DNA from: Duganella sp. BJB480 | Lineage (GTDB): Bacteria > Pseudomonadota > Gammaproteobacteria > Burkholderiales > Burkholderiaceae_D | Reading direction: 5' to 3' | Assembly (NCBI GenBank): GCA_003416985.1 | Contig: QVIN01000002.1 | Location: forward strand, 1-64,000 | DNA length: 64,000 bases | Shown here: piece after piece, positions 1 to 64,000 of the stretch | Position numbering within the stretch: position 1 is the first letter of the stretch | How the letters are laid out: each line of letters begins with the position of its first letter | The notes under the pieces: model-generated | What the model saw: the letters and a program-made list of their open reading frames with translations, nothing else | What the model was told of the DNA's origin: nothing | The model's database searches: none | Program-made: the position numbers and the translations under genes

Positions 1-93
1 GATGCAGACCAGGATGACATCTATCGGAAAGCGCATCCCTTTGAAGTTGAGCATATCGGTTCGTCCTGGGTTCGGGCGCCGCAGTCTACCTGA
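1..93 (+). CDS. Possible 3' end of a gene cut by the window edge
   Basis: Frame 1 is open from the first base to a TGA at 91-93 and would encode the last 30 residues of a protein, ending in VEHIGSSWVRAPQST. The composition is protein-like (charged and aromatic residues mixed, few repeats), but the stretch is too short to identify or to separate from chance. No start codon or neighbour supports it further. The 259 bases that follow up to the TetR gene are AT-richer than the rest and hold no convincing frame. Confidence 0.3.
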   Translation, partial: DADQDDIYRKAHPFEVEHIGSSWVRAPQST

Positions 94-275
94 TTGGCCC
101 GTCGACGTTCGCTAATGCGACAGAACCCTGTTTGGCGCATCAATCACAAAATCCTAAAATCTTTCGTCATATGAAAACTGTGAGTAATGTGCGAAAAAGA
201 AGGTGGATAATGTGCATACCATCTGTCGAGCAGCGTTTGGTTGGGAGTCAGAAAAAAATTCCCTAACATCGGTAT

Positions 276-304
276 TTGACATAATATAAATTATGCGAAA
301 TAGA
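276..304 (+). promoter_or_regulatory. Candidate promoter and operator of the TetR gene
   Basis: A perfect -35 hexamer TTGACA lies at 276-281, followed after 17 bases by a weak -10 (AATAGA, 299-304). Between them is an inverted repeat ATAAT-N4-ATTAT (281-294), placed where a TetR protein could block RNA polymerase. Autoregulation is inferred from position and symmetry only. Confidence 0.4.
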
Positions 305-352
305 CCTTCGGAGCCAGTATGCTGCCGCCATCCACCACGTTAAATATTTGGC

Positions 353-1075
353 ATGGAAAATACTGAACAGTGTACAATCTTCGACACCGTACAGCATTCA
401 ATGATTCATATGACTTCCGATTTTCCCCTGCCTCAAACCGCGCGGTCTCCAACAGACGGCGGCCGTCGAGCCCGCAAATTGCATCAGACCAGTGCGGACC
501 TGTTGGCCTGCGCGTGGCAATTGTTCGAGGACCAAGGTTACGAGGCGGTGACGATGGAATCCATCGCCCAGGCCGCCGACGTGGCGCGCGGTACCCTCTA
601 CAAGCATTTCTCCAGCAAGGAAGCGTTTATTCAGCACCGTTTCCATCACGATTTGATGGTGCGCCGGGCTGACATGCGCGCCGTCATGGCGGCCATGCCG
701 ACAGTCGCCGAACGCTTTCTGTACATGTTCCAGAACGAGGCGGCCTATGCCGAAAGCATGCGCCCGTATGCCGCCCCCTACCTTTACCACCGTCTTCGCG
801 GACAGAAAATCCAGCAACATCCGATCGAACGCGACAGCTTTGAAGGCCTGATTGCCGATCTTATTCGACAGGGCCAACAGGACGGCGAAATAGTCACCGA
901 CACCAGCGCCGAACAGATGGCGGAGTACGTGGTCTTTTTGCGTCTGGCTACGCTGATGCGATGGATCGCGATGCCCGACGTGCCGCTGGCGCCGCTCTTC
1001 GCGGAAATGGTTCAGCTTTTTCTCAACGGAGCCTACCGTAGAGTGGCTCCTACGCAGTCATCCACTTCCAACTGA
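353..1075 (+). CDS. TetR/AcrR family transcriptional regulator
   Basis: A 240-residue one-component repressor. The helix-turn-helix occupies roughly residues 47-95 and carries the family signature, with MESIAQAADVARGTLYKHF followed by SSKEAF. The remainder is the helical ligand-binding and dimerisation domain, whose ligand cannot be read from sequence. The start is uncertain: in-frame ATGs also occur at 401 and 410, and none has a clear ribosome-binding site. The first 46 residues are not needed for the fold. The next gene begins 8 bases downstream, so the two are probably co-transcribed and the regulator may control that membrane protein. A palindrome in the promoter suggests autoregulation. 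Confidence 0.9.
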   Translation: MENTEQCTIFDTVQHSMIHMTSDFPLPQTARSPTDGGRRARKLHQTSADLLACAWQLFEDQGYEAVTMESIAQAADVARGTLYKHFSSKEAFIQHRFHHDLMVRRADMRAVMAAMPTVAERFLYMFQNEAAYAESMRPYAAPYLYHRLRGQKIQQHPIERDSFEGLIADLIRQGQQDGEIVTDTSAEQMAEYVVFLRLATLMRWIAMPDVPLAPLFAEMVQLFLNGAYRRVAPTQSSTSN

Positions 1076-1083
1076 AAGCCCAT

Positions 1084-2001
1084 ATGTCCATTCAATTCAA
1101 AAGTGTCGCGCTAATCTCCAGCGCCATTTGCTGCGCCCTGTTTTGTATCTGGATGTTCGCTCCCGCCACCCTGCTGCAACTCTGGGGCGTCGGCTATTCC
1201 GATGCGGCCGGACTGGTAGCGCGCCACAACGCTGCGCTCTTTGCGGGGCTCGGTCTGATGCTGTTCTTGGTACGTGATTCTCAGCCTAGCATGGCTCGGG
1301 CAGGAATCAGCGCCGGTGTCGCGCTGGCCAGCCTGATTCTTGCCGCGCTCGGGATGTTCGAGTATGTGAGCGGCGCCGCAGGGGCCGGCATCGGAAGCGC
1401 CATCATCCCCGAGATTGCGCTGACCGTGGTCTTCGCCAGCCTCTGGCAAGCTGACCGGGCACTGCTGCATCACATCACGCCCGTGTCGATCCCTCAAGAG
1501 TCGCGCATAGCCATGGTCTATTCCTCAGTGAATCTCGCCGACGCGTACTCGACTGAGCTCCCGGTCGGAGCGTCAACAAACGCCGAGCAATTGGCGCGGT
1601 TCATGTTTGCCCACCAGCCCGCCTGGATCAACGGCTTGTTGGCCGTTCGGGACGCACTGGTGGCCGGCATCGGCCTCAAGACAACCAAGCAACTCGAGTC
1701 GCTTGGCGCAGCGGACGAGGGAAGCCGCGTCGGCTTTTTCAAGATATACAGTTCAACGCCGACGGAAATCGTTCTCGGTGAAGACGACAAGCACCTGGAC
1801 TTCAGGCTTTCTGTGTTGTGCTCCGGTGGGTGTTCGCCAACAGCTAAAGGGCGCATCACAATGTCGACAGTCGTTCATTGCCACAACAGAATCGGCAGGT
1901 TCTATATTCTCCTCATCGCGCCGTTTCACCGCTTGGTGGTTCAGGCCAACCTCCGCCGTGCCGCGCAAGTCGGTTGGCCCTTGGCGTCGCCGAGCGTCTG
2001 A
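1084..2001 (+). CDS. Membrane protein with C-terminal DUF2867-like domain
   Basis: A 305-residue protein in two parts. Residues 1-130 contain about four hydrophobic segments (for example SVALISSAICCALFCIWMF and ARAGISAGVALASLILAALG), resembling small DUF4345-type membrane proteins. Residues about 145-295 look like DUF2867: YSSVNLADAYSTELP at its start, then EIVLGEDDKHLDFRLSV, and an end with HNRIGRFYILLIAPFHRLVV. DUF2867 domains are often fused to or encoded beside NAD(P)-binding SDR proteins, but their biochemical role is unknown. It follows the TetR gene by 8 bases and is probably its regulatory target. It is convergent with the caspase gene, 30 bases apart. The fusion of a membrane part to DUF2867 is the noteworthy feature. 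Confidence 0.75.
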   Translation: MSIQFKSVALISSAICCALFCIWMFAPATLLQLWGVGYSDAAGLVARHNAALFAGLGLMLFLVRDSQPSMARAGISAGVALASLILAALGMFEYVSGAAGAGIGSAIIPEIALTVVFASLWQADRALLHHITPVSIPQESRIAMVYSSVNLADAYSTELPVGASTNAEQLARFMFAHQPAWINGLLAVRDALVAGIGLKTTKQLESLGAADEGSRVGFFKIYSSTPTEIVLGEDDKHLDFRLSVLCSGGCSPTAKGRITMSTVVHCHNRIGRFYILLIAPFHRLVVQANLRRAAQVGWPLASPSV

Positions 2002-2031
2002 CCTCCGTCACGGAACAACGGCGCGCATTCG

Positions 2032-5000
2032 TTAATGCAGCGCGAATTGCAAGGCCATCACGCCGGAACTCGTCGCGGCGAAGACGGATCCGCCGCCACT
2101 TGCCACCAGCGCCATGACTCGACTGGCAACCTGGACGGCAGCGCACTGCCTGCCATCGGCATCCCATAGCCTGACGATCCGATCTTCTCCGCCCGCAAAA
2201 ATCACCACCCTGCCCTCGTGCATCTGTAGCGCCAACCCGTTCACCTGCTCGCCCTGGCCCTGCAACGGCTGGCCGATCGGTGTGCGCGAAAGCAGGTCCC
2301 ATTGCCGTAAGGTGCCGTCGTTTCCACCGCAGACGATGATCCATCGGCCCATGACCATGGCGAGCGCAATGGCGCGAACGCCCCGTTCGTGGCTGCGCAA
2401 TGGCCGCACGAGCAGGCGCCCGGTGGACAGGTCCCAAGTTCGCACCATCCCATCGTCGCCGCTCGACACGAGCGCCGGGAGGTCGTCGATCGTCGCCACC
2501 GCACTCGAGCGTACCCAGCCGGTGTGTCCGTCCAGTGGGCCGCAGACCGGCTGACCTGATGCCGCGTCATAGACGAGCAGCGTATAGTCGTTGGTCTGCC
2601 AGACGATGATGGGCCGATCGCCGAGCACAAGCAGGCCGACGAGGCTGCTCCTGCCGCCATGGCCCGGCGGCGGTGCGGGCGGCGGCACCGAATCGATCAG
2701 CGCGCCCGACGCCAAGTCCCAGAGTTTCACGACCGCGTTGTAGCCGCCCGACATGACGACGGGCCGGTGATCGATCCTGCCCACCGCGACTAAGGCCAAG
2801 GCGCAATCATGGGAATCGATGTCCAGCACGGGGGCGCCCGAACCCGCATCCCAGACGCGCACCTTGCCGTCGCAGCCGCCCGAGACCACCAGCGATCGCC
2901 CGTTTAGTACCGCTGTCGCAAGCGAATGGCTCTCGCTGGTAGCGGTGTCCCACGACACCGCATCCGGCTCGGCCAGGATCGCGTCCCAGACGCGCACCGT
3001 GTTGTCATCCCCGCCCGAGACGATGACAGTCCCCCGGGCCGATTCGACGATGCCGACCAAGTCCACCGCGCCGTCGTGGCCACGAAGCGGCGTGCGGATC
3101 GGCGCGCCCGACGCCAGGTCCCAGAGTCGTACCAGGCGTTCGTCGTGGCCCGAGACGATAATCTCTCGCCCGCCGAGTTTGCCGATCGCAAGCGAACCGA
3201 CCCAGTCGCCGAGCTCGTGCGGTGCTTGTCCGATCAGCGCCCCGGACCCCAGGTCCCGTATCTGTAACACCGGCGGCGCGCCACCCGAAACGATTACCGG
3301 ACGTCCTTCGATCTCGCCTGCCGCAAGCGCATGCACGCCGTGAGCATGGGCGTTAATCGTCGCGCCGACCTGCGCGCCGGATGCCGGGCACCATACGCGG
3401 ATCGTGCCGTCGGCGGCGCCCGAGACGATCACAGGCCGGCCATCGAGCATGGCCAGTGCGGTCGCGGTCACATAATCCAGGTGGCCGCGTAGCGGCATGC
3501 CAAGCGCCGCGCCCGACATGAGGTCCCATACGCGCACGGTCCCGTCGCTTCCACCCGAGACGAATATCCTTCGCTCTCCGAACACACCGATCGAGATCGA
3601 GTCGACCATGCCGTCATGTCCCTCCGCCTGTCGGCAGATCAGGGCGCCGAGCGTCAGGTTCCAGACCTGAAAACTGCCATCGCCACCGCCGAACACGACG
3701 ATCGTTTCATGATCGAAGGCATGCGCCGCGATCGCCTGTGCCCGCATATTTATCGCCAAGGGCTCCGCACCAGGCAGGCCCGAATCCAGGTCCCGCACCT
3801 GTACCGCGCCGGCTTCGCCGACCAGAACGACCGCGCGTTGGTCGAGGGTGGCGAGCGCCGAGGGACCTTCCGGCCGGTGGCGTGGTATCACGCGGTGCGA
3901 CGACACATGCAGCGACCGTATCCACGGTACCGCCCAATCGCGCGGGCACGGCCGCCCAGTCCACAGGTCCGCGAGTTCGTCGTTGCCGATCTGGCGCGCC
4001 GCCATCTCCATGTACGAAACACGCTGTTCCAGGCTCCGATGCGCCAGGTTCTGGTAAGCCAGCTCATAGCAGGGATACGCCTTGTGTGCCAGCGGCTCGC
4101 GCGAAGCCGACAGCGCCAGCAGCATGCGCACAGGATCCGCCGCGGCGATGAAGATACCATCGCCAACCAAGCCATCCATGACGCCACCTTTGACCGCATG
4201 CGTCGCCAGGTGCGTCCGCGTGTACGGGTGCGCCTGCGCCCAGGCTCGATGCTGCCCGGCGCCCACGGCCGGCACGCCGCTCCGCAGCACATCCACGATG
4301 CGCTGCTGGACCTTGGCGGGATCGAACAGTCCCCGCAAGTGTTCGGCCAGCTTTTCGTGGTACAAGCGGTAGACAGAACCCTGGTTTTCCACCGCCTCGA
4401 CGATGAAGGCTGCCGCATGTTCGCGCACCAGGACGATGTCCTCATCGCTCACCGCCAGCTTCGAGATGCCCGCCGCCAGCGGTTGCCACATGTGCAGCCA
4501 GGGCAGCCCCTCCCCCTCGGCGAAAGCCAGCGGAAGCAGTACGGCCTGTACCATCGCGGCGCGCAGGCCGCCGGGCTTGAGCCGCTCTATCTCATCGAGG
4601 AAAAACTGGAAGGCGCTCTCGAGCCCGGCAGGAAGACGCTCCGCCCAACCCGGCACGTCGACCTCCACCGGGAAGGGGTTTGTCAGCAGACTGACCACGG
4701 CGGCATGCGCGACCAGGAACACATTGCCTGCCCGTGTGGACACCGCCAACGCCACCTGGCGCGCAAGCGCCGGATTCGATCTGTAGGCCGTGGTACGCCC
4801 GGGCTCCTCGGTTGCCAGCAAGCGCCGCTCGACGTAGCTGCGCACGTCATCGGGGCCGATGTAGTGCGGCGCATCCAGATTGATTTCAACTGCGGCCTCG
4901 CCCAGCCCGCGAAAACGGCGGCCTGGTTGCACCGTGTCCGGCCGCGTACCAACGAGCAGGAAAATACGGCCCAGTTCGGCCAACGGACGCAGCAAGCTGG

Positions 5001-6240
5001 AAACGATCTGGAGTTTCTCGTCGGCCTCGTCAAGCGCGTCGACCACGACCACGGTCTTGCCGGGACGGTGCGTGATGGCTTCGATGAGTTCGGCCGCATC
5101 GTTTGCGACGCAACCCAGGCTCTGCGAGATGTGCCTTACCACGTCGTTCAGCAGCATGTGCCGCGCATGGACCGCGACGCTGACGACACTGGCAGGCGGC
5201 ACGCTGCCCTGGCCAAGCTCGCCTTCCGCGGCCGCCAGGACTTCGCCACGACTGGCGGGATCCGACAATGTCACGATTCGTGCCAGCAAGGCGGATTTGC
5301 CGGCCCCGGGGCCGCCGGTGACGACCCGGGCCCGGCCGTCGGCGCTGGGCTGCTCGAGCCACTCGACCAGCTCTTTCAATGCCTGGGATCGGCCGGTGAA
5401 ATACCAGCCGCTCGTGCCGTCCGGCGCGCCGCGCGCCTTGGGCACCCAGTGCCCGGCATAGGCGCGTTGTATTTCCAGGTCGAGCCCCGACGGCATCCCG
5501 GGCCGGAAGCGCGGATTGGGGAACAGGTAGCAGTATTCCACGATGTCGATGCTCGAATGGCTCGCCTGCTGCGCCGGATAGTTCTCACTGAGGTATCGCT
5601 TGACCTCCCGCATGATGTCGGCAATTTGCAGGAACTCCTGCGTGGAGCTACCGAGCCGGCCATGGGCATTTGTCAACGCCGCCTCCAGCGCCAGCGACAA
5701 GGCGCCCTGGTCGGCTTCCTGTTTCGGACCGGCCGCAGCGATCACGAACAGCTCGGGGCAGTTCGAGGATCGCTGCGCCAGACGAGCCGCGACGTGCGCG
5801 AGTTGCGCTGCTCCGGCGCCCGCGTAGCAGGCGTCAAGGATGATGAGCACTTGCGAGGCCTTTGCCCCCACACAGAGCGCGCGCCATAGGTCTTCGACGG
5901 CAAGCGCCGTCTCGCCCAGGTCGGACGGATCGGATTCCTGGGTCAGCAAATAAAACCGGTCCTCAGACGTTTCCCTGGCGCCGTGCGCCGAATAGTACGC
6001 GACGATGAAGCCGCCCTCGGCGTCGCATGCTTTTCTTCCGTTGACGAACAACTTGCGCACTTCGTCGCGGTTGGAAGCCGGGTCGCCCGGCAACCGATGG
6101 TAGCCAAGCGAGCGGAATGCGCGCGCGATCCGCTCGATCTCCTGCGGAACCTGATCGAGGTCGGCGCCCGGAATATTCGGGAAATGCGCGGTGCCGGCCG
6201 CGACCAGGAAGCGCGGGCGCGGATCAGAGGCCGAGAGCAA
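2032..6240 (-). CDS. Caspase-like peptidase - STAND NTPase - WD40 protein
   Basis: A 1402-residue multidomain protein. Residues 1-240 are a peptidase C14 (caspase-like) domain with the expected dyad: His86 in AYYSAHG and Cys138 in IILDACYAG. Residues about 280-600 form a STAND/NACHT-type NTPase with Walker A GGPGAGKS (309-316) and Walker B VVVVDALDE (397-405), followed by helical regions. From about residue 830 to the end there are 13-14 WD40 repeats (recurrent VIVSGG-DG-VRVWD), enough for two seven-bladed propellers. This is the architecture of signal-sensing proteases in which the propeller senses a ligand, the NTPase oligomerises and the caspase domain cuts. The start is a TTG inside the end of the upstream hydrolase gene, just after GGGGGAGG. 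It is the only start after an in-frame stop that keeps the first caspase strand, so translation is probably coupled. No target is visible. Confidence 0.92.
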   Translation of the reverse strand: MLSASDPRPRFLVAAGTAHFPNIPGADLDQVPQEIERIARAFRSLGYHRLPGDPASNRDEVRKLFVNGRKACDAEGGFIVAYYSAHGARETSEDRFYLLTQESDPSDLGETALAVEDLWRALCVGAKASQVLIILDACYAGAGAAQLAHVAARLAQRSSNCPELFVIAAAGPKQEADQGALSLALEAALTNAHGRLGSSTQEFLQIADIMREVKRYLSENYPAQQASHSSIDIVEYCYLFPNPRFRPGMPSGLDLEIQRAYAGHWVPKARGAPDGTSGWYFTGRSQALKELVEWLEQPSADGRARVVTGGPGAGKSALLARIVTLSDPASRGEVLAAAEGELGQGSVPPASVVSVAVHARHMLLNDVVRHISQSLGCVANDAAELIEAITHRPGKTVVVVDALDEADEKLQIVSSLLRPLAELGRIFLLVGTRPDTVQPGRRFRGLGEAAVEINLDAPHYIGPDDVRSYVERRLLATEEPGRTTAYRSNPALARQVALAVSTRAGNVFLVAHAAVVSLLTNPFPVEVDVPGWAERLPAGLESAFQFFLDEIERLKPGGLRAAMVQAVLLPLAFAEGEGLPWLHMWQPLAAGISKLAVSDEDIVLVREHAAAFIVEAVENQGSVYRLYHEKLAEHLRGLFDPAKVQQRIVDVLRSGVPAVGAGQHRAWAQAHPYTRTHLATHAVKGGVMDGLVGDGIFIAAADPVRMLLALSASREPLAHKAYPCYELAYQNLAHRSLEQRVSYMEMAARQIGNDELADLWTGRPCPRDWAVPWIRSLHVSSHRVIPRHRPEGPSALATLDQRAVVLVGEAGAVQVRDLDSGLPGAEPLAINMRAQAIAAHAFDHETIVVFGGGDGSFQVWNLTLGALICRQAEGHDGMVDSISIGVFGERRIFVSGGSDGTVRVWDLMSGAALGMPLRGHLDYVTATALAMLDGRPVIVSGAADGTIRVWCPASGAQVGATINAHAHGVHALAAGEIEGRPVIVSGGAPPVLQIRDLGSGALIGQAPHELGDWVGSLAIGKLGGREIIVSGHDERLVRLWDLASGAPIRTPLRGHDGAVDLVGIVESARGTVIVSGGDDNTVRVWDAILAEPDAVSWDTATSESHSLATAVLNGRSLVVSGGCDGKVRVWDAGSGAPVLDIDSHDCALALVAVGRIDHRPVVMSGGYNAVVKLWDLASGALIDSVPPPAPPPGHGGRSSLVGLLVLGDRPIIVWQTNDYTLLVYDAASGQPVCGPLDGHTGWVRSSAVATIDDLPALVSSGDDGMVRTWDLSTGRLLVRPLRSHERGVRAIALAMVMGRWIIVCGGNDGTLRQWDLLSRTPIGQPLQGQGEQVNGLALQMHEGRVVIFAGGEDRIVRLWDADGRQCAAVQVASRVMALVASGGGSVFAATSSGVMALQFALH

Positions 6241-7066
6241 CGGCCTCCCCCAGTTCGCGCGATGTCAGATAGCGTTTCGCGTCATGCGCCAGCGCATTAT
6301 TGGCCACCGACCGGTTCACCACATTCGGGCCGAATCCCGCGCCCAAGTCCTTGACCAGGGCGACGACATCGCCGCTGTCAGCGATGTTCACCCAGTGCTT
6401 GACACCAGGCGGCCACATGCCCAAGCCAGCCTGGGGGCCGGGATCCAGCTTATCGAAGATCAGGTTGCGGATGCCGAGCGGTGAACCGAGCGTGACGAAC
6501 ACCTCGACCTGCGATGCCGGGTGCGCACACAGCGCTTCGTATGCGATCACCGAACCGAGAGAATGCGCGACCACAACACGCGTCTGGGGCAAGATAGCCT
6601 GCTTGACGCACTCACGGGCCGCGTGGCGGACGTCAGGCTCGTTCAAATACCTGCGCACCTGCTTGAGATCGAAAATCAGCGCACTCTCCGCGATGTCGGC
6701 AAAGAAGGCCGATTGGCTGAGGGCGCGCAACGCTTTCTGTACGACATCCGGGGCATAGGCTTTGGTATTCGCACCCGGCGCCCGTACTTTCGGATCGATA
6801 CGTGCGGCTTCGCGCCACAATTCGTCCAGAAGCTCCCGCTCCCACGGGTCGATCACATCCGTTTCATCGTAGGCCGGGAGCATCACACTCTTGCCCGAGG
6901 GCCGAAACAGATCGCCATAGAACGCGCACGCAAAGTGATCCGGCGACTCGAGCTTGCACCCTGCGCGCTCCAGTCCGTCCTGCAGGGCCGGCAGCCATTG
7001 GTCGCGAAGCGAATGTGCGCCGCTGAACTGATGGCCTATCCCGTGTACACCAACGATTTTCGACAT
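6224..7066 (-). CDS. Alpha/beta hydrolase (lipase/esterase-like)
   Basis: A 280-residue protein with an N-terminal strand and oxyanion-type segment (VGVHGIGHQFSG) and the nucleophile elbow VVAHSLGSVIAYEAL, giving a G/A-H-S-L-G serine. A C-terminal histidine (NNALAHDAKRYL) is a plausible third member of the triad. The ATG at 7066 is preferred over a TTG nine bases upstream. Its 3' end overlaps the caspase-NTPase gene by 17 bases, so the two proteins are made together. Hydrolases of this type act on lipids or esters; next to a caspase-STAND protein it could be a membrane-damaging effector or a substrate of the protease. That role is inferred from the neighbourhood alone. Confidence 0.82.
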   Translation of the reverse strand: MSKIVGVHGIGHQFSGAHSLRDQWLPALQDGLERAGCKLESPDHFACAFYGDLFRPSGKSVMLPAYDETDVIDPWERELLDELWREAARIDPKVRAPGANTKAYAPDVVQKALRALSQSAFFADIAESALIFDLKQVRRYLNEPDVRHAARECVKQAILPQTRVVVAHSLGSVIAYEALCAHPASQVEVFVTLGSPLGIRNLIFDKLDPGPQAGLGMWPPGVKHWVNIADSGDVVALVKDLGAGFGPNVVNRSVANNALAHDAKRYLTSRELGEAVALGL

Positions 7067-7183
7067 AGCAAACAATTGAATTGGAAGATTCGATTAGTTT
7101 AAAGCAATTTTGCCGAAATGTTACATTCCTGCATACGAAATAATCCGCACGCCGCCTCCATGTCGACACAAGTTTTTCCTTTG

Positions 7184-7642
7184 TTAGGAGTTACTGTCGT
7201 ACAGCGCGCCGATAAACATTGACGGATACATGTTGGTGATCCGGTCAGGCACGTTGAGGCCTGGCACCGTTTGCGCGACCGCGGAAACGAAGCTGACGCA
7301 GTCGTTCGTAGCCAGGCGATAGGTCGAGTTGGCATACTGCTTTTCAACCTCGATCGCGTCGGCAAACACGTCTGACGTCACCAAGACAATCAGCTGTTTG
7401 GCGATCTTCTCTCTGGAGTCGTCAAACACCTTACCTTGGGTTCCGCCGATGAGCAAGTCGTAGAAATCGCCACCCACCGGATAGAAGCCGGCACCGCGCC
7501 GCATCGTGCGCTGACCCGCAGGATCGCTGTAATACCAGACGATGAATGCATGGTCGTACGCTCCTTGCGCGTCCCTCTCGACGAACGCAATCCCATACTC
7601 GCCGGGTTCACTTGCGTTCCGCTTGTCGACTATCTTGTCCAT
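7184..7642 (-). CDS. Small papain-like (permuted NlpC/P60 or LRAT-like) protein
   Basis: A 152-residue protein. A histidine in an early strand (AYDHAFIVWYY) precedes a cysteine at a helix start (ATNDCVSFVSAV). That His-before-Cys order is seen in circularly permuted NlpC/P60 and LRAT-like amidases and acyltransferases. The rest is unremarkable and there is no signal peptide. The ATG at 7642 has a strong GGGAGG site six bases upstream; a longer frame to 7732 would run into the preceding gene and is rejected. It lies 26 bases after the membrane-protein gene and 117 bases before the hydrolase start, on the same strand, so it probably belongs to the caspase operon. The catalytic assignment rests on two short motifs. 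Confidence 0.6.
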   Translation of the reverse strand: MDKIVDKRNASEPGEYGIAFVERDAQGAYDHAFIVWYYSDPAGQRTMRRGAGFYPVGGDFYDLLIGGTQGKVFDDSREKIAKQLIVLVTSDVFADAIEVEKQYANSTYRLATNDCVSFVSAVAQTVPGLNVPDRITNMYPSMFIGALYDSNS

Positions 7643-7668
7643 GATGCCTCCCTGAGTTCGACCGCTGG

Positions 7669-8751
7669 TTAATGTTCCTGGGGCGCTGCAAGGTCCACGA
7701 CAAAATCCACTATGCTCCGGGGGGCGAAACAAAATTCCGTCGCCTCGCCCGAGCTGCCGATGATGGACCCGTCAATATTGTAAAGTGTTTTGGTAGCGAG
7801 ATCGGTGATCAAGAAACGATAACACTTGGTGGTGGCAGTGAGTAGCATTCCTCCGCTGTGAGGAAAGCGCGTACGGCTAGGAAATAGGATCTCCCTCAAC
7901 CGGCCACCGCTCTCGGCCGTAATCACCGTCAGCGTCGGAGCCTTGTTGTTGACATTGTCGCTTTGCTGCATATGCACGTTGAGCTTCTGGCCTGGCCTCA
8001 CCCCGCGGATCGCGATTGACACATAGGCTTCCGTCGGCGCTGGCTTCGGCGTTTCCTCCTGTTTCTTGGAAATCGCCGGGCGGAAGTTCAATGCGACCAA
8101 CAGCCGGTTCATCCCGACACTGCCACCGCTGATGATCATCGCCGTCAAGGCAGAGGATATCCACGAACTGGTGGGCTGTTTGCCGCCGTGGTAGGCGGCG
8201 AATACCTCGGCCAGCAAATCGAGGTCGAATCGTTTGACGATCGCGAACGAAATGGCAAACATGATCGGTGTCCGCCATGCGCGGCCAACAAAGTACGCCT
8301 GGAACAAGCGCCAGTTAAACAGCAGCTCAAAGGCGCTTTCGAGCAGCAGCGCCAACACAAACGCCGCCATCAGCACAGTGAACGCCTGCTGTACCGATGC
8401 GGTGGAAACCTGGGGGTCGGAAGCCACCTTGACCAGCACTTGTAACACGCCCGTCTGTATGCATTTTCCCATCGAGTCGCTTGCGCCCAGCTTCAATTCG
8501 ACCGTCAAATCATCCTTCCGCTCGGGAGGCAGCCAGAGCATCACCTGTTTGAGATCGTTGGCGGGCTTGATGCTGATCTTCCCCGACTGCACCTCCACCG
8601 GTTCGACAAAACAGGGGGCCGCCGCCAGGAAAGTATCGGCGCCTGGCCGCGCGACAACTGAAATCGTGGCTTGGTTCGATTCCGCCGCGCAGGGGACGCC
8701 AAGGCTGAGCGCAAAAAGAAGAATGAGGACACGAAAGGTAAGCTGGGCCAC
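7669..8751 (-). CDS. Exported/membrane protein of unknown function
   Basis: A 360-residue protein with a clear signal peptide (LILLFALSLGVPCAAES). A β-rich extracytoplasmic part runs to about residue 125 and is followed by two or three hydrophobic helices around residues 128-200 (including FTVLMAAFVLALLLESAF and TPIMFAISFAIV). A soluble C-terminal domain of about 140 residues follows, with a possible RGVRPGQKLNVHM strand. I recognise no family. It starts with GTG, seven bases after GGAG. It is the first gene of the minus-strand run that ends in the caspase protein, so it could be the membrane component of that module. It is transcribed away from the giant-gene operon, with which it shares a 413-base upstream region. 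Confidence 0.7.
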   Translation of the reverse strand: MAQLTFRVLILLFALSLGVPCAAESNQATISVVARPGADTFLAAAPCFVEPVEVQSGKISIKPANDLKQVMLWLPPERKDDLTVELKLGASDSMGKCIQTGVLQVLVKVASDPQVSTASVQQAFTVLMAAFVLALLLESAFELLFNWRLFQAYFVGRAWRTPIMFAISFAIVKRFDLDLLAEVFAAYHGGKQPTSSWISSALTAMIISGGSVGMNRLLVALNFRPAISKKQEETPKPAPTEAYVSIAIRGVRPGQKLNVHMQQSDNVNNKAPTLTVITAESGGRLREILFPSRTRFPHSGGMLLTATTKCYRFLITDLATKTLYNIDGSIIGSSGEATEFCFAPRSIVDFVVDLAAPQEH

Positions 8752-8872
8752 GTGCGTTCTCCATCCGGTTGGGGGGATTTGTAGCTGGCACTAAAAATGC
8801 CATCCTAACAATTAATTTTGATCAACGATAGTCGATATTGATAATTCGCATACTTTATTGACGATGTGATAT

Positions 8873-8889
8873 TTGGCTAGAATGTTGCC
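8873..8889 (+). promoter_or_regulatory. Candidate sigma-54 promoter upstream of the giant genes
   Basis: The sequence TTGGCTAGAATGTTGCC has GG and GC elements exactly 12 bases apart with TTGGC and TTGC in the right register; only two of the usual -24 bases (AC) differ. It points toward the giant operon. One or two such matches are expected by chance in a window this size, but its intergenic position supports it. A sigma-54 activator gene lies 35 kb away in this window; no link is shown. Confidence 0.45.
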
Positions 8890-8951
8890 AATATATTAGG
8901 TGTATCGTCCGACGTGGGGTAGAGAAAATAATAAACAAGAGGAATCGTCCA

Positions 8952-9050
8952 ATGTCCACGATTACACGCTCAGCCAGCCCATTCCGCCCGCACTTCAATT
9001 GCCCTTCCGCGACCAGCTTCCACGGCAAGCCTAGGCGATCCTCGTCCTAG
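8952..9050 (+). CDS. Possible small leader ORF (32 residues)
   Basis: An ATG preceded by an AGAGGA-type site (8938-8943) opens a 32-codon frame, MSTITRSASPFRPHFNCPSA onward, rich in Ser, Arg and Pro. It lies downstream of the sigma-54-like promoter and 114 bases before the giant gene. The composition does not look like a conserved protein. It could be a translated leader or chance. Confidence 0.22.
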   Translation: MSTITRSASPFRPHFNCPSATSFHGKPRRSSS

Positions 9051-9164
9051 CCGGCCCAACGCTGCCGTTTCCTCGCACGTTTTACCAACACTCATCGTCA
9101 ACGCCATCGCAGTCCCCGCCATTTCGGCTGGGTCTATTGGCACGCCGCTATTAAAGGAGTCGTC

Positions 9165-12100
9165 TTGGATAAGCTAGAGAGAAAGAAAGCTCTGTGGAAA
9201 CTGGGCTTTCACTGTTTTACGGCCGCGAAACAAGTGGACTCGACGTTGACCGGGCCGGCCCTGGAGGCGGCGTTGGACGCGGCCTTCGCGGCCGACACAA
9301 ACGAAGACGAGCTGCTATATGCCACCCTGGAGTTTCAGATGTACAGCTGCTGGTCGCCGCGGCTGGGCAAAATGGATGCAGGCAAACTCGTCCCCAGCGA
9401 TGCCACCCCGCGTCGGAATCTCGACATTATCCTTCAACAGTCCAAGCCTGAGCCTTCCGGCCTCTGGGGGCCGATTTGGCAATCCTGCCTGTCGGCCTGG
9501 GACGGGTATTGCTGTCCGGTTCAGATCGAACGGTTGGCAGCCGAGACCGATCTCGGCGCGGCGGATGAAAGGACCGACCTGGAGGCCTGCGCTGCCACGC
9601 GCGGCAACGTCTGGGACTTGCAGCTCGAGGACAAGGGGCAGTATTTCAGCGCGCGCGACGTCTCCGGTTGGTTCAACGTCGACGGCAACACCGATCCAGC
9701 CTACCGCTCCGACCCGCCAGGCATGCGTGCGCCTTACGTGGCGCCGGCGGGCATAGACCAGGCGGACTGGCTGCAGCACCGGAGGATACTGTTGCGTGTG
9801 GACAATGTGCCGGAAGACGGCCGGTTCGGGCCCACCGTCCGGCCATGGCACGCTGTGGAATTTCGTCCCAAATTGCTCCCCCTGGACGAACGCCAACGGA
9901 TCCTCGCGGAGCCGCGCTGGTCGGCAATATTTCGTATCGTCCGGGCTGTCTCAGACCAGGAAAGCACGGGGTATCTGGATCGCTTTCAGGGATACGACGA
10001 CGCCTTCCTCTCGATGCCCTTGTTTCACTATGCTATTCCACAACGAAGCGCAACGCCCGGTGGCACCCAGCTTGGCGGCGTGTCGGTCTGGTTGAACGAA
10101 AAGCATCCACCCGCCGAACCGCGCCAGCAATTTTCCGCCCTGCGTCTCCGCGCGGAAGGCGACGCACTTTGGCACGACGCATTGGGTGCTGGAGAGCAGT
10201 ACGATACCGGATCCGGCGAACAGATTTGCGGCAGCCAGGGCGCTATCGCCACGTTGCGGCCACCAGCGGGCGGCCCTGCGGGAACCTACCCATACCTGAA
10301 AAGCCTGGAACTGTTCAAGCGTCCGCATTTCGTTTATCGCTACGCCATGCATCTGCGCTCCATCGAAGGCTCGAGGACGGCGTTATGGCTGTACGCGGTG
10401 CATTTTCTACGGCAGTTGGCATGGTTGAGAATCCTGCCCGGCAGTGACATTCCCGCAGAGTGGGGCGACAAGCGACTGGGCGAAGTCATCCAGAGCGAAG
10501 CGGCGTTGGCGCTCGTGCTGCGCATCGCAGTCAAGTCTCCTGCCTATGTGCTGAGCAAGATGTCGAAAACGCCGGGTGTCTTCGTCGCCCGGACCTCCGA
10601 CGTCACCCACAGGGACGGCCTGTTGCGCTGGATGACCCAGGCGTGGGCCAACGCCGGGACCGCCGATAAACAAGCCGATTTTGAAAGCCGGTTGGCCAGC
10701 ATGTTGGTCGGCGAGACCAAGTACAAACCAGGGGACGGGAGTGGCGGCGTCCCGATTCCCGTGTATGCGGAGGTGGACATAGGCACGTTGCGCGCGGTGC
10801 GCAACTGGCCTGGACGTCTAAAGCAATTTCACCTCGATCCATCGGAACTGCATGCCAGTTTCAGCAATGGCGACACATTGATTGGATTGCAGTCCAGTCC
10901 CGGTTCTTCGCCGTTCTTGAAACACAGCGCTGGCGCCTGGGTTTTCGACGATATGGATTTCGCCTGGCGCCAGACCCAGGGTGGCCATCCACCACCGGCG
11001 AACGCGCCGTTCCGCCTCAGCCCGGACGACTTCACGTCTGACCTGCGAGCCTTCGGCATCGCACCGGCGGCGCCGGCCGCGGCATGGGGTGTTGCGCCAA
11101 ACGCCAAGAGCGTCGTGGCGCAAGCGGCACGCGAATTACAGATCGCCGCCGCGGATGCTCATGTGTTCGTCGGCGGCGTGCTGAAACAGAATCCCCATCC
11201 CCATCAGTTGCGTGTGCATGGCTTGCACCGGCAGCGTTGGGTGCGGCTGCAATGGCACGATTTCCAGCAGGGCAAACAAAGCAGCGCCCTGCTCTGCGGT
11301 GCCTCCAAGGACGCTCCCCCCAAACCGGCGGAGGCGCTGTGGGCGCTGGACGCCGTTCCTGGCGCGACCGTCTACGCGTTCGACGGCAGGCGGGGGAAAC
11401 TGGTCCAGTCGCCGCTCGGACAATTCGACCAGGGCGCACAGACCGCCGCCCGTTCCAAAGCGGACGCACTGGACGGCAGCGCGATGACGACCTTCGGGCT
11501 GCCCGCGACGCCGTTGGCCGAAGCGACTTTCGCCTTGTTCAAAAACGCAGTGTCGGATCCGGAAGGCAGCGGCGTGGCGGCGCCGGACAGCTTCGCAGTC
11601 AAGTTGGATAACGGCGCCATCAAGATCCGCTTCGGATGGCTGCGCCATACATTGGCGATCGGCGGCAAGGCGGACCAGACGGGCGAACTGGGCTTTTACA
11701 TGGAGTTGCTGAATTGGCGTGCCCGCGCCGAACTCCCGGACTCGGAAGCGCAACAATACCTGCGCTCCACCGGCTTTGAATTTCTCCCTCGCAAAAATGT
11801 CGACCTGTTGTTTGACTTCACGTCCCCCCAGCACCTCACCTCCTCCAGCCTGCAACTGCCGCTGAAGCTTTGGCAGCCGCAAAAAAGCGCGACGGCGGCG
11901 TCGTTCGACTGTGCCCTCGCTATGCTGACCTGGCCGGCGCTACATCGTTGGCGCGAGACGCTGCGGGCGTCGCCGCTGGCGCGGCGCGCGATGTGGGACT
12001 GCTGGCGCTTGAGCCTGCGCGAAATGCTGCTCTTGCCCGCATTGCCCGGCAAGCTAGGCAGGGAGGCGCGATTGTTTCGGCTCTTCCAGAGTCCTGAATG

Positions 12101-15100
12101 CCTGGCTGTCCTGGCCTACTGGATCTACCGCGACGCCGGATCGCTGGAAAAGCACCTGGCCTCAAAAAAATTCGCCGGCAAAGTGAGCGACTGGTTGAAA
12201 GGACATGACGCCGACTATACAAAATGGACGGATGCGGACGAGGCCGATATGTGGGGGAACCTGGTCGGCACCCTGGACGATGGCGATCTGAAGGCAGCCC
12301 TGATCGCCAGGACGCCCGCCGCGCACGCCAGGCCGGCCTATCGCGCCGAATTGGAACAACTCATCTATCTGGCGGAACTGGACGGGACCGGCCGGCAAGC
12401 CACGTCGGCGGCGCGCGCCGGCTTCGTCGTGCTACCCGCCCCCAAAGCCCATTTTGGCATCGCCTTGCTGACCGAGGCCTCGACCGCGCCCGCGCTGTTC
12501 CAGGCGAAGTCGGCGACGGCCAGCTACCGCGTCGTCGGCATCGCGCCGTATATCGGCGACGATCCGGCCGGCGCACGGGGCGCCGCCATTCCGCTGTCGG
12601 CGTCGGTGGACGTCATGATCCAGGCCGGAAGCGGCGCCGAAACCCTGAACCTGGTCGCGCCGGGCGCGGCCAGTTCGGAACAACTGACGCTCTCGCATGG
12701 CGACATCCTGTCCGATTTTTCGCTGGAGGCCGACGTCGGTGCCTGGCTGGGGCCGCTTGGCGAAGGTGTCAGCGTGACGCTGCTCGCCGCGGCCAGCAAC
12801 GAAAACAACAGTTGGACGCTCAAATGCGGTTTCCGCGTCGGCGCCGCCTGGCTACGCGCGCCCATCGAATACCCGTTGACGCCGGTCCTGTCAATCACGG
12901 ATATCGTCGTGGATCTGGGCCAGCGGAAAATTCAGTGGGCGAAGGATCTGGCCTTGGCGTCGGACGCCCTGCATGCATCCCTGCCCTTCCGTGGACGCGG
13001 CCGCTGTGCGCTCACGCTGGGGCTGGACGGCAATCTCGATCCGGCGTTGCGGTTTGAAGCGTCGTTGAGCACGATCGAAATGCAACTGGGATCGCCGATC
13101 GCGTCGCTCGGCCTGGTTCCGGAACCCGCGGACCAGCTGTTCAGCATCGCGGCCGACCTGACAACGGACAGCGCCAGCATCGACATCCAGTTGCCAGACC
13201 GGATAAGCGCCACCTTGCGCCTGGAACTGGCCGCCACTTCCACCGCTCGCGACGCGACCAGGGTGGTGCCGCTGATTAACGCCGGACAGGTATCGGACCT
13301 GCTTGCGCCCATCGTCATCAGCTTGGGCACCATGGACGTCCCCAAGGCGAAGGCGGCCGCCGGCTTGCGCCTGCGCGCCGGCCTGCCGGAATTGCCGGGC
13401 TGGCTGTTTGCCGACGGTCCTCTCTGGCATCCGCAGAGCCCGGGCGAGTTCTCGATGCCGGATATCGCCGACAACTGGTTCGCCGGCGGCAGCGCCAGTC
13501 TGTTTGCCAAGCTCGCTGATCGGGTGGCGCACGTGCTGGGGAGCGACCGGTTGACGTTGACCTTGCCCATGAGTTTCACTTTCCGCTTGCCTGGGCAGGA
13601 CGAGCTGATGTCGGCCACCGCCAGCCTGACGGCGGCCTGCCCGGTCGTGAACGGCTATTTGCAGCTGGCGCCAAACGCCTTTTCGTGCGACATCTCGAAA
13701 GTCGCCCTGGAGTTTAACGTTGCTAAACAAGAGTTCCCGATGGGAGACGCGGCCAAGCTGGTGCTGCCGAAACGTCTGAAAGCGGAGCTGGACCTGAGCG
13801 GCCAGGCGTCGAATGCGCTGGCCTTCACCAGCTTGCATGACGATCCGGTCCGGCTGCAATTCCCTGCCGAAGGCGGCTTTTCATTCGATATCAGCCGGCT
13901 CGAACTGGGCGCCGGCGGCGTCTCGCTGGAAGCCAGTGTCAGGAAGGGCGCCGCCGCCATCGGCGACCTGCCGACACTGGAAGGCAGCCTGAACGTGCGG
14001 CCTTCGGACGGTACCGTCGGCAAGCTGGTGATCGAACGCGGCCGGCTGGTGTCCGCTTCGCTGGCGGCCGACGCCAGGTTGCGCTTCTTCGATGACGCCG
14101 ACGGCGTGCTGACGCTGACCTTGTTCCAGGACGAGGACGGCCGGTTCGGCGCCATGACCAAATTCAACATCGCCGTCGGACGCAGTTTCAACGTGCGGGC
14201 CTTGTATCTGCGGGTCGACGTGCAAAGCGTGCAGCTGTCGCTGTCCTACGTCGACAAGAAATGGAGCGCCACCGGCGGCATGTCGGGCAGTTGCGCCTTC
14301 GTCGCCAACGGCCCGCTGGCCGGCCGCCTGGCGGAATACCAATCGCTGTTCGACGGCACCAGCGTGCACTTCGAAAATCTCAACCTGGCCGACCTTGGCC
14401 AGGCCAGCCTGACGGTGCTGGTCACGCCGCGCACATTCGATGTCGCCGGAATTTTCCGCGTCACATGGCGGGGCTTTACCATTCCGAAGCTGGGCCAGGT
14501 GTCGCTGAAATCCATCAAGCTGCTGGGCGACATCAGCCTGGCCGTGCCGCTCAAGGACCTGCGCGCCGAACTGACGCTGGGCGATATCGTGATTTCGCAA
14601 CCGGACGCACAGTCGCTGGTGCCCAAGATACGCATCTCGACCATCGGCGTGGCGATCGCCATGCCGAGCTCATTCCGCTTCAAGGGCCGCCTCACCGAAT
14701 TCGACGACGAGCAGGAGTACGGCTTCGGGGGCGCCGTGTACATGGAGTCGGACGCCTTCCCGGGCGCCACCGCCTTGCTCAAGCTGACCCGCCTGCGCAT
14801 CAAGGACCGCGATCCGGTCCCCTCGTTCGTGGTCTACGTCGGCGTCGACCGCACCGACCACCTGGCCTATGGCTTCTTCCTGCGCAAGTTGGGGCTGGGG
14901 GTGGCGGCCAACCAGGGCTTGCGCAACTTCACCGATGCGGCCGCACGCGACAAGCCGCTCCCGCAGCGCATACAGGGCGCGCTGGTATCCGGCATCCCCA
15001 ACCCCGGCGAGCTGAGCTCCTGGGTTGCCGTCCCGCCGAAAAATCCCGGGGATACCGCCTATTCGGTGGTGGCGGACGCCCAGGTGACGCTGGGTTGCCT

Positions 15101-18100
15101 GGACCGGCAAACCCAGCACCCGTTCGTGACGCAGATGTTGGTCAGCATCGATGACGACTTCACCTTGCAGGCCGGCGCCAGCGGCTGGCTTGCCGTCAGC
15201 CCGGACGAAGCGCAACAACCCGACTTCATCGACCACCCGGCGGTGCGCGGCGCGCTTGGGTTCTCCCCGCGCAAGCAGGAGATATATGGCAGCTTCATCA
15301 CGCTGCAGCACACCAAGTATGGCGCCAGCGTCGACCTCAACGTCACCACCGCGCTGATGCGGCGGGCCTTGGATGCATGCCGGCTGTCCGTCACCTTCCT
15401 CTGTACGCGCGATGGCGCCCTGCTGGAGATCGGCTATCCGCGGCAGGCCCGCTTTGCCTTGCAACTGGGGCCGGTGAATGGCGCGGCGGAAGCCGGTTTC
15501 CGCATTGGCTACTATCGCGGCACCCTGGTGGTGGGCGTCAACCTTGCCGTCATGGCCAGCGTCTCCACCGGCTTCTCCGCCGGCTTGGGATTCGCCGATG
15601 TCGAAGTCGCCGCCGTCGCCACGTTCGCCTTGCAGGGCGCGTTCGCGGGCGCCGTCACCAACGCCGGCCAGCTGTATCTGCTGGCGGATCTGTCGGTCAG
15701 CGCCGCGTTCAGCCTCTCGGTGCGGCTGCACAAGGAGATCCGGGTAAGCGGCTTCTGGGGCAGCTTCACCGTGCCCATTTTCAACCTGAGGACATCGCTG
15801 AACATCACCGCCACCGCCGCCCTGCGCGCCGCGCTGGTTCCGTCCGGCCTGGGTTTTTCCGGCTATGCCGAGGTCGCGCTTGGGGTGTTCGGTTTCAGCT
15901 TCCACATCGGCCTGTCGGTGTCGTTCGACGGTGGACGCGTGGACGAGGCACGGCGCCAGATCGATGCCTTGGTGCCGCCGATCGACGAAATCATCAAGCC
16001 CGCACCCGCTGCGCTGCCGGCGCCGGTGACCGCGCTGGCGGCCAGGGTGCTGGCCTATCGCCAGCCCCAGCTGCTGGAGGCGATCGGCCTGAAGGCGGAG
16101 GAAGCGCCGCGCAAGGTGCCGCAGGCCTGGTGCTACCACGTGCGGCGCGTCGGCGGCGTCACGCGCGTGGTGCTCTACCCTAACCCGATGGGCGACGGCT
16201 ATCCACGCCAGACGGCAACGCGCGCCAGCCACCGCATCAACTTCAATTCGGCCGGCAGCAAGGCGTTTGTCGGCCTGGTCGGGCGCAAGGTGGTTTTTGA
16301 AGCCGGCAAAACCTATGTCATCAGCGAGCCGGTCGACGAGGTGCTGATACCGGAAAACTTGATCCAGCCGGCGCCGGGTACGTCGGCCCAGCCCCTGCTG
16401 GCCCGACACCTGCTGGAAAACATCGCGCTGCCCGCCGAAAAACCGCTGTGCCGCGAAATCGTCGATCCGCGCACCCAGGCGCCGGTGGCGGGCGATTTCG
16501 ACGATCCCGCCGTGCTGGCCGATCCGCGCCGGCGCTCCACCCGCTTCCGCAAGCGCTACGGCGAGAAGCGCCTGGATGGCGAGGGGCCGCTTCAAACCTA
16601 TGACGATTATGTGCTGGCCGCACAACTGACCACGGCGGAACTCATCGCCCCCACCGGCGCCTTGACCGATGCCGAGCTGCTCACCGGTCTGCTGCACCTG
16701 GCCGAGAGCGATCTCGCCCAAGCCAATGTGGAACAGCCCTTGTCGATCGGCACCGGCCAGGCCGAGCAGCCGAATCCGCTGCGCCTGCCCGCCTTGATGG
16801 GCCTGGTCCTGGAATTCAGCGGCACGGACATGGCCGAGCAGATCGGGCAGCACGGCATCGCCGCCTTCGCCCAAGACATCTCCATGCTGGACACGCCGGT
16901 CGCCGCAAGCGATTGGGACGGGCCGTCGACCCGCGAGGAGAGTCATCTGTTCGAATCCAATCTCAGCTATTGGTTCCAGGGACAGGGCGAAATCGGCCTC
17001 AGCTGGCAATTCAGCCGGGTGGCGCCAGGCGGCGTGCTGGTGGGCGCGGGCCCGTGCAGCCACCGCGCGGTACGCCATTTCGAGATCAGGCGCGAGGACC
17101 TGGATGAAAGGCTGCCGCCCACCACGTCGATCATCCGCCCGAGCTGGGTGGTGTATCGCGAGCCGCCAAGGGAGGGTGAAGCGCCGGTGCACTACTACAT
17201 CCGGCCGCAGTTCCAGTTTGTCGACAGCGGCCTGCCGACCGACGTCGCGCTGAACCTGCGCTACACGGTGCGGGCCGTCGGCTGCGACCACAGCTATATC
17301 GACCAGCCGGACAGCACGCTGTGCAGCGAGGTCTACGACCTGGTGCGCTACCAGCCTGTGCAGGAACAAGCCGAGATAACGCAATCGCAAGCGCTGCTGC
17401 GTATCCCGGGCCTGGCCGCGGGGAACTCCACGGTGCCGGCCCCTGCGGCCCGCCTGGAGTTGCTGGTCGCCGTCAGCATACCGGATACCAAGGAAGATGG
17501 CGGGGTCCTGTGCAAGCGGCTGGCGCCACGGCTCAGCGTGATGGCGCGCCCCGTCGAGCGCGGTACCCTGGGCATTTATGGCAGTGGCACGGAGACCGAT
17601 GTCTCGCTGCTCTGGCGCAAGGAGTTGAGTGGCAGCGACCTGCGCTTGCCCCAGCCTGCGCAGTTGCGCCGCATGAACGTCGCGCAGTTGGCGGACGCCA
17701 CCGAAGTGAGCATCGCCGCTGCCGACTGGACCGTCTTTGCCGACGGCGACTTCGATCGCGGCGACGGCGCCCTGAGTGGCAAACGCATGCTGGTACTCGG
17801 CACCACCATTCTCTTTACGCCCGGTAAGGAAGCCGAGACATGGAAGCGGCTGGGCATCGCCGCCGGCGGCGCGGCCGAATTCCATCTGTGCCTGAAAGCC
17901 AGTACCACGGCGGACGGCAAGATCGGCACCGCGACCGCCTATCAGCGCGCCCGCATGGCGCTGACCTCGACTGTGACGCCGCCCGCAGGAAGCAAGGCCA
18001 AGCTGGATGGCGGCCTGGCCCCCGAATCGCTGTTCGCCCAGGGAAGCGAGGTGGCGGCACTGGAGCGCTACGCACTCAACGCCCCCGCCCGCCCGCGCGA

Positions 18101-20405
18101 ATGGGCGAAGCTCGACAAGTTCAGCGTCGTGCCACAGATCGGTCCGCTCGCCGACGGTGGCGACCGGCTGCAGATCAGGCTGGCCGGCACGCTGCAGCAC
18201 CACGCCGCAGGGCGCGACAGCCTCGCAGAAAATGCCGGAGCGCCGGTCGCCTACCGGGTCTGGCTGAGGGATGCGATCGACGACCTGGACTTGCCCGCCG
18301 ACGCGCCGCGCCCGATGCAAGTGGTCCGTGACTTTGCTGTCCTGCCCGAGAAAATATACCGTTCCCTGCCCGAGCGCGTCGTGGTGCAGAAGCTGGCGGC
18401 CGACAATAAGAACCAGACGCAGCTGGACTGGACGTTCGAGGACGGGCGCAGGCTGCAGATGCCTGCATCCGAGCCGCCCTCCGACTACCCGCCACTGTCG
18501 TCCATGTTTGCCAAGGTCGCCTGCAACGGCGGCGCCGATGCGATCGTGCACCACGCCATCGGCGCGTTCGGCACCGTGGTTCCGGGCGATGGGCAAATAT
18601 GCTATTCCATGGACGAGCCGTTGTCGCCGCCCATGCGGGACGCGCTGGTGCTGGACCGCGCCGCCGAACTGCTGAAGCGCTGCGCGGACGACAACGACCA
18701 CTTCGGCTGGCGCCTGCTGGAGGGCTTGGGAGCGGCCGCGACGGTTTGGCTGGAGCTGGACGACGACCGCGCCACACCCGTCTTGCCGAGCGAGCATACC
18801 CAGCTCGCGGCGATCACCTTCGAGATGCTGGCGCCCGCCGACAGGCCCGGACCCGGCGGCCTGCCGCTCTATGGCATCCGCCTGTTTGCGCAAGAAGTGT
18901 TGAATCTGGTGTTCCACCTGACGCCGAAAACGCCGCAGGAAAGAAGAGACTGGCTTGCCGGGGAGGACGCCGGCAAGCGCTGGAGTCCTCTGCACCACGC
19001 GCTCAATTGGCTGACGCCGCGCGCGGCGAACAGCGCCGCCGTGCCGGACAGCTGGATCGCGTTGGTGGACGCCCTCTGCGTGCGCTGTGCGCGTTTTGTC
19101 GACGTCGGGGCGCCGCGCAACAGCGTGCGCATGCGGCATGTCGCGACGCTGCCTGCCGCCGGCCCGGACGACGCGCCCGCCGCCGCGGCGCCGGCGAACG
19201 CCCAGATCATCCTGCCTGCGGTGCTGGGCATGGTGGAATTTTCCCACCTGCGTGAGGAAGGTTACGCCAGCGAACTGCAGATAGCTGTCGAAGTCGTGCG
19301 CCGCTACGACTTCCATCCATTGGCGGACGGCGTCGACCTGGGCGCGCCGGGCGTCCCGCCGCCCACCTTGGTTGTCTCGGTGCCGCGCACGCTGGCGCTG
19401 GCAACGGACCGTGCCGCCATGTCGATCGATGTGCGCGACGGCAGCATCCAGGCCCTGGTGCAGGTGCATCCGGCGCAGCGCGCCCACCTTGCCGCCGCCC
19501 CGCTGAGCCGGCGCGTCCAGTTCCTGCGGCAACGTATCACGCTCCAGCGCAGTGTTTCGAAGCGTGCCGCGGATGCGCCGGGGTTTGTCTCCGCCATGCT
19601 TGCCGATCAGCGTGTCGACTGGGATGCCTATGCCGCGTCCTGGCCGGTGTCGCCGCGCGCCGAAGCCGATTGGCACGCGGCAGCCGACCTGCCGCTGCCG
19701 CCGGCCGACGTGGTGACGCGTGGGGTCCACGTGCTGCGCTACCCCCTGCTGCCCTCGGCCTATGCTTGGCGGGTGGCCGTGCAAACCAGGGCCGGCGCGC
19801 GCTCCTCCGACGACCAGACGCCCGGGCCGGACGACTCCGCGGTCGCGGCCATGGAACCCTTGTTTGTCCTGCGTGATGGCCTGGGCTACCGCGATTTGCA
19901 GTGGACCTGGAGCGTCGAGGGCGGCGACCTGCAGTTCGCGTGGCCGTTGGCGCGCGCCATCGATGCGCTGCCGGAACGCTGGCGCGCCTATTGGGGCAAC
20001 GGCGACCAGCACGCCGACGTGGATTCGACGGCCGGGCGCAGTGCGCCGGTGCTGCAGTTGCCCGACCTCCGGGCCAGCTACATGCTGACCGCGATACGCA
20101 AGGAAGGCAACGTCAGTGTCGATCTGCTGCAGCTCGTCTACGACCAGTCACGGAACCGCTTCAATAGCTGTGTTCTGGTCAGCCCCTACGCCGGCAGCAC
20201 CGTGACGTTCGCCCCCTTGCAGTTCGACGCCGGGGCAGTCGACGAGAGTTGGCGCGGGCGCCTCGGCATGGCCGGCACGCTGTCGCTCGATGCGCCTGAG
20301 CTTGACTGGCTGGCGACATCGCTGCGCAATGCCGACGGCGTCTGGACGCTGGCTTGCACGACCCTGCGCGATGGCTTGCGCTTCAACCTGACGGAGGTCG
20401 CATGA
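9165..20405 (+). CDS. Giant protein of unknown function (3746 residues)
   Basis: One uninterrupted 11.2-kb frame from a TTG five bases after AAAGGAG. There is no signal peptide and no obvious membrane anchor. Residues 1-700 are mixed and contain an endolysin-like stretch near residue 265 (ESTGYLDRF, then DDAFLSMPLFHY). Residues about 1250-2280 are strongly β-rich with alternating hydrophobic residues, and end in Gly/Ala-rich strands (VMASVSTGFSAGLGFADVEV). This middle part recalls the DUF6603 type of giant bacterial protein, but I cannot confirm it. Residues 2300-3746 contain fibronectin-like or carbohydrate-binding-like β segments (LNLRYTVRAVGC). The stop overlaps the next start (ATGA), so both giants are translated together. 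A cytoplasmic or non-classically exported β scaffold is the most one can infer. Confidence 0.85.
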   Translation: MDKLERKKALWKLGFHCFTAAKQVDSTLTGPALEAALDAAFAADTNEDELLYATLEFQMYSCWSPRLGKMDAGKLVPSDATPRRNLDIILQQSKPEPSGLWGPIWQSCLSAWDGYCCPVQIERLAAETDLGAADERTDLEACAATRGNVWDLQLEDKGQYFSARDVSGWFNVDGNTDPAYRSDPPGMRAPYVAPAGIDQADWLQHRRILLRVDNVPEDGRFGPTVRPWHAVEFRPKLLPLDERQRILAEPRWSAIFRIVRAVSDQESTGYLDRFQGYDDAFLSMPLFHYAIPQRSATPGGTQLGGVSVWLNEKHPPAEPRQQFSALRLRAEGDALWHDALGAGEQYDTGSGEQICGSQGAIATLRPPAGGPAGTYPYLKSLELFKRPHFVYRYAMHLRSIEGSRTALWLYAVHFLRQLAWLRILPGSDIPAEWGDKRLGEVIQSEAALALVLRIAVKSPAYVLSKMSKTPGVFVARTSDVTHRDGLLRWMTQAWANAGTADKQADFESRLASMLVGETKYKPGDGSGGVPIPVYAEVDIGTLRAVRNWPGRLKQFHLDPSELHASFSNGDTLIGLQSSPGSSPFLKHSAGAWVFDDMDFAWRQTQGGHPPPANAPFRLSPDDFTSDLRAFGIAPAAPAAAWGVAPNAKSVVAQAARELQIAAADAHVFVGGVLKQNPHPHQLRVHGLHRQRWVRLQWHDFQQGKQSSALLCGASKDAPPKPAEALWALDAVPGATVYAFDGRRGKLVQSPLGQFDQGAQTAARSKADALDGSAMTTFGLPATPLAEATFALFKNAVSDPEGSGVAAPDSFAVKLDNGAIKIRFGWLRHTLAIGGKADQTGELGFYMELLNWRARAELPDSEAQQYLRSTGFEFLPRKNVDLLFDFTSPQHLTSSSLQLPLKLWQPQKSATAASFDCALAMLTWPALHRWRETLRASPLARRAMWDCWRLSLREMLLLPALPGKLGREARLFRLFQSPECLAVLAYWIYRDAGSLEKHLASKKFAGKVSDWLKGHDADYTKWTDADEADMWGNLVGTLDDGDLKAALIARTPAAHARPAYRAELEQLIYLAELDGTGRQATSAARAGFVVLPAPKAHFGIALLTEASTAPALFQAKSATASYRVVGIAPYIGDDPAGARGAAIPLSASVDVMIQAGSGAETLNLVAPGAASSEQLTLSHGDILSDFSLEADVGAWLGPLGEGVSVTLLAAASNENNSWTLKCGFRVGAAWLRAPIEYPLTPVLSITDIVVDLGQRKIQWAKDLALASDALHASLPFRGRGRCALTLGLDGNLDPALRFEASLSTIEMQLGSPIASLGLVPEPADQLFSIAADLTTDSASIDIQLPDRISATLRLELAATSTARDATRVVPLINAGQVSDLLAPIVISLGTMDVPKAKAAAGLRLRAGLPELPGWLFADGPLWHPQSPGEFSMPDIADNWFAGGSASLFAKLADRVAHVLGSDRLTLTLPMSFTFRLPGQDELMSATASLTAACPVVNGYLQLAPNAFSCDISKVALEFNVAKQEFPMGDAAKLVLPKRLKAELDLSGQASNALAFTSLHDDPVRLQFPAEGGFSFDISRLELGAGGVSLEASVRKGAAAIGDLPTLEGSLNVRPSDGTVGKLVIERGRLVSASLAADARLRFFDDADGVLTLTLFQDEDGRFGAMTKFNIAVGRSFNVRALYLRVDVQSVQLSLSYVDKKWSATGGMSGSCAFVANGPLAGRLAEYQSLFDGTSVHFENLNLADLGQASLTVLVTPRTFDVAGIFRVTWRGFTIPKLGQVSLKSIKLLGDISLAVPLKDLRAELTLGDIVISQPDAQSLVPKIRISTIGVAIAMPSSFRFKGRLTEFDDEQEYGFGGAVYMESDAFPGATALLKLTRLRIKDRDPVPSFVVYVGVDRTDHLAYGFFLRKLGLGVAANQGLRNFTDAAARDKPLPQRIQGALVSGIPNPGELSSWVAVPPKNPGDTAYSVVADAQVTLGCLDRQTQHPFVTQMLVSIDDDFTLQAGASGWLAVSPDEAQQPDFIDHPAVRGALGFSPRKQEIYGSFITLQHTKYGASVDLNVTTALMRRALDACRLSVTFLCTRDGALLEIGYPRQARFALQLGPVNGAAEAGFRIGYYRGTLVVGVNLAVMASVSTGFSAGLGFADVEVAAVATFALQGAFAGAVTNAGQLYLLADLSVSAAFSLSVRLHKEIRVSGFWGSFTVPIFNLRTSLNITATAALRAALVPSGLGFSGYAEVALGVFGFSFHIGLSVSFDGGRVDEARRQIDALVPPIDEIIKPAPAALPAPVTALAARVLAYRQPQLLEAIGLKAEEAPRKVPQAWCYHVRRVGGVTRVVLYPNPMGDGYPRQTATRASHRINFNSAGSKAFVGLVGRKVVFEAGKTYVISEPVDEVLIPENLIQPAPGTSAQPLLARHLLENIALPAEKPLCREIVDPRTQAPVAGDFDDPAVLADPRRRSTRFRKRYGEKRLDGEGPLQTYDDYVLAAQLTTAELIAPTGALTDAELLTGLLHLAESDLAQANVEQPLSIGTGQAEQPNPLRLPALMGLVLEFSGTDMAEQIGQHGIAAFAQDISMLDTPVAASDWDGPSTREESHLFESNLSYWFQGQGEIGLSWQFSRVAPGGVLVGAGPCSHRAVRHFEIRREDLDERLPPTTSIIRPSWVVYREPPREGEAPVHYYIRPQFQFVDSGLPTDVALNLRYTVRAVGCDHSYIDQPDSTLCSEVYDLVRYQPVQEQAEITQSQALLRIPGLAAGNSTVPAPAARLELLVAVSIPDTKEDGGVLCKRLAPRLSVMARPVERGTLGIYGSGTETDVSLLWRKELSGSDLRLPQPAQLRRMNVAQLADATEVSIAAADWTVFADGDFDRGDGALSGKRMLVLGTTILFTPGKEAETWKRLGIAAGGAAEFHLCLKASTTADGKIGTATAYQRARMALTSTVTPPAGSKAKLDGGLAPESLFAQGSEVAALERYALNAPARPREWAKLDKFSVVPQIGPLADGGDRLQIRLAGTLQHHAAGRDSLAENAGAPVAYRVWLRDAIDDLDLPADAPRPMQVVRDFAVLPEKIYRSLPERVVVQKLAADNKNQTQLDWTFEDGRRLQMPASEPPSDYPPLSSMFAKVACNGGADAIVHHAIGAFGTVVPGDGQICYSMDEPLSPPMRDALVLDRAAELLKRCADDNDHFGWRLLEGLGAAATVWLELDDDRATPVLPSEHTQLAAITFEMLAPADRPGPGGLPLYGIRLFAQEVLNLVFHLTPKTPQERRDWLAGEDAGKRWSPLHHALNWLTPRAANSAAVPDSWIALVDALCVRCARFVDVGAPRNSVRMRHVATLPAAGPDDAPAAAAPANAQIILPAVLGMVEFSHLREEGYASELQIAVEVVRRYDFHPLADGVDLGAPGVPPPTLVVSVPRTLALATDRAAMSIDVRDGSIQALVQVHPAQRAHLAAAPLSRRVQFLRQRITLQRSVSKRAADAPGFVSAMLADQRVDWDAYAASWPVSPRAEADWHAAADLPLPPADVVTRGVHVLRYPLLPSAYAWRVAVQTRAGARSSDDQTPGPDDSAVAAMEPLFVLRDGLGYRDLQWTWSVEGGDLQFAWPLARAIDALPERWRAYWGNGDQHADVDSTAGRSAPVLQLPDLRASYMLTAIRKEGNVSVDLLQLVYDQSRNRFNSCVLVSPYAGSTVTFAPLQFDAGAVDESWRGRLGMAGTLSLDAPELDWLATSLRNADGVWTLACTTLRDGLRFNLTEVA

Positions 20406-23400
20406 CTACGATTACGCTGGTGAGCGACGCTGTCGCCGGGCAGTGCGAATATCAATACTCGCCCACGGGCGGCATCGTCAAACACTGTCTGGTGATGAGC
20501 CAGATCGAACATCGATTGCGCGTGGATACCACGGCCGCCGGACTGACGGTGACCGAGCTTTCCGGCGGTGCCGGCCGGCGGCGCTTGCAGCTGACCGCGC
20601 GCGGCGCCGGCGCCACCCTGAACGTGGTCTTTCCCGATCTGAACGGACAGCTTCCCCCTGCCATGCCGCCCGACCCTGCGGCGGATTGGGACTGCCGCCT
20701 GACCGGGAACGTGGTGTTGCTGGAAGAAGGCAGCGACGCCAATGTGGCCTACCGGATCGAGGTCGGGATGCTCAAGTGCGAGCCCGGCAGGAAAGCCAGC
20801 GTCAGGGTATTGAACATGCTGTGGCCTGTCATCCCCCCAAGAAACACCGCGTGGTCATACCTCTGGACGCCGCTGGGCCTGGCGATAGAGAGTACGCTGA
20901 CGATCGACAATATCGCCCATCCCGCGACGCTGCTGTTGCCGGCCGCGCGGGGTGCGGCAAAAGACGTCGCGTGGAATCCCAGCGATGACGGCGCCTCGCT
21001 GCAGTTCTGGAAGGCCGATGCGTCCGGAGATTTCCCCGAAGTCAACGCCATCGGCGCCGCGGGCGCACGGCTGACCCCGCTGCTGCCCCGCGACAAGCCT
21101 TGGCCGGGACCCGCCCCCACCATGGCGCGCCGCTGGCGGCTATTGGAAATCGACCAGCATGGCTTGTTGGATATGGCCTTGGCCATACTCAACGTGGACC
21201 CCTACCTGACGCTGGAGCGCCATGCGCCCGCCGTCGGCAAGCCGGGCACGGTGGTATTGGATGAACCCGCCATGGCCGCCGAACTCTGGACGGCGGTGGA
21301 ATTGCAGGTCAATAAGCAGGTGCTCGCCGGGGCGGTGTTGACCTCGTTACGCGACACCATGGCGGCCCGCATCCGCTGGAACGCGGCATCGCGCAGCGCG
21401 ACCATGCAAGCGGCCAATGTGCATGTATCGCTGGCTCCGGACGGCGAGTCCCACCGCTTGCTGCGGCATTACCTGACGCTGTCGAACGGTCCCCGCAGCA
21501 AGGCCGACCTGGTTCAGATCAGCTGGAATCCGCTCCAGCAAGAGTCGCCGCAAGCGACGCAAATCGGCCGGGCGGGAATGCTGTTCGCAGGCATGTCGCC
21601 GTCCCCGGACAGCCCGCAGGCCGGAGGGCTGCCGGGCGGCCCCCGCTGGATCAAGCTGGCCGATGGCTATATCGATCTGGTCTCGATTGCCGATCCCGCC
21701 CAGATCGCGGCCGCCAAGGCACGGCTGCAGCAGGCATCCTATGACGGCGGTTCGCTGGACGGGGGCGTGCCGCTGGGCGAGATCGGCGGTCCGGCAGGCA
21801 TGACGGCGCTGATGGCGGACGCCAGCGCCGACGGCAAGGGGCGCAGCTCGGCATGGCTGCGGATCAGGAAAAACAAGGTGCAGCTCGAACTGTCCGGCGC
21901 CTATTTGCTGTGGGAGACTCCCGCCTGGTGGATCGCCGACCGCGATGCGGCCGCCGCCAGCGGCGCGCTGCCGAATCTGGCGCCGGGATTCTCAGCCAGT
22001 TTCAAGCAGCCCGACGCTTCCGTGGAGACCATGCGGCAGCGCTTGTCGCAGGCCCTGTCCGCCCATTTGAACACGACGCACTGGATCGGCAAAATGGGGC
22101 AGCCTGGACAAGGCGAATGGATCGTGGAGAAGACGCCGGCGGGCACCACGCTGACCTTGCCGTCCGGCCTCGCGAAGCAATGCAGGATCAGCACGCCAAT
22201 CGGCGACGCGGCGCTACTGTCACTGCTGCCCTACCCGGGGGTCGACCCGTCGGCCTTGCTGCTGGACGGCAGCCGGGGCACGACGCCGCTGGTCGCGCCG
22301 AAGCAGCCGGTGGTGTTGGTGCTGCGAGAAAATGCGCTGCCCGCGCTGGCCGCGCCCGCCTTCCCTTCGGTCGAGTCCGCGCCGGCGCAATGGACGCCGA
22401 TCGGCGGTGAAATGTTCGATCCACGTGCGTGGGGTCTGGGCTATCATCCAGCGCGGCAGGAGTTCGACTATCGTCACGCCGCTCAAATGGCAACGGAAAC
22501 GCAGTTGCGGATCCGGCCGGACGGCAGCCTGGGCCAGCAAATATCGGGCGCGTCGCCAGCCGCGGTCCGGGCCGCCGACGACATCGCGATCTGGACCTCG
22601 GGCACGCCGGGCTCGCCGTCTCCGCGTTTCAGCCTCAGCGGCGGCGCTACGAAAGGGCCGCTCAGTCTGCGCGGCTGGATACCCGGCTCCACTGTGGGCG
22701 TCAAGCAGCTGAAGTACCAATCCCCGACGCTGACGCTGACCATAGTCTGCGGCAAGGACCAGAAGGACGAGGTGACGCTGGACATGTCGCTGGACGGCCG
22801 CAACCAGCAGCCGGTGCCGCTTTCGCTGCGGAGCGACGACGGCGAGGTTCACTGGCTGGAACGCGCCGTGGCGGGCAATTTCGTCGGCTATGGGCAGCCG
22901 CTGCAGGTGGCCGGCGATTTCAGCTGGTTCGCCGACGGGCGTAGCCGTTGGCAGCCATATGCCGCCGGCGTGCGTCCCACCAAAGTGAACGGCGTTGCGC
23001 AGAATCTTCTGACCTTTAACGCCTTTTGCAGCCTGGGCCTATATGGCGGCGATCCGTCATGGCAGCTGGGCATATCGGTGTGCGACCAGGCACCGGGCAG
23101 CCCGGCGCTGCAATGGGACATGCTGGGCGACGGCGAAGCGCCACGCGTGGGACCGTTCGCCCTGTTGTCGCACGAACTGACGGGCCTGACGCCGACAGCG
23201 TTTGCGACCACCCTCCGCCTGGGCCTGCCCTTTGCATCGCGCCATGCGGCATCGGCCAGCGCCACCGGCCTGCTCACGTTGCAGTGGAACGGCGCTCCCG
23301 ATGTCCTGTGGCAGATTGCCGACGGCGACTGCGGCGACTTCTGCTGGCGGATAGAGGCGCCGACCTATATCGACGATGACGAAGGGTTGTCGGCCAGGAT

Positions 23401-26400
23401 AAGCTTGCGCGAGGTGTTGGGCCGCGCCAGTATCGTATCGGGCAAGCTGCTGCTGACGCTGACCGCCGTCGGTTTGCAGACCGAACTCGGTTTGCTGCGC
23501 ATTAGCACGCTGAAGCAGCCCATCTTGATGGCGTGGGACGATGACGGCGTTGAAAGCCTGGCTTTCGTAGCGGAGAGCGAGGCCGATGCCGCAACCGGCT
23601 TCCACTGCCGTATTCCCTTCCGTTGCCGGCGCCAGAGCGCCGGCAACGACCCCGCGCCCTGGTATATTCCGCCACCTGCGCAAGGCGGAACGACGGCGGT
23701 CTGCTGGGCCGCCGATGGCGGCACGCTCAGTTTGCCCAGCGATCCGCGCGAGTCCATGCAACTCAATGACCTGGTACTGCATCTTGCCGCGGCCCCGTGC
23801 TCGATACCGCGGCTCTCGCTGCATCAATCGTCCACCGTGTCCTGGGGTTTCACCCACGTCGAGCCGGGCATCGCACCGGCCCAGGCGGTTTCGACCGCTA
23901 TCGCCGGCAGCATCACCGTGATACAGGGCTCGCTAACGCCGCTTCTGGAATGGCGCGTGCGCGCCAGCGTGGCGATCGACGCCGCCGAGCTGTTTGGCCG
24001 CGTCAAAGCGGGCACCAGCCTGCGCGCGGACGTGCGGCTGGTTTGCGCGGGACCGCTGACGGTGGCGAACCGGCGCTATCTCGGCAGCAGCATGACAGGC
24101 AGGGTGGCGATCGCCAACGACTGCCAGCTCAAATATAAAGGCACGATCGCCGTCGACCACCATTGCCAGTTGATCGTCGACCAGCTTCCCTTGACGACGG
24201 CCGGCACGCCAGGCGACAGTTTCGACGCGGTGGTCGCGCATACCTTGCAATTCGGCGTCGCCGGCCTGGCCAGCTTCCAGACGGTGCAACACTTCAGCAT
24301 CCTGACGGTGGGCGGGGCAACCCATGTCCAGTCCAGCTGCGTCCTGATGCTGGTGCCTTTGACAGGGCAGCCGCCGATGGCGCTGGCGCAAATACAGTTG
24401 GCGGGAGCGCCGCCCATTGGCATCGCGCTGGCCGCGCACCTGCCGCCGGCGGTGCAAGGCTATGTGTTACGCATAGCGCTGCGGAATACCGGCACCACCT
24501 TGAGCTTGCCTGTGCCGGCCGCCGTCCCGGGCAGCGCCATCCAGCTCTTTCCACTGGCCGGCTACGTCCCCATGCCTCGTCAGGACAGCCAGGATACCGA
24601 AGTGTGGCATGCACGCGGTCCGCTGGCCGACATGATCTCCACGTCGACGCTGGCGGAGTTGACGGCCATGCAGCGCGCCGCCAAATTCAAGGGCGGCGAC
24701 TTTCCCCAGGCGAATGAGACATTGAGCGACTGGGCAGGGATACTCGAAACCGCCGGACGCTTCCAGAGCGCCATGCTGCCATCGAAAGACGGGACCGGCG
24801 TGATACCGATGCCGTTTTGGGTCGACAGCCCTGGCGACAAGGGATTGGCGCTGTCCGTCGACCAGCAAGAACGACCGCGCCTGGCGGTCACGGTCGAATT
24901 GCTGTTGATGGAAGCGCGGGGTGTCCAATCGGCCGCTGCCGCGCCGTTGGCCAGCGCCGCTGTCGCCACAATTAGCGTCGGCATTGACGGCGCGGCGGAT
25001 TCGGTGGACGCCGCCAACGCCAGCATACAAGCCTGGGCACGCCAGGAACTTCGACGTCTTTCGGCACGCAGCGTCGCCGCCACCGTCGTCCGTGGCCGGC
25101 CCGAGTGGCTGGCATCGGTCCCCAGAAGTTTCTTTACCGCCAGCGTCTGCGATGTCGACCAGCCTCGCAAGCTATTGGCACCGTCCGCGGCGCCCGCCAT
25201 ATCGCAGATTGCCGACGATACGGCAACCATCGGCGCGACCGGCTGGCAAGAGCGGGCCTCGGTCAGCCAGGCCCCCGAGTTTGTTCTTGAAGCACTGTGC
25301 AGCCGGCCCGTGCAGCAGGGACAGGAGTCGGGCAGGACCACAAGGCTGGCCTCGCAGGCATTCGTCGGCAACGACGGCCGCACTTCTGAAGTACCGGCCG
25401 GCGGCGTCGCCGTTCGCCAGTCTGTCGCCTTCGAGCAGCAACTGCCATACCTGCCACCGGCGCGCGACCATTTGGCGCTGTACCGCATGCATCAACGTCG
25501 GCAGGACGAGGCAAGCGTCCATGCGCCGGTGGTCGATGTGATTGAATGGGCTGCGCGGCCGGGTGACACGCTGGAATCCAGGTTCTCCGTCGAGAGTCCC
25601 CATGCGGTCAGCGGCCCCGCCTCTTGCCTGTCCATGCGCACGGCGCGCCCCGCCAACGGCGCCTATGGCGATCCGTTGTCGCTCGACGACAGCATCACGC
25701 TGCGCTGGGATGGGGTCGACTGGGCCATGCACCGTGTCAGCTCCAGCCGGGTTGTGGGCAAGGCCGGGACAGGCGCCGCGTCGACCCTGCTGCTGACGGT
25801 GGTGACTCCCAACGAGGCGCGGCATGAGAACTACCTGCCGACCGGCGGCGGCGACAAGTCCCTTCCGCTGCAATTGCAGTACGTCAGAAAGGAACGCAAG
25901 AATGCCACCGGAGATACCCTGATCTCGTATCTCTATGACGAACCGCTGCTGCTGGGGCTGTTTACCGACCTCCCCGCCCTGCCCGTCGTCGAGCTGGTAT
26001 TGATGCGTCCGCATGGCGTGGCCGAGCGAATCACACCGGAACCGATCGCCAGCGCGCTCGCCGATCCCAAAGGATGGCGTACCGATCCCAACAAATATTC
26101 CTGTCTGCTCTTGCGCCGATGGGATGCGGCGTTGCCGGTGCCAGGCAATGCCAAGTTGGAGGACGCCAGTGCCTATGACGCGGAATCCGCGCAATTGATC
26201 AAATCGCTGTTGGAGGCAACAGAGCAAGTGATCTCTCCGAAAGGTGAACAAACCATGCCGTGGCTAATGAACACCTCTCTGGAAAGCAGCCCCCGGTTCG
26301 CGATCCTGACAGCGGACGATCCACAAGGCCTGCGGAAGATCGCCGGCAGCGTTGCGTTGTCGTGGCAGGAAACCTGCCCATCGGACCTGCTTGAAAAGCT

Positions 26401-26602
26401 GCTGGTCCTGTCCGACAAAAAGGTGGTCGGGTATGGCGACCTCGCGGGGACCAGACGGCTCATCCTGGAGGCGACGCGCAATTTCGTGTTAAAGAGCACT
26501 TGCTATGCTTTGGAAGCCCGCCCCCTCGACCGGCAGGCCGCCGTCGAGGCGTTCCGCTTCAATAAAAGCGGCGTTTGTACCGCACAGGCAAGCCGCCCCT
26601 GA
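20402..26602 (+). CDS. Second giant protein of unknown function (2066 residues)
   Basis: The ATG at 20402 overlaps the stop of the 3746-residue gene as ATGA, which is why the longer frame from 20354 is rejected. The protein is β-rich throughout, with many short Trp-containing strands (AWSYLWTPLGLAIES, DFCWRIEAPTYIDDD). It has a Pro/Ala-rich central part and a more helical last 350 residues (LIKSLLEATEQVISPKGEQ). There is no signal peptide, membrane helix, P-loop or recognisable catalytic motif. The strict coupling implies that it works in a fixed ratio with the first giant, as a complex or as sequential parts of one structure. It is convergent with the methyltransferase at 26706; the 103 bases between carry an imperfect GC-rich inverted repeat. 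Confidence 0.85.
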   Translation: MTTITLVSDAVAGQCEYQYSPTGGIVKHCLVMSQIEHRLRVDTTAAGLTVTELSGGAGRRRLQLTARGAGATLNVVFPDLNGQLPPAMPPDPAADWDCRLTGNVVLLEEGSDANVAYRIEVGMLKCEPGRKASVRVLNMLWPVIPPRNTAWSYLWTPLGLAIESTLTIDNIAHPATLLLPAARGAAKDVAWNPSDDGASLQFWKADASGDFPEVNAIGAAGARLTPLLPRDKPWPGPAPTMARRWRLLEIDQHGLLDMALAILNVDPYLTLERHAPAVGKPGTVVLDEPAMAAELWTAVELQVNKQVLAGAVLTSLRDTMAARIRWNAASRSATMQAANVHVSLAPDGESHRLLRHYLTLSNGPRSKADLVQISWNPLQQESPQATQIGRAGMLFAGMSPSPDSPQAGGLPGGPRWIKLADGYIDLVSIADPAQIAAAKARLQQASYDGGSLDGGVPLGEIGGPAGMTALMADASADGKGRSSAWLRIRKNKVQLELSGAYLLWETPAWWIADRDAAAASGALPNLAPGFSASFKQPDASVETMRQRLSQALSAHLNTTHWIGKMGQPGQGEWIVEKTPAGTTLTLPSGLAKQCRISTPIGDAALLSLLPYPGVDPSALLLDGSRGTTPLVAPKQPVVLVLRENALPALAAPAFPSVESAPAQWTPIGGEMFDPRAWGLGYHPARQEFDYRHAAQMATETQLRIRPDGSLGQQISGASPAAVRAADDIAIWTSGTPGSPSPRFSLSGGATKGPLSLRGWIPGSTVGVKQLKYQSPTLTLTIVCGKDQKDEVTLDMSLDGRNQQPVPLSLRSDDGEVHWLERAVAGNFVGYGQPLQVAGDFSWFADGRSRWQPYAAGVRPTKVNGVAQNLLTFNAFCSLGLYGGDPSWQLGISVCDQAPGSPALQWDMLGDGEAPRVGPFALLSHELTGLTPTAFATTLRLGLPFASRHAASASATGLLTLQWNGAPDVLWQIADGDCGDFCWRIEAPTYIDDDEGLSARISLREVLGRASIVSGKLLLTLTAVGLQTELGLLRISTLKQPILMAWDDDGVESLAFVAESEADAATGFHCRIPFRCRRQSAGNDPAPWYIPPPAQGGTTAVCWAADGGTLSLPSDPRESMQLNDLVLHLAAAPCSIPRLSLHQSSTVSWGFTHVEPGIAPAQAVSTAIAGSITVIQGSLTPLLEWRVRASVAIDAAELFGRVKAGTSLRADVRLVCAGPLTVANRRYLGSSMTGRVAIANDCQLKYKGTIAVDHHCQLIVDQLPLTTAGTPGDSFDAVVAHTLQFGVAGLASFQTVQHFSILTVGGATHVQSSCVLMLVPLTGQPPMALAQIQLAGAPPIGIALAAHLPPAVQGYVLRIALRNTGTTLSLPVPAAVPGSAIQLFPLAGYVPMPRQDSQDTEVWHARGPLADMISTSTLAELTAMQRAAKFKGGDFPQANETLSDWAGILETAGRFQSAMLPSKDGTGVIPMPFWVDSPGDKGLALSVDQQERPRLAVTVELLLMEARGVQSAAAAPLASAAVATISVGIDGAADSVDAANASIQAWARQELRRLSARSVAATVVRGRPEWLASVPRSFFTASVCDVDQPRKLLAPSAAPAISQIADDTATIGATGWQERASVSQAPEFVLEALCSRPVQQGQESGRTTRLASQAFVGNDGRTSEVPAGGVAVRQSVAFEQQLPYLPPARDHLALYRMHQRRQDEASVHAPVVDVIEWAARPGDTLESRFSVESPHAVSGPASCLSMRTARPANGAYGDPLSLDDSITLRWDGVDWAMHRVSSSRVVGKAGTGAASTLLLTVVTPNEARHENYLPTGGGDKSLPLQLQYVRKERKNATGDTLISYLYDEPLLLGLFTDLPALPVVELVLMRPHGVAERITPEPIASALADPKGWRTDPNKYSCLLLRRWDAALPVPGNAKLEDASAYDAESAQLIKSLLEATEQVISPKGEQTMPWLMNTSLESSPRFAILTADDPQGLRKIAGSVALSWQETCPSDLLEKLLVLSDKKVVGYGDLAGTRRLILEATRNFVLKSTCYALEARPLDRQAAVEAFRFNKSGVCTAQASRP

Positions 26603-26705
26603 CAGATAGCGCCCCGATGCCGCCGCCCCAGGTTCACAGGTGATGAGCCTGACGGCGGCCGGCATTGGGCACCGCTTTGCGTCTTGACGTTTGCCTGACG
26701 CCGCC

Positions 26706-27290
26706 TCACACCCGCACCAGCCACGATTTAGCGACGGGCTCCCGCGTCACATGGACGCTTCGACCCAGCCTGGAAAAGAAAAGGTCCACCGCCGACTTCA
26801 CGCCATACACGGCATCACCAACGCCGTCGACGTAATCATGCCCGCACATCAGTCCTCCCGGCCGCATTTTCGGATACCAGTTCGCCAGGTCCGCCATCAC
26901 GGACTGGTACGCGTGGTTGCCGTCGAGGTAAACGCAATCGATCGATGCATTCGGGAAGCCCTGGCTGGCTTGCACGGAGTACGCCCTCAAGATGCGGCTG
27001 CGCGGACCGTGGGAGGCCAACAAGGCGCCTGCGCACCGGAACCTGACTTCCTGCTCCTGCGGCGGGACATTGCAAAGATCGCTATACCGGTGCAAAGGCT
27101 GGCTGTCCCACGGATCCACCGAGTACAGCATTCGCCCCTGCCAATACCTCAGGATGTGGTCGCTGAACCGGCCCCATTCCACCCCTACCTCGACGGCGAC
27201 GCCACAGAGGCCGAGCTGGTTAAGCAGCAACGGCAGCTGTTCGCGGCAATTGATGCTTGCGACAGAGGCGTCATTCCACCCGGTGTCCAT
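26706..27290 (-). CDS. Class I SAM-dependent methyltransferase
   Basis: A 194-residue protein with the Rossmann-type motif I VAVEVGVEWGRFSDHIL, then a YSVDPW strand end, CVYLDGNHAYQSVMADL and RPGGLMCGHDYVDG. That is the arrangement of Methyltransf_24-type enzymes acting on sugars, small molecules or peptides. The ATG shares its A with the stop of the upstream P-loop gene (TGATG), so the longer frame is rejected. It is the last of eight overlapping genes that start with the MNIO-like enzyme, so it probably modifies the same product. Alternative acceptors (O- or N-methylation) cannot be told apart. Confidence 0.8.
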   Translation of the reverse strand: MDTGWNDASVASINCREQLPLLLNQLGLCGVAVEVGVEWGRFSDHILRYWQGRMLYSVDPWDSQPLHRYSDLCNVPPQEQEVRFRCAGALLASHGPRSRILRAYSVQASQGFPNASIDCVYLDGNHAYQSVMADLANWYPKMRPGGLMCGHDYVDGVGDAVYGVKSAVDLFFSRLGRSVHVTREPVAKSWLVRV

Positions 27291-27910
27291 CAGCCGCCGC
27301 CCGCCGGCAGATGGAAGGAATAACCGCAATAGGCCAGGATGGCGGCAACACAATCGTCCCAGTTGCCGCCGCTGTTGTCGAGGTGCAGATACGGCAGTTC
27401 GCTCAACAGCAGCGCCCGGCGGCGCTTGGCCTGCGACTGTCTGACGGCCGCGATCGCCAGCCGTCGTCCGCCGTAATACCCGTCCATTTCGTCCGCCCAG
27501 CCGGCCCGCTCCGGGCACAGCACCGAGCGCTGTTCGATCAGCGCCGGGCGATAGTCGAGTAGAACCTGCGCCGCCTGCAGCGCATGCAGCGCCCGATCAT
27601 ACCGCCGCACCAGGTGCCAGTGGCTGAACAAGGCGTACACGGTCAGATGAAACCGCTCCAGCACCACCAGCGTGCGCTCGTCTTCCCGCAGCGCCCGTTG
27701 CGCCGCGGCGAACCCGGCGTCGAGCCCCGGAAAAACCGGCCGCTCGCGCCACGACGGTATGCGCACGTCCTCCAGAAAGCTGCCCATGATGAAGTCCTCG
27801 TCGATGACGTGTACCGGCTGGCCGGCCCGCCGGCCCCATTCGACCAGCTTGGCGATGGTCCGGCTCTTGCCGGTGCCGGTGACGCCCTCGATGATCAGCA
27901 AGCGGCGCAT
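27290..27910 (-). CDS. P-loop NTPase / kinase-like protein
   Basis: A 206-residue protein with an N-terminal Walker A motif, IIEGVTGTGKSRT, and a size and layout like nucleotide or small-molecule kinases (thymidylate-kinase or zeta-toxin type). A Walker B-like strand is TLVVLERFH. A mid-region HVIDEDFIMGSFLEDV could hold acidic residues for the phosphate acceptor. It is joined to both neighbours by TGATG overlaps. Within a peptide-modification operon it might phosphorylate a residue to activate it, or act as an accessory ATPase. The substrate is unknown. A second ATG six bases upstream (27916) is also possible. Confidence 0.65.
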   Translation of the reverse strand: MRRLLIIEGVTGTGKSRTIAKLVEWGRRAGQPVHVIDEDFIMGSFLEDVRIPSWRERPVFPGLDAGFAAAQRALREDERTLVVLERFHLTVYALFSHWHLVRRYDRALHALQAAQVLLDYRPALIEQRSVLCPERAGWADEMDGYYGGRRLAIAAVRQSQAKRRRALLLSELPYLHLDNSGGNWDDCVAAILAYCGYSFHLPAGGG

Positions 27911-28716
27911 CAGCATGCGGCCGGCCGCACGCCGCGCATGACGGCGTCGGCGAGCGGCATGATGTCGCTGAGGAAGCGCACCTCGAGCGGCGTCAGCTCC
28001 GGATGCCAGACATCAACGATAAGGATCACGCGCCACTCGCCGCTCTCATTGAACGACTCGTGCAGAAAGGTGGTGTCCGCAGCAAAGCAGGCGCCGGCGC
28101 GCAGCTCGCGCGTGCTGCGGTCGAACGTGATCGTCGCCCCCGGCGTCGACACCAGCGGCAGATACAGCGTGGTGACGAAATTGAGTTCGTCGCTGTGCAA
28201 GGTGATGGCGGTGCCCGGGCCGACCACGGAAAAGAGCGCCTCGCGAGAGACCTGGCACCCGTCCAGGCTGCGCAGCGCGACGGGCGTGTGGACGGCCGCC
28301 AGCGACTGCCGCTTGAAGTATCGCTGCAAATACCAGGCGTTCCACGCGCCGTTCAGGCGGCCGCGGTCGATGCGGCTGTCGCCCCAATGGGCCTCGCCGG
28401 GCCGGGTGCCGAACACGCCGGCGGTGACAAGCAGGCGCTCGGCCTCGGCCCGCAGCAGCGGATAGCGCCGTTGCAGCAGCTCGGCCACGGGAAAGCGCCC
28501 GGCTTCCCAATAAGGTCGGGCGCTCAGGCCTGGCATGTACATGCGCCGATGCAGCTGCCGGTTGGCGGCCACCGCGTCCGGCGCGCGCGCGCCGCTCAGC
28601 ACCTGCAGAAACACTTCGATGCGCTCGCCCCCGCCGGCGCCCAGCTCCCCGGCGTAGTTGGCGGCGGCCTGCGCGGCGATCTCGGCCAGCGCCCGTTCGC
28701 GTCGTGGGTCTCTCAT
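27910..28716 (-). CDS. Aspartyl/asparaginyl beta-hydroxylase-like oxygenase
   Basis: A 268-residue protein whose C-terminal half fits the 2-oxoglutarate/Fe(II) Asp/Asn β-hydroxylase family. His174 (TLHSDEL) and His219 (TTFLHESFNES) would bind iron, and Arg229 (GEWRVILIVDVWHPEL) would hold 2-oxoglutarate; the VDVWHP ending is typical. Asp176 follows the first histidine. The N-terminal 100 residues are helical and not recognised. The ATG overlaps the stop of the upstream methylase gene (ATGA), so the longer frame to 28905 is a shadow. In this operon the obvious candidate substrate is the Asp or Asn of the repeat peptide (IDPSMYNPAAVRCAPA). That assignment is an inference. Confidence 0.8.
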   Translation of the reverse strand: MRDPRRERALAEIAAQAAANYAGELGAGGGERIEVFLQVLSGARAPDAVAANRQLHRRMYMPGLSARPYWEAGRFPVAELLQRRYPLLRAEAERLLVTAGVFGTRPGEAHWGDSRIDRGRLNGAWNAWYLQRYFKRQSLAAVHTPVALRSLDGCQVSREALFSVVGPGTAITLHSDELNFVTTLYLPLVSTPGATITFDRSTRELRAGACFAADTTFLHESFNESGEWRVILIVDVWHPELTPLEVRFLSDIMPLADAVMRGVRPAAC

Positions 28717-29519
28717 GATGCGATCAATCCTTCGATGGCGTCCGGGTCGACGAGCTGGGCCTGGAAGCGGCCGTCGAGCACCTGGACCGGCCGCGCCGGC
28801 GGCAGATACAAGGTCGAGTTGTAGTTGGCCAGGTGGCCGGCGCCGGCCAGTTGGGCCAGCGTCAGCCGGTGCCGCGTTTCCGCATGCGGGAAGCCCATGT
28901 CGCATTCGATCAGCTCCACCCCGTGCTCCGGCGGATACCAGCCCAGCAGATAGCCTGCCAGCAGCGCCAGCCGGCGCGGATGGTTGCCTTGCGAACGCGT
29001 GATGAAACCGGAGCCGAAGCAGCCAATCTGGAAGATCAGCGCCGGCACACGGTTGTCGGGAGTGAGCCGGTAGGACACCAGGCGATTGGCGTCGAGTATC
29101 TGCAAGCCGGTGCTGCCGATATCGGCCGGCATCGACAGCAGCAGCACGTCGATCGCCGACACCCCGGCAAGCACGTTGACGCGCACGCCCCAGCGCGGGC
29201 CGTGTTCGCGCAACAGATGGGTGGCGGCGACGTAGATCGACGGATGCCCCATCACCACGAATACCATCCGCTGCGAGGCCAGGCTTTGCGCCAGCAGGAA
29301 GGAAACGATCTGCCCATACACTTCCAGGTCGAGCGCGCCCTCGCGGTACATGTGGAACAAGCCGTGGGTGTTGGGATTGATGCGCCGGATTTCATTGACC
29401 GCCTCGACCCCGGTCACCAGGTGGTAAACCACATCGGCCGTCGCGATCGCCTCCACCGTTTCGAGCGTCATGTGGCGCGCGCCCCGGATCCCCACGCCGA
29501 CGATGTCGATCTCAGTCAC
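28713..29519 (-). CDS. Tetrapyrrole-methylase-fold, borosin-like methyltransferase
   Basis: A 268-residue protein of the tetrapyrrole (precorrin) methylase fold. It has an N-terminal IDIVGVGIRGARHMTLE, the loop VFVVMGHPSIYV (GHPSIYV at 91-97) and the segment NVLAGVSAIDVLLLSMPADI. The sequence is closer to borosin α-N-methyltransferases (the SonM type) than to cobalamin enzymes, including GYLLGWYPPEHGVELIE and the final STLYLPPA. Borosin enzymes methylate peptide backbone nitrogens. Tyr58 and Tyr68 sit where the borosin active-site tyrosines lie, but the arginine I expect just before the second tyrosine is absent (DLEVY), so activity may differ. It starts with GTG inside the end of the radical SAM gene, and there is no peptide fused at its C terminus. 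Confidence 0.8.
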   Translation of the reverse strand: MTEIDIVGVGIRGARHMTLETVEAIATADVVYHLVTGVEAVNEIRRINPNTHGLFHMYREGALDLEVYGQIVSFLLAQSLASQRMVFVVMGHPSIYVAATHLLREHGPRWGVRVNVLAGVSAIDVLLLSMPADIGSTGLQILDANRLVSYRLTPDNRVPALIFQIGCFGSGFITRSQGNHPRRLALLAGYLLGWYPPEHGVELIECDMGFPHAETRHRLTLAQLAGAGHLANYNSTLYLPPARPVQVLDGRFQAQLVDPDAIEGLIAS

Positions 29520-31485
29520 GGGTCACCTGTAGTGGAATGATCTTCCTGGCCCGCTCGCGCGCCGCCTGGACCGCCAGCATGGCGTCCGCGCCGCCGGCGT
29601 CCTCCGGCACCGGATACAGGCTGCGCCTGGCCGATACCGGCCCCCAGGGGATGGCCAGGGCCAGCACCTTGCCGCCTTCGGCGAAGGCGATGCGGGCGTC
29701 GCACCATTTGGCGATCCAGCCGTCGATCACCTCGGCGCTCAGGGTCGGGAAGCGAGCGTGCAGATGGCGCGCCGACACGACGGCCGCGCATTCCAGGTAG
29801 ACGTCGCGCTCGGCCCCCTCCAGCCAGTGGAAGCGCGCCGCCGCCCAGCGGAAGTCGCGCACTTTGAGATAGGTGCCGCCGTCCTGCAGCGACAGCAACA
29901 GGCGCCCCTCGACCTTGCCGACCATGCGGTGATAGTGCTCGCGCCAGTCGTCGGCGGCGTCCTGCACGCGCTTCCACAGCGGGCGCAGGCGCTCCAGCGC
30001 CGGGCTGTCGAACGATTGCTCCGTCAGGAACACCGTCTGGTACAACTGCGGCGGCAGCAGCATCCGATACATCTCGTAGCTGCGGATGTTCTCGATGCCG
30101 AAGCTGTGCGGCTGCTTGTACGCCGGCGATTGATACACCAGCGAGAAGCTGGTGGTCGAGAGCGGATAGAACGAGCGCGCGAAGCTCATGTTCTCCAGCT
30201 CGTCGAGGATGTCGGTCGCCTCCATGCCGGGAAAGTCCAGGATCAGGTTGGCCGAGTTCTGGATGCCGTGCTGCTCGCACAACTTCATCGCCTGCAGGTT
30301 CTGGATGGTGGTGGTGCCCTTGACCATCTTCTTCAGCATGCCGCTCGAGAGCGCCTCGATGCCGAACTGGATGACCCTGGCGCCCACCTTGCTCAACTTG
30401 CCGATCTGGGCCGGCGTCACCGACGCCCGCGCCTCCATCCACAGGTCGAGGCCCAGGTTGAGTTTGTCGAGCCCGTCGATGAAGAGGTCGGCTTGCTTGT
30501 GCCGCAGGATGTTGTCGACCACCGTGAAGTCGGGGCACTGGTGGCGCCGGTTCAGCTCCGCGAACAGCGCGGTCGATTGCTCGACCGGCCGCTCGCGATA
30601 GCCGTGCCATTGCAGGTTGAGGTTGCAGAAGCTGCAGCTGAGCATGGGGTTCTTCAGGCTCTGGTCCCACCAGCAACCGCGATTGGTTTCCACCGGGATG
30701 CGTACCCTGCCCTTGGCCTCGGTCCCGCCCGGCATGCCGGCCAGCCGCTCGAAATAGCTGCCATAGTCCGGCACCGGCAGCTCGCCCATGTCCGGCAGCT
30801 GATCGACGTCATGGTGGACGTCGGCCGGTGAGCCTCGATGGAACACCCCCTTGACGTCGACCATGCGGCCCGGCGCGGCGGCGGCCAGCGCGTCGATCAG
30901 GCCGACCAGCGGGCGCTCGCCCTCGCCGTTGGCGATGTAGTCGATGAAGTCGAAGCTCTCCAGCAGGCTGGCGCCGATCTTGCCGGTCACGCCCGGCCCG
31001 CCCAGCACCACCGGCACGCCAGGCGCCCGCCGCTTGATCTCGCGCGCGGTCAACAGGGTGGACATCGACTGCGAGAACACCACCGACATGCCGATCAGAC
31101 TGTAGCGCGACCAGTCGACCGCGTCGAGCCGGCGCACCAGCCCGGTCCGCAGGGTTTCGATGACGCGTCCGTAGTCGAGGTTGGCGAACAGCGGATCGTC
31201 GCCGCGCGATTTTTCCAGAAACACCTCGATGGCCGGGCGCTGTTGCGGAAACATCAGATAGGCGAACAGCGCCTCGCCGATCCAGCTGATCGAGATGCGC
31301 TTGCTCAGGTGCATGCCGAGGTCGCCGGACAGCTCAAGAAACAGATCGTAACAGTCGACCTGCACCGCGGGCCGCTCGCGCTTGACCCAGGCGCTCAGGG
31401 TGCCCAGCTGAATCGATGGACTGAAGGGATCCTGCCACGGCAGGGACAACAACGCGATGCGGGAAGTGCTGTCGGGGGCTGGCAT
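29512..31485 (-). CDS. B12-binding radical SAM, RiPP-type C-methyltransferase
   Basis: A 657-residue protein with an N-terminal cobalamin-binding-like region (about residues 1-230: IALLSLPWQDPFSPSIQLGTL, PVVLGGPGVTGK). A radical SAM core follows, opening with the family hallmark NRGCWW and then CSFCNLNLQWHGYR. This matches RiPP-maturation radical SAM C-methylases of the polytheonamide and bottromycin sort. The cysteine spacing is C-X12-C-X2-C, longer than the roughly C-X7-C-X2-C I know for this family and than the classical CX3CX2C. The insertion is DQSLKNPML. These enzymes methylate unactivated peptide carbons. It starts 18 bases after the second methylase gene and overlaps the next by 8 bases. 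Confidence 0.87.
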   Translation of the reverse strand: MPAPDSTSRIALLSLPWQDPFSPSIQLGTLSAWVKRERPAVQVDCYDLFLELSGDLGMHLSKRISISWIGEALFAYLMFPQQRPAIEVFLEKSRGDDPLFANLDYGRVIETLRTGLVRRLDAVDWSRYSLIGMSVVFSQSMSTLLTAREIKRRAPGVPVVLGGPGVTGKIGASLLESFDFIDYIANGEGERPLVGLIDALAAAAPGRMVDVKGVFHRGSPADVHHDVDQLPDMGELPVPDYGSYFERLAGMPGGTEAKGRVRIPVETNRGCWWDQSLKNPMLSCSFCNLNLQWHGYRERPVEQSTALFAELNRRHQCPDFTVVDNILRHKQADLFIDGLDKLNLGLDLWMEARASVTPAQIGKLSKVGARVIQFGIEALSSGMLKKMVKGTTTIQNLQAMKLCEQHGIQNSANLILDFPGMEATDILDELENMSFARSFYPLSTTSFSLVYQSPAYKQPHSFGIENIRSYEMYRMLLPPQLYQTVFLTEQSFDSPALERLRPLWKRVQDAADDWREHYHRMVGKVEGRLLLSLQDGGTYLKVRDFRWAAARFHWLEGAERDVYLECAAVVSARHLHARFPTLSAEVIDGWIAKWCDARIAFAEGGKVLALAIPWGPVSARRSLYPVPEDAGGADAMLAVQAARERARKIIPLQVTRD

Positions 31486-31503
31486 GGTATCTGGCCTCTT
31501 CCA

Positions 31504-32178
31504 TCAAAATACGAACACGGTGGTTTCGGCATCGACCCGCGCCAGCCAGGCTGCGGCCTGCCCCAGCGCGAACTGTTCGATCCGGGGCTGGTTGCCCACC
31601 ACGCGGAACAAGCTGAGCGGGTGTCCGTCGACGAAGCGCCGCCGCAGCCGCTCCAGCAGCAGCGGGCGCTGGCCTTCCGGCAGATAGGCGACGTTCCAGA
31701 TCGCCAACGCCCGCCCGGCACGGCCATCCTCGTCCGCCAGCCAGCCGCGCGCGTCGACCAGGCTCACTTGATGAGCCAGCAGATCGACGCCGGTGGCGGC
31801 CATGAAATGGTCCAGCGCGCTGGGGGCGCCGTGGATGGCGACGGCAATGCCCTGGCTTTCCAGATGGGGGCGCAGCCAGACAGTGGCCGGGTTGGCCGCC
31901 ACCGGATGCCCGGCCACCGCCAGCCCGGCGCGGCCATGCCGAAGCGCCGCGCCGCTCACGGCTGCGCCCAGCCGCGCCACGAAGCCGTGCCCCTGGCCGC
32001 TATCGAGGCAGGCATCGAGATCGACCGCGTCCGGCCACTGCCGGAGGAAATCGGCCCGCACCTGCAGCGGCAGGCCATAGTGGCCCAGCCAGCGGCAGCT
32101 ATCCAGCGCACGCCGGCCAGCCATGGTCACCTGTCCGCCACTGAGTCCCATGCCCACGATCTCGACCCCCGCTTCCAC
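31504..32178 (-). CDS. Second, shorter tetrapyrrole-methylase-fold protein
   Basis: A 224-residue divergent relative of the methylase at 28713. It has VEIVGMGLSGGQVTMAGRRA at the N terminus, AVAGHPVAANPATVW in the SAM-binding loop and VAIHGAPSALDHFMAATGVD after it. It is about 45 residues shorter than its partner and ends without the C-terminal strand set, so it may be inactive or a partner subunit; fold members are normally dimers. It starts with GTG, three bases after the stop of the repeat-protein gene, with GGAAG upstream. Two methylases of the same fold beside one precursor candidate suggest either a heterodimer or two methylation steps. Confidence 0.7.
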   Translation of the reverse strand: MEAGVEIVGMGLSGGQVTMAGRRALDSCRWLGHYGLPLQVRADFLRQWPDAVDLDACLDSGQGHGFVARLGAAVSGAALRHGRAGLAVAGHPVAANPATVWLRPHLESQGIAVAIHGAPSALDHFMAATGVDLLAHQVSLVDARGWLADEDGRAGRALAIWNVAYLPEGQRPLLLERLRRRFVDGHPLSLFRVVGNQPRIEQFALGQAAAWLARVDAETTVFVF

Positions 32179-32181
32179 CGC

Positions 32182-33033
32182 TCACTTCCAGCGCACGCCG
32201 GTGAGCTTGGCGCCGGTGAAGTTGGCGCCGTCCAGCAGCGCCCCCCGCAGGTCCGCGTCCTCCAGATTGGCTTCGCTCAGGTCGGCGCCGCTCAAGTCCG
32301 CGCCGCGCAGGTCCTGTTTGGAGAAATCGGCGCCCTTGAGAATGGTGCCGCGCAGGCGCACGTTGGCCGGTTGCGCATGCATCGCCGCCGTCACCGCCGC
32401 GTACATCGCCGGATCGATGGCAGGCGCGCAGCGCACCGCCGCCGGGTTGTACATCGACGGATCGATGGCCGGTGCGCAGCGCACCGCCGCCGGGTTGTAC
32501 ATCGATGGATCGATGGCAGGCGCGCAGCGCACGGCCGCCGGGTTGTACATCGATGGATCGATGGCAGGCGCGCAGCGCACGGCCGCCGGGTTGTACATCG
32601 ATGGATCGATGGCAGGCGCGCAGCGCACGGCCGCCGGGTTGTACATCGATGGATCGATGTGCTGGCCGGGCTGCGGCTGCTGCGGATAATACACCGGCCG
32701 ATTCAGATCGCCGTGCGGATCGTTGGGGTTGGTCATTTTGCCGATCTCCATAACTGGGTTAAGAAAGGGATACGCGATGTCCGACAATTGTCCTGTATTG
32801 GGATCGCGCCGGTAGCGTGCTTGCGCACGGATTGCTTCGATCGATCGGTGAACCTCGATTCCCAATGCCGCATGATCCCAGTTCACCTGGCCCAGGCGCT
32901 GCAATTCGCCGGCGCTCAGGTCATAGCCGCGCCGGCGCGCATCGTCGGGGCCGGCAAAAGCGGCGATCTCGCCGGGCTTGATGACATTGTTCGTCAGGTC
33001 GAGGTATAGCTGCTGGAGGTCTTTCAGGCCCAT
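32182..33033 (-). CDS. Repeat-containing candidate RiPP precursor with pentapeptide repeats
   Basis: A 283-residue protein in four parts. Residues 1-75 are helical and could be a leader or recognition domain, with the segment LDLTNNVIKPGEIAAFAGPD, then GYDLSAGELQRLGQVNWD; it faintly resembles the helical recognition domain of split borosin precursors. Residues 76-125 are Pro/Asn-rich. Residues 126-205 are five exact copies of IDPSMYNPAAVRCAPA, followed by a degenerate sixth (IDPAMYAAVTAAMHAQ). Residues about 227-283 are pentapeptide repeats of the A(D/N)LxG type. Each copy has one Cys, one Asp, one Asn and one Tyr. The ATG overlaps the end of the MNIO-like gene by 10 bases. Encoded inside an operon of peptide-modifying enzymes, it is the evident substrate. 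No protease or transporter gene lies nearby. Confidence 0.8.
   Translation of the reverse strand: MGLKDLQQLYLDLTNNVIKPGEIAAFAGPDDARRRGYDLSAGELQRLGQVNWDHAALGIEVHRSIEAIRAQARYRRDPNTGQLSDIAYPFLNPVMEIGKMTNPNDPHGDLNRPVYYPQQPQPGQHIDPSMYNPAAVRCAPAIDPSMYNPAAVRCAPAIDPSMYNPAAVRCAPAIDPSMYNPAAVRCAPAIDPSMYNPAAVRCAPAIDPAMYAAVTAAMHAQPANVRLRGTILKGADFSKQDLRGADLSGADLSEANLEDADLRGALLDGANFTGAKLTGVRWK
32419..32658 (-). repeat. Five tandem 48-bp repeats encoding IDPSMYNPAAVRCAPA
   Basis: Five head-to-tail 48-bp units in the repeat protein gene. Three consecutive units (those spanning 32508-32651 on the plus strand) are identical base for base. The other two differ at a few positions, all synonymous. This means recent duplication with strong selection on the peptide. 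Copy number is likely to vary between strains and could be misassembled. Confidence 0.97.
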
Positions 33034-33911
33034 GCCCGGCCCCGCTCGGCAAAGGTGGTGCGCATCTCGACCTGCGGCCAGAACAGCCTGTTCAAGATCT
33101 CGAGGTTGTGGAACACCACCCACGGCTCGGCGCCGATGGTTTCGGTGTACATCGCTTCCAGCGCCGTGCATCGCGGCAGCACCGCGCGCAGGCAATCGAC
33201 CGTGATCGGATTGATCGGTCCGGCGTAGTCGTCAATCCAGGTCAGGCCCTGCGCGTCGCCAACCATGCCGCCGGCGGTGTTGATCTCGCCGACCGCCTCC
33301 AGCGGAAATTCGTCGATCCGGTCGAGCATGGGGGCCTGGCGCAGCAGGTTGTAGCTGACGTAGTGACCGATATCGAAATTCAGCTTGGCGCCGGTGCGTT
33401 CGACGAAGCGGCGGAAGAAGGTCGCCAGATGCATCTCGTCCGGTCCCGGCGCGTAGAAATGCGGCACTTCAGGGAAGAACGGAATCGGACTGGTGCGGGT
33501 GATCTCGTTCATCCGGCGCACACAAACGTCCAGGCATTCCTCGGTCAGCAGCAATTGCACGTAGTTCGGATGGCCGGCCTCCCTGGTGCGGCCGAAATTG
33601 GTCACGATCATATCCTCGGTGGCCCAGGCGGGCGACCACATGGATGCCACCTCGGCGACGCGCGGCAACTGATCGGCAAAGCGGCCGTCCGCATAGGGCA
33701 GCTCGAACTCGCCGCCGGCGTGCCACACGTAGCGCAGCCCCGGCGGCAGCGCGGCCCGGACGAAGCGCAGGAATTCAGGGGTATAGTTTTCGTAGAGGTA
33801 GATCGTCAGGTAGCTGCACAGGCCCCGGCGGTAGGCCTCGTGGATGACGGTCAGCGCGCCCGGTTCGCATAGATCGTTGGCGAGTCCAATTCCAAGAACA
33901 TTGCTTGACAT
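33024..33911 (-). CDS. DUF692/MNIO-like multinuclear iron oxidase
   Basis: A 295-residue TIM-barrel-type protein resembling the DUF692 (MNIO) family, whose known members (MbnB, TglH and bufferin enzymes) oxidise cysteine in peptides with an iron cluster. Likely metal ligands are His64 and Glu68 (YVWHAGGEFELPY), Glu148 and His151 (FFPEVPHFYAPG), Asp180 and His183 (LNFDIGHYVSYN), Asp227/228 (TWIDDYAGPI) and Glu257 (LEAMYTETIG). The HlAGH and DxH motifs common in the family are replaced by NTAGG and DDYA, so it is a divergent branch. The ATG has GGGAG eight bases upstream. It is the first gene of the eight-gene operon and directly precedes the Cys-containing repeat protein. A xylose-isomerase-like barrel is the alternative. 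Confidence 0.68.
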   Translation of the reverse strand: MSSNVLGIGLANDLCEPGALTVIHEAYRRGLCSYLTIYLYENYTPEFLRFVRAALPPGLRYVWHAGGEFELPYADGRFADQLPRVAEVASMWSPAWATEDMIVTNFGRTREAGHPNYVQLLLTEECLDVCVRRMNEITRTSPIPFFPEVPHFYAPGPDEMHLATFFRRFVERTGAKLNFDIGHYVSYNLLRQAPMLDRIDEFPLEAVGEINTAGGMVGDAQGLTWIDDYAGPINPITVDCLRAVLPRCTALEAMYTETIGAEPWVVFHNLEILNRLFWPQVEMRTTFAERGRAWA

Positions 33912-34380
33912 CGAATTCTCCCTATCAACCAGCTACGGAGTTTCAGAATTTCATTTCAATTCTCGAGGCGGCGCGAAATCAGACGGTAGTATATCTTCAA
34001 GTTTGGCAAAAGCGACAACGGAAAATCATGACTGTTGTTTTCCATTTTGATTCAATGCCGACACCACAAACGACCGGCTTCCTCTTGACGTTTGCCCGCA
34101 CAAGCAAACCCCAACAACCGCGCCAGAACGCCCATCGCGGTGGCGCAGGATGCAAGCGTTCCGGTGGTATTTCCGCAACCGTGGCGATATTTAATAGTTG
34201 AAGATTTTATAAGTCGTTGCGATACTCGCATCACTGTTGGCCCGCCCTGGCGGCGCCAGCATGTCACCTCTCCAAGCATTGTCATTTGACGCCGTCGCCC
34301 CGAGCCGAAGCGCGCTTCGCTTGTCCCGACGCCTATTGCAACGCATCCCTGCGGGATGTTCGACATGAGAAGGACAAGAA
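33912..34380. other. Divergent intergenic region between two modification clusters
   Basis: 469 bases separate the start of the MNIO-like operon from the start of the ferritin-like operon. The first 300 bases are clearly more AT-rich than the flanking genes. It contains a candidate minus-strand promoter (33988-34018) and an AT-rich TTTATAAG (34206-34213) that could be part of a plus-strand promoter without a good -35. No frame in it looks coding. The plus-strand gene has AGAAGGA about 6 bases before its ATG. Confidence 0.55.
33988..34018 (-). promoter_or_regulatory. Candidate promoter of the MNIO/repeat-protein operon
   Basis: On the minus strand a -10 TATACT (33993-33988) lies 19 bases after TTGTCG (34018-34013). 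The spacer is longer than ideal and the -35 is a 4/6 match. It sits 77 bases before the ATG of the first gene and is the best candidate in this region. Confidence 0.33.
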
Positions 34381-35958
34381 ATGCGAGCTGCACAGATCCG
34401 CCGCCACCTCGGCGCCCCCTCCGCCCTGCTGCCCCGCACCGGCACCGAACAAGGCCTGCCATCAACCACGCCGCAGCTGTTGCGCGGCACGGTCGCGCCG
34501 GCGACCGCCGCCAAGGCCGCCAAGACGCCGGCGCTGAACCTGGAATTTTCGCCGCGCGACTACATCACCTACCTGCTGTCGATCGACGCCGAGATCGAAC
34601 ACTGCCTGATGGTGCAATACCTGTACGCCGCCTATTCGCTGGGCGGCCCCCAGGTGCCCGAGGTGTTCCGCGACAGCGTGCGTACCTGGCAGGAGGTGAT
34701 ACTGGGCATCGCCAAGGAGGAGATGGGCCACCTGATCTCGGTGCAGAACTCGCTGCGCCTGATCGGCTCGCCGTTGCACATGGAACGCGAGGATGAGCCC
34801 TGGGATTCCCCGTTCTACCCGTTCCCGTTCTCGCTCGAGCCGCTGACGCTCGATTCGCTGGCCAAGTACGTGTACGCCGAATCGCCTGTCGACTGGGACG
34901 GCGGCGCGCTGGGCGACGAAATCCGTCTGCGCGTGCACGCCCAGACCGACAATCCGCACCAGGTGGCGGCGCTGTTCAACACCCTGATTCCGCTGGTGGC
35001 CGATCCCGACTACCTGCCCGACGCCGCTTTCGACGCCTCGACCCTGCCGGCCCAGGCCGACTTCGCCGAGTGGGGCCGAGGCTACCAGGGCGGTCATCGC
35101 GGACGGCCCAGCGGCCAGCCGACGCAGACGCCGGACGTGCTGGTGGTGCCGCAGACCTGCCGCGACGACATGGTCGCCGCGCTGCACGCGATCGCCCAGC
35201 AGGGCGAGGCCACCAGCGGCACCACCGCCTCGCACTTCGTGCGCTTCCTGCGCATCTATGTCGAGATGCGCGAACTGATCGAGCACACGCCGCTCGCGCC
35301 CGAACACTGGAGCGCGGCGCGCCCGGCCGATTTCGCCGCGCCCCAATGGCAAGCGCTGCAACCGGAGAGCAAGGCCGGCCTGCTTGGCGGCCGCGCCACC
35401 TGGGCGCCGGCGCGCCAGGTCGCCGTCAATCCCTACGTCTCGCTCGATCCCGAGGACGAGGGCAGCGACGAGAGCGCCACCGCCACCCGCATCAGCCATC
35501 CCGAATCGGCGCTGTGGGCCACGCTGCACAACATCCGCTACCGCATGCTGCTGACCTACCTGATCCACAGCTTCACGCTGTACGGCGGCTTGAACGCGGC
35601 CGGTGCGATCACGCCGCGCGGCGCCATCGTCAACGCCACCTTCGGCGAGATGTACAACCTGCGCGCCATCTCGGAGATCCTGATGCAGTCGCCCGTCTCG
35701 GCCGACGACCCGGCCGCCGGCTACGCCGGGCCGCCGTTCCAGATGCCCTACACCCTCAACAGCCCGTTCGGCGAGGCCAACAAGTGGCGCGGCCACCTCG
35801 ACCTGCTGACCGCCTCGGCCAGCGTGGTGGAGGCGCTGCAGCTGCTCACGCCCGCCTCCCGCCACGCCTACCTGGCGTCGCTGCGTGAGGCCGACCGCAA
35901 TATGCGCGAGCTGATCCTGCGCATCCTGTCGGGCAGCATCGACACCGCCTTGCTCTAG
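34381..35958 (+). CDS. Ferritin-like protein (VioB/RebD-type iminophenylpyruvate dimer synthase domain)
   Basis: A 525-residue protein. Residues about 60-330 form a ferritin-like four-helix domain with AEIEHCLMVQYLYAAYSLGG and IAKEEMGHLISVQNSLRLIG, giving the ExxH-type iron ligands of the family that includes the N-terminal part of VioB, RebD and StaD. The C-terminal 200 residues have further long helices (LHNIRYRMLLTYLIHSFTLY, EMYNLRAISEIL) and could be a second half of the bundle. VioB-type domains couple imines of aromatic amino acids, but many relatives have unknown roles. It opens a five-gene plus-strand operon with LodA-like proteins, a radical SAM enzyme and a flavoprotein. It may handle iron or oxygen in building their cofactor. 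The start follows AGAAGGA. Confidence 0.78.
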   Translation: MRAAQIRRHLGAPSALLPRTGTEQGLPSTTPQLLRGTVAPATAAKAAKTPALNLEFSPRDYITYLLSIDAEIEHCLMVQYLYAAYSLGGPQVPEVFRDSVRTWQEVILGIAKEEMGHLISVQNSLRLIGSPLHMEREDEPWDSPFYPFPFSLEPLTLDSLAKYVYAESPVDWDGGALGDEIRLRVHAQTDNPHQVAALFNTLIPLVADPDYLPDAAFDASTLPAQADFAEWGRGYQGGHRGRPSGQPTQTPDVLVVPQTCRDDMVAALHAIAQQGEATSGTTASHFVRFLRIYVEMRELIEHTPLAPEHWSAARPADFAAPQWQALQPESKAGLLGGRATWAPARQVAVNPYVSLDPEDEGSDESATATRISHPESALWATLHNIRYRMLLTYLIHSFTLYGGLNAAGAITPRGAIVNATFGEMYNLRAISEILMQSPVSADDPAAGYAGPPFQMPYTLNSPFGEANKWRGHLDLLTASASVVEALQLLTPASRHAYLASLREADRNMRELILRILSGSIDTALL

Positions 35959-35967
35959 GAGACCATC

Positions 35968-37383
35968 ATGCCGATACTGGAACTGAGAATCCTGCCGCCG
36001 CTGGCCGTGGCCCGCCTGGGCGGCGCCGCCGAGCCGCTCGAAGCCTTCGACCTGGAGACCGATCCGGACAGCCCGATGAACTACCGCCGCATCGTGCCGC
36101 GCGAGAGCTTCGAGGTCGATCCGCAGAGCGGCCGCATCGTGCGCGCCTATGTGCCGGACAACATCCGCTTCAAGGACGAGGACAAGCTGGTGCGCCCGGT
36201 CGCCCCCTTCCTCGAGGTGTACGCGCGCACCAGCGAGGACCCCGGGCAGCTGCAGCCGCTGACCACCGCCCTGCTGGCCGAGCACGGCCTGGCGCTGGCC
36301 AACCTGCACTGGGACGTCGAGCTGGGCAACATCAAGATCTACCGCCGCACCAACAACCCGAACGATCAGATCCACGCCAACCTGTTCAACCTGAAGGACC
36401 ACGCCCGCCACGCGCTGGACGGCTGGTGCGAGAACTTCAAGCTGGGCAAGAAGCTGCCGCTCGGCCACGTGCAATTCATCGCGCCGACCGATGACTTCCC
36501 GGAAATCCGGCTGCGCTACACGCCGGCCGCCGGCAAGGTCTACGGCAGCCGCATGCAGCGACTGGAACCGCAGGCCGACGGCGTGCCGCTGCTGGTGGAC
36601 GACCCGATCATCGACAACGAGGACCTGGTGCTATACGACGCGGTGCGCGGCGACTGGCTCAACTACACCGAAGGCACTGGTCCGACGCTGACCAACCCGG
36701 CCGGCATCTACGCCGGCTACGCCAACGCCCAGGGCCAGCAAGTCAGCTGGGGTTACCTGGACGACGAATGCGACGGCCACGTGCGGGTGGTGCTGAAGCT
36801 GGCCGACGGCGGCACCTTGACGGCCCAGGCCACCATCGGCGCCGGCCCGCCCGCCTACGCGCCGGACACGCTGCCGATCCGCGTCGTCTCCGACGAGATG
36901 GAGCAGCTGCTGCACGGCCCCACCGTGCAGGAGGAAGAGGTGTCGCTGGAGCAGGCCACCGAACTGGTGCTGCGGGCGCTGGAGACGGTGCGGCTGATGA
37001 ACACGGCCGTCATGAACGGCAACCCGGTGAACGGCCGCCTCAACGTGGCCAGCACTATGGTGCGCCAGAACAGCAGCGACTTCGAGCGCTACTACGAGCC
37101 GATCGCCGCCGCCTCGCTGGTCGACAACCTGGCGCTGCGCGCCCTGCACGAGCGGGTGTTCAGCGCCCTGTCGGCCGGCGGCGCGCCGTGGTTCGCCCAG
37201 ACGCTGCGCCTGCCCGAGGAGATCGGCGACCTGTCGGCGATCGCGCTGCGCAAGATGCCGGCGCTGATGCGCGGCGCCGACGGCCGCAGCCTGACGCTGA
37301 CGCGGCGCCACATCGACATGGTGGTCAAGGCCGCCCGCAACGCCATGTTCCGTCAACCCAACAACACTGCAGGAGAACTGTGA
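35968..37383 (+). CDS. LodA-like N-terminal half protein
   Basis: A 471-residue protein whose beginning, MPILELRILPPLAVARLGG, matches the start of LodA-type quinoprotein oxidases (the 'PPIGIARVGNS' signature). A region with LHWDVELGNIKIYRRTNN also resembles the strand IxWxVHxANxKA of that family. The middle contains LGHVQFIAPTDDFPEIRLRY and VYGSRMQRLEP; the last 150 residues are helical and unlike LodA. LodA enzymes oxidise amino acids with a cysteine tryptophylquinone made from their own chain. This protein lacks the C-terminal cofactor part, which seems to be encoded by the next gene, whose ATG overlaps this stop (TGATG). The gap to the ferritin-like gene is 9 bases. Confidence 0.6.
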   Translation: MPILELRILPPLAVARLGGAAEPLEAFDLETDPDSPMNYRRIVPRESFEVDPQSGRIVRAYVPDNIRFKDEDKLVRPVAPFLEVYARTSEDPGQLQPLTTALLAEHGLALANLHWDVELGNIKIYRRTNNPNDQIHANLFNLKDHARHALDGWCENFKLGKKLPLGHVQFIAPTDDFPEIRLRYTPAAGKVYGSRMQRLEPQADGVPLLVDDPIIDNEDLVLYDAVRGDWLNYTEGTGPTLTNPAGIYAGYANAQGQQVSWGYLDDECDGHVRVVLKLADGGTLTAQATIGAGPPAYAPDTLPIRVVSDEMEQLLHGPTVQEEEVSLEQATELVLRALETVRLMNTAVMNGNPVNGRLNVASTMVRQNSSDFERYYEPIAAASLVDNLALRALHERVFSALSAGGAPWFAQTLRLPEEIGDLSAIALRKMPALMRGADGRSLTLTRRHIDMVVKAARNAMFRQPNNTAGEL

Positions 37384-38204
37384 TGGCCGCCAAACAGCCC
37401 AGCCTGAGCGCCAACAACCTGACCGCGCAGATCCACCATCGCGGCGCCGGCAATCCGGCCTCGATCCTGCCGCGCAGCGCGATTTCCAATTGCTTCCCCG
37501 GCCTGGAGTTCGACTTCCGCAACCTGTGGCGGCGCGCCTTCGAAGGCATCGTGCTGGTCGAGAACAACAACTACGTGATCGACGCCGAGCCCGAGTTCCA
37601 GCACCTGGTCACGCGCCGCCTGCTGCGCTTCGACGGCCTGCCGGTCGGCACCATGGTCAACACCACCGGGCCGGTGTTCCCCGACGGCAGCTCGGGCACG
37701 CTGGCCTCGGTGGCCAATCCGAACGCGGTGTCCTTCATGGAATGGTCGAACTCGATCGCCCGCATCCTGCACCTGCAGGGCCAGATGGTCAGCTGCGAGT
37801 TCACCGCCCAGACCGACGCCAGCACCGAGGTGCTGGCCAAGGATACGCCCGCCATCACAGTCGAGCTGCGCCTGCGCACCTTCTTCGAACCCGACACGGC
37901 GGCGTTCAACCCGGCGCTGCTGCGGCCGGGCGAGCTGACCCAGGGCCTGTGCGCGCCGTGGCAGAACGACTACCGCGAGTGCGCCTGCTACTACTGGGCG
38001 GCCTCGCGCCCCGACTATGTCAACGTCGAGCCGGGCGTGGACGGCCTGTCGCACGGCGACATGTGGTTCGCCAAGAAGCGCACCGGCACCTACATCCCGG
38101 ACAACCGCACCGACACCCGGCTGTACTCCTACGACGATCTGTTCAAGTCCTGGCAGGAGGATCTGCGCTTCATCATCCGCGGCAAGGACGCCGATGAATC
38201 CTGA
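37383..38204 (+). CDS. LodA-like C-terminal half; possible quinocofactor-bearing protein
   Basis: A 273-residue protein with two segments like the C-terminal domain of LodA/GoxA oxidases. These are ISNCFPGLEFDFRN (Cys37 before the FPGxE motif) and GELTQGLCAPWQND followed by RECACYYWAASRPD (Cys200, Cys202, Trp205 before RPD). In LodA a Cys and a Trp in this domain are cross-linked and oxidised to cysteine tryptophylquinone; Cys37 and Trp205 are the candidates here. The next two genes encode a radical SAM/SPASM enzyme and a flavoprotein, the kinds of enzymes that build such cofactors. The ATG at 37383 overlaps the previous stop, so the long frame from 36768 is rejected. The family call is mine from motifs and needs a profile search. 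Confidence 0.6.
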   Translation: MAAKQPSLSANNLTAQIHHRGAGNPASILPRSAISNCFPGLEFDFRNLWRRAFEGIVLVENNNYVIDAEPEFQHLVTRRLLRFDGLPVGTMVNTTGPVFPDGSSGTLASVANPNAVSFMEWSNSIARILHLQGQMVSCEFTAQTDASTEVLAKDTPAITVELRLRTFFEPDTAAFNPALLRPGELTQGLCAPWQNDYRECACYYWAASRPDYVNVEPGVDGLSHGDMWFAKKRTGTYIPDNRTDTRLYSYDDLFKSWQEDLRFIIRGKDADES

Positions 38205-39618
38205 CGCCATCGCGGACGCGGCGCCCGCCGCCAAGGCCGCGGCGGCCGACGGTGCGGCCCTGGCGCGGGCGCTGAGCAGCCGCATCGCGGCGGCCTCCAG
38301 GCCGCGCCAGCGCCACGCCCACCTGGTCGACGACGCCCGGGGCGCGCAGCTGTTGATGGTCAACGGCACGCGCCTGTACCATCTACCGCCCGAGCTGACC
38401 GAGCAGTTCCGCACGGCGCTGGGCAGCGACGACCCGGCCGTGCTGCAAGGCCTGGTCGACAGCTGCGGCCTGCGCGCCGAGGCGCTGATCGACGACACCC
38501 CGCTGGCCGCGCCTCCGCTGCACGCGCTGTCGCTGGCGATCGCGCAGAAGTGCAACCTCGGCTGCACCTATTGCTACGCGCAGCAGGGAGAGTTCGGCGA
38601 CAAGGCCAAGAGCATGGAGGAGCAACAGGCGATCAAGGCGGTCGACCTGCTGCTGTCGCAGGCCGCGCCCGGCGCCAAGGTGAACCTGGCCTTCATGGGC
38701 GGCGAGCCGCTGTCGAACCGCGCGGTGCTGCGCAGCGTGACCGAGTACGCCAGCCGGCAGGCGGCGCTGCGCCAGGTCGACTGCCGCTTCTCGATCACCA
38801 CCAACGGCACCCTGCTGCGCCCGGACGACGCCGACTTCTTCGAGCGGCACGGCTTCGCCGTCACGGTCAGCTTGGACGGCGCGGCCGAGCAACACAACCG
38901 GCTGCGGCCATTCAAGGGCGGCAAGGGCTCCTTCGACCGCATCCTCGAGCGCATCGCGCCATTGCTGGCGATGCAGCGCCGCATGCAGGTGTCGGCGCGC
39001 GTCACCGTCACGCCGTTCAACATGAACCTGCCGGCCACGCTCGACCTGTTCATCGGCATGGGCTTCCACAGCGTCGGCTTCTCGCCGCTGCTGCGCGCCG
39101 CCAACGGCCGCGCCGAAATGGGCGAGGCCGAACTGGCCGAGATGCTGGAGGCGATGATCGCCTGCGGGCTGGCCTTCGAGCAGAACGTGCTGCAGGGGCG
39201 CCGCTATCCGTTCATGAATATGCAGAACGCCCTGCGCGAACTGCAGCGCGGCACGCACCGGCCCTACCCCTGCGGCGCCGGCGCCGGCTACTTCGGCGTG
39301 TCGGCCGACGGCGAACTGTCGGCCTGCCACCGCTTCGTCGGCGACGCGCAGGGCGCCATGGGATCGCTGGACGGCGGGATCGACCGGGCGCGCCAGGCGA
39401 TCTGGCTGAGCGAACGCCATGTGCACAAGCAGGAGCCGTGCTCGAACTGCTGGGCGCGCTACCTGTGCGGCGGCGGCTGCCACCACGAGGTGCTGGCGCG
39501 CGGGCGCAGCGCCTGCGACTACATACGTGGCTGGCTGCACTACACGATAGGCGCGCATCAACGCCTGAGCCAGCTGGCGCCCGGCTGGTACGCCGCGCCG
39601 GCCGGCAAGCCGGGCTGA
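38194..39618 (+). CDS. Radical SAM/SPASM peptide-modifying enzyme
   Basis: A 474-residue protein. After about 110 residues the radical SAM core begins with the [4Fe-4S] motif CNLGCTYCYAQQGEFG (CX3CX2C), followed by MGGEP and NGTLL motifs. The C terminus is a SPASM domain with several cysteines: CGAGAGYFGVSADGELSAC, then CSNCWARYLCGGGCHHEV and ACDY. These bind auxiliary clusters, as in enzymes that form thioether or other cross-links in proteins (QhpD, SCIFF maturase, anSME). The ATG at 38194 overlaps the LodA-C-like gene by 11 bases. The likely substrate is one of the upstream proteins. The N-terminal 100 residues may be a peptide-recognition domain. Confidence 0.88.
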   Translation: MNPDAIADAAPAAKAAAADGAALARALSSRIAAASRPRQRHAHLVDDARGAQLLMVNGTRLYHLPPELTEQFRTALGSDDPAVLQGLVDSCGLRAEALIDDTPLAAPPLHALSLAIAQKCNLGCTYCYAQQGEFGDKAKSMEEQQAIKAVDLLLSQAAPGAKVNLAFMGGEPLSNRAVLRSVTEYASRQAALRQVDCRFSITTNGTLLRPDDADFFERHGFAVTVSLDGAAEQHNRLRPFKGGKGSFDRILERIAPLLAMQRRMQVSARVTVTPFNMNLPATLDLFIGMGFHSVGFSPLLRAANGRAEMGEAELAEMLEAMIACGLAFEQNVLQGRRYPFMNMQNALRELQRGTHRPYPCGAGAGYFGVSADGELSACHRFVGDAQGAMGSLDGGIDRARQAIWLSERHVHKQEPCSNCWARYLCGGGCHHEVLARGRSACDYIRGWLHYTIGAHQRLSQLAPGWYAAPAGKPG

Positions 39619-39623
39619 GGCCG

Positions 39624-41102
39624 ATGCGCGACGGCGACGGTCCGATCGACGCGCTGGTGCTCGGCGCCGGCCCGGCCGGCGTCAGCGCGGCGCTGCGCCT
39701 GCAACAGCTGGGCCACCGCGTCCTGCTGGTCGAGCGCAGCGCCGTCTGGCCGCGTCCGCAAGTGGGCGAGGCGCTCACGCCTGGCGTGCGCAACATCATC
39801 GACCTGCTCGACGCCAACGACGCGCTGGCGGCGGTGCCTCACGTCGCGCACGCCGGCAGCCGGGTGCTGTGGCGCGGCCGCACGCCCGACGTGCCGCAGC
39901 AGGCCGGCTCGGCCATCGTCGACCGCGGGCGCTTCGACGCCGCCCTGCTGGGGCTGGCGCAGCGCCGTGGCATCGAGCTCGAACAGCCGGCACGGCTGCT
40001 GCACGTGGCCGGCGCGGCGGGCGACTGGCGCGTCAGCCTGTTGTGCGGCGAGGCCCGGACCCGGCAGGTGCGCGCCCGCTTCATCCTCGACGCCGGCGGA
40101 CGCAACGCGGCGCCCGGCATCCCCTGCGCGCCCCGGCTGGCGGCCTTGTGGGGCGAGGTCGACCAGTCGGCCCTGCCGCAGCTGGGCGGCGCCACCCAGG
40201 TCGAAGCGCTGGAACACGGCTGGCTGTGGGCCGGCTGCCTGCCCGGCCGGCGCTACCGGCTGATGCTGGTCTGCGATCCGCATGCGGCCCGCCAGGCCGA
40301 GCCGGCGGGGCCGGAGGCGCGTCTGCGCGCGGCCTGCGCGGCCAGCCAGCTGCTGCGGGCGGCGGCCGGGCTTCCGTTGCTGGGCGCGGTGCAAATGTGC
40401 TCGGCCACACCCTACCTGGCGCCCGACAGTTGGCGGGACGGCCGCCTGAAGCTGGGCGACGCGGCCTTCGCGCTCGATCCGGTATCCTCGTCGGGCGTGG
40501 AAAAGGCCATGCGCTTCTCGCTGCAGGCGGCGGTCGCCCTGCATACCGTGCTGGCCGACGACCGCGACGACCGCCGCGCATTGGCTCGCCGCTTCATCGA
40601 GGGCCGGCTGGTGGAGGCCTGCGCGCGCCACGCACACTGGACCGAAGCGTATTACGGCCAGGCCTGGTGCGCCGACCAGCCGTTCTGGCAAGCCCGCGCA
40701 CGCTGCCAGCCCGGCGGCGACGGCACAACGCATCAGGCACTGCTGGCCGCGCTGTCTGCGGAGCGTGCCCGGCTCGCCGCCTACCAGCCGCCGGAGCTCA
40801 GGCCGCTGGCCGCGCTCAACCCCGCCCTGCCGCTGCGCCTGCATGGCGGCGCGGCCATCGTCGAGCTGCCCTGCGTGATCGACGACCAGGTGTGCCTGCA
40901 CACGGCGCTCGACCATCCCCATCTGGAGCGGCCGTTGGCCTTCCTGGAAAACGAGGCCTTGTTCCCGCACTTGGCCAGGCTGGCGCAACCGCTGCCGCTG
41001 AACCAGTTGCTAAACCTGCTTGCCGCCAGCATGCCCGGCCACAAGGCCCAGCGCATCGCCGCCTGGTTGTGGCAGCACGGCCTGCTGGAAAGCGTCGGCT
41101 GA
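39624..41102 (+). CDS. FAD-dependent oxidoreductase (LodB/halogenase-like)
   Basis: A 492-residue flavoprotein. The N terminus has the Rossmann FAD motif ALVLGAGPAGVSAALRLQQL followed by VLLVERS. VGEALTPGVRNII occupies the position seen in tryptophan-halogenase- and LodB-like monooxygenases. KLGDAAFALDPVSSSGVEKA is the second FAD motif. The halogenase WxWxIP motif is not present, so a monooxygenase or dehydrogenase role is likelier. LodB is required to make the quinone of LodA, and QhpG hydroxylates the Trp of the quinohaemoprotein amine dehydrogenase subunit; by analogy this enzyme would oxidise the neighbouring LodA-like protein. It starts 5 bases after the radical SAM stop and ends the operon. 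Confidence 0.82.
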   Translation: MRDGDGPIDALVLGAGPAGVSAALRLQQLGHRVLLVERSAVWPRPQVGEALTPGVRNIIDLLDANDALAAVPHVAHAGSRVLWRGRTPDVPQQAGSAIVDRGRFDAALLGLAQRRGIELEQPARLLHVAGAAGDWRVSLLCGEARTRQVRARFILDAGGRNAAPGIPCAPRLAALWGEVDQSALPQLGGATQVEALEHGWLWAGCLPGRRYRLMLVCDPHAARQAEPAGPEARLRAACAASQLLRAAAGLPLLGAVQMCSATPYLAPDSWRDGRLKLGDAAFALDPVSSSGVEKAMRFSLQAAVALHTVLADDRDDRRALARRFIEGRLVEACARHAHWTEAYYGQAWCADQPFWQARARCQPGGDGTTHQALLAALSAERARLAAYQPPELRPLAALNPALPLRLHGGAAIVELPCVIDDQVCLHTALDHPHLERPLAFLENEALFPHLARLAQPLPLNQLLNLLAASMPGHKAQRIAAWLWQHGLLESVG

Positions 41103-41226
41103 GCGGGCCATGCTTGAAGCATTTCTATGCATGGTCGCCCAATTAGCGCCTCATACTGCTGAACTCTCCAGCTCGCGGCGCCATTTGCGCAGCATTCCCA
41201 CATCCTCAAGCGTTGCGCGACGCTCC

Positions 41227-41255
41227 TATACAAACGCTCAAAAGATTGCTATAGT
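41227..41255 (+). promoter_or_regulatory. Candidate promoter of the kinase gene
   Basis: TATACA (41227-41232) and TATAGT (41250-41255) are separated by 17 bases and lie 92 bases before the kinase ATG. The matches are 4/6 and 5/6. The 244-base intergenic region also holds a short palindrome ATGCTT-G-AAGCAT at 41110-41122. Confidence 0.42.
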
Positions 41256-41346
41256 TTCATCATTGAACAAATGGATTTCGCCCGGGGAAAGTGCGCTGAT
41301 ATCTGCGTCCCGGGCTATGCAATATCCCCTCACCGCCTGGAGTCGC

Positions 41347-43509
41347 ATGTCAGGAAAACTCTTGCCAACGGATGCGCAAGCGGTCCTCGCTCGGTCGGTT
41401 TCCGTGCTTGCCGGCCACTATGAGTTGGGCCAGCGCCTAGGCGAAGGCGGATACGGTGAAGTTTACGAGGCGTGGGACCGCCAGCTCGAACGCAAGGTGG
41501 CGGTCAAACGCATCAAGAATACGGCGTATCTCGGAGACGGCGACGATGCGGTGCGCGAGGCCCGCATGGCCGCGTCGCTCCAGCATGCCGCCTTTGTCAA
41601 GGTGCATGCCGTCGAAGACGACGGGCATGGCCATGCCATCGTGATGGAACTGATACAGGGTCGTACGTTAAAGGAGATTATCCAGGGCGCGCGCACCGAA
41701 TGCCCAACGGCGCTCGACCTGCTGTACCAGGCCGCAGAGGCGATGCGCGACGCCCATGCCTCCGGCCTCGTCCACGGCGACCTCAAGCCGTCGAACCTGA
41801 TGGTGGAAGCCTCCGGAACATTGCGTATCCTCGATTTCGGCCTGTCCCAAAAGTACGACGCCCTCGCCACCCAATCGATTCCGCTCGCTCAGGCGTGCGG
41901 CACGATAGCCTACATGGCGCCGGAGCGCTTGCTGGGCAAGCCGCCTGATGCGTCCAGCGATATCTACGCGTTGGGCGTGATTCTGCATGAGCTGATCGGC
42001 GGCAAGCGCCCCTTCTTGGACATCCAGGGCTTTGCGCTGGCGGCGGCACAACTGCAGTCCTCATCGGCCAGCTGGGATTATCCGGAAACGGCGAGCCAGG
42101 CGCTGGTCTCCTTGATACGCGCGATGACGGAGCGGCAGGCAGCCAGACGGGTGCGCGACATGGAGGATGTGATGACACGGCTGGCGCAGCTCAGGCGCGC
42201 ACCCGCCCCGCCCGCCACAGTGAACTGGCGCCGGCAATGGCTCACGGGCCGCCGCGCCAAAGCGGCCGCGGCGACACTGGCACTGCTGCTGGTCGCCGGC
42301 GCCAGCCGATTGGCGCCAGGGATAGCCGGGTGGCCAACCCCGCCGGCGCGCTATTCGGAAGCGCTGGAAATGCGCGACGGACTCGCCGAACTGCGTGTGT
42401 TCGACCGGCCCGGCAGCCTGGCTGCAGCCCTGCGCCACTTCAGCAACATCCTCGCGCACGCGCCGGCCAATGCTGCCGCCGCGGCCGGCACTTCGCTGGC
42501 CTATTCGATGCGGTTCACCAGCGACGACAAGGATGAGGTCTGGATCCACAAGGCCGAAGCCGGCGCCCAGCAAGCGCTGAAAACGAACGACCAGCTGGCC
42601 ATGAGTTACGCGGCCACGGGCTGGGTTTTGGATTTACAGGGCAAGCATGACGCGGCGGTCGAGCAACATGAACATGCGTTGCGGCTCGATCCCAACGATT
42701 TCTTTGCGTGGTATGGAAAAGCCCATGCGCAGCGCAATGCCCGGCGCTATGCGCCGGCGCTGCAGACGCTGGCGTCGGCGATGACGCGCTTCCCGCGGGA
42801 GCGCATCCTGACCGATGAGCTCGGCACCGTCCACGACGAGCAAGGAAATTACGCATCCGCGGAACAGGCGTTTCGACGCAGCATACAATTGCAGCCCGAC
42901 GCGGTGACGGGCTATACCAACCTGTCCGCCATCTTGCAACGGCTCGGTCGCGACAATGAAGCCTTGAGCGTGTTGCAGCAGGGGCTGCAGATCCGGCCCA
43001 GCGCCAGGCTCTATTGCAACCTGGGTAACGCCCTCTTCTTTCGACACGACTATGTCGGCGCGGCGGCCGCTTTCGAACAGGCGGTATCCCCCACCCGGGG
43101 AGCGCCCGGGGAGTATGAGAACTGGGTGAACCTGGCCGATACCCTGCTGTGGATCCCCGGGCGCGAGCAGGAAGCCAGCCACGCTTATGACAAGGCGCTC
43201 AAATTGCTCGCACCTCGCCTGGCGCGCGCGCCCAACGAGCTGGTGCTGGTGTCGCGCATGGCCTTGTACGCGGCGCGCACCGGCGACTACGCGACCGCGC
43301 AAACGCTGCTGACGCGTGCCTTGGCGCTGGGACCGGCCGACGCCTCAACCCAATTCCGCGCCGGAATGTCCTATGAATTGATGGGCAAACGCAACAAGGC
43401 AATCGAGGCCATCGTCCATGCAAAACGCCTGGGCTATCCATCCAATGTGATTGAGAACGAACCGAATCTCGTCGCACTTCGGCGTGATCCGGCCTACCCA
43501 CAGGATTGA
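41347..43509 (+). CDS. Serine/threonine protein kinase with TPR repeats
   Basis: A 720-residue protein. The kinase domain (residues about 20-280) has the glycine loop GEGGYGEVYEAWD, the ATP lysine in KVAVKRI, the catalytic loop VHGDLKPSNLM (HGD in place of HRD), LDFGLSQ and GTIAYMAPE. A single membrane helix follows (about 306-325, ATLALLLVAGASRLAPG). Residues 360-715 are tetratricopeptide repeats. The start is set by TGGAG six bases before ATG; a second ATG lies 30 bases upstream. The HGD variant lacks the arginine that normally couples activation-loop phosphorylation to activity. An FHA-like sigma-54 activator is two genes downstream, which suggests a phospho-signalling unit. Confidence 0.9.
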   Translation: MSGKLLPTDAQAVLARSVSVLAGHYELGQRLGEGGYGEVYEAWDRQLERKVAVKRIKNTAYLGDGDDAVREARMAASLQHAAFVKVHAVEDDGHGHAIVMELIQGRTLKEIIQGARTECPTALDLLYQAAEAMRDAHASGLVHGDLKPSNLMVEASGTLRILDFGLSQKYDALATQSIPLAQACGTIAYMAPERLLGKPPDASSDIYALGVILHELIGGKRPFLDIQGFALAAAQLQSSSASWDYPETASQALVSLIRAMTERQAARRVRDMEDVMTRLAQLRRAPAPPATVNWRRQWLTGRRAKAAAATLALLLVAGASRLAPGIAGWPTPPARYSEALEMRDGLAELRVFDRPGSLAAALRHFSNILAHAPANAAAAAGTSLAYSMRFTSDDKDEVWIHKAEAGAQQALKTNDQLAMSYAATGWVLDLQGKHDAAVEQHEHALRLDPNDFFAWYGKAHAQRNARRYAPALQTLASAMTRFPRERILTDELGTVHDEQGNYASAEQAFRRSIQLQPDAVTGYTNLSAILQRLGRDNEALSVLQQGLQIRPSARLYCNLGNALFFRHDYVGAAAAFEQAVSPTRGAPGEYENWVNLADTLLWIPGREQEASHAYDKALKLLAPRLARAPNELVLVSRMALYAARTGDYATAQTLLTRALALGPADASTQFRAGMSYELMGKRNKAIEAIVHAKRLGYPSNVIENEPNLVALRRDPAYPQD

Positions 43510-43566
43510 TGCCAGGCTCTTCCCGTGGGTTCGCCCACTTCACCCCAGTGCGATAGAAAGGCAATT

Positions 43567-43941
43567 ATGACCGATCATGTTTTTGAAGTGACCTGGAACG
43601 GCTCCTCAACCCCCGATTGGACGTTTGACGGCCAAAAGAAACCTGAGCAGATAAAAGTCAAGCCTGGCGAGAAGATCCACTTCAAGTTTTTCCAAGGTTT
43701 GGCAGTAGGAGATCGGCTGTACCAGGCGGTACTTCTGTCCGGCAACGAAACGGGCGCGGAAGACGCATCGCCATTCGGCCGGCCTTTTCCGCTCGTGCTG
43801 GAGAGTGATAACCTGCTGACCGTCGGCAAGAAGCATGGAACCTGGGGCTTTTGCATCGTATTTTCCATCAACGAGGAGGTGGACAAGACGCGCTTCTTCT
43901 TCGTCCCCGACCCGGAATTGCAGGTCGGCTCGCGTCCGTAA
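43567..43941 (+). CDS. Small conserved-looking protein of unknown function
   Basis: A 124-residue protein, acidic and β-rich (VFEVTWNGSSTPDWTF, EKIHFKFFQGLAVGDRLY, GTWGFCIVFSINEE), with no signal peptide or membrane segment. The pattern suggests a single β-sandwich domain, but I recognise no family. The ATG is preceded by GAAAGG. It lies between the Ser/Thr kinase (57 bases upstream) and the FHA-like sigma-54 activator (46 bases downstream), all on the same strand, so it may be a partner or output of that signalling unit. Confidence 0.7.
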   Translation: MTDHVFEVTWNGSSTPDWTFDGQKKPEQIKVKPGEKIHFKFFQGLAVGDRLYQAVLLSGNETGAEDASPFGRPFPLVLESDNLLTVGKKHGTWGFCIVFSINEEVDKTRFFFVPDPELQVGSRP

Positions 43942-43960
43942 GGACTGACAGCTTCAAACG

Positions 43961-43979
43961 GGCCGGCCTCGCGCCGGCC
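43961..43979 (+). terminator. GC-rich hairpin between the small protein and the activator gene
   Basis: A perfect 7-bp stem GGCCGGC/GCCGGCC with a 5-base loop lies 20 bases after the stop codon and just before the next gene. There is no run of T after it, so it may be a weak terminator, an attenuator or an mRNA end-stabilising structure. Confidence 0.35.
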
Positions 43980-43987
43980 ACTCTTCC

Positions 43988-45493
43988 ATGACAGACCAAG
44001 ACTACACGCTGACCTCTCCACTGTTGAATCCGCACGCCGACGCGCGGCCGCTGATGGCCGTGACCATCGTCTGGCATCCGCAGCAGGCACGGATAGGAGA
44101 ACAATATGTCGCCGCCGAGGCCGACAGCGACATTGAACTCAGCCGCTACGCGCCGTTGTTCTGGCGGCCCGACGGCGACGGCCTCCCGCTGGACCATGTC
44201 GGCATTTCCCGCCATCCGCTTCGGCTCGCGCGCGACGCGGCCGACAATGTCGTGCTGACCCTGCCGGCCAGTCGCATGCTGGTGGAATTGAACGGCCAGC
44301 CGATCGAACAGCCAGTGCGGCTCGATGCGAAGCAGATCGCGCAAGGACAGGTGCTGACGTTGGGGCGCGCCATCGTGCTGTGCGTGCACTGGATGAACCG
44401 CTTGCCCGCCGCGCACGCGATGCCAGGCATGGTCGGCGTCGGCAGCGCGGCCATCGCCGTGCGGGAACAGATTGCGTTGGTCGCGCCCACCGACATGCCC
44501 GTCCTGTTGCTCGGCGAAACCGGCACCGGCAAGGAAATTGCCGCCCGCGCGATACACGCGCTGAGCCGGCGACGCAACACCAGGCTGGTGACCGTCAACA
44601 TGGCGGCGCTCAACGAATCGCTGGCGATGGCCGACCTGTTCGGCGCGGCCAAAGGGGCGTACACCGGCGCCCAGGCCGAGCGCCAAGGATGGTTTGGCGA
44701 GGGGGACGGCGCGACGATTTTTCTCGACGAGATCGGGAACGCCCCCGCCAGCGTCCAACCGATGTTGCTGCGGGTACTGGAAGGCGGCGACTACCGCCCC
44801 CTTGGCGCGGCGCGCGACCGGCAAGCCACGGCACGCTTGATCGCCGCGACCGACCAGCAACTGGACGGAACCGACTTCAACCAGGCACTGTTGCGGCGCC
44901 TGGAAGGGTTTGTCATTGCGCTGCCTGCGCTGCGCACGCGACGCGAGGATATCGGCGTGCTGATCGTGCACGTGCTTGAGTCGCAGGTCTGGCGCGGCGC
45001 CCTGCCGGTGGATTTCGTTACCTCCCTCGCCTGCCACGACTGGCCCGGCAATATCCGGCAGCTGGTGCACATAGTCAAACGCGCCGCGCTGCAGTTGCAG
45101 GCGGACCCGAACGCGGATTTGCGGCGCCTGATCCCCGCGCCATCCTCGGTGGGGACAGCGCCCCCCCCGGGGGCGCCATCCCCGCCATCGCCGCCAGTAC
45201 GCAAAAAGCCCTCCGACCTCAACGATCAAGATGTGCTCAACGCCATGATGCGCCATGCCTGGACGATCCAGGCCGCGGCCCAGGCATTGGGCATATCGCG
45301 TCCGTCGTTGTACAAGCTGTTGGAGCGCCACGCGGAGATCCGCCCGGCGCACGCCATACCTGTTGACGAGCTCAAGGTTGCACTAGCCGCTTGCGAAGGC
45401 GACTTGACGCGTTGCGCCGCCATGCTGAAGACGCCGGTGGAGCCGTTGCGCAGGCAGGTGTACCAGCTGCGTCAGCAAGGCGGTATCGGTTAA
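43988..45493 (+). CDS. FHA-like sigma-54-dependent transcriptional activator
   Basis: A 501-residue bacterial enhancer-binding protein. Residues about 20-135 look like an FHA (phosphothreonine-binding) domain, with LPASRMLVELNGQPIEQPV near its end. The AAA+ core has Walker A LGETGTGKE (about 174-182), the sigma-54 contact loop KGAYTGAQ (GAYTGA variant of GAFTGA) and Walker B GATIFLDEIG. The C terminus has two Fis-type helix-turn-helix segments (WTIQAAAQALGISRPSLYKL and EGDLTRCAAMLKTPVEPLRR), where most family members have one. It probably opens sigma-54 promoters when its FHA domain binds a kinase-phosphorylated partner; the Ser/Thr kinase two genes upstream is an obvious candidate. Such pairs often control type VI secretion genes. 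Confidence 0.88.
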   Translation: MTDQDYTLTSPLLNPHADARPLMAVTIVWHPQQARIGEQYVAAEADSDIELSRYAPLFWRPDGDGLPLDHVGISRHPLRLARDAADNVVLTLPASRMLVELNGQPIEQPVRLDAKQIAQGQVLTLGRAIVLCVHWMNRLPAAHAMPGMVGVGSAAIAVREQIALVAPTDMPVLLLGETGTGKEIAARAIHALSRRRNTRLVTVNMAALNESLAMADLFGAAKGAYTGAQAERQGWFGEGDGATIFLDEIGNAPASVQPMLLRVLEGGDYRPLGAARDRQATARLIAATDQQLDGTDFNQALLRRLEGFVIALPALRTRREDIGVLIVHVLESQVWRGALPVDFVTSLACHDWPGNIRQLVHIVKRAALQLQADPNADLRRLIPAPSSVGTAPPPGAPSPPSPPVRKKPSDLNDQDVLNAMMRHAWTIQAAAQALGISRPSLYKLLERHAEIRPAHAIPVDELKVALAACEGDLTRCAAMLKTPVEPLRRQVYQLRQQGGIG

Positions 45494-45564
45494 ACCCATG
45501 TAAAAAATGCGCCTGCCGCTGTCAAGTCGTGTAAATTTTTGACGCCGGTAAGCTGTTCAGATGA

Positions 45565-45586
45565 TGCGAGGGGCCGGCCCCTCGCA
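45565..45586. terminator. Perfect 22-bp palindrome between convergent genes
   Basis: Half-site TGCGAGGGGCC at 45565-45575 is followed at once by its reverse complement. It sits 72 bases after the activator stop and 34 bases before the stop of the PixA-like gene. Without a T-run it may act as a bidirectional terminator or as a dyad binding site. Confidence 0.45.
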
Positions 45587-45620
45587 CAAACCGCTTGCCC
45601 GGCTGCCTGGTCGACGTTTA

Positions 45621-46031
45621 TTACTGGTTGGTGGCGGTAATGAAGGGATCGAAGCTCATGGGGGTGTTGTCATCGCCCACCAGCAAATTCACCGAATACT
45701 GGGCCTGCGTGTTGGCTTGATTCACGTTCCCGCCCCACACCATTCCGCCCGTGTCAGGAACCGCAGTTGGATTGATCATATTCGGATATGCAGCGGGATA
45801 GCTACCGTTGCTGCTGAATCCGCCAATGGCAACCGGCAGGTTGGGATCAATCGACACGACCGTCCAGACCACCCTCTGGCCATTGACACAGACAGTCTGC
45901 AGTTCGCTACCGCCTGCGCCGTTGCTGCCGAGATAGCGGTTGGTGTCCATCATGTAGACGCAGTTACCCAGGTTTTGTTGGCTCAGGGCCAGGCCGACAT
46001 CGATGACGATCAAAATGTTTACGGTTGACAT
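45621..46031 (-). CDS. PixA/AidA inclusion-body family protein
   Basis: A 136-residue protein that fits the AidA/PixA family (PF12306): VNILIVIDVGLALSQQNLGN at the N terminus, then YMMDTNRYLGSNGAGGSELQ, VNGQRVVWTVVSID and a C-terminal YSVNLLVGDD strand. Family members form cytoplasmic crystalline inclusions in Xenorhabdus or are quorum-regulated β-sandwich proteins in Ralstonia and Burkholderia; their function is unknown. The ATG follows an A/G-rich stretch that can serve as ribosome-binding site. It is a single-gene unit divergent from the HTH-ATPase gene. Confidence 0.78.
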   Translation of the reverse strand: MSTVNILIVIDVGLALSQQNLGNCVYMMDTNRYLGSNGAGGSELQTVCVNGQRVVWTVVSIDPNLPVAIGGFSSNGSYPAAYPNMINPTAVPDTGGMVWGGNVNQANTQAQYSVNLLVGDDNTPMSFDPFITATNQ

Positions 46032-46278
46032 GATGCTGCTCTCTTTCTCTCAGGTTAAAGGGAATGCGGTTGATTAGCGCGCATCTGCCATTGGCTGGTC
46101 AGCCCATGGATAGCTCGCCTGTGATCAGTGTGCCCGCCGGCCTGGACCGGCGACATCCCAGCCTGGCGTCATGCCGGTGTCAGTTTGGGCGCAGCCGCGG
46201 TCATGGCGCAGTGGCACGCCAATTGCTCTATCTGATTTGGCCAGGCAGGCATTGCCTATGATCACATCGGAAGCCACC

Positions 46279-47193
46279 ATGAACATTGCAACGGAAATCG
46301 GCGCGCGCGGGCTGCCCGACGGCAGCGTCAATCTGGACATTGCGCGACTCAAATCGCTGCGCCTCGGTCTCGGCATGAGCCAGGAGGCCTTGTCCGAGTC
46401 TTGCGCCGAACGACGGCTGTCGCTGTCGCTGGCCTCGATCAAGCGGGCCGAGTCCGGCAAACCGGTGTTGTACCGTACCGCGCGCCGTCTCGCCGCCTTC
46501 TTTGACGTCACCATCCAGGATCTGGTCCAGTGGAGCGTTCTGGCGGCGCCAGGCAACGCCAGCGCCGCACCGCATGCGCTCGAGCGCGCACAGTGCGGCG
46601 CCGCCCTTGAGGCCGCGAAATTGTCGGGAAGCGGGCGCTTGATCGAGATGCATGGCGATCCCGGGGCAGGCAAATCGCGGCTGCTGGCCGCCTGCGCGGA
46701 CGACGCCCGCCAGCGTGGATACCGATGCGTCGAACTGCGAGTGGATCGTCATCGCGACGCCGCCGCGTCCCCGCTGCCGGCGCTGACCTGCGCGCTGCTG
46801 GACCTGCCGCTGATGGACATGCGCCGGGTCGGCTTTGAGGCTGACATCGCACAACGCCTCGCGACACTTGGTCTCCCCGCCCTGCATGTCGCCGGCTGCC
46901 TGACGCTGCTTACCGGCCTGCCTTCCTTGCCATGGGCCTTGCGCCCGGAGCCACTGGGCACCCTCGATGCCCTGGTCAGGTACGCCGCGCGGGCCAGACC
47001 GTTGATGCTCAGTATCGACGACATGCATCGCGCCGACGGCGCCGTGACCGCCACGCTGGAATACCTGCTGCCGGCGAGCCTGGCCTGCCCCGTGACCTGG
47101 ATGCTCGCGTTCGACTCGGCCGGTGGGCATGGCGGTGCCGGCATCTACACGGCTCGTTGCACGGTGGCGCGCACGGTGTATCACCTGGCGTGA
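46279..47193 (+). CDS. HTH (Xre-type) ATPase regulator
   Basis: A 304-residue protein with an N-terminal Xre/Cro-like helix-turn-helix (about residues 15-72; GLGMSQEALSESCAERRLSL, then ASIKRAESG) fused to a P-loop ATPase. Walker A is GDPGAGKSRLLAACADD (about 128-144) and a Walker B-like strand is LMLSIDDMHRADGAV (about 240-254). The protein stops soon after Walker B, much shorter than the large MalT/cyclase-like regulators with this front end, so it looks like a truncated or minimal version. The ATG at 46279 is preceded by GGAAG. It lies between the PixA-like gene, read divergently, and the 778-residue protein, read in the same direction, and may control either. Confidence 0.75.
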   Translation: MNIATEIGARGLPDGSVNLDIARLKSLRLGLGMSQEALSESCAERRLSLSLASIKRAESGKPVLYRTARRLAAFFDVTIQDLVQWSVLAAPGNASAAPHALERAQCGAALEAAKLSGSGRLIEMHGDPGAGKSRLLAACADDARQRGYRCVELRVDRHRDAAASPLPALTCALLDLPLMDMRRVGFEADIAQRLATLGLPALHVAGCLTLLTGLPSLPWALRPEPLGTLDALVRYAARARPLMLSIDDMHRADGAVTATLEYLLPASLACPVTWMLAFDSAGGHGGAGIYTARCTVARTVYHLA

Positions 47194-47361
47194 CCACAAT
47201 TCTGTTGCCGCCGCTGATACCGAACTGACACCACGATGACCTCCTGGTGCTCTGTCTTCCATCGCTGCCGCCGTCCACACTATTGCTTAGCGTAGCCATC
47301 GCAGCTTCCGATGCCACGCCACTCCGGCCAAAGCGCCCCCCAAAACTCAAGGAGAGCAGAA

Positions 47362-49698
47362 ATGACGATTATCACCGCAAATGAACTGGGCCTCGGCACG
47401 CCAGCCGCCGCCGAACGCGAAACCGTCCCGGCACCAGTGCTCGGCGACGCCGTGGCCGCGCCGGCCGCCGCCGATGCCACGATCATCCTGTCGCCGGTCG
47501 ATCTGCTGTACCAGAAGTTCAGCGAAACTTTCGGCAATTCCAATCCCATGCAGCTGCTGTCGATGGTGTGGCCAGGAACGTTGCTCGACTATGGCTCCTA
47601 CCAGGATGACGCGGCGGCCAACGCTCCGTTGTCCGCGCTGCTGGAAATCAACCAGTCCACGCTGTTCGACCAGTTCTATCCGATCGCCTCGATTACCCAA
47701 CCGGATGGGACGCGCGTTTCCGACCGCTATCAGCAGGCCATCGAAAGCTACGGCCCCATCCCCAACGAAGCCCTGATCAACTTGCAGAGCGTGATCCGCC
47801 AGCGGCTGGACCAGCAAACGACCATCGACATCAACGGTGTGCAAACCAAGGTGTCGCTGCTGGAAAAATACAGCATTCTGGAAGACCGCTGGATCGAACG
47901 GAAACAGGCGTGGGGCACTTTGAAATCCGACAAGCTCGACTACTACAAGACCAACGGCGATACCGACTGGTGGGAGCAATACATCACCTGGTACGAGCAG
48001 AACGCTGAAAGCCATGTGGCCGGCATCAATGCGGCGTACAACCGGATGCTGGCGGACTTTCCGATCAACGAATTCGAGGACGCGCTGGCGATCCTCGATA
48101 CGCATGACGCCGCCGCGTTGCTGCGGGCAAAGCAGGATTTGCGTAACGCCGCCACGCCGGTGCCGAGCAGCCTGGGAGACAGTTTCTACAGCACCCAGGC
48201 CATTCCGCGTAACTGGGGCAACGCCTTGAAGCCGTCGTCGACTTTCCGCGATCTGCTCGCCGACCCGCAGGCCCAGCAGCGCTACATGGACCTGTGCATC
48301 GACCAACTGCGCGAACAGATCTTCGCCTGGAATGCGATCATCGCCCAGATTCCGGATAGCAATAAGGACGAGATCGCCAATGCGCTGGCCGCCTTCAACG
48401 ACGCGTCCGAAAAATATTTCGACAGCACCAGCCAGTTGGTCAAGGATTACGGCGACAACACCGTGACAGCGGTAAAGATCTATCAGCAGTACGCGCAGGG
48501 CAAGGAAAAGCAAAAAGAGGACGACGCGAAAAAACTGAAGGACAAGCTCGACAAAGATCAACCTGGCGGCGGCGGCAAGTTCGACTATGTCAAGGCTGCC
48601 GAGGACATCAACAAGGGCCAGAAGCTGCTGGTCGATGACACCGGCAGCATGGTCAAGTCGGGACAGGCGCTGGCGCAGAAAGCCACCGCGTATCTCAACA
48701 GCCGGGCCGGCGAGGGGCTGCGCGAGATGATCGCACCGGTATTGGCCAAGCTGCAATCGCAGCTGACCATCTTGATGGATCAAATCAGCAACTTCAACTC
48801 GGCCGCGGGGCGGGCCATTCAGCTCAACGGCACCGGCATCAAGCTGCTCGCCGACGGCGACGACCATCCCATCACCGCATCGACCGTGGACGATGTCTTC
48901 AACCAGCGCTGGAGTGAAATCACGATTCAGGTCAACCAAAGCAGCATGAACACCGCCTCGCAATCCAGCACCTCTTTCTCGGAAACCAACTGGGGCGTGG
49001 ATTTCTTCTTCGGCAGTGCCGGTGGCCAGGACAGCAGCCAGTCGCAGTCGTTTGCGACCCAATACCTGGCGGAAGGCGCCAGTATTCAGATCGGCATGCT
49101 GGCCACCAAGGTGCTGATCGAGCGCCCGTGGATGCATCCTGAATTGTTCGGCAGGTCCAACAACTTCTTCAAGGCGGTGGACACGCCGGTAACCTCCAAG
49201 GATCCCATCACCAGAAGCCAGCTGCTGCAGAAAGCACTGGGCGGCGGCGAAGAGACCCAGGCGGCGGCGGCGCAAAACTGCCGCAAACTCAATTCGGCCA
49301 TCCTGCCCGGCTACCCGGTTGCCGTGCTGCTGGCGAAAGACATCACCATCAAAATGTCGTTGAAAGAGGCCCAGGCCGACGCCCTGCAAAAGCACTCTGA
49401 GCGCAATTCCTCCAGCGGCGGCGGCTTCCTTTGCTTCAGTGTGTCGCATACCGAGGCGTCCACCGCGGACAGCAAATCGTCCAACAGCTATTCCATGGGG
49501 GGAGAATTCGTGTTCCGGATACCGGCGCCGCAGATCGTGGGGGTGTGGAACCAGATTCTGCCTGAAGACAAATCCGACTACCTCGACAGCGACGCCCTGG
49601 AGCGCGTCCTGCAATTTAAGCAGACCGCGAAGATCGGGCGCGCTGTAACGGTGCCGCAGCCTTACGTTGAAAGCCCTCAGACCAAGCCCGGTGCTTGA
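47362..49698 (+). CDS. Large soluble protein of unknown function (778 residues)
   Basis: A 778-residue protein with no signal peptide or membrane helix. The first 40 residues are Ala/Pro-rich. Residues 100-370 are mostly helical (LEKYSILEDRWIERKQAW). A highly charged Lys/Asp stretch lies at about 375-405 (KEKQKEDDAKKLKDKLDK). The second half has β strands and Ser-rich segments (NQSSMNTASQSSTSFSETNW, FSVSHTEASTADSKSSNS). I recognise no family, although the helical part followed by a Ser-rich β part is a layout found in pore-forming toxins. The ATG follows GGAGAGCAGAA, and the longer frame from 47311 has no site. A strong hairpin follows the gene. Confidence 0.8.
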   Translation: MTIITANELGLGTPAAAERETVPAPVLGDAVAAPAAADATIILSPVDLLYQKFSETFGNSNPMQLLSMVWPGTLLDYGSYQDDAAANAPLSALLEINQSTLFDQFYPIASITQPDGTRVSDRYQQAIESYGPIPNEALINLQSVIRQRLDQQTTIDINGVQTKVSLLEKYSILEDRWIERKQAWGTLKSDKLDYYKTNGDTDWWEQYITWYEQNAESHVAGINAAYNRMLADFPINEFEDALAILDTHDAAALLRAKQDLRNAATPVPSSLGDSFYSTQAIPRNWGNALKPSSTFRDLLADPQAQQRYMDLCIDQLREQIFAWNAIIAQIPDSNKDEIANALAAFNDASEKYFDSTSQLVKDYGDNTVTAVKIYQQYAQGKEKQKEDDAKKLKDKLDKDQPGGGGKFDYVKAAEDINKGQKLLVDDTGSMVKSGQALAQKATAYLNSRAGEGLREMIAPVLAKLQSQLTILMDQISNFNSAAGRAIQLNGTGIKLLADGDDHPITASTVDDVFNQRWSEITIQVNQSSMNTASQSSTSFSETNWGVDFFFGSAGGQDSSQSQSFATQYLAEGASIQIGMLATKVLIERPWMHPELFGRSNNFFKAVDTPVTSKDPITRSQLLQKALGGGEETQAAAAQNCRKLNSAILPGYPVAVLLAKDITIKMSLKEAQADALQKHSERNSSSGGGFLCFSVSHTEASTADSKSSNSYSMGGEFVFRIPAPQIVGVWNQILPEDKSDYLDSDALERVLQFKQTAKIGRAVTVPQPYVESPQTKPGA

Positions 49699-49729
49699 TC
49701 GGTCGATAACGACGCAGTCAGACCGGATC

Positions 49730-49759
49730 GGCTGTTGGCATCACCCGATGCCAACAGCC
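49730..49759 (+). terminator. Strong hairpin after the 778-residue gene
   Basis: A perfect 13-bp stem GGCTGTTGGCATC/GATGCCAACAGCC with a 4-base loop (ACCC) lies 32 bases after the stop codon. It is not followed by a T-run, but the stem is strong enough to be a terminator or to protect the 3' end. Confidence 0.6.
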
Positions 49760-49877
49760 TGAGGCCCCTGCTGCACCTGAACCCCATCCTTCCACCCCGT
49801 CCGCGACAATGATTTTAGGATATGATCGACACCGAAGAAAGTGTGTCGAAACGATTTCAACGTCGGGATTTCATCTA

Positions 49878-50627
49878 ATGCAGCATCCGCTTGCCAGCCT
49901 CTGGCGCCATCCGACGCGCGTGCTGTTCTACCAGTCCGCCGGGTTGGTCGAACACACTTCCCTCGGCCTGGTCGGATTGGGCCGGCCATCCGCCTTGGCG
50001 ACCCGGCGCCGCTTCGCTTCGGCGGGCGACGCTTTCGACTACCTGCGCTATTGGCTGGGCGAACCGGGCGCCCGCTCCGAACTCAAGTCGATTCTGCAGC
50101 GCTCCGGCACATCCTTGGCCGGCGCGCATTCGGGCATGGACGGATGGCAGCACGCACTTGCGCGGCGGCTGGCGACGGGCGCCGTGGTGGTGGTGGAAGA
50201 ATGCAGCCAGCCACGCGCTCCCGGACGGTTGATCGGTCCAGCGCCAGCAAGCGCGGCCGACAATGCGGTAGCCGACCTGCCGCTGCTCAGCGACCTCTCA
50301 CCCGCAACGCCGGTAGAGGTGCGGGAGCCCGAGGTAAGTGCCTTGGCAACAGAGGAAAGCACTCCGCCTTCCATCACGGAGGCCGAATTGCCGGAATCCG
50401 CGGCTGTCCAGATTGCACAGGCTGAAGTGCTGGAGGAGGCAGCCAAGGACGGCACGCCATTTTGCGAGATCTGCGAAGCGGCGCGCAAGGCGGCCGAACC
50501 GGCGCAGGAAGCTGCCGACAGTCAGGTCGCGCAGGCTGAAACGCTCGAGCAAGCTGCACGCGATGGAACGCCGTTCTGCGAAATATGCGAGAAAATGCGA
50601 AAACTTCGGGAGTCGTCGGATGAATGA
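49878..50627 (+). CDS. Type VI secretion-associated protein with duplicated Cys motif
   Basis: A 249-residue protein. Residues 1-100 are a small α/β domain (ASLWRHPTRVLFYQSAGLVE, then LRYWLGEPGARSELKSILQR). The C terminus repeats a unit twice: QIAQAEVLEEAAKDGTPFCE and QVAQAETLEQAARDGTPFCE, each continuing ICE, so two CxxC pairs are present, about 40 residues apart. I have seen the 'AQA..L..AA..GTPFCE.CE' unit in tail segments of type VI secretion proteins. The DUF4123 adaptor gene overlaps its 3' end by 8 bases, which supports a secretion role. The paired cysteines could bind metal. The ATG at 49878 is an estimate; the frame opens at 49809. Confidence 0.6.
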   Translation: MQHPLASLWRHPTRVLFYQSAGLVEHTSLGLVGLGRPSALATRRRFASAGDAFDYLRYWLGEPGARSELKSILQRSGTSLAGAHSGMDGWQHALARRLATGAVVVVEECSQPRAPGRLIGPAPASAADNAVADLPLLSDLSPATPVEVREPEVSALATEESTPPSITEAELPESAAVQIAQAEVLEEAAKDGTPFCEICEAARKAAEPAQEAADSQVAQAETLEQAARDGTPFCEICEKMRKLRESSDE

Positions 50628-51162
50628 GGCCACATTGCAGCCCCTGATCAATGAACTTTGGGAGGACGCCGCCGAAATGGAGGGCTGGCACGTCCATTGG
50701 CTGCTCGACGGTGCACGCGATCCCAGCATCGAACATCTTGTCCGTTCCAGCGGCCTGGAGCACTCCTGTCTGTTTTCAGGGCAGATGCACCCGCGGCTGC
50801 AGGCCGCAGCCCCCTATCTCATCCATTTACCGTTTGGATCAGTCGCGGCAAGCAGGCTGCTGAAACGTGGCTGGGGAAACGCATGGGGAATTTTCACCAT
50901 CGCCAAGGCCGATGTCACGCTGGCCCAACAGCGTCTTCATCTAAAGAAATTCCTGCGCGTCCAGACCGCGGGCGGAAAACTGCTGGCTTTCCGCTATTAC
51001 GACCCACGCGTACTCAACACCTATCTCCCGACATGCACCAGCGAAGAGTTCCGCACTTTTCTCGGACCGCTATCCCGGATCGTCGCGGAAAGCGACGGCG
51101 GCAAGAAGGCGATGGAATTCACCCTGCATGACGACGCAATGCGCTGCAGGACGCTGGAGTAG
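50620..51162 (+). CDS. DUF4123 type VI secretion effector adaptor
   Basis: A 180-residue DUF4123 protein: HWLLDGARDPSIEHLVRSSG, CLFSGQMH, AAAPYLIHLPF, GWGNAWGIFTI, RLHLKKFLRVQ and the hallmark AFRYYDPRVLNTYLPTC. DUF4123 proteins (Tap/TEC) load a specific effector onto VgrG and are usually encoded just before the effector. Here the next gene is a convergent reductase, so no effector follows. The cargo may be the overlapping upstream protein or be encoded elsewhere. The start has CGGGAG seven bases upstream. No structural type VI genes occur in this window. Confidence 0.9.
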   Translation: MNEATLQPLINELWEDAAEMEGWHVHWLLDGARDPSIEHLVRSSGLEHSCLFSGQMHPRLQAAAPYLIHLPFGSVAASRLLKRGWGNAWGIFTIAKADVTLAQQRLHLKKFLRVQTAGGKLLAFRYYDPRVLNTYLPTCTSEEFRTFLGPLSRIVAESDGGKKAMEFTLHDDAMRCRTLE

Positions 51163-51167
51163 CGGCG

Positions 51168-51821
51168 CTAGCGGGGATTCTTGCGCAGCACGACATGCGT
51201 CGCCGCTGACGTGGGAACATGCTCGACGCACTGGAATCCCAGGCCAGCCAGGTCCACCCCGGTGAACAAGGACTCTCCCGAACCCAGCACCACCGGAGAG
51301 ATTGCCAGATGCATCTCATCGACCAGGCCGGCCTTCAGATATTCATGAATGGTCGCGACGCCGCCGCCCAGGCGCACATCCTTGCCATTTGCGGCCTTCC
51401 TTGCCTGGGCCAGCGCGGATTCGATGCCGTCGGTGACGAAGTGGAACGTCGTGCCGCCCTTCATCTCCAGCGGAGCGCGAGGGTGATGGGTCAGCACGTA
51501 CACGGGCACGTGGTAAGGAGGCTCCTCGCCCCACCAGCCCTTCCAGCTCTCGTCCGGCCAAGGCCCTCGAACCGGACCGAACATATTCCGGCCAAGTATC
51601 CAGGCGCCGATGTTCGCGAAACTGCGGGCCGCGAAGTCTTCGTCCGGTCCATCCGTTCCCTTGCTTTCGTCGCCCATCATGCGCTGGAAGGTCCGGGTGC
51701 CGAAGAACCACTTGTGCAGTCCCTCGCCACGCTCGCCCAATGGGCTCTGCAAGCTTTGGTTCGGCCCCGCTCCGAAACCATCGATCGATATGGAAAAGCA
51801 CTGTACTTTAAGTTCGGACAT
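51168..51821 (-). CDS. Dihydrofolate reductase/RibD C-terminal family protein
   Basis: A 217-residue protein of the RibD C-terminal/DHFR-like fold: KVQCFSISIDGFGAGPNQ at the N terminus, GAWILGRNMFGPVRGPW, PVYVLTHHPRAPLEMKGG, VRLGGGVATIHEYLKAGLVD and EMHLAISPVVLGSGESLF. Such YyaP/YwjB-type proteins are thought to bind NADPH and reduce unknown pteridine-like substrates. The ATG at 51821 has GGGAGG five bases upstream; a TTG just before it is rejected. It is convergent with the DUF4123 gene (5 bases apart) and follows the OsmC-YcaO gene on the same strand. Confidence 0.88.
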   Translation of the reverse strand: MSELKVQCFSISIDGFGAGPNQSLQSPLGERGEGLHKWFFGTRTFQRMMGDESKGTDGPDEDFAARSFANIGAWILGRNMFGPVRGPWPDESWKGWWGEEPPYHVPVYVLTHHPRAPLEMKGGTTFHFVTDGIESALAQARKAANGKDVRLGGGVATIHEYLKAGLVDEMHLAISPVVLGSGESLFTGVDLAGLGFQCVEHVPTSAATHVVLRKNPR

Positions 51822-51843
51822 CAAGCCTCCCTGGTCAGGAAAA

Positions 51844-54045
51844 CTAATTGGAAGCGGCAGCCTTGGTGCGCGCCACGTGCAGTTTCTTGTAGCTGTCGAT
51901 CAGGCGCTGGTGCCGGTCGAGGCCCTCCAGCTTCATGCTGGTCGGCGTCAGGCCGTAAAAACGCACGTTGCCTTCGACAGATCCTATCACCGCATCCATC
52001 CGGGTGTCGCCAAACATGCGGCGGAAATTGACAACGTAATCTTCCAGTTCCAGATCGTCGTCCAGCATCACTTCCAGCACCACGTTCAGGGCCTGATAGA
52101 ACAAGCCGCGTTCGACCGTGTTGTCGTTGTACTGCAGGAAGGCTTCCACCAATTCCTGAGCCTCCTCGAACTGCCGCAGCGCGAGCTGGATCAGCAGCTT
52201 CAACTCCAGGACCGTCAACTGGCCCCAGACCGTATTTTCGTCGAATTCGACGCCGATCAGGGTGGCGATGTCGGAGTATTCATCCAGCTCGCTGTTTTCC
52301 AGACGCTCAAGCAGCGCCTCCAGGCTGGAGTCTTCCAGCTTATGCAGGTTCAGGATATCGGCACGGAACAACAGCGCCTTGTTGGTGTTATCCCAGATCA
52401 GGTCTTCCACCGGATAGACTTCCGAATAGCCCGGCACGAGGATGCGGCAGGCGGCCGCGCCCAACTGATCGAAGACCGCCACGTACACCTCTTTGCCCAT
52501 GTCTTCGAGAATGCCGAACAACGTCGCGGCCTCCTCGGCATTGGAGTTTTCGCCCTGGCCGGAGAAATCCCACTCGACAAAATCGTAGTCGGCTTTGGCG
52601 CTGAAGAAGCGCCATGAGACGATGCCGCTGGAATCGATGAAGTGCTCGACAAAGTTGTTCGGCTCGGTCACGGCGTTGCTGACAAAGGTGGGACGCGGCA
52701 AATCGTTCAGCCCCTCGAAGCTGCGGCCCTGGAGCAATTCGGTAAGGCTGCGTTCCAGCGCCACCTCCAGGCTCGGGTGTGCGCCGAAGGACGCGAACAC
52801 GCCGCCGGTGCGCGGATTCATCAAGGTCACGCACATCACCGGGTACTGCCCGCCCAGCGACGCGTCCTTCACCAGCACCGGGAAGCCCTGCTCTTCCAGG
52901 CCCTTGATGCCGGCCACGATGCCAGGGTACTTCGCCAGCACTTCTTGCGGCACGTCGGGCAATGCGAGCTCGCCTTCGAGAATCTCGCGCTTGACCGCCC
53001 TTTCGAAAATCTCCGACAGGCATTGCACCTGGGCTTCAACCAGCGTATTGCCGGCGCTCATGCCGTTGCTGACGAACAGGTTCTCGACCAGGTTGGACGG
53101 GAAATACACCACCTCGCCGTCCGACTGCCGCACGAACGGCAGCGAACAGATGCCGCGCTCCACGTTGCCGGAGTTGGTGTCGTACAGATGCGAGCCGCGC
53201 AGCTCGCCATCCGGGTTGTAGATGTCCAGGCAGTACTCGTCCAGGATTTCGGCCGGCAGCGCATCCTTGCGGCCCGGCTTGAACCAGCGCTCGTTCGGGT
53301 AATGGACAAACGCCGCGTTGCCGATCTCCTCGCCCCAATACGTGCCGGCGTAGAAGTGGTTGTTGCTGAGGCGTTCAATATACTCACCCAGCGCCGATGC
53401 CAGCGCGCTCTCCTTGGTCGATCCCTTGCCGTTGGTGAAGCACATCGGCGAGTGCGCGTCGCGGATGTGCAGCGACCACACGTTGGGAACAATATTGCGC
53501 CAGGAAGCGATCTCGATCTTGATGCCCAGGCCCGCCAGCAGCCCCGACATATTGGCGATGGTCTGCTCCAGCGGCAGGTCCTTGCCGGTGATGTAGGTGT
53601 TCGCGCCAGGCGCGGGATTCAGCGTCAACAGGGACTGGGCGTCCGCATCGAGGTTCTCGACTTCCTCGATCACGAACTCCGGCCCTTCCTGGACCACTTT
53701 TTTCACGGTACAACGGTCGATGGAACGCAGGATGCCCTGGCGATCCTTCTCGGAGATATCCGCCGGCAGCTCGACCTGGATCTTGAAGATTTGCTGGTAG
53801 CGGTTCTCCGGGTCCACGATATTGTTCTGCGACAGGCGGATATTTTCGGTGGGGATATTGCGGGTGGTGCAGTACAGCTTCACGAAATAGGCCGCGCACA
53901 AGGCCGACGACGCCAGGAAGTAGTCGAACGGACCAGGGGCCGAGCCGTCGCCCTTGTAGCGGATAGGCTGGTCGGCGATCACCGTGAAGTCGTCGAACTT
54001 GGCTTCGAGACGTAGCTTATCGAGAAAGTTGACCTTGATTTCCAT
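51844..54045 (-). CDS. ycaO: OsmC-YcaO fusion protein
   Basis: A 733-residue fusion. Residues 1-135 are an OsmC-like domain (DGSAPGPFDYFLASSALCAA, ending ILRSIDRCTVKKVVQEGPEF) with two cysteines in the peroxidatic positions. Residues about 165-570 are a YcaO domain (FTNGKGSTKESALASALGEY, then IERLSN; AQVQCLSEIFERAVKREILE; GRSFEGLNDLPRPTFVSNAV), an ATP-using fold that activates amide backbones. The last 150 residues resemble the C-terminal helical part of E. coli YcaO, which takes part in RimO-dependent methylthiolation of ribosomal protein S12. The size is as expected for the fused form. The ATG at 54045 is preferred to a TTG at 54069. It looks like the housekeeping type, not a RiPP cyclodehydratase. 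Confidence 0.9.
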   Translation of the reverse strand: MEIKVNFLDKLRLEAKFDDFTVIADQPIRYKGDGSAPGPFDYFLASSALCAAYFVKLYCTTRNIPTENIRLSQNNIVDPENRYQQIFKIQVELPADISEKDRQGILRSIDRCTVKKVVQEGPEFVIEEVENLDADAQSLLTLNPAPGANTYITGKDLPLEQTIANMSGLLAGLGIKIEIASWRNIVPNVWSLHIRDAHSPMCFTNGKGSTKESALASALGEYIERLSNNHFYAGTYWGEEIGNAAFVHYPNERWFKPGRKDALPAEILDEYCLDIYNPDGELRGSHLYDTNSGNVERGICSLPFVRQSDGEVVYFPSNLVENLFVSNGMSAGNTLVEAQVQCLSEIFERAVKREILEGELALPDVPQEVLAKYPGIVAGIKGLEEQGFPVLVKDASLGGQYPVMCVTLMNPRTGGVFASFGAHPSLEVALERSLTELLQGRSFEGLNDLPRPTFVSNAVTEPNNFVEHFIDSSGIVSWRFFSAKADYDFVEWDFSGQGENSNAEEAATLFGILEDMGKEVYVAVFDQLGAAACRILVPGYSEVYPVEDLIWDNTNKALLFRADILNLHKLEDSSLEALLERLENSELDEYSDIATLIGVEFDENTVWGQLTVLELKLLIQLALRQFEEAQELVEAFLQYNDNTVERGLFYQALNVVLEVMLDDDLELEDYVVNFRRMFGDTRMDAVIGSVEGNVRFYGLTPTSMKLEGLDRHQRLIDSYKKLHVARTKAAASN

Positions 54046-54158
54046 AGCTGAATTCCATTTTTTGCTCAAAATAATCCACCATTATCCGCCCTTTTAGCCG
54101 AACAACAAAGGCTGGCAACCGGTCCCATTCCGGCGGAAAGATTGTGCTGAATATAACG

Positions 54159-54187
54159 TTTACAAAAAGACATGCCAGGCATATACT
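54159..54187 (+). promoter_or_regulatory. Promoter of the secreted lectin gene
   Basis: TTTACA (54159-54164), a 17-base spacer and TATACT (54182-54187) form a near-consensus sigma-70 promoter 117 bases before the lectin ATG, in an AT-rich region. It is the best promoter in the window. Confidence 0.7.
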
Positions 54188-54204
54188 TTTTGGGCGCCAA
54201 TCTT

Positions 54205-54221
54205 CGCAAGCCCGAAGCCAG
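54205..54221 (-). promoter_or_regulatory. Sigma-54-like site upstream of OsmC-YcaO
   Basis: Read on the minus strand, CTGGCTTCGGGCTTGCG has GG and GC 12 bases apart with TGGC and TTGC in register. It lies 160 bases before the OsmC-YcaO start. A match of this quality is expected about twice by chance in the window, so it is only a candidate. Confidence 0.27.
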
Positions 54222-54304
54222 CGACTGACGCATTCAGGAAACGTAATGACCATGGCCGTATTTTTGGTGATCTTGCAAATCAACTCCACAAAATAGGAAA
54301 AATA

Positions 54305-55225
54305 ATGGCATCAACACTTTCTCAAAGCTTCAAACCGCTACATTTCGCGGCCGCTCTCCTCGCCTGCAGCGTCGCGCTGCAAGCCTCGGCGGCGCACAGC
54401 TACACGGACAAACTGGTCGCCGGGGAAACCCTGCAGGCCAATGAATTCCTGAAGCCTACCGATAACAACCTGGTCAACCTGATCATGCAAGGCGACGGCA
54501 ACCTGGTGCTGTACCGCATGTCGGACAGCGTGCCCCTGTGGCATACCAACAGCTGGGGACATCCCGGCGCGGTGACGGTGATGCAGGGGGACGGCAACCT
54601 GGTCGTCTACGGCCCGAATGGCACCGACGTCCTGTTCCACACCAACACCTGGAACAATCCAGGCTCCTACCTGCAACTGCTGTCGAGCGGCAACCTGGTG
54701 GTCAAATCGGCCAGCAACACCGTCCTGTGGGCAAGCAACACCTCGGTCCAGCCGCCGCCGATCTATTCCACGCCGTCGTATCAGCCGACGTTCTGGAACG
54801 ATGGCACCACCATCCAGCGCAACAACAACTGCTACAACTACGCCAACAACAAGCGCACCGACACCTTTGCCCAGCCTGGCCGCGCGCACGGCGTGAGCGG
54901 CTACGCGATGACCGGCCCGGCCGTGTACAACGCCGCCGTGGCGGACGGCCTGGTGCCGACCACCGCCACCGGCACCTCGCCCGAGGGCAAAACCAAGATC
55001 GCGCTGGTGGTCGCCCCCGGCGTTGACTACCATTGGTACCGTCAGGACGCCGACGGCCGCTGGACCCACAAGCCCGGCCAGACGCGCGCAACCAACGTCG
55101 ACAACAGCGGCGTGACGATCTCCAATCCGGAAACGGCCAATCGAGGCATGTACACTTTGTTCGTGGGCTATTTCTTCACGCCGTCGGACGCGGTCCAAGG
55201 CCAGGGCAAGGCGGACATCCGCTAA
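54305..55225 (+). CDS. Secreted bulb-type lectin with papain-like domain
   Basis: A 306-residue exported protein with a signal peptide (cleavage after VALQASA). Residues about 30-150 are a bulb-type (monocot mannose-binding) lectin with three sugar-binding-type strands: IMQGDGNLVLYRM, VMQGDGNLVVYGP and LLSSGNLVVKSA, the first two fitting QxDxNxVxY. After a Pro-rich linker, residues about 175-306 contain NNNCYNYANNKRTDTFAQPG and later VDYHWYRQDADGRWTHKPGQ. That Cys-then-His layout fits a papain/NlpC-like hydrolase. The lectin would anchor the enzyme to mannose-type glycans. A small exported protein follows 32 bases downstream and may be its partner or inhibitor. The catalytic role is inferred. 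Confidence 0.8.
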   Translation: MASTLSQSFKPLHFAAALLACSVALQASAAHSYTDKLVAGETLQANEFLKPTDNNLVNLIMQGDGNLVLYRMSDSVPLWHTNSWGHPGAVTVMQGDGNLVVYGPNGTDVLFHTNTWNNPGSYLQLLSSGNLVVKSASNTVLWASNTSVQPPPIYSTPSYQPTFWNDGTTIQRNNNCYNYANNKRTDTFAQPGRAHGVSGYAMTGPAVYNAAVADGLVPTTATGTSPEGKTKIALVVAPGVDYHWYRQDADGRWTHKPGQTRATNVDNSGVTISNPETANRGMYTLFVGYFFTPSDAVQGQGKADIR

Positions 55226-55257
55226 TCCGATTACCCACATAGAATAGGACATTCCAA

Positions 55258-55749
55258 ATGAAGCAATCTTTTATCAAGCACGCGCTCTTGGTTGCCGGCT
55301 CATTTTGCGTTCTGGCCGGTGCGCAAGCGGGGGAAATCGTGAAGTCGCTGAAAGTCGAACTGCTGGTGTTCTCCGGCCGCCCCAACCCGACCTTCGTGGT
55401 CACCGATCCGGCCCAGATCAAGGAGATCCTGGCGCTGGCGAAGAACCTGCCGCAGAAGAAAGGCGTGGACACCAGCGAGACCGTCCAGCCGGAACCCAAA
55501 CTGGGCTACCAGGGCTTTATCGTCACGAACAATTCGGATATTTCTTCCGACATCAAATCGTTCGAGGTGCATGGGGCCGACGTTCACCTGGCGCTGGTCA
55601 GCGGCAGCAAGCAGGCCGGCAAATCGACCGTCGTGCATGCCGAAGGCATCGATTCCGACGCCACGCTGGAAAACAAGCTGCTGTCGCATGTGAAGGACAA
55701 CGGCCTGGTTGACGAGAAAGTGCTGGAGTTTATCGAAAACTCCAAGTAA
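55258..55749 (+). CDS. Small exported protein paired with the lectin
   Basis: A 163-residue protein with a signal peptide (ending AGAQA) and a mature part beginning EIVKSLKVELLVFSGRPNPT. The 'SGRPNP' motif recurs in small secreted bacterial proteins of unknown function that I have seen beside secreted hydrolases. The rest has alternating strands and charged helices (SFEVHGADVHLALVSGSK), with no cysteine in the mature protein. AGGA lies about 8 bases before the ATG. The gene shares the lectin's promoter and ends at a strong terminator, so the pair forms a complete two-gene transcription unit. An immunity or inhibitor role is plausible but not shown. Confidence 0.75.
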   Translation: MKQSFIKHALLVAGSFCVLAGAQAGEIVKSLKVELLVFSGRPNPTFVVTDPAQIKEILALAKNLPQKKGVDTSETVQPEPKLGYQGFIVTNNSDISSDIKSFEVHGADVHLALVSGSKQAGKSTVVHAEGIDSDATLENKLLSHVKDNGLVDEKVLEFIENSK

Positions 55750-55759
55750 GCCTTGACCA

Positions 55760-55805
55760 TGCCGATGGAGCGCAGCAATTCGTCGCTCCATCGGCACTTT
55801 TGTTT
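55760..55805 (+). terminator. Rho-independent terminator
   Basis: A perfect 13-bp stem TGCCGATGGAGCG/CGCTCCATCGGCA with an 11-base loop is followed by CTTTTGTTT. It ends the lectin two-gene unit and abuts the stop of the convergent SRPBCC gene. Confidence 0.87.
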
Positions 55806-56219
55806 CTAGTTCGCTTCCTTCGCCACCACCTGCTCCAGTGTGTTGAAGAAATGCTGCCAGCCATGCTTGGCGCCCTGGTAGGCCTGTTCCTGGTCCGGCC
55901 GGAAGCCGGTCTGCTCCATGCGCAGATGCGTTCCGCCGGCGGTCGGCTCCAGCGTCCAGGTGACGACGCTTTCCAGTCCCATGGCGTTCCAGGTGTAGGC
56001 AAGCGTGCGGATCGGTTCGACTTCCGTCACCTGGCAATCGACCGAGCCCCATTCCGCGCGGAAGTTAAAGTGGTGGCCCGACACGGGCTGGAAATCGCTC
56101 TTCATCAGCCAGGCCTCGATCAGGTGCGGCTGGGTCAGCGCCCGCCAGAGCTTTTCCTGCGGGTGTGGAAACTCCCGTTCGACTACGACGGTACGGATTT
56201 GTTCGGCGATAGCGTTCAT
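55806..56219 (-). CDS. SRPBCC (AHSA1-like) domain protein
   Basis: A 137-residue START/Bet v1-fold protein: VVEREFPHPQEKLWRALTQP at the N terminus, GHHFNFRAEW, TLAYTWNAMGLESVVTWTLE and a C-terminal GWQHFFNTLEQVV helix. AHSA1-like proteins of this size bind hydrophobic ligands and are commonly encoded behind an ArsR-type repressor, as here, where its ATG overlaps the repressor's stop codon. The ligand is unknown. The pair is autoregulated from the promoter-operator at 56551-56602. Confidence 0.9.
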   Translation of the reverse strand: MNAIAEQIRTVVVEREFPHPQEKLWRALTQPHLIEAWLMKSDFQPVSGHHFNFRAEWGSVDCQVTEVEPIRTLAYTWNAMGLESVVTWTLEPTAGGTHLRMEQTGFRPDQEQAYQGAKHGWQHFFNTLEQVVAKEAN

Positions 56220-56542
56220 TATTGGTCCATCCTTTTCAACAGGCCATCAAGATCGTCGAACCGGCTGTCCCAGAAGCGTGCCATCTGGTTGGTCCAGTCC
56301 AACAGCGGAGTCAGCGCCTTGGGTTGAGCGCTGTAGTGGGTCTGGCGTCCTTCATGCCTATCCAGCACGAGCCCGGCCTGCTTCAACACGGCAAGGTGCT
56401 TGGACACGGCCGGTTGCGACACCCGGGCCTGCGCCGTCAGCACCCCGACGGTTTGTTCGCCGCCAGTGCATAGCTTTTCGAAGATTGCCCGCCGGGTGGG
56501 ATCGGCCAGCGCCCGAAACAGCTCGTCATGAGAATTTGTCAT
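56219..56542 (-). CDS. ArsR-family transcriptional repressor
   Basis: A 107-residue winged-helix repressor: HDELFRALADPTRRAIFEKL, then LTAQARVSQPAVSKHLAVLK and GLVLDRHEGRQTHYSAQP. There is no CxC metal site in the recognition region, so it belongs to the metal-independent type that pairs with SRPBCC proteins. It is the first gene of a two-gene unit. Two direct repeats in its promoter (56551-56597) are the likely operators. Confidence 0.93.
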   Translation of the reverse strand: MTNSHDELFRALADPTRRAIFEKLCTGGEQTVGVLTAQARVSQPAVSKHLAVLKQAGLVLDRHEGRQTHYSAQPKALTPLLDWTNQMARFWDSRFDDLDGLLKRMDQ

Positions 56543-56550
56543 TTGAATCC

Positions 56551-56597
56551 ATAGCCACAGGGTTATGGGTTAACTATAGCCAGCCGGTTATGGGTTC
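56551..56597. promoter_or_regulatory. Twin operator repeats of the ArsR gene
   Basis: A unit ATAGCCA-N3-GGTTATGGGTT occurs at 56551 and again at 56576, 25 bases apart. Each is nearly palindromic (CCATAGCC/GGTTATGG in the first). The repeats cover the -10 region of the candidate minus-strand promoter, so a bound repressor would block it. Confidence 0.6.
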
Positions 56598-56602
56598 GTC
56601 AA
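56573..56602 (-). promoter_or_regulatory. Promoter of the ArsR-SRPBCC unit
   Basis: On the minus strand TTGACG (56602-56597), 18 bases of spacer and TATAGT (56578-56573) form a good sigma-70 promoter 31 bases before the ArsR start. The operator repeats overlap it. Confidence 0.6.
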
Positions 56603-56816
56603 GCGAAAATTTTATGCGGACGGCAATCGTGCGCGTCTTGACATGCATGACCGCCCCGGATATCGTCGCAACTATTGCCCAATCGAAAGCTTTCACGCTG
56701 GGCAGTTGTCACCTCCTCACCCAGGCAATCCATACCTTAGTTAAACGAGCCCGCGCCGCAAACGCCGGAGCTGGGGATGGAAGCGTTCCCACATCAACAG
56801 GAATGAAGGATGCATC

Positions 56817-60014
<3,198 letters not shown>

Positions 60015-60017
60015 CCT

Positions 60018-60053
60018 CAACGGCCGCCGTCAAAGTGCCGTCGGCGGCTGTTG
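60018..60053. terminator. Hairpin between convergent DHOR and CopD genes
   Basis: CAACGGCCGCCG pairs with CGGCGGCTGTTG (one G-U pair) across a 12-base loop. It starts 3 bases after the DHOR stop and runs into the end of the CopD gene. There is no T-run; it may terminate both transcripts. Confidence 0.45.
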
Positions 60054-60929
60054 GGATGTCAGGATGGCGGCGGCCAGCACGGCGCCGAGCAGCAGCACCG
60101 TTTCAATCCGCAGCGCCAGCCGCACCACCGCAACGCCTTTCAGCGAGCGCGATGCGGCCGGCAAACCGATGAATTTGTTGTAGCCGCCGATGCCGACGGC
60201 TACCGCCACCAGCGCCACCTTGACCAGCAAGGTAAAGCCGTAAACGGTATTCATCAAATTCCCGGTGCTGCCGACGCGATGCCAGCCGCTGTAGACGCCC
60301 GTCGCACCGATGGCGACGACAGCCACCAACGCTGTATGCGACATCAAATCCAGATAGCGGTTCGTCGCCGCCGGCGGCAGCCGGGCGGACAACACGCACC
60401 ACCCCGACACGGCCACCACGCCGGTCCACACCGAAATCGCGGACAGATGGACAGCCTCCGCTGCGTAAGGAAGCGTCCAGATTCCCTCCTCACCCGCGTG
60501 TCCCATCGACGCCCGGGTCAAGGCGAATACGCCCAACGCCAGCAGGACCGCCGTCTCTCCCGCCATCGGCAAGCGCGGGATGCAGCGCAGCACCAGCACG
60601 ACGACCAGCGCCATGAGCGCGAGGCAACTGGCATGCCCGTAAGCTGTACCGCTCACCATCATCCAGAACATGTCGCATGCCTGGCGCATGGTGCAGCCGG
60701 CCATGACGGCGGTTGCGGCCAACAGCGACCAGCCGCCGGCGACGATGGCAATGCCCACCGCCAGCAGGTCGAACACACGCAGGCGTGCATCAAGTGCGGC
60801 CGACATGACGTCGTCACGCGGCAGCCAGCGCCGCGCGCTCCAGGAGCCAACCAGCCAGCAGAAGCCGCAAATCAGCGCGAACGCCGAGCCGACCTGCACC
60901 AGCCAGACGGTATCGAATCCAGCGCCCAC
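60030..60929 (-). CDS. copD: CopD-family copper-resistance membrane protein
   Basis: A 299-residue protein with about eight hydrophobic helices (for example VGSAFALICGFCWLVGSW and AVLLALGVFALTRASMG). The CopD-type histidines lie in ASMGHAGEEGIW and AEAVHLSAISVWTGVVAVSG. CopD works with CopC to move copper across the inner membrane. It starts with a GTG whose first base is the last base of the CopC stop codon, so the two are coupled. It is the last gene of the copper operon. Confidence 0.9.
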   Translation of the reverse strand: MGAGFDTVWLVQVGSAFALICGFCWLVGSWSARRWLPRDDVMSAALDARLRVFDLLAVGIAIVAGGWSLLAATAVMAGCTMRQACDMFWMMVSGTAYGHASCLALMALVVVLVLRCIPRLPMAGETAVLLALGVFALTRASMGHAGEEGIWTLPYAAEAVHLSAISVWTGVVAVSGWCVLSARLPPAATNRYLDLMSHTALVAVVAIGATGVYSGWHRVGSTGNLMNTVYGFTLLVKVALVAVAVGIGGYNKFIGLPAASRSLKGVAVVRLALRIETVLLLGAVLAAAILTSQQPPTAL

Positions 60930-61300
60930 TATTTGACCGTGAACGTGAACTCGCCTTTGCGGCGATGACCGTCACGCCCGGCGGCGGCCCAGCCGACCGT
61001 GTAGGCGCCCGCCGGCAGCGGCGGCAGAGCCAGCCGGAGGATCGCCGGATCGGCGTCATCGACCGTGGCCTTGGCCTGGCCGGCCGGTGTGCGCCCGCCC
61101 GCATCGGTCAGCGTGATGCTGCTGAACGCCGGTTCCACTTTTTCATTGAACGTTAGCGCGATCTCCTTTGGCGCCGCGTCCAGCACCGCGTTGGCGGCCG
61201 GGTTGGAGCTCTTCAGGCTTGCGTGGGCGGCGGCGAATGGCGACGCCAGCGTGGCCGCCGCCACGATTGCCGATGCTACGAGGGTTTGGAATGGTTTCAT
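60929..61300 (-). CDS. copC: CopC periplasmic copper-binding protein
   Basis: A 123-residue protein with a signal peptide ending FAAA and a mature N terminus HASLKSSNPAANAVLDAAP, where the first histidine is the Cu(II) ligand. The C-terminal strand AAGRDGHRRKGEFTFTVK carries the second Asp/His site. The length and β-barrel pattern (EIALTFNEKVEPAFSSITLT) are normal for CopC. The Met-rich Cu(I) site of some homologues is absent. It lies 11 bases after the multicopper oxidase gene and overlaps CopD. Confidence 0.93.
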   Translation of the reverse strand: MKPFQTLVASAIVAAATLASPFAAAHASLKSSNPAANAVLDAAPKEIALTFNEKVEPAFSSITLTDAGGRTPAGQAKATVDDADPAILRLALPPLPAGAYTVGWAAAGRDGHRRKGEFTFTVK

Positions 61301-61311
61301 GAGTTTTCTCC

Positions 61312-62703
61312 TTAATGTCCGCTATGGCCGCTCGGCTTGCGGACGGTGAGTTCGACGTTTGGTTGGTTCAAGGCCGGCATGGACTGGCCGCCGGCGGTAT
61401 ATTTGCGGGCTGGTTCGGGCATGGCGCCGGTCCATTCATAGGCCAGCGTGCCCGCCGGATGCTTGTACCAGCCTGGATCCGTATAGTCGCCGGGCTTCTG
61501 ATCCTTGCGCACTTTGAGCACGGTGAACATGCCGCCCATTTCCACGCCGCCGAACGGGCCTTCGCCCGTCATCATCGGCAGCGTGTTTTCCGGTAGGCCC
61601 ATTTGCATGCCCCCCATGGAGCCGCCCTTGTCGCCCATGGTCATGTAGTCCGGGACGATCTTGTTGATCTTCTCGGCGATGCCGCTGTGGTCCACGCCTA
61701 TCATGGTCGGCAGGCTGTGGCCCATGGCGTTCATGGTGTGGTGCGATTTGTGGCAGTGGAAGGACCAGTCGCCCGGCTCGTTGGCGATGAATTCGATCGC
61801 CCGCATCTGCCCGACGGCGATATCGGTCGTCACTTCCGGCCAGCGCGATGCCGGCGGCGTCCAGCCTCCGTCGGTGCCGGTGACGTAGAACTCGTGCCCG
61901 TGCATGTGCACCGGATGGTTGGTCATCGTCAGGTTGCCGACGCGGATGCGTACCTTGTCGCCCTGCCGCACCGGCATGGAATCGATGCCGGGGAATACGC
62001 GGCTGTTGAAGGTCCACAGGTTGAAGTCCAACATGGTGTTGGTCTTGGGCGTGTAGCTTCCGGGGTCGATATCGTAGGCGTTCAAGAGGAAGACGAAATC
62101 GCGGTCCACCGCGAACTGCTTGTGGTCCTTGGGGTGCGTGACCCAGAAGCCCATCATGCCCATCGCCATCTGCGTCATCTCGTCGGCGTGCGGGTGGTAC
62201 ATGAAGGTGCCGGGCCGCTTGGCGACGAATTCGTACACAAAGGTCTTGCCGGGTGCGATGCCGGGCTGCGTCAGGCCGGTCACGCCATCCATGCCGTTGG
62301 GCAGGCGCTGGCCGTGCCAGTGCACGCTGGTGTGCTCCGGCAGCTTGTTGGTGACGAAGATGCGTACGCGGTCGCCCTCGACCACTTCGATGGTCGGGCC
62401 GGGCGACTGGCCATTGTAGCCCCATAGGTTGGCCTTCATGCCGGGCGCCATCTCGCGCACCACTGGTTCGGCGATCAGGTGGAATTCCTTGACGCCGTTA
62501 TTCATCCTCCAGGGCAGCGACCAGCCGTTGAGCGTCACCACCGGATTGAATGGACGTCCGTTGGGCGGTGGCGGCGGCACGTGGGTAGTGGCGCTATCCA
62601 TCGTCATGGCTTCGGGCAGCGTTGCGGCGCCGGCCTTGCTGACGGCTGCCGCGCTGACCGCGACCGCGCCTGCGCCCTTGAAGAAGTCTCTACGTGAAAT
62701 CAT
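61312..62703 (-). CDS. Tat-exported multicopper oxidase (CopA-like)
   Basis: A 463-residue multicopper oxidase with a twin-arginine signal (ISRRDFFKGAGAVAVSAAAV). Copper motifs are TSVHWHGQRLPNGMDGV, GTFMYHPHADEMTQMAMGMM, NHPVHMHGHEFYVTG and WSFHCHKSHHTMNAMGH, which has the HCH...H....M type-1 site. A Met-rich segment (GGSMGGMQMGLPENTLPMM) near the C terminus resembles the Cu(I)-binding loops of CueO and CopA. It is shorter than PcoA/CopA (about 600 residues). The ATG overlaps the stop of the TolC-like gene (ATGA). Its role is periplasmic copper oxidation and detoxification. Confidence 0.9.
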   Translation of the reverse strand: MISRRDFFKGAGAVAVSAAAVSKAGAATLPEAMTMDSATTHVPPPPPNGRPFNPVVTLNGWSLPWRMNNGVKEFHLIAEPVVREMAPGMKANLWGYNGQSPGPTIEVVEGDRVRIFVTNKLPEHTSVHWHGQRLPNGMDGVTGLTQPGIAPGKTFVYEFVAKRPGTFMYHPHADEMTQMAMGMMGFWVTHPKDHKQFAVDRDFVFLLNAYDIDPGSYTPKTNTMLDFNLWTFNSRVFPGIDSMPVRQGDKVRIRVGNLTMTNHPVHMHGHEFYVTGTDGGWTPPASRWPEVTTDIAVGQMRAIEFIANEPGDWSFHCHKSHHTMNAMGHSLPTMIGVDHSGIAEKINKIVPDYMTMGDKGGSMGGMQMGLPENTLPMMTGEGPFGGVEMGGMFTVLKVRKDQKPGDYTDPGWYKHPAGTLAYEWTGAMPEPARKYTAGGQSMPALNQPNVELTVRKPSGHSGH

Positions 62704-64000
62704 GGGGTCATCCTTGTTTCGTTGGCGGTGCCGCCGTTGACGGCCGCCTGCAATTTGGTCTCGGCGATCCAGAAATCGCGCTGTGTTTCGATGGCGGTGT
62801 TGACGCTGTTGAGCTGTTCGCGCGAGTCGGCCAGCAGCTCGAACACGCTGGCCAGCATGCCGTTATAGCGCAGCAGCACCTCGTCGGAGATCTTTTTACG
62901 CAGCGGCACCACTTCGTCACGATAATGGCGGGCGATGTCGTAGGTGGTGCGGTAGGACGAATAGGCCTCGCGCACTTCGGAGCGGGCGCGCACCGCCGTA
63001 TCGGTCGCGCGGTGCACCGATTGCATATACTGCGCCCGCGCCCGCGCCACCTTGGCGCCGCCCCAATCGAAGATCGGCAGCTCGAATGAGACCTGGTAGC
63101 CGTTTTCACGCGGCAGGCCGCTGGTGCTCTTGTTGGCGTAGCCGGCGTCGAACACGTTGATGAAGCCTGTTGCCTTGGTCAGGCCCAGCGCGTCGGCGGT
63201 GGCTTCGGTGTCGCGCCGGGCGGCGAGCATGTCCAGCCGTTGCGACAGCGCCTGCGCTTCGGCGTTGTTCATCTCCTTCGGTTGCGCGGGCAGGTCCGGC
63301 AGGCGGTCCGGCAGCACGAAGTTCTGCTGCTCGCCCCACAGGCCAAGAAGGCGTACCAGCTGCTCGCGCGAGGCGGTCGCCTCGTGGCGGCTGCGGGCCA
63401 GTTGCGTCGTCGTGTCCTGGTAGAAGGCACGTTCGCGCGCCTGATCCAGCTTGCTCCAGTTGCCGACTTTCGCCATTCTTTCCGCCAGCTCGGATGAGGC
63501 GTCGGCCGCCACCCTCACCTGCTCCGCGAACGCGGCCGATTGTGCCGCCGCCACCGCGGTGAAGTAGGCGCGCCGGGTGTCGGTCGCCAGCTGAATGGCT
63601 TGCGCCGCCGCTTGCAGCTTGGCCTGTTCGAAGCGGCGTTGTCCGATGCGCGAGCGTGTCGGCAAAGTCAGCAAACCGGCGATGTCGAACATCACGCTGC
63701 GATCGATCTCGGTCTCGCCGCCGCCACGGATGCGGCCAAAACTGAAGCCCGGATTGCGCATGCGGCCGGACTGGACGAACTCCGACTCCGACACTCCCAG
63801 CTCGGCGAACGAGGCCTTCAGCGCGGGGCTGTTGAGCAGCGCGATCTGCACCGCCGTTTCAGCGGTCAGCGGCTGCGCCAACAGGGCGCGTACTTGCTGG
63901 TCATTGTCTGCGTCGCGCGAGAAGCTGGCCTGCTGGCCTATGCGTTCCTGCGTCAGACGGGAGACGTCGTTCAATCCGGCGTCGTCGGAAAGGCTGGCGC
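62700..64000 (-). CDS. TolC-family outer-membrane efflux protein, 5' end outside the window
   Basis: A TolC/OprM-type protein cut by the window edge: the frame stays open to base 64000, and the TTG at 63974 is probably internal. The visible 433 residues have the two half-repeats of the family: LTAETAVQIALLNSPALKAS near the start and a second set beginning NAEAQALSQRLDMLAARRDT. Long helices follow (AVHRATDTAVRARSEVREAY-like) and a C-terminal LLADSREQLNSVNTAIETQR. As first visible gene of the copper operon it is probably a copper or metal efflux duct (CusC-like). Its stop overlaps the multicopper oxidase start. Confidence 0.88.
   Translation of the reverse strand, partial: ASLSDDAGLNDVSRLTQERIGQQASFSRDADNDQQVRALLAQPLTAETAVQIALLNSPALKASFAELGVSESEFVQSGRMRNPGFSFGRIRGGGETEIDRSVMFDIAGLLTLPTRSRIGQRRFEQAKLQAAAQAIQLATDTRRAYFTAVAAAQSAAFAEQVRVAADASSELAERMAKVGNWSKLDQARERAFYQDTTTQLARSRHEATASREQLVRLLGLWGEQQNFVLPDRLPDLPAQPKEMNNAEAQALSQRLDMLAARRDTEATADALGLTKATGFINVFDAGYANKSTSGLPRENGYQVSFELPIFDWGGAKVARARAQYMQSVHRATDTAVRARSEVREAYSSYRTTYDIARHYRDEVVPLRKKISDEVLLRYNGMLASVFELLADSREQLNSVNTAIETQRDFWIAETKLQAAVNGGTANETRMTP

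What the first reader, a model, noticed from the sequence alone, without database searches (positions are those of the whole stretch)
26706..33911. Eight-gene operon that looks like an undescribed multi-core RiPP or protein-modification system
Genes are joined by overlaps or gaps under 20 bases: MNIO-like oxidase, repeat protein, two tetrapyrrole-methylase-fold proteins, B12-radical SAM methylase, Asp/Asn β-hydroxylase-like enzyme, P-loop protein, class I methyltransferase. Each class is known from RiPP maturation (MbnB/TglH, borosin, polytheonamide-type methylases, hydroxylases), but I know of no described cluster combining them on a Cys-containing 16-residue tandem repeat. The combination would allow Cys oxidation, C- and N-methylation and hydroxylation of one peptide. 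No transporter or protease gene is in the operon, so the product may stay in the cell or be cleaved by a distant protease.
Basis: partly seen in the sequence, partly recalled or inferred. Interest (0 to 1): 0.97.

Follow-up and report, generated by a model that had tools for sequence, protein, structure and literature searches.

The report
Hypermodified repeat-peptide factory with borosin-like enzymes
Eight tightly packed bacterial genes encode one protein with five copies of a 16-residue cysteine-containing unit plus seven enzyme-like proteins, and together they likely make a heavily modified peptide that would combine enzyme chemistries which I found described only in separate pathways.

Summary
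The operon is real and the coordinates are right. In Janthinobacterium fluminis the shared DNA is just this operon and its upstream region, in the same gene order. A Myxococcaceae genome bin has the first seven genes in that order, on two contigs that break inside the repeat array, with another eighth methyltransferase. All dN/dS values are 0.07-0.40.

New here: among solved structures, TP-B is closest to borosin N-methyltransferases (SonM, OphMA). TP-A is a remote paralogue without their catalytic Tyr/Arg residues. The B12-radical SAM enzyme passes the RiPP C-methyltransferase cut-off. The oxidase passes the MNIO cut-off, but five of nine mapped iron-site residues differ.

Best reading: a multi-core, hypermodified RiPP pathway; its chemistry is untested. 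MNIO + B12-radical SAM + hydroxylase is already described (biphenomycin-like clusters). My searches found no paper combining MNIO with borosin-type enzymes. The clade is rare: 2 of 392 family genomes searched, the query included.

The parts
33912..34049 (-). A+T-rich upstream (promoter) region, part of the DNA block shared with J. fluminis
   Evidence: blastn block ends at 34049; 42% GC against 67% in the operon; no sigma-70 consensus found
33024..33911 (-). MNIO-like oxidase (295 aa)
   Evidence: PF05114 37.5 bits vs cut-off 25; 22 relatives found; ligand comparison
32182..33033 (-). precursor-like repeat protein (283 aa): leader, repeat array, pentapeptide follower
   Evidence: translation; family alignment of 11; model
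32782..33033 (-). leader domain, modelled as five helices
32419..32658 (-). five identical units IDPSMYNPAAVRCAPA
32371..32418 (-). sixth, degenerate closing unit IDPAMYAAVTAAMHAQ
   Evidence: a closing DPxxY element without RCAPA in 10 of 11 family members, the eleventh being cut by a contig end
32182..32370 (-). C-terminal part: short linker and pentapeptide-repeat beta-helix follower
   Evidence: PF00805; PDB pentapeptide proteins
31504..32178 (-). TP-A: divergent TP-methylase-fold protein lacking borosin catalytic residues
   Evidence: profile vs OphMA E 3e-6; hhalign to TP-B probability 95
29512..31485 (-). B12-binding radical SAM enzyme
   Evidence: TIGR03975 337.6 bits vs cut-off 281.85
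28713..29519 (-). TP-B: TP-methylase closest to borosin N-methyltransferases among solved structures
   Evidence: PF00590 57.1 vs 27.8 bits; SonM E about 3e-20, OphMA about 2e-14
27910..28716 (-). Asp/Asn beta-hydroxylase-family protein with HxD...H triad
   Evidence: PF05118 90.3 bits vs 22.6; motif in 3 of 3 operons
27290..27916 (-). P-loop (kinase-like) protein
   Evidence: Walker A GxxxxGKS in 3 of 3 operons; no family above its cut-off
26706..27290 (-). class I methyltransferase (variable eighth gene)
   Evidence: PF13578 58.7 bits vs 26.3; the Myxococcaceae operon has a PRMT-like enzyme here instead

Best explanation
This operon likely makes a hypermodified ribosomal peptide (RiPP) from a precursor-like protein that carries five copies of one 16-residue cysteine-containing unit. 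Shown by sequence: a protein with leader, tandem units and pentapeptide follower, kept together with its enzyme-like neighbours in related operons. Inferred, step by step: (1) the folded leader docks the precursor on the TP-A/TP-B pair, as SonA's leader docks on SonM; (2) TP-B would methylate backbone nitrogens unit by unit, with TP-A as a catalytically dead partner subunit; (3) the MNIO would oxidise the Cys of each RCAPA motif, the only cysteines in this precursor; (4) the B12-radical SAM enzyme would add C-methyl groups; (5) the hydroxylase would act on Asp, Asn or Pro of DPxxYNP; (6) the last methyltransferase would decorate a side chain or terminus; (7) the P-loop protein might phosphorylate the product or drive the complex. 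Most family members have one more DPxxY element than RCAPA motifs, so DPxxY looks like a flanking recognition or cutting site that brackets each core. A protease encoded elsewhere would then release the units.
For: Same eight genes in the same order in J. fluminis; within the 20.9 kb fetched there, DNA homology to the 64 kb window covers only 26705-34049. First seven genes in the same order in a Myxococcaceae bin, on two contigs that both break inside the repeat array (that they are one operon is inferred). dN/dS of 0.07-0.40 for the eight genes, lowest for the precursor (0.073) and MNIO (0.095). In 11 precursor relatives, 41 of 53 DPxxY elements are followed at the fixed place by RCAPA; 10 of the 12 misses are the closing element, one is cut by a contig end, one is internal. 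RCAPA copy number is 1 to 7 per protein, while the unit is conserved across phyla; all 5 cysteines of this precursor lie in the units. In the PDB, 25 of 26 distinct sequences matched by TP-B are borosin-type enzymes, mostly variants of SonM, OphMA, dbOphMA and MroMA. The rSAM passes the curated RiPP C-methyltransferase cut-off. Leader (E up to 0.1) and motif occur nowhere else in the host genome.
Confidence: 0.67

Rival explanations
1. The repeat protein is a permanent intracellular protein, modified on its Cys repeats but never cut: a metal-buffering or redox protein, comparable to the long repeat precursors of bufferins/oxazolins.
For: No protease or transporter recognised in the operon; a pentapeptide domain at the C terminus; MNIO-linked repeat proteins are known (EGKCG repeats, PMC12452194, passages).
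Against: One Cys per 16 residues is sparse for metal storage; bufferin maturase model NF050167 scores 30.2 of 310 bits needed; the repeats are modelled as disordered (pLDDT about 30); seven tailoring proteins are many for a metal buffer; two relatives have a single RCAPA motif (one of them, P0034, may be incomplete).
Confidence: 0.2
2. The repeat protein is an accessory (scaffold, or self-protection protein like MfpA/Qnr/AlbG pentapeptide proteins) and the enzymes act on another substrate.
For: The pentapeptide domain resembles MfpA and related proteins.
Against: It is the only protein with this leader in the host genome; the leader plus variable-copy units is a precursor layout; the precursor has the lowest dN/dS of the operon.
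Confidence: 0.08
3. A chance neighbourhood of unrelated genes, or a decaying cluster.
For: Rare: the MNIO clade is in 1 of 74 genus genomes and 2 of 392 family genomes searched, the query included.
Against: Same order in J. fluminis and, for seven genes, in another phylum; flanks unrelated to J. fluminis; dN/dS 0.07-0.40.
Confidence: 0.02

Closest known systems
Split borosins (type IV, SonM/SonA of Shewanella)
   Same: Separate TP-methylase and precursor; TP-B is closest in the PDB to SonM and OphMA; the precursor has an N-terminal domain modelled as five helices, and SonA's BBD is a five-helix bundle (PMC8429565, passages).
   Different: Two TP proteins instead of one; SonM Arg67 and Tyr93 not kept; tandem cores, pentapeptide follower, MNIO, B12-radical SAM and hydroxylase added.
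Biphenomycin-like (pbs) and aminopyruvatide (apy) MNIO clusters
   Same: MNIO plus radical SAM enzyme; pbs has a B12-radical SAM and a hydroxylase (PMC12257519, passages). For apy I saw only the search listing, a table row and the NCBIfam names ApyH and ApyD.
   Different: Those have an MNIO partner protein; pbs precursors carry an FHAFRF motif and an arginase; TP-methylases are not mentioned in the passages seen. MNIO similarity is low (ApyH model 41.3 of 400 bits).
Bufferins/oxazolins (MNIO with Cys repeats)
   Same: MNIO next to precursors with repeated Cys motifs (17-residue repeats with EGKCG; PMC12452194, passages).
   Different: Unit has no EGKCG; core genes named there are MNIO, DUF2063 and DoxX; bufferin maturase model far below cut-off.
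NHLP-clan leaders (Os1348 family) and the Franean1_4349 RiPP family
   Same: Weak profile match of the leader to NF038399 (3 of 3 members, best E 0.00083) and PF14407 (2 of 3, best 0.015); Os1348 is the best fold match by Z.
   Different: Both below curated cut-offs; tandem units and a pentapeptide follower are not features I know of in those families (recalled).
Polytheonamide-type proteusins (recalled)
   Same: B12-radical SAM C-methylation combined with N-methylation and hydroxylation on one precursor.
   Different: Proteusin leaders, single long core, other N-methyltransferases, no MNIO (from memory, no call).

Membership tests
Split borosin | TP-methylase homologous to borosin alpha-N-methyltransferases | tested here: met
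   TP-B vs SonM E about 3e-20, OphMA about 2e-14; CobF only 0.0098
Split borosin | Catalytic set Tyr58, Arg67, Tyr71 (and Tyr93) of SonM | tested here: not met
   TP-B Tyr58 and Tyr68 align with SonM Tyr58 and Tyr71; Asp64 aligns with Arg67, Met90 with residue 93 (Phe in the mutant chain aligned). In the OphMA alignment TP-A keeps none of the Tyr/Arg residues of the matching stretch (OphMA residue numbers recalled)
Split borosin | Precursor with a five-helix borosin binding domain | tested here: inconclusive
   Leader model has five helices at pLDDT 85, but SonA is not among the rows reported for the 19 chains compared
Split borosin | Backbone N-methylated core | not testable with these tools
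   needs mass spectrometry
MNIO superfamily (PF05114) | Profile match over the curated cut-off | tested here: met
   37.5 bits vs 25
MNIO superfamily (PF05114) | Iron-site residues of MbnB (His55, His91, Glu135, Asp165, Asn168, His194, Asp209, His211, Glu238; PMC8888699, section read) | tested here: not met
   Aligned to two canonical MNIOs of the same genome, onto which I placed the MbnB residues by motif and by eye: Glu148 and Asp180 kept in 23 of 23; Asn168 is His and His91 is Asp in 23 of 23; His194 is Asn in 20 of 23 and His in 3; Asp209 is T or S, His211 is I, V or L; His55 and Glu238 unresolved (His64 and Glu257 are candidates by eye)
MNIO superfamily (PF05114) | Partner protein gene next to the MNIO (usual, not universal) | tested here: not met
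   each of the other seven genes of the operon has another assignment; a partner encoded elsewhere in the genome was not sought
RiPP radical SAM C-methyltransferase (TIGR03975) | Curated cut-off | tested here: met
   337.6 vs 281.85 bits
Asp/Asn beta-hydroxylase family (PF05118) | Profile cut-off and HxD...H triad | tested here: met
   90.3 vs 22.6 bits; triad in 3 of 3 operons (triad recalled)
NHLP/Os1348 leader family (NF038399) | Curated cut-off | tested here: not met
   14.2 bits vs 40 for the window's leader (E 0.036); best member E 0.00083
Bufferin/oxazolin | BufB-type maturase or EGKCG precursor | tested here: not met
   NF050167 30.2 vs 310 bits; repeat unit has no EGKCG
RiPP in general | Dedicated precursor with leader and conserved core next to its enzymes, kept together in relatives | tested here: met
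RiPP in general | Modified, released product | not testable with these tools
   no protease in the operon; needs LC-MS

The most novel reading that the evidence does not exclude
A new RiPP class: tandem RCAPA cores, bracketed by DPxxY elements and held between a folded helical leader and a pentapeptide beta-helix, are processed one after another by a heterodimeric borosin-type methyltransferase (one live and one dead subunit), an MNIO with a rebuilt iron site and no partner protein, and a B12-radical SAM methylase, giving N-methylated, C-methylated, Cys-oxidised and hydroxylated peptides.
Probability: 0.4. Interest if true: 0.82.

Novelty: new variant of a known kind. Interest (0 to 1): 0.66.

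Why it matters
If right, backbone N-methylation, radical C-methylation, MNIO chemistry and hydroxylation converge on one short, repeated substrate, so that one 7.2 kb cassette can be expressed to study how four chemistries are ordered. Identical tandem units act as built-in replicates for testing directionality. [quoted passage not shown] The MNIO clade offers a natural test of which iron ligands the family really needs.

Tried and rejected
Defence system: PADLOC gave one weak hit (mad8, 18.9 bits, P-loop protein) among 8 proteins. Structured RNA: no Rfam match in 26500-34500. Plasmid-borne copies of the MNIO: no match at E 1e-20 in the plasmid collection. Sigma-70 promoter: none found; 4 terminator-like sites against 4.5 in shuffles. 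Wider distribution: MNIO clade in 1 of 60 relatives, 1 of 369 of the class, 1 of 74 of the genus, 2 of 392 of the family, the second at the J. fluminis coordinates; rSAM at E 1e-80 in 1 of 398 Pseudomonadota; each of these counts includes the query genome. In Myxococcota 1 of 195, that one being the known bin. The genome samples overlap. The full-length precursor fold search listed pentapeptide-type proteins first, so the leader was modelled alone. SonA was absent from the leader's fold matches.

Results against the reading: of 22 MNIO relatives, 4 share an exact contig length with a repeat-protein contig (P0005/P0028, P0008/P0030, P0016/P0033, P0020/P0029); P0002, P0011, P0012 and P0015, on contigs of 6.6 to 146 kb, have no such match in the 120 rows listed of 738; the other 14 are on contigs under 4 kb. 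Of the 120 rows listed, the top 11 share the leader; the rows below cover 16 to 46% of the query and look like ordinary pentapeptide proteins. The RCAPA columns counted are circular, since units were found by RCAPA; the independent count is. Six of the 11 relatives have one Cys outside the units. The unit letters for OphMA are shifted by one against the recalled OphMA numbering; I used the printed alignment instead.

Literature: Lee et al. 2024 on borosin profiling (PMC11221551) is not held, so the newest borosin survey was not checked.
Full report
Observation. The eight minus-strand genes at 26706-33911 are present, open and tightly packed. The tandem array is a 48-base repeat at 32401-32659 whose five full copies encode the same 16-mer and differ only by synonymous changes. 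In the whole host genome a pattern for RCAPA[IV][DN]P (GTG-coded Val not covered) matches five times, all here, with no match for the reversed control; the leader profile matches once at E up to 0.1.

The unit. A blastn comparison with the 20.9 kb fetched from Janthinobacterium fluminis shows shared DNA only from 26705 to 34049 of the window, i.e. the operon plus about 140 bases upstream, at about 91% identity. About 10 kb of flank on one side and 3.7 kb on the other were available for that. The order of the eight genes is the same. In a Myxococcaceae genome bin the MNIO gene is followed by the start of a repeat protein at a contig end, and a second contig of the same bin begins inside such an array and continues with TP-A, rSAM, TP-B, hydroxylase and P-loop genes. 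There the eighth gene is a PRMT-like methyltransferase (PRMT_C 36.6 bits against 27) instead of a Methyltransf_24 enzyme, so seven genes form the core and the eighth varies. That the two contigs are one operon is inferred. dN/dS between window and J. fluminis: MNIO 0.095, precursor 0.073, TP-A 0.40, rSAM 0.12, TP-B 0.18, hydroxylase 0.19, P-loop 0.30, methyltransferase 0.17. Distant hosts, sparse presence and unrelated flanks suggest horizontal movement of the block; that is an inference.

The enzymes. TP-B matches 26 distinct PDB sequences, 25 of them borosin-type enzymes (SonM best, E about 3e-20; many are variants of the same few proteins), the last CobF at 0.0098. It keeps SonM Tyr58 and Tyr71 but not Arg67 or Tyr93. 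TP-A has no Pfam match itself, but its profile finds OphMA (E 3e-6), its Myxococcaceae homologue passes PF00590, and hhalign links it to TP-B at probability 95; in the OphMA alignment the catalytic Tyr/Arg stretch is not kept. The rSAM passes TIGR03975 and has the cluster motif C-x12-C-x2-C in 3 of 3 operons; of three other rSAMs of the Myxococcaceae bin, two have C-x7-C-x2-C and one C-x14-C-x2-C. The MNIO passes PF05114. Aligned to two canonical MNIOs from the same genome, onto which I placed the MbnB iron-site residues (PMC8888699, section read) by motif, it keeps Glu135 and Asp165; Asn168 is an invariant His, His91 an invariant Asp, His194 Asn in 20 of 23 and His in 3, Asp209 and His211 are replaced, and His55 and Glu238 are unresolved. 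The hydroxylase has its HxD...H triad and the P-loop protein its Walker A motif in 3 of 3 operons.

What is known. MNIO enzymes act on Cys in most known cases, some on Asp, Asn or Phe (PMC12452194, passages). MNIO with B12-radical SAM and hydroxylase is described (PMC12257519, passages). A search for papers with both 'borosin' and 'MNIO' found one, a survey of RiPP recognition elements whose passages describe no such cluster. In the search with 'TP methylase' the term occurs in none of the 15 papers listed of 21. None of the 20 papers listed of 697 holds both 'borosin' and 'DUF692'. TIGR03975 or Franean1_4349 with TP-methylase gave none. Only open-licence papers were searchable.

Reading. The architecture and co-inheritance fit a multi-core RiPP. 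Order of reactions, residues modified, release and function are inferred. The two strongest cautions are the missing Arg67 equivalent in TP-B and the altered MNIO ligands: these enzymes may do chemistry other than that of their named relatives. I therefore describe the operon as working like a borosin/MNIO hybrid, not as a member of the borosins by the strict test; the MNIO is a member by profile but not by its ligand set.

Noticed in passing
window 34381-41102 (+): Divergently transcribed neighbour cluster: ferritin-like protein (PF12902), two ORFs with weak LodA_N and LodA_C matches (below cut-off), a SPASM-type radical SAM protein nearest the quinohemoprotein amine dehydrogenase maturase model (302.8 of 453 bits) and a Trp-halogenase-like flavoprotein; may be a split LodA-type quinoprotein system. 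Outside the DNA block shared with J. fluminis.
   Followed up: partly
window 9165-20405 and 20354-26602 (+): Two giant adjacent ORFs of 3746 and 2082 aa with no Pfam match at E 0.01.
   Followed up: partly
L011 6207-7109 (-): A convergent ORF next to the Myxococcaceae operon that by eye resembles a phytanoyl-CoA-dioxygenase-type protein (recalled, not scanned).
   Followed up: no
L012, L013, L014 (same Myxococcaceae bin): Further B12-type radical SAM genes (27-35% identical to the window's) in other settings: beside an NRPS-like ORF, beside an NHLP-like small protein and SagB-like ORFs, and beside a Gly/Pro-rich peptide (names by eye).
   Followed up: no
L018 and L019 (host genome, contigs 8 and 6): Two canonical MNIO genes elsewhere in the host genome (366 and 335 bits); the second lies in a 639-aa open frame with a further part that by eye may be DUF2063-like.
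   Followed up: partly
window about 34014-34042: By eye, an imperfect inverted repeat (GGAAAA...TTTTCC, ACAAC...GTTGT) upstream of the MNIO gene, partly conserved in J. fluminis; possible operator or hairpin.
   Followed up: no
window 29512-31485, motif at residue 269 of the protein: Long-spaced C-x12-C-x2-C iron-sulfur motif in the radical SAM enzyme, 3 of 3 operons.
   Followed up: partly
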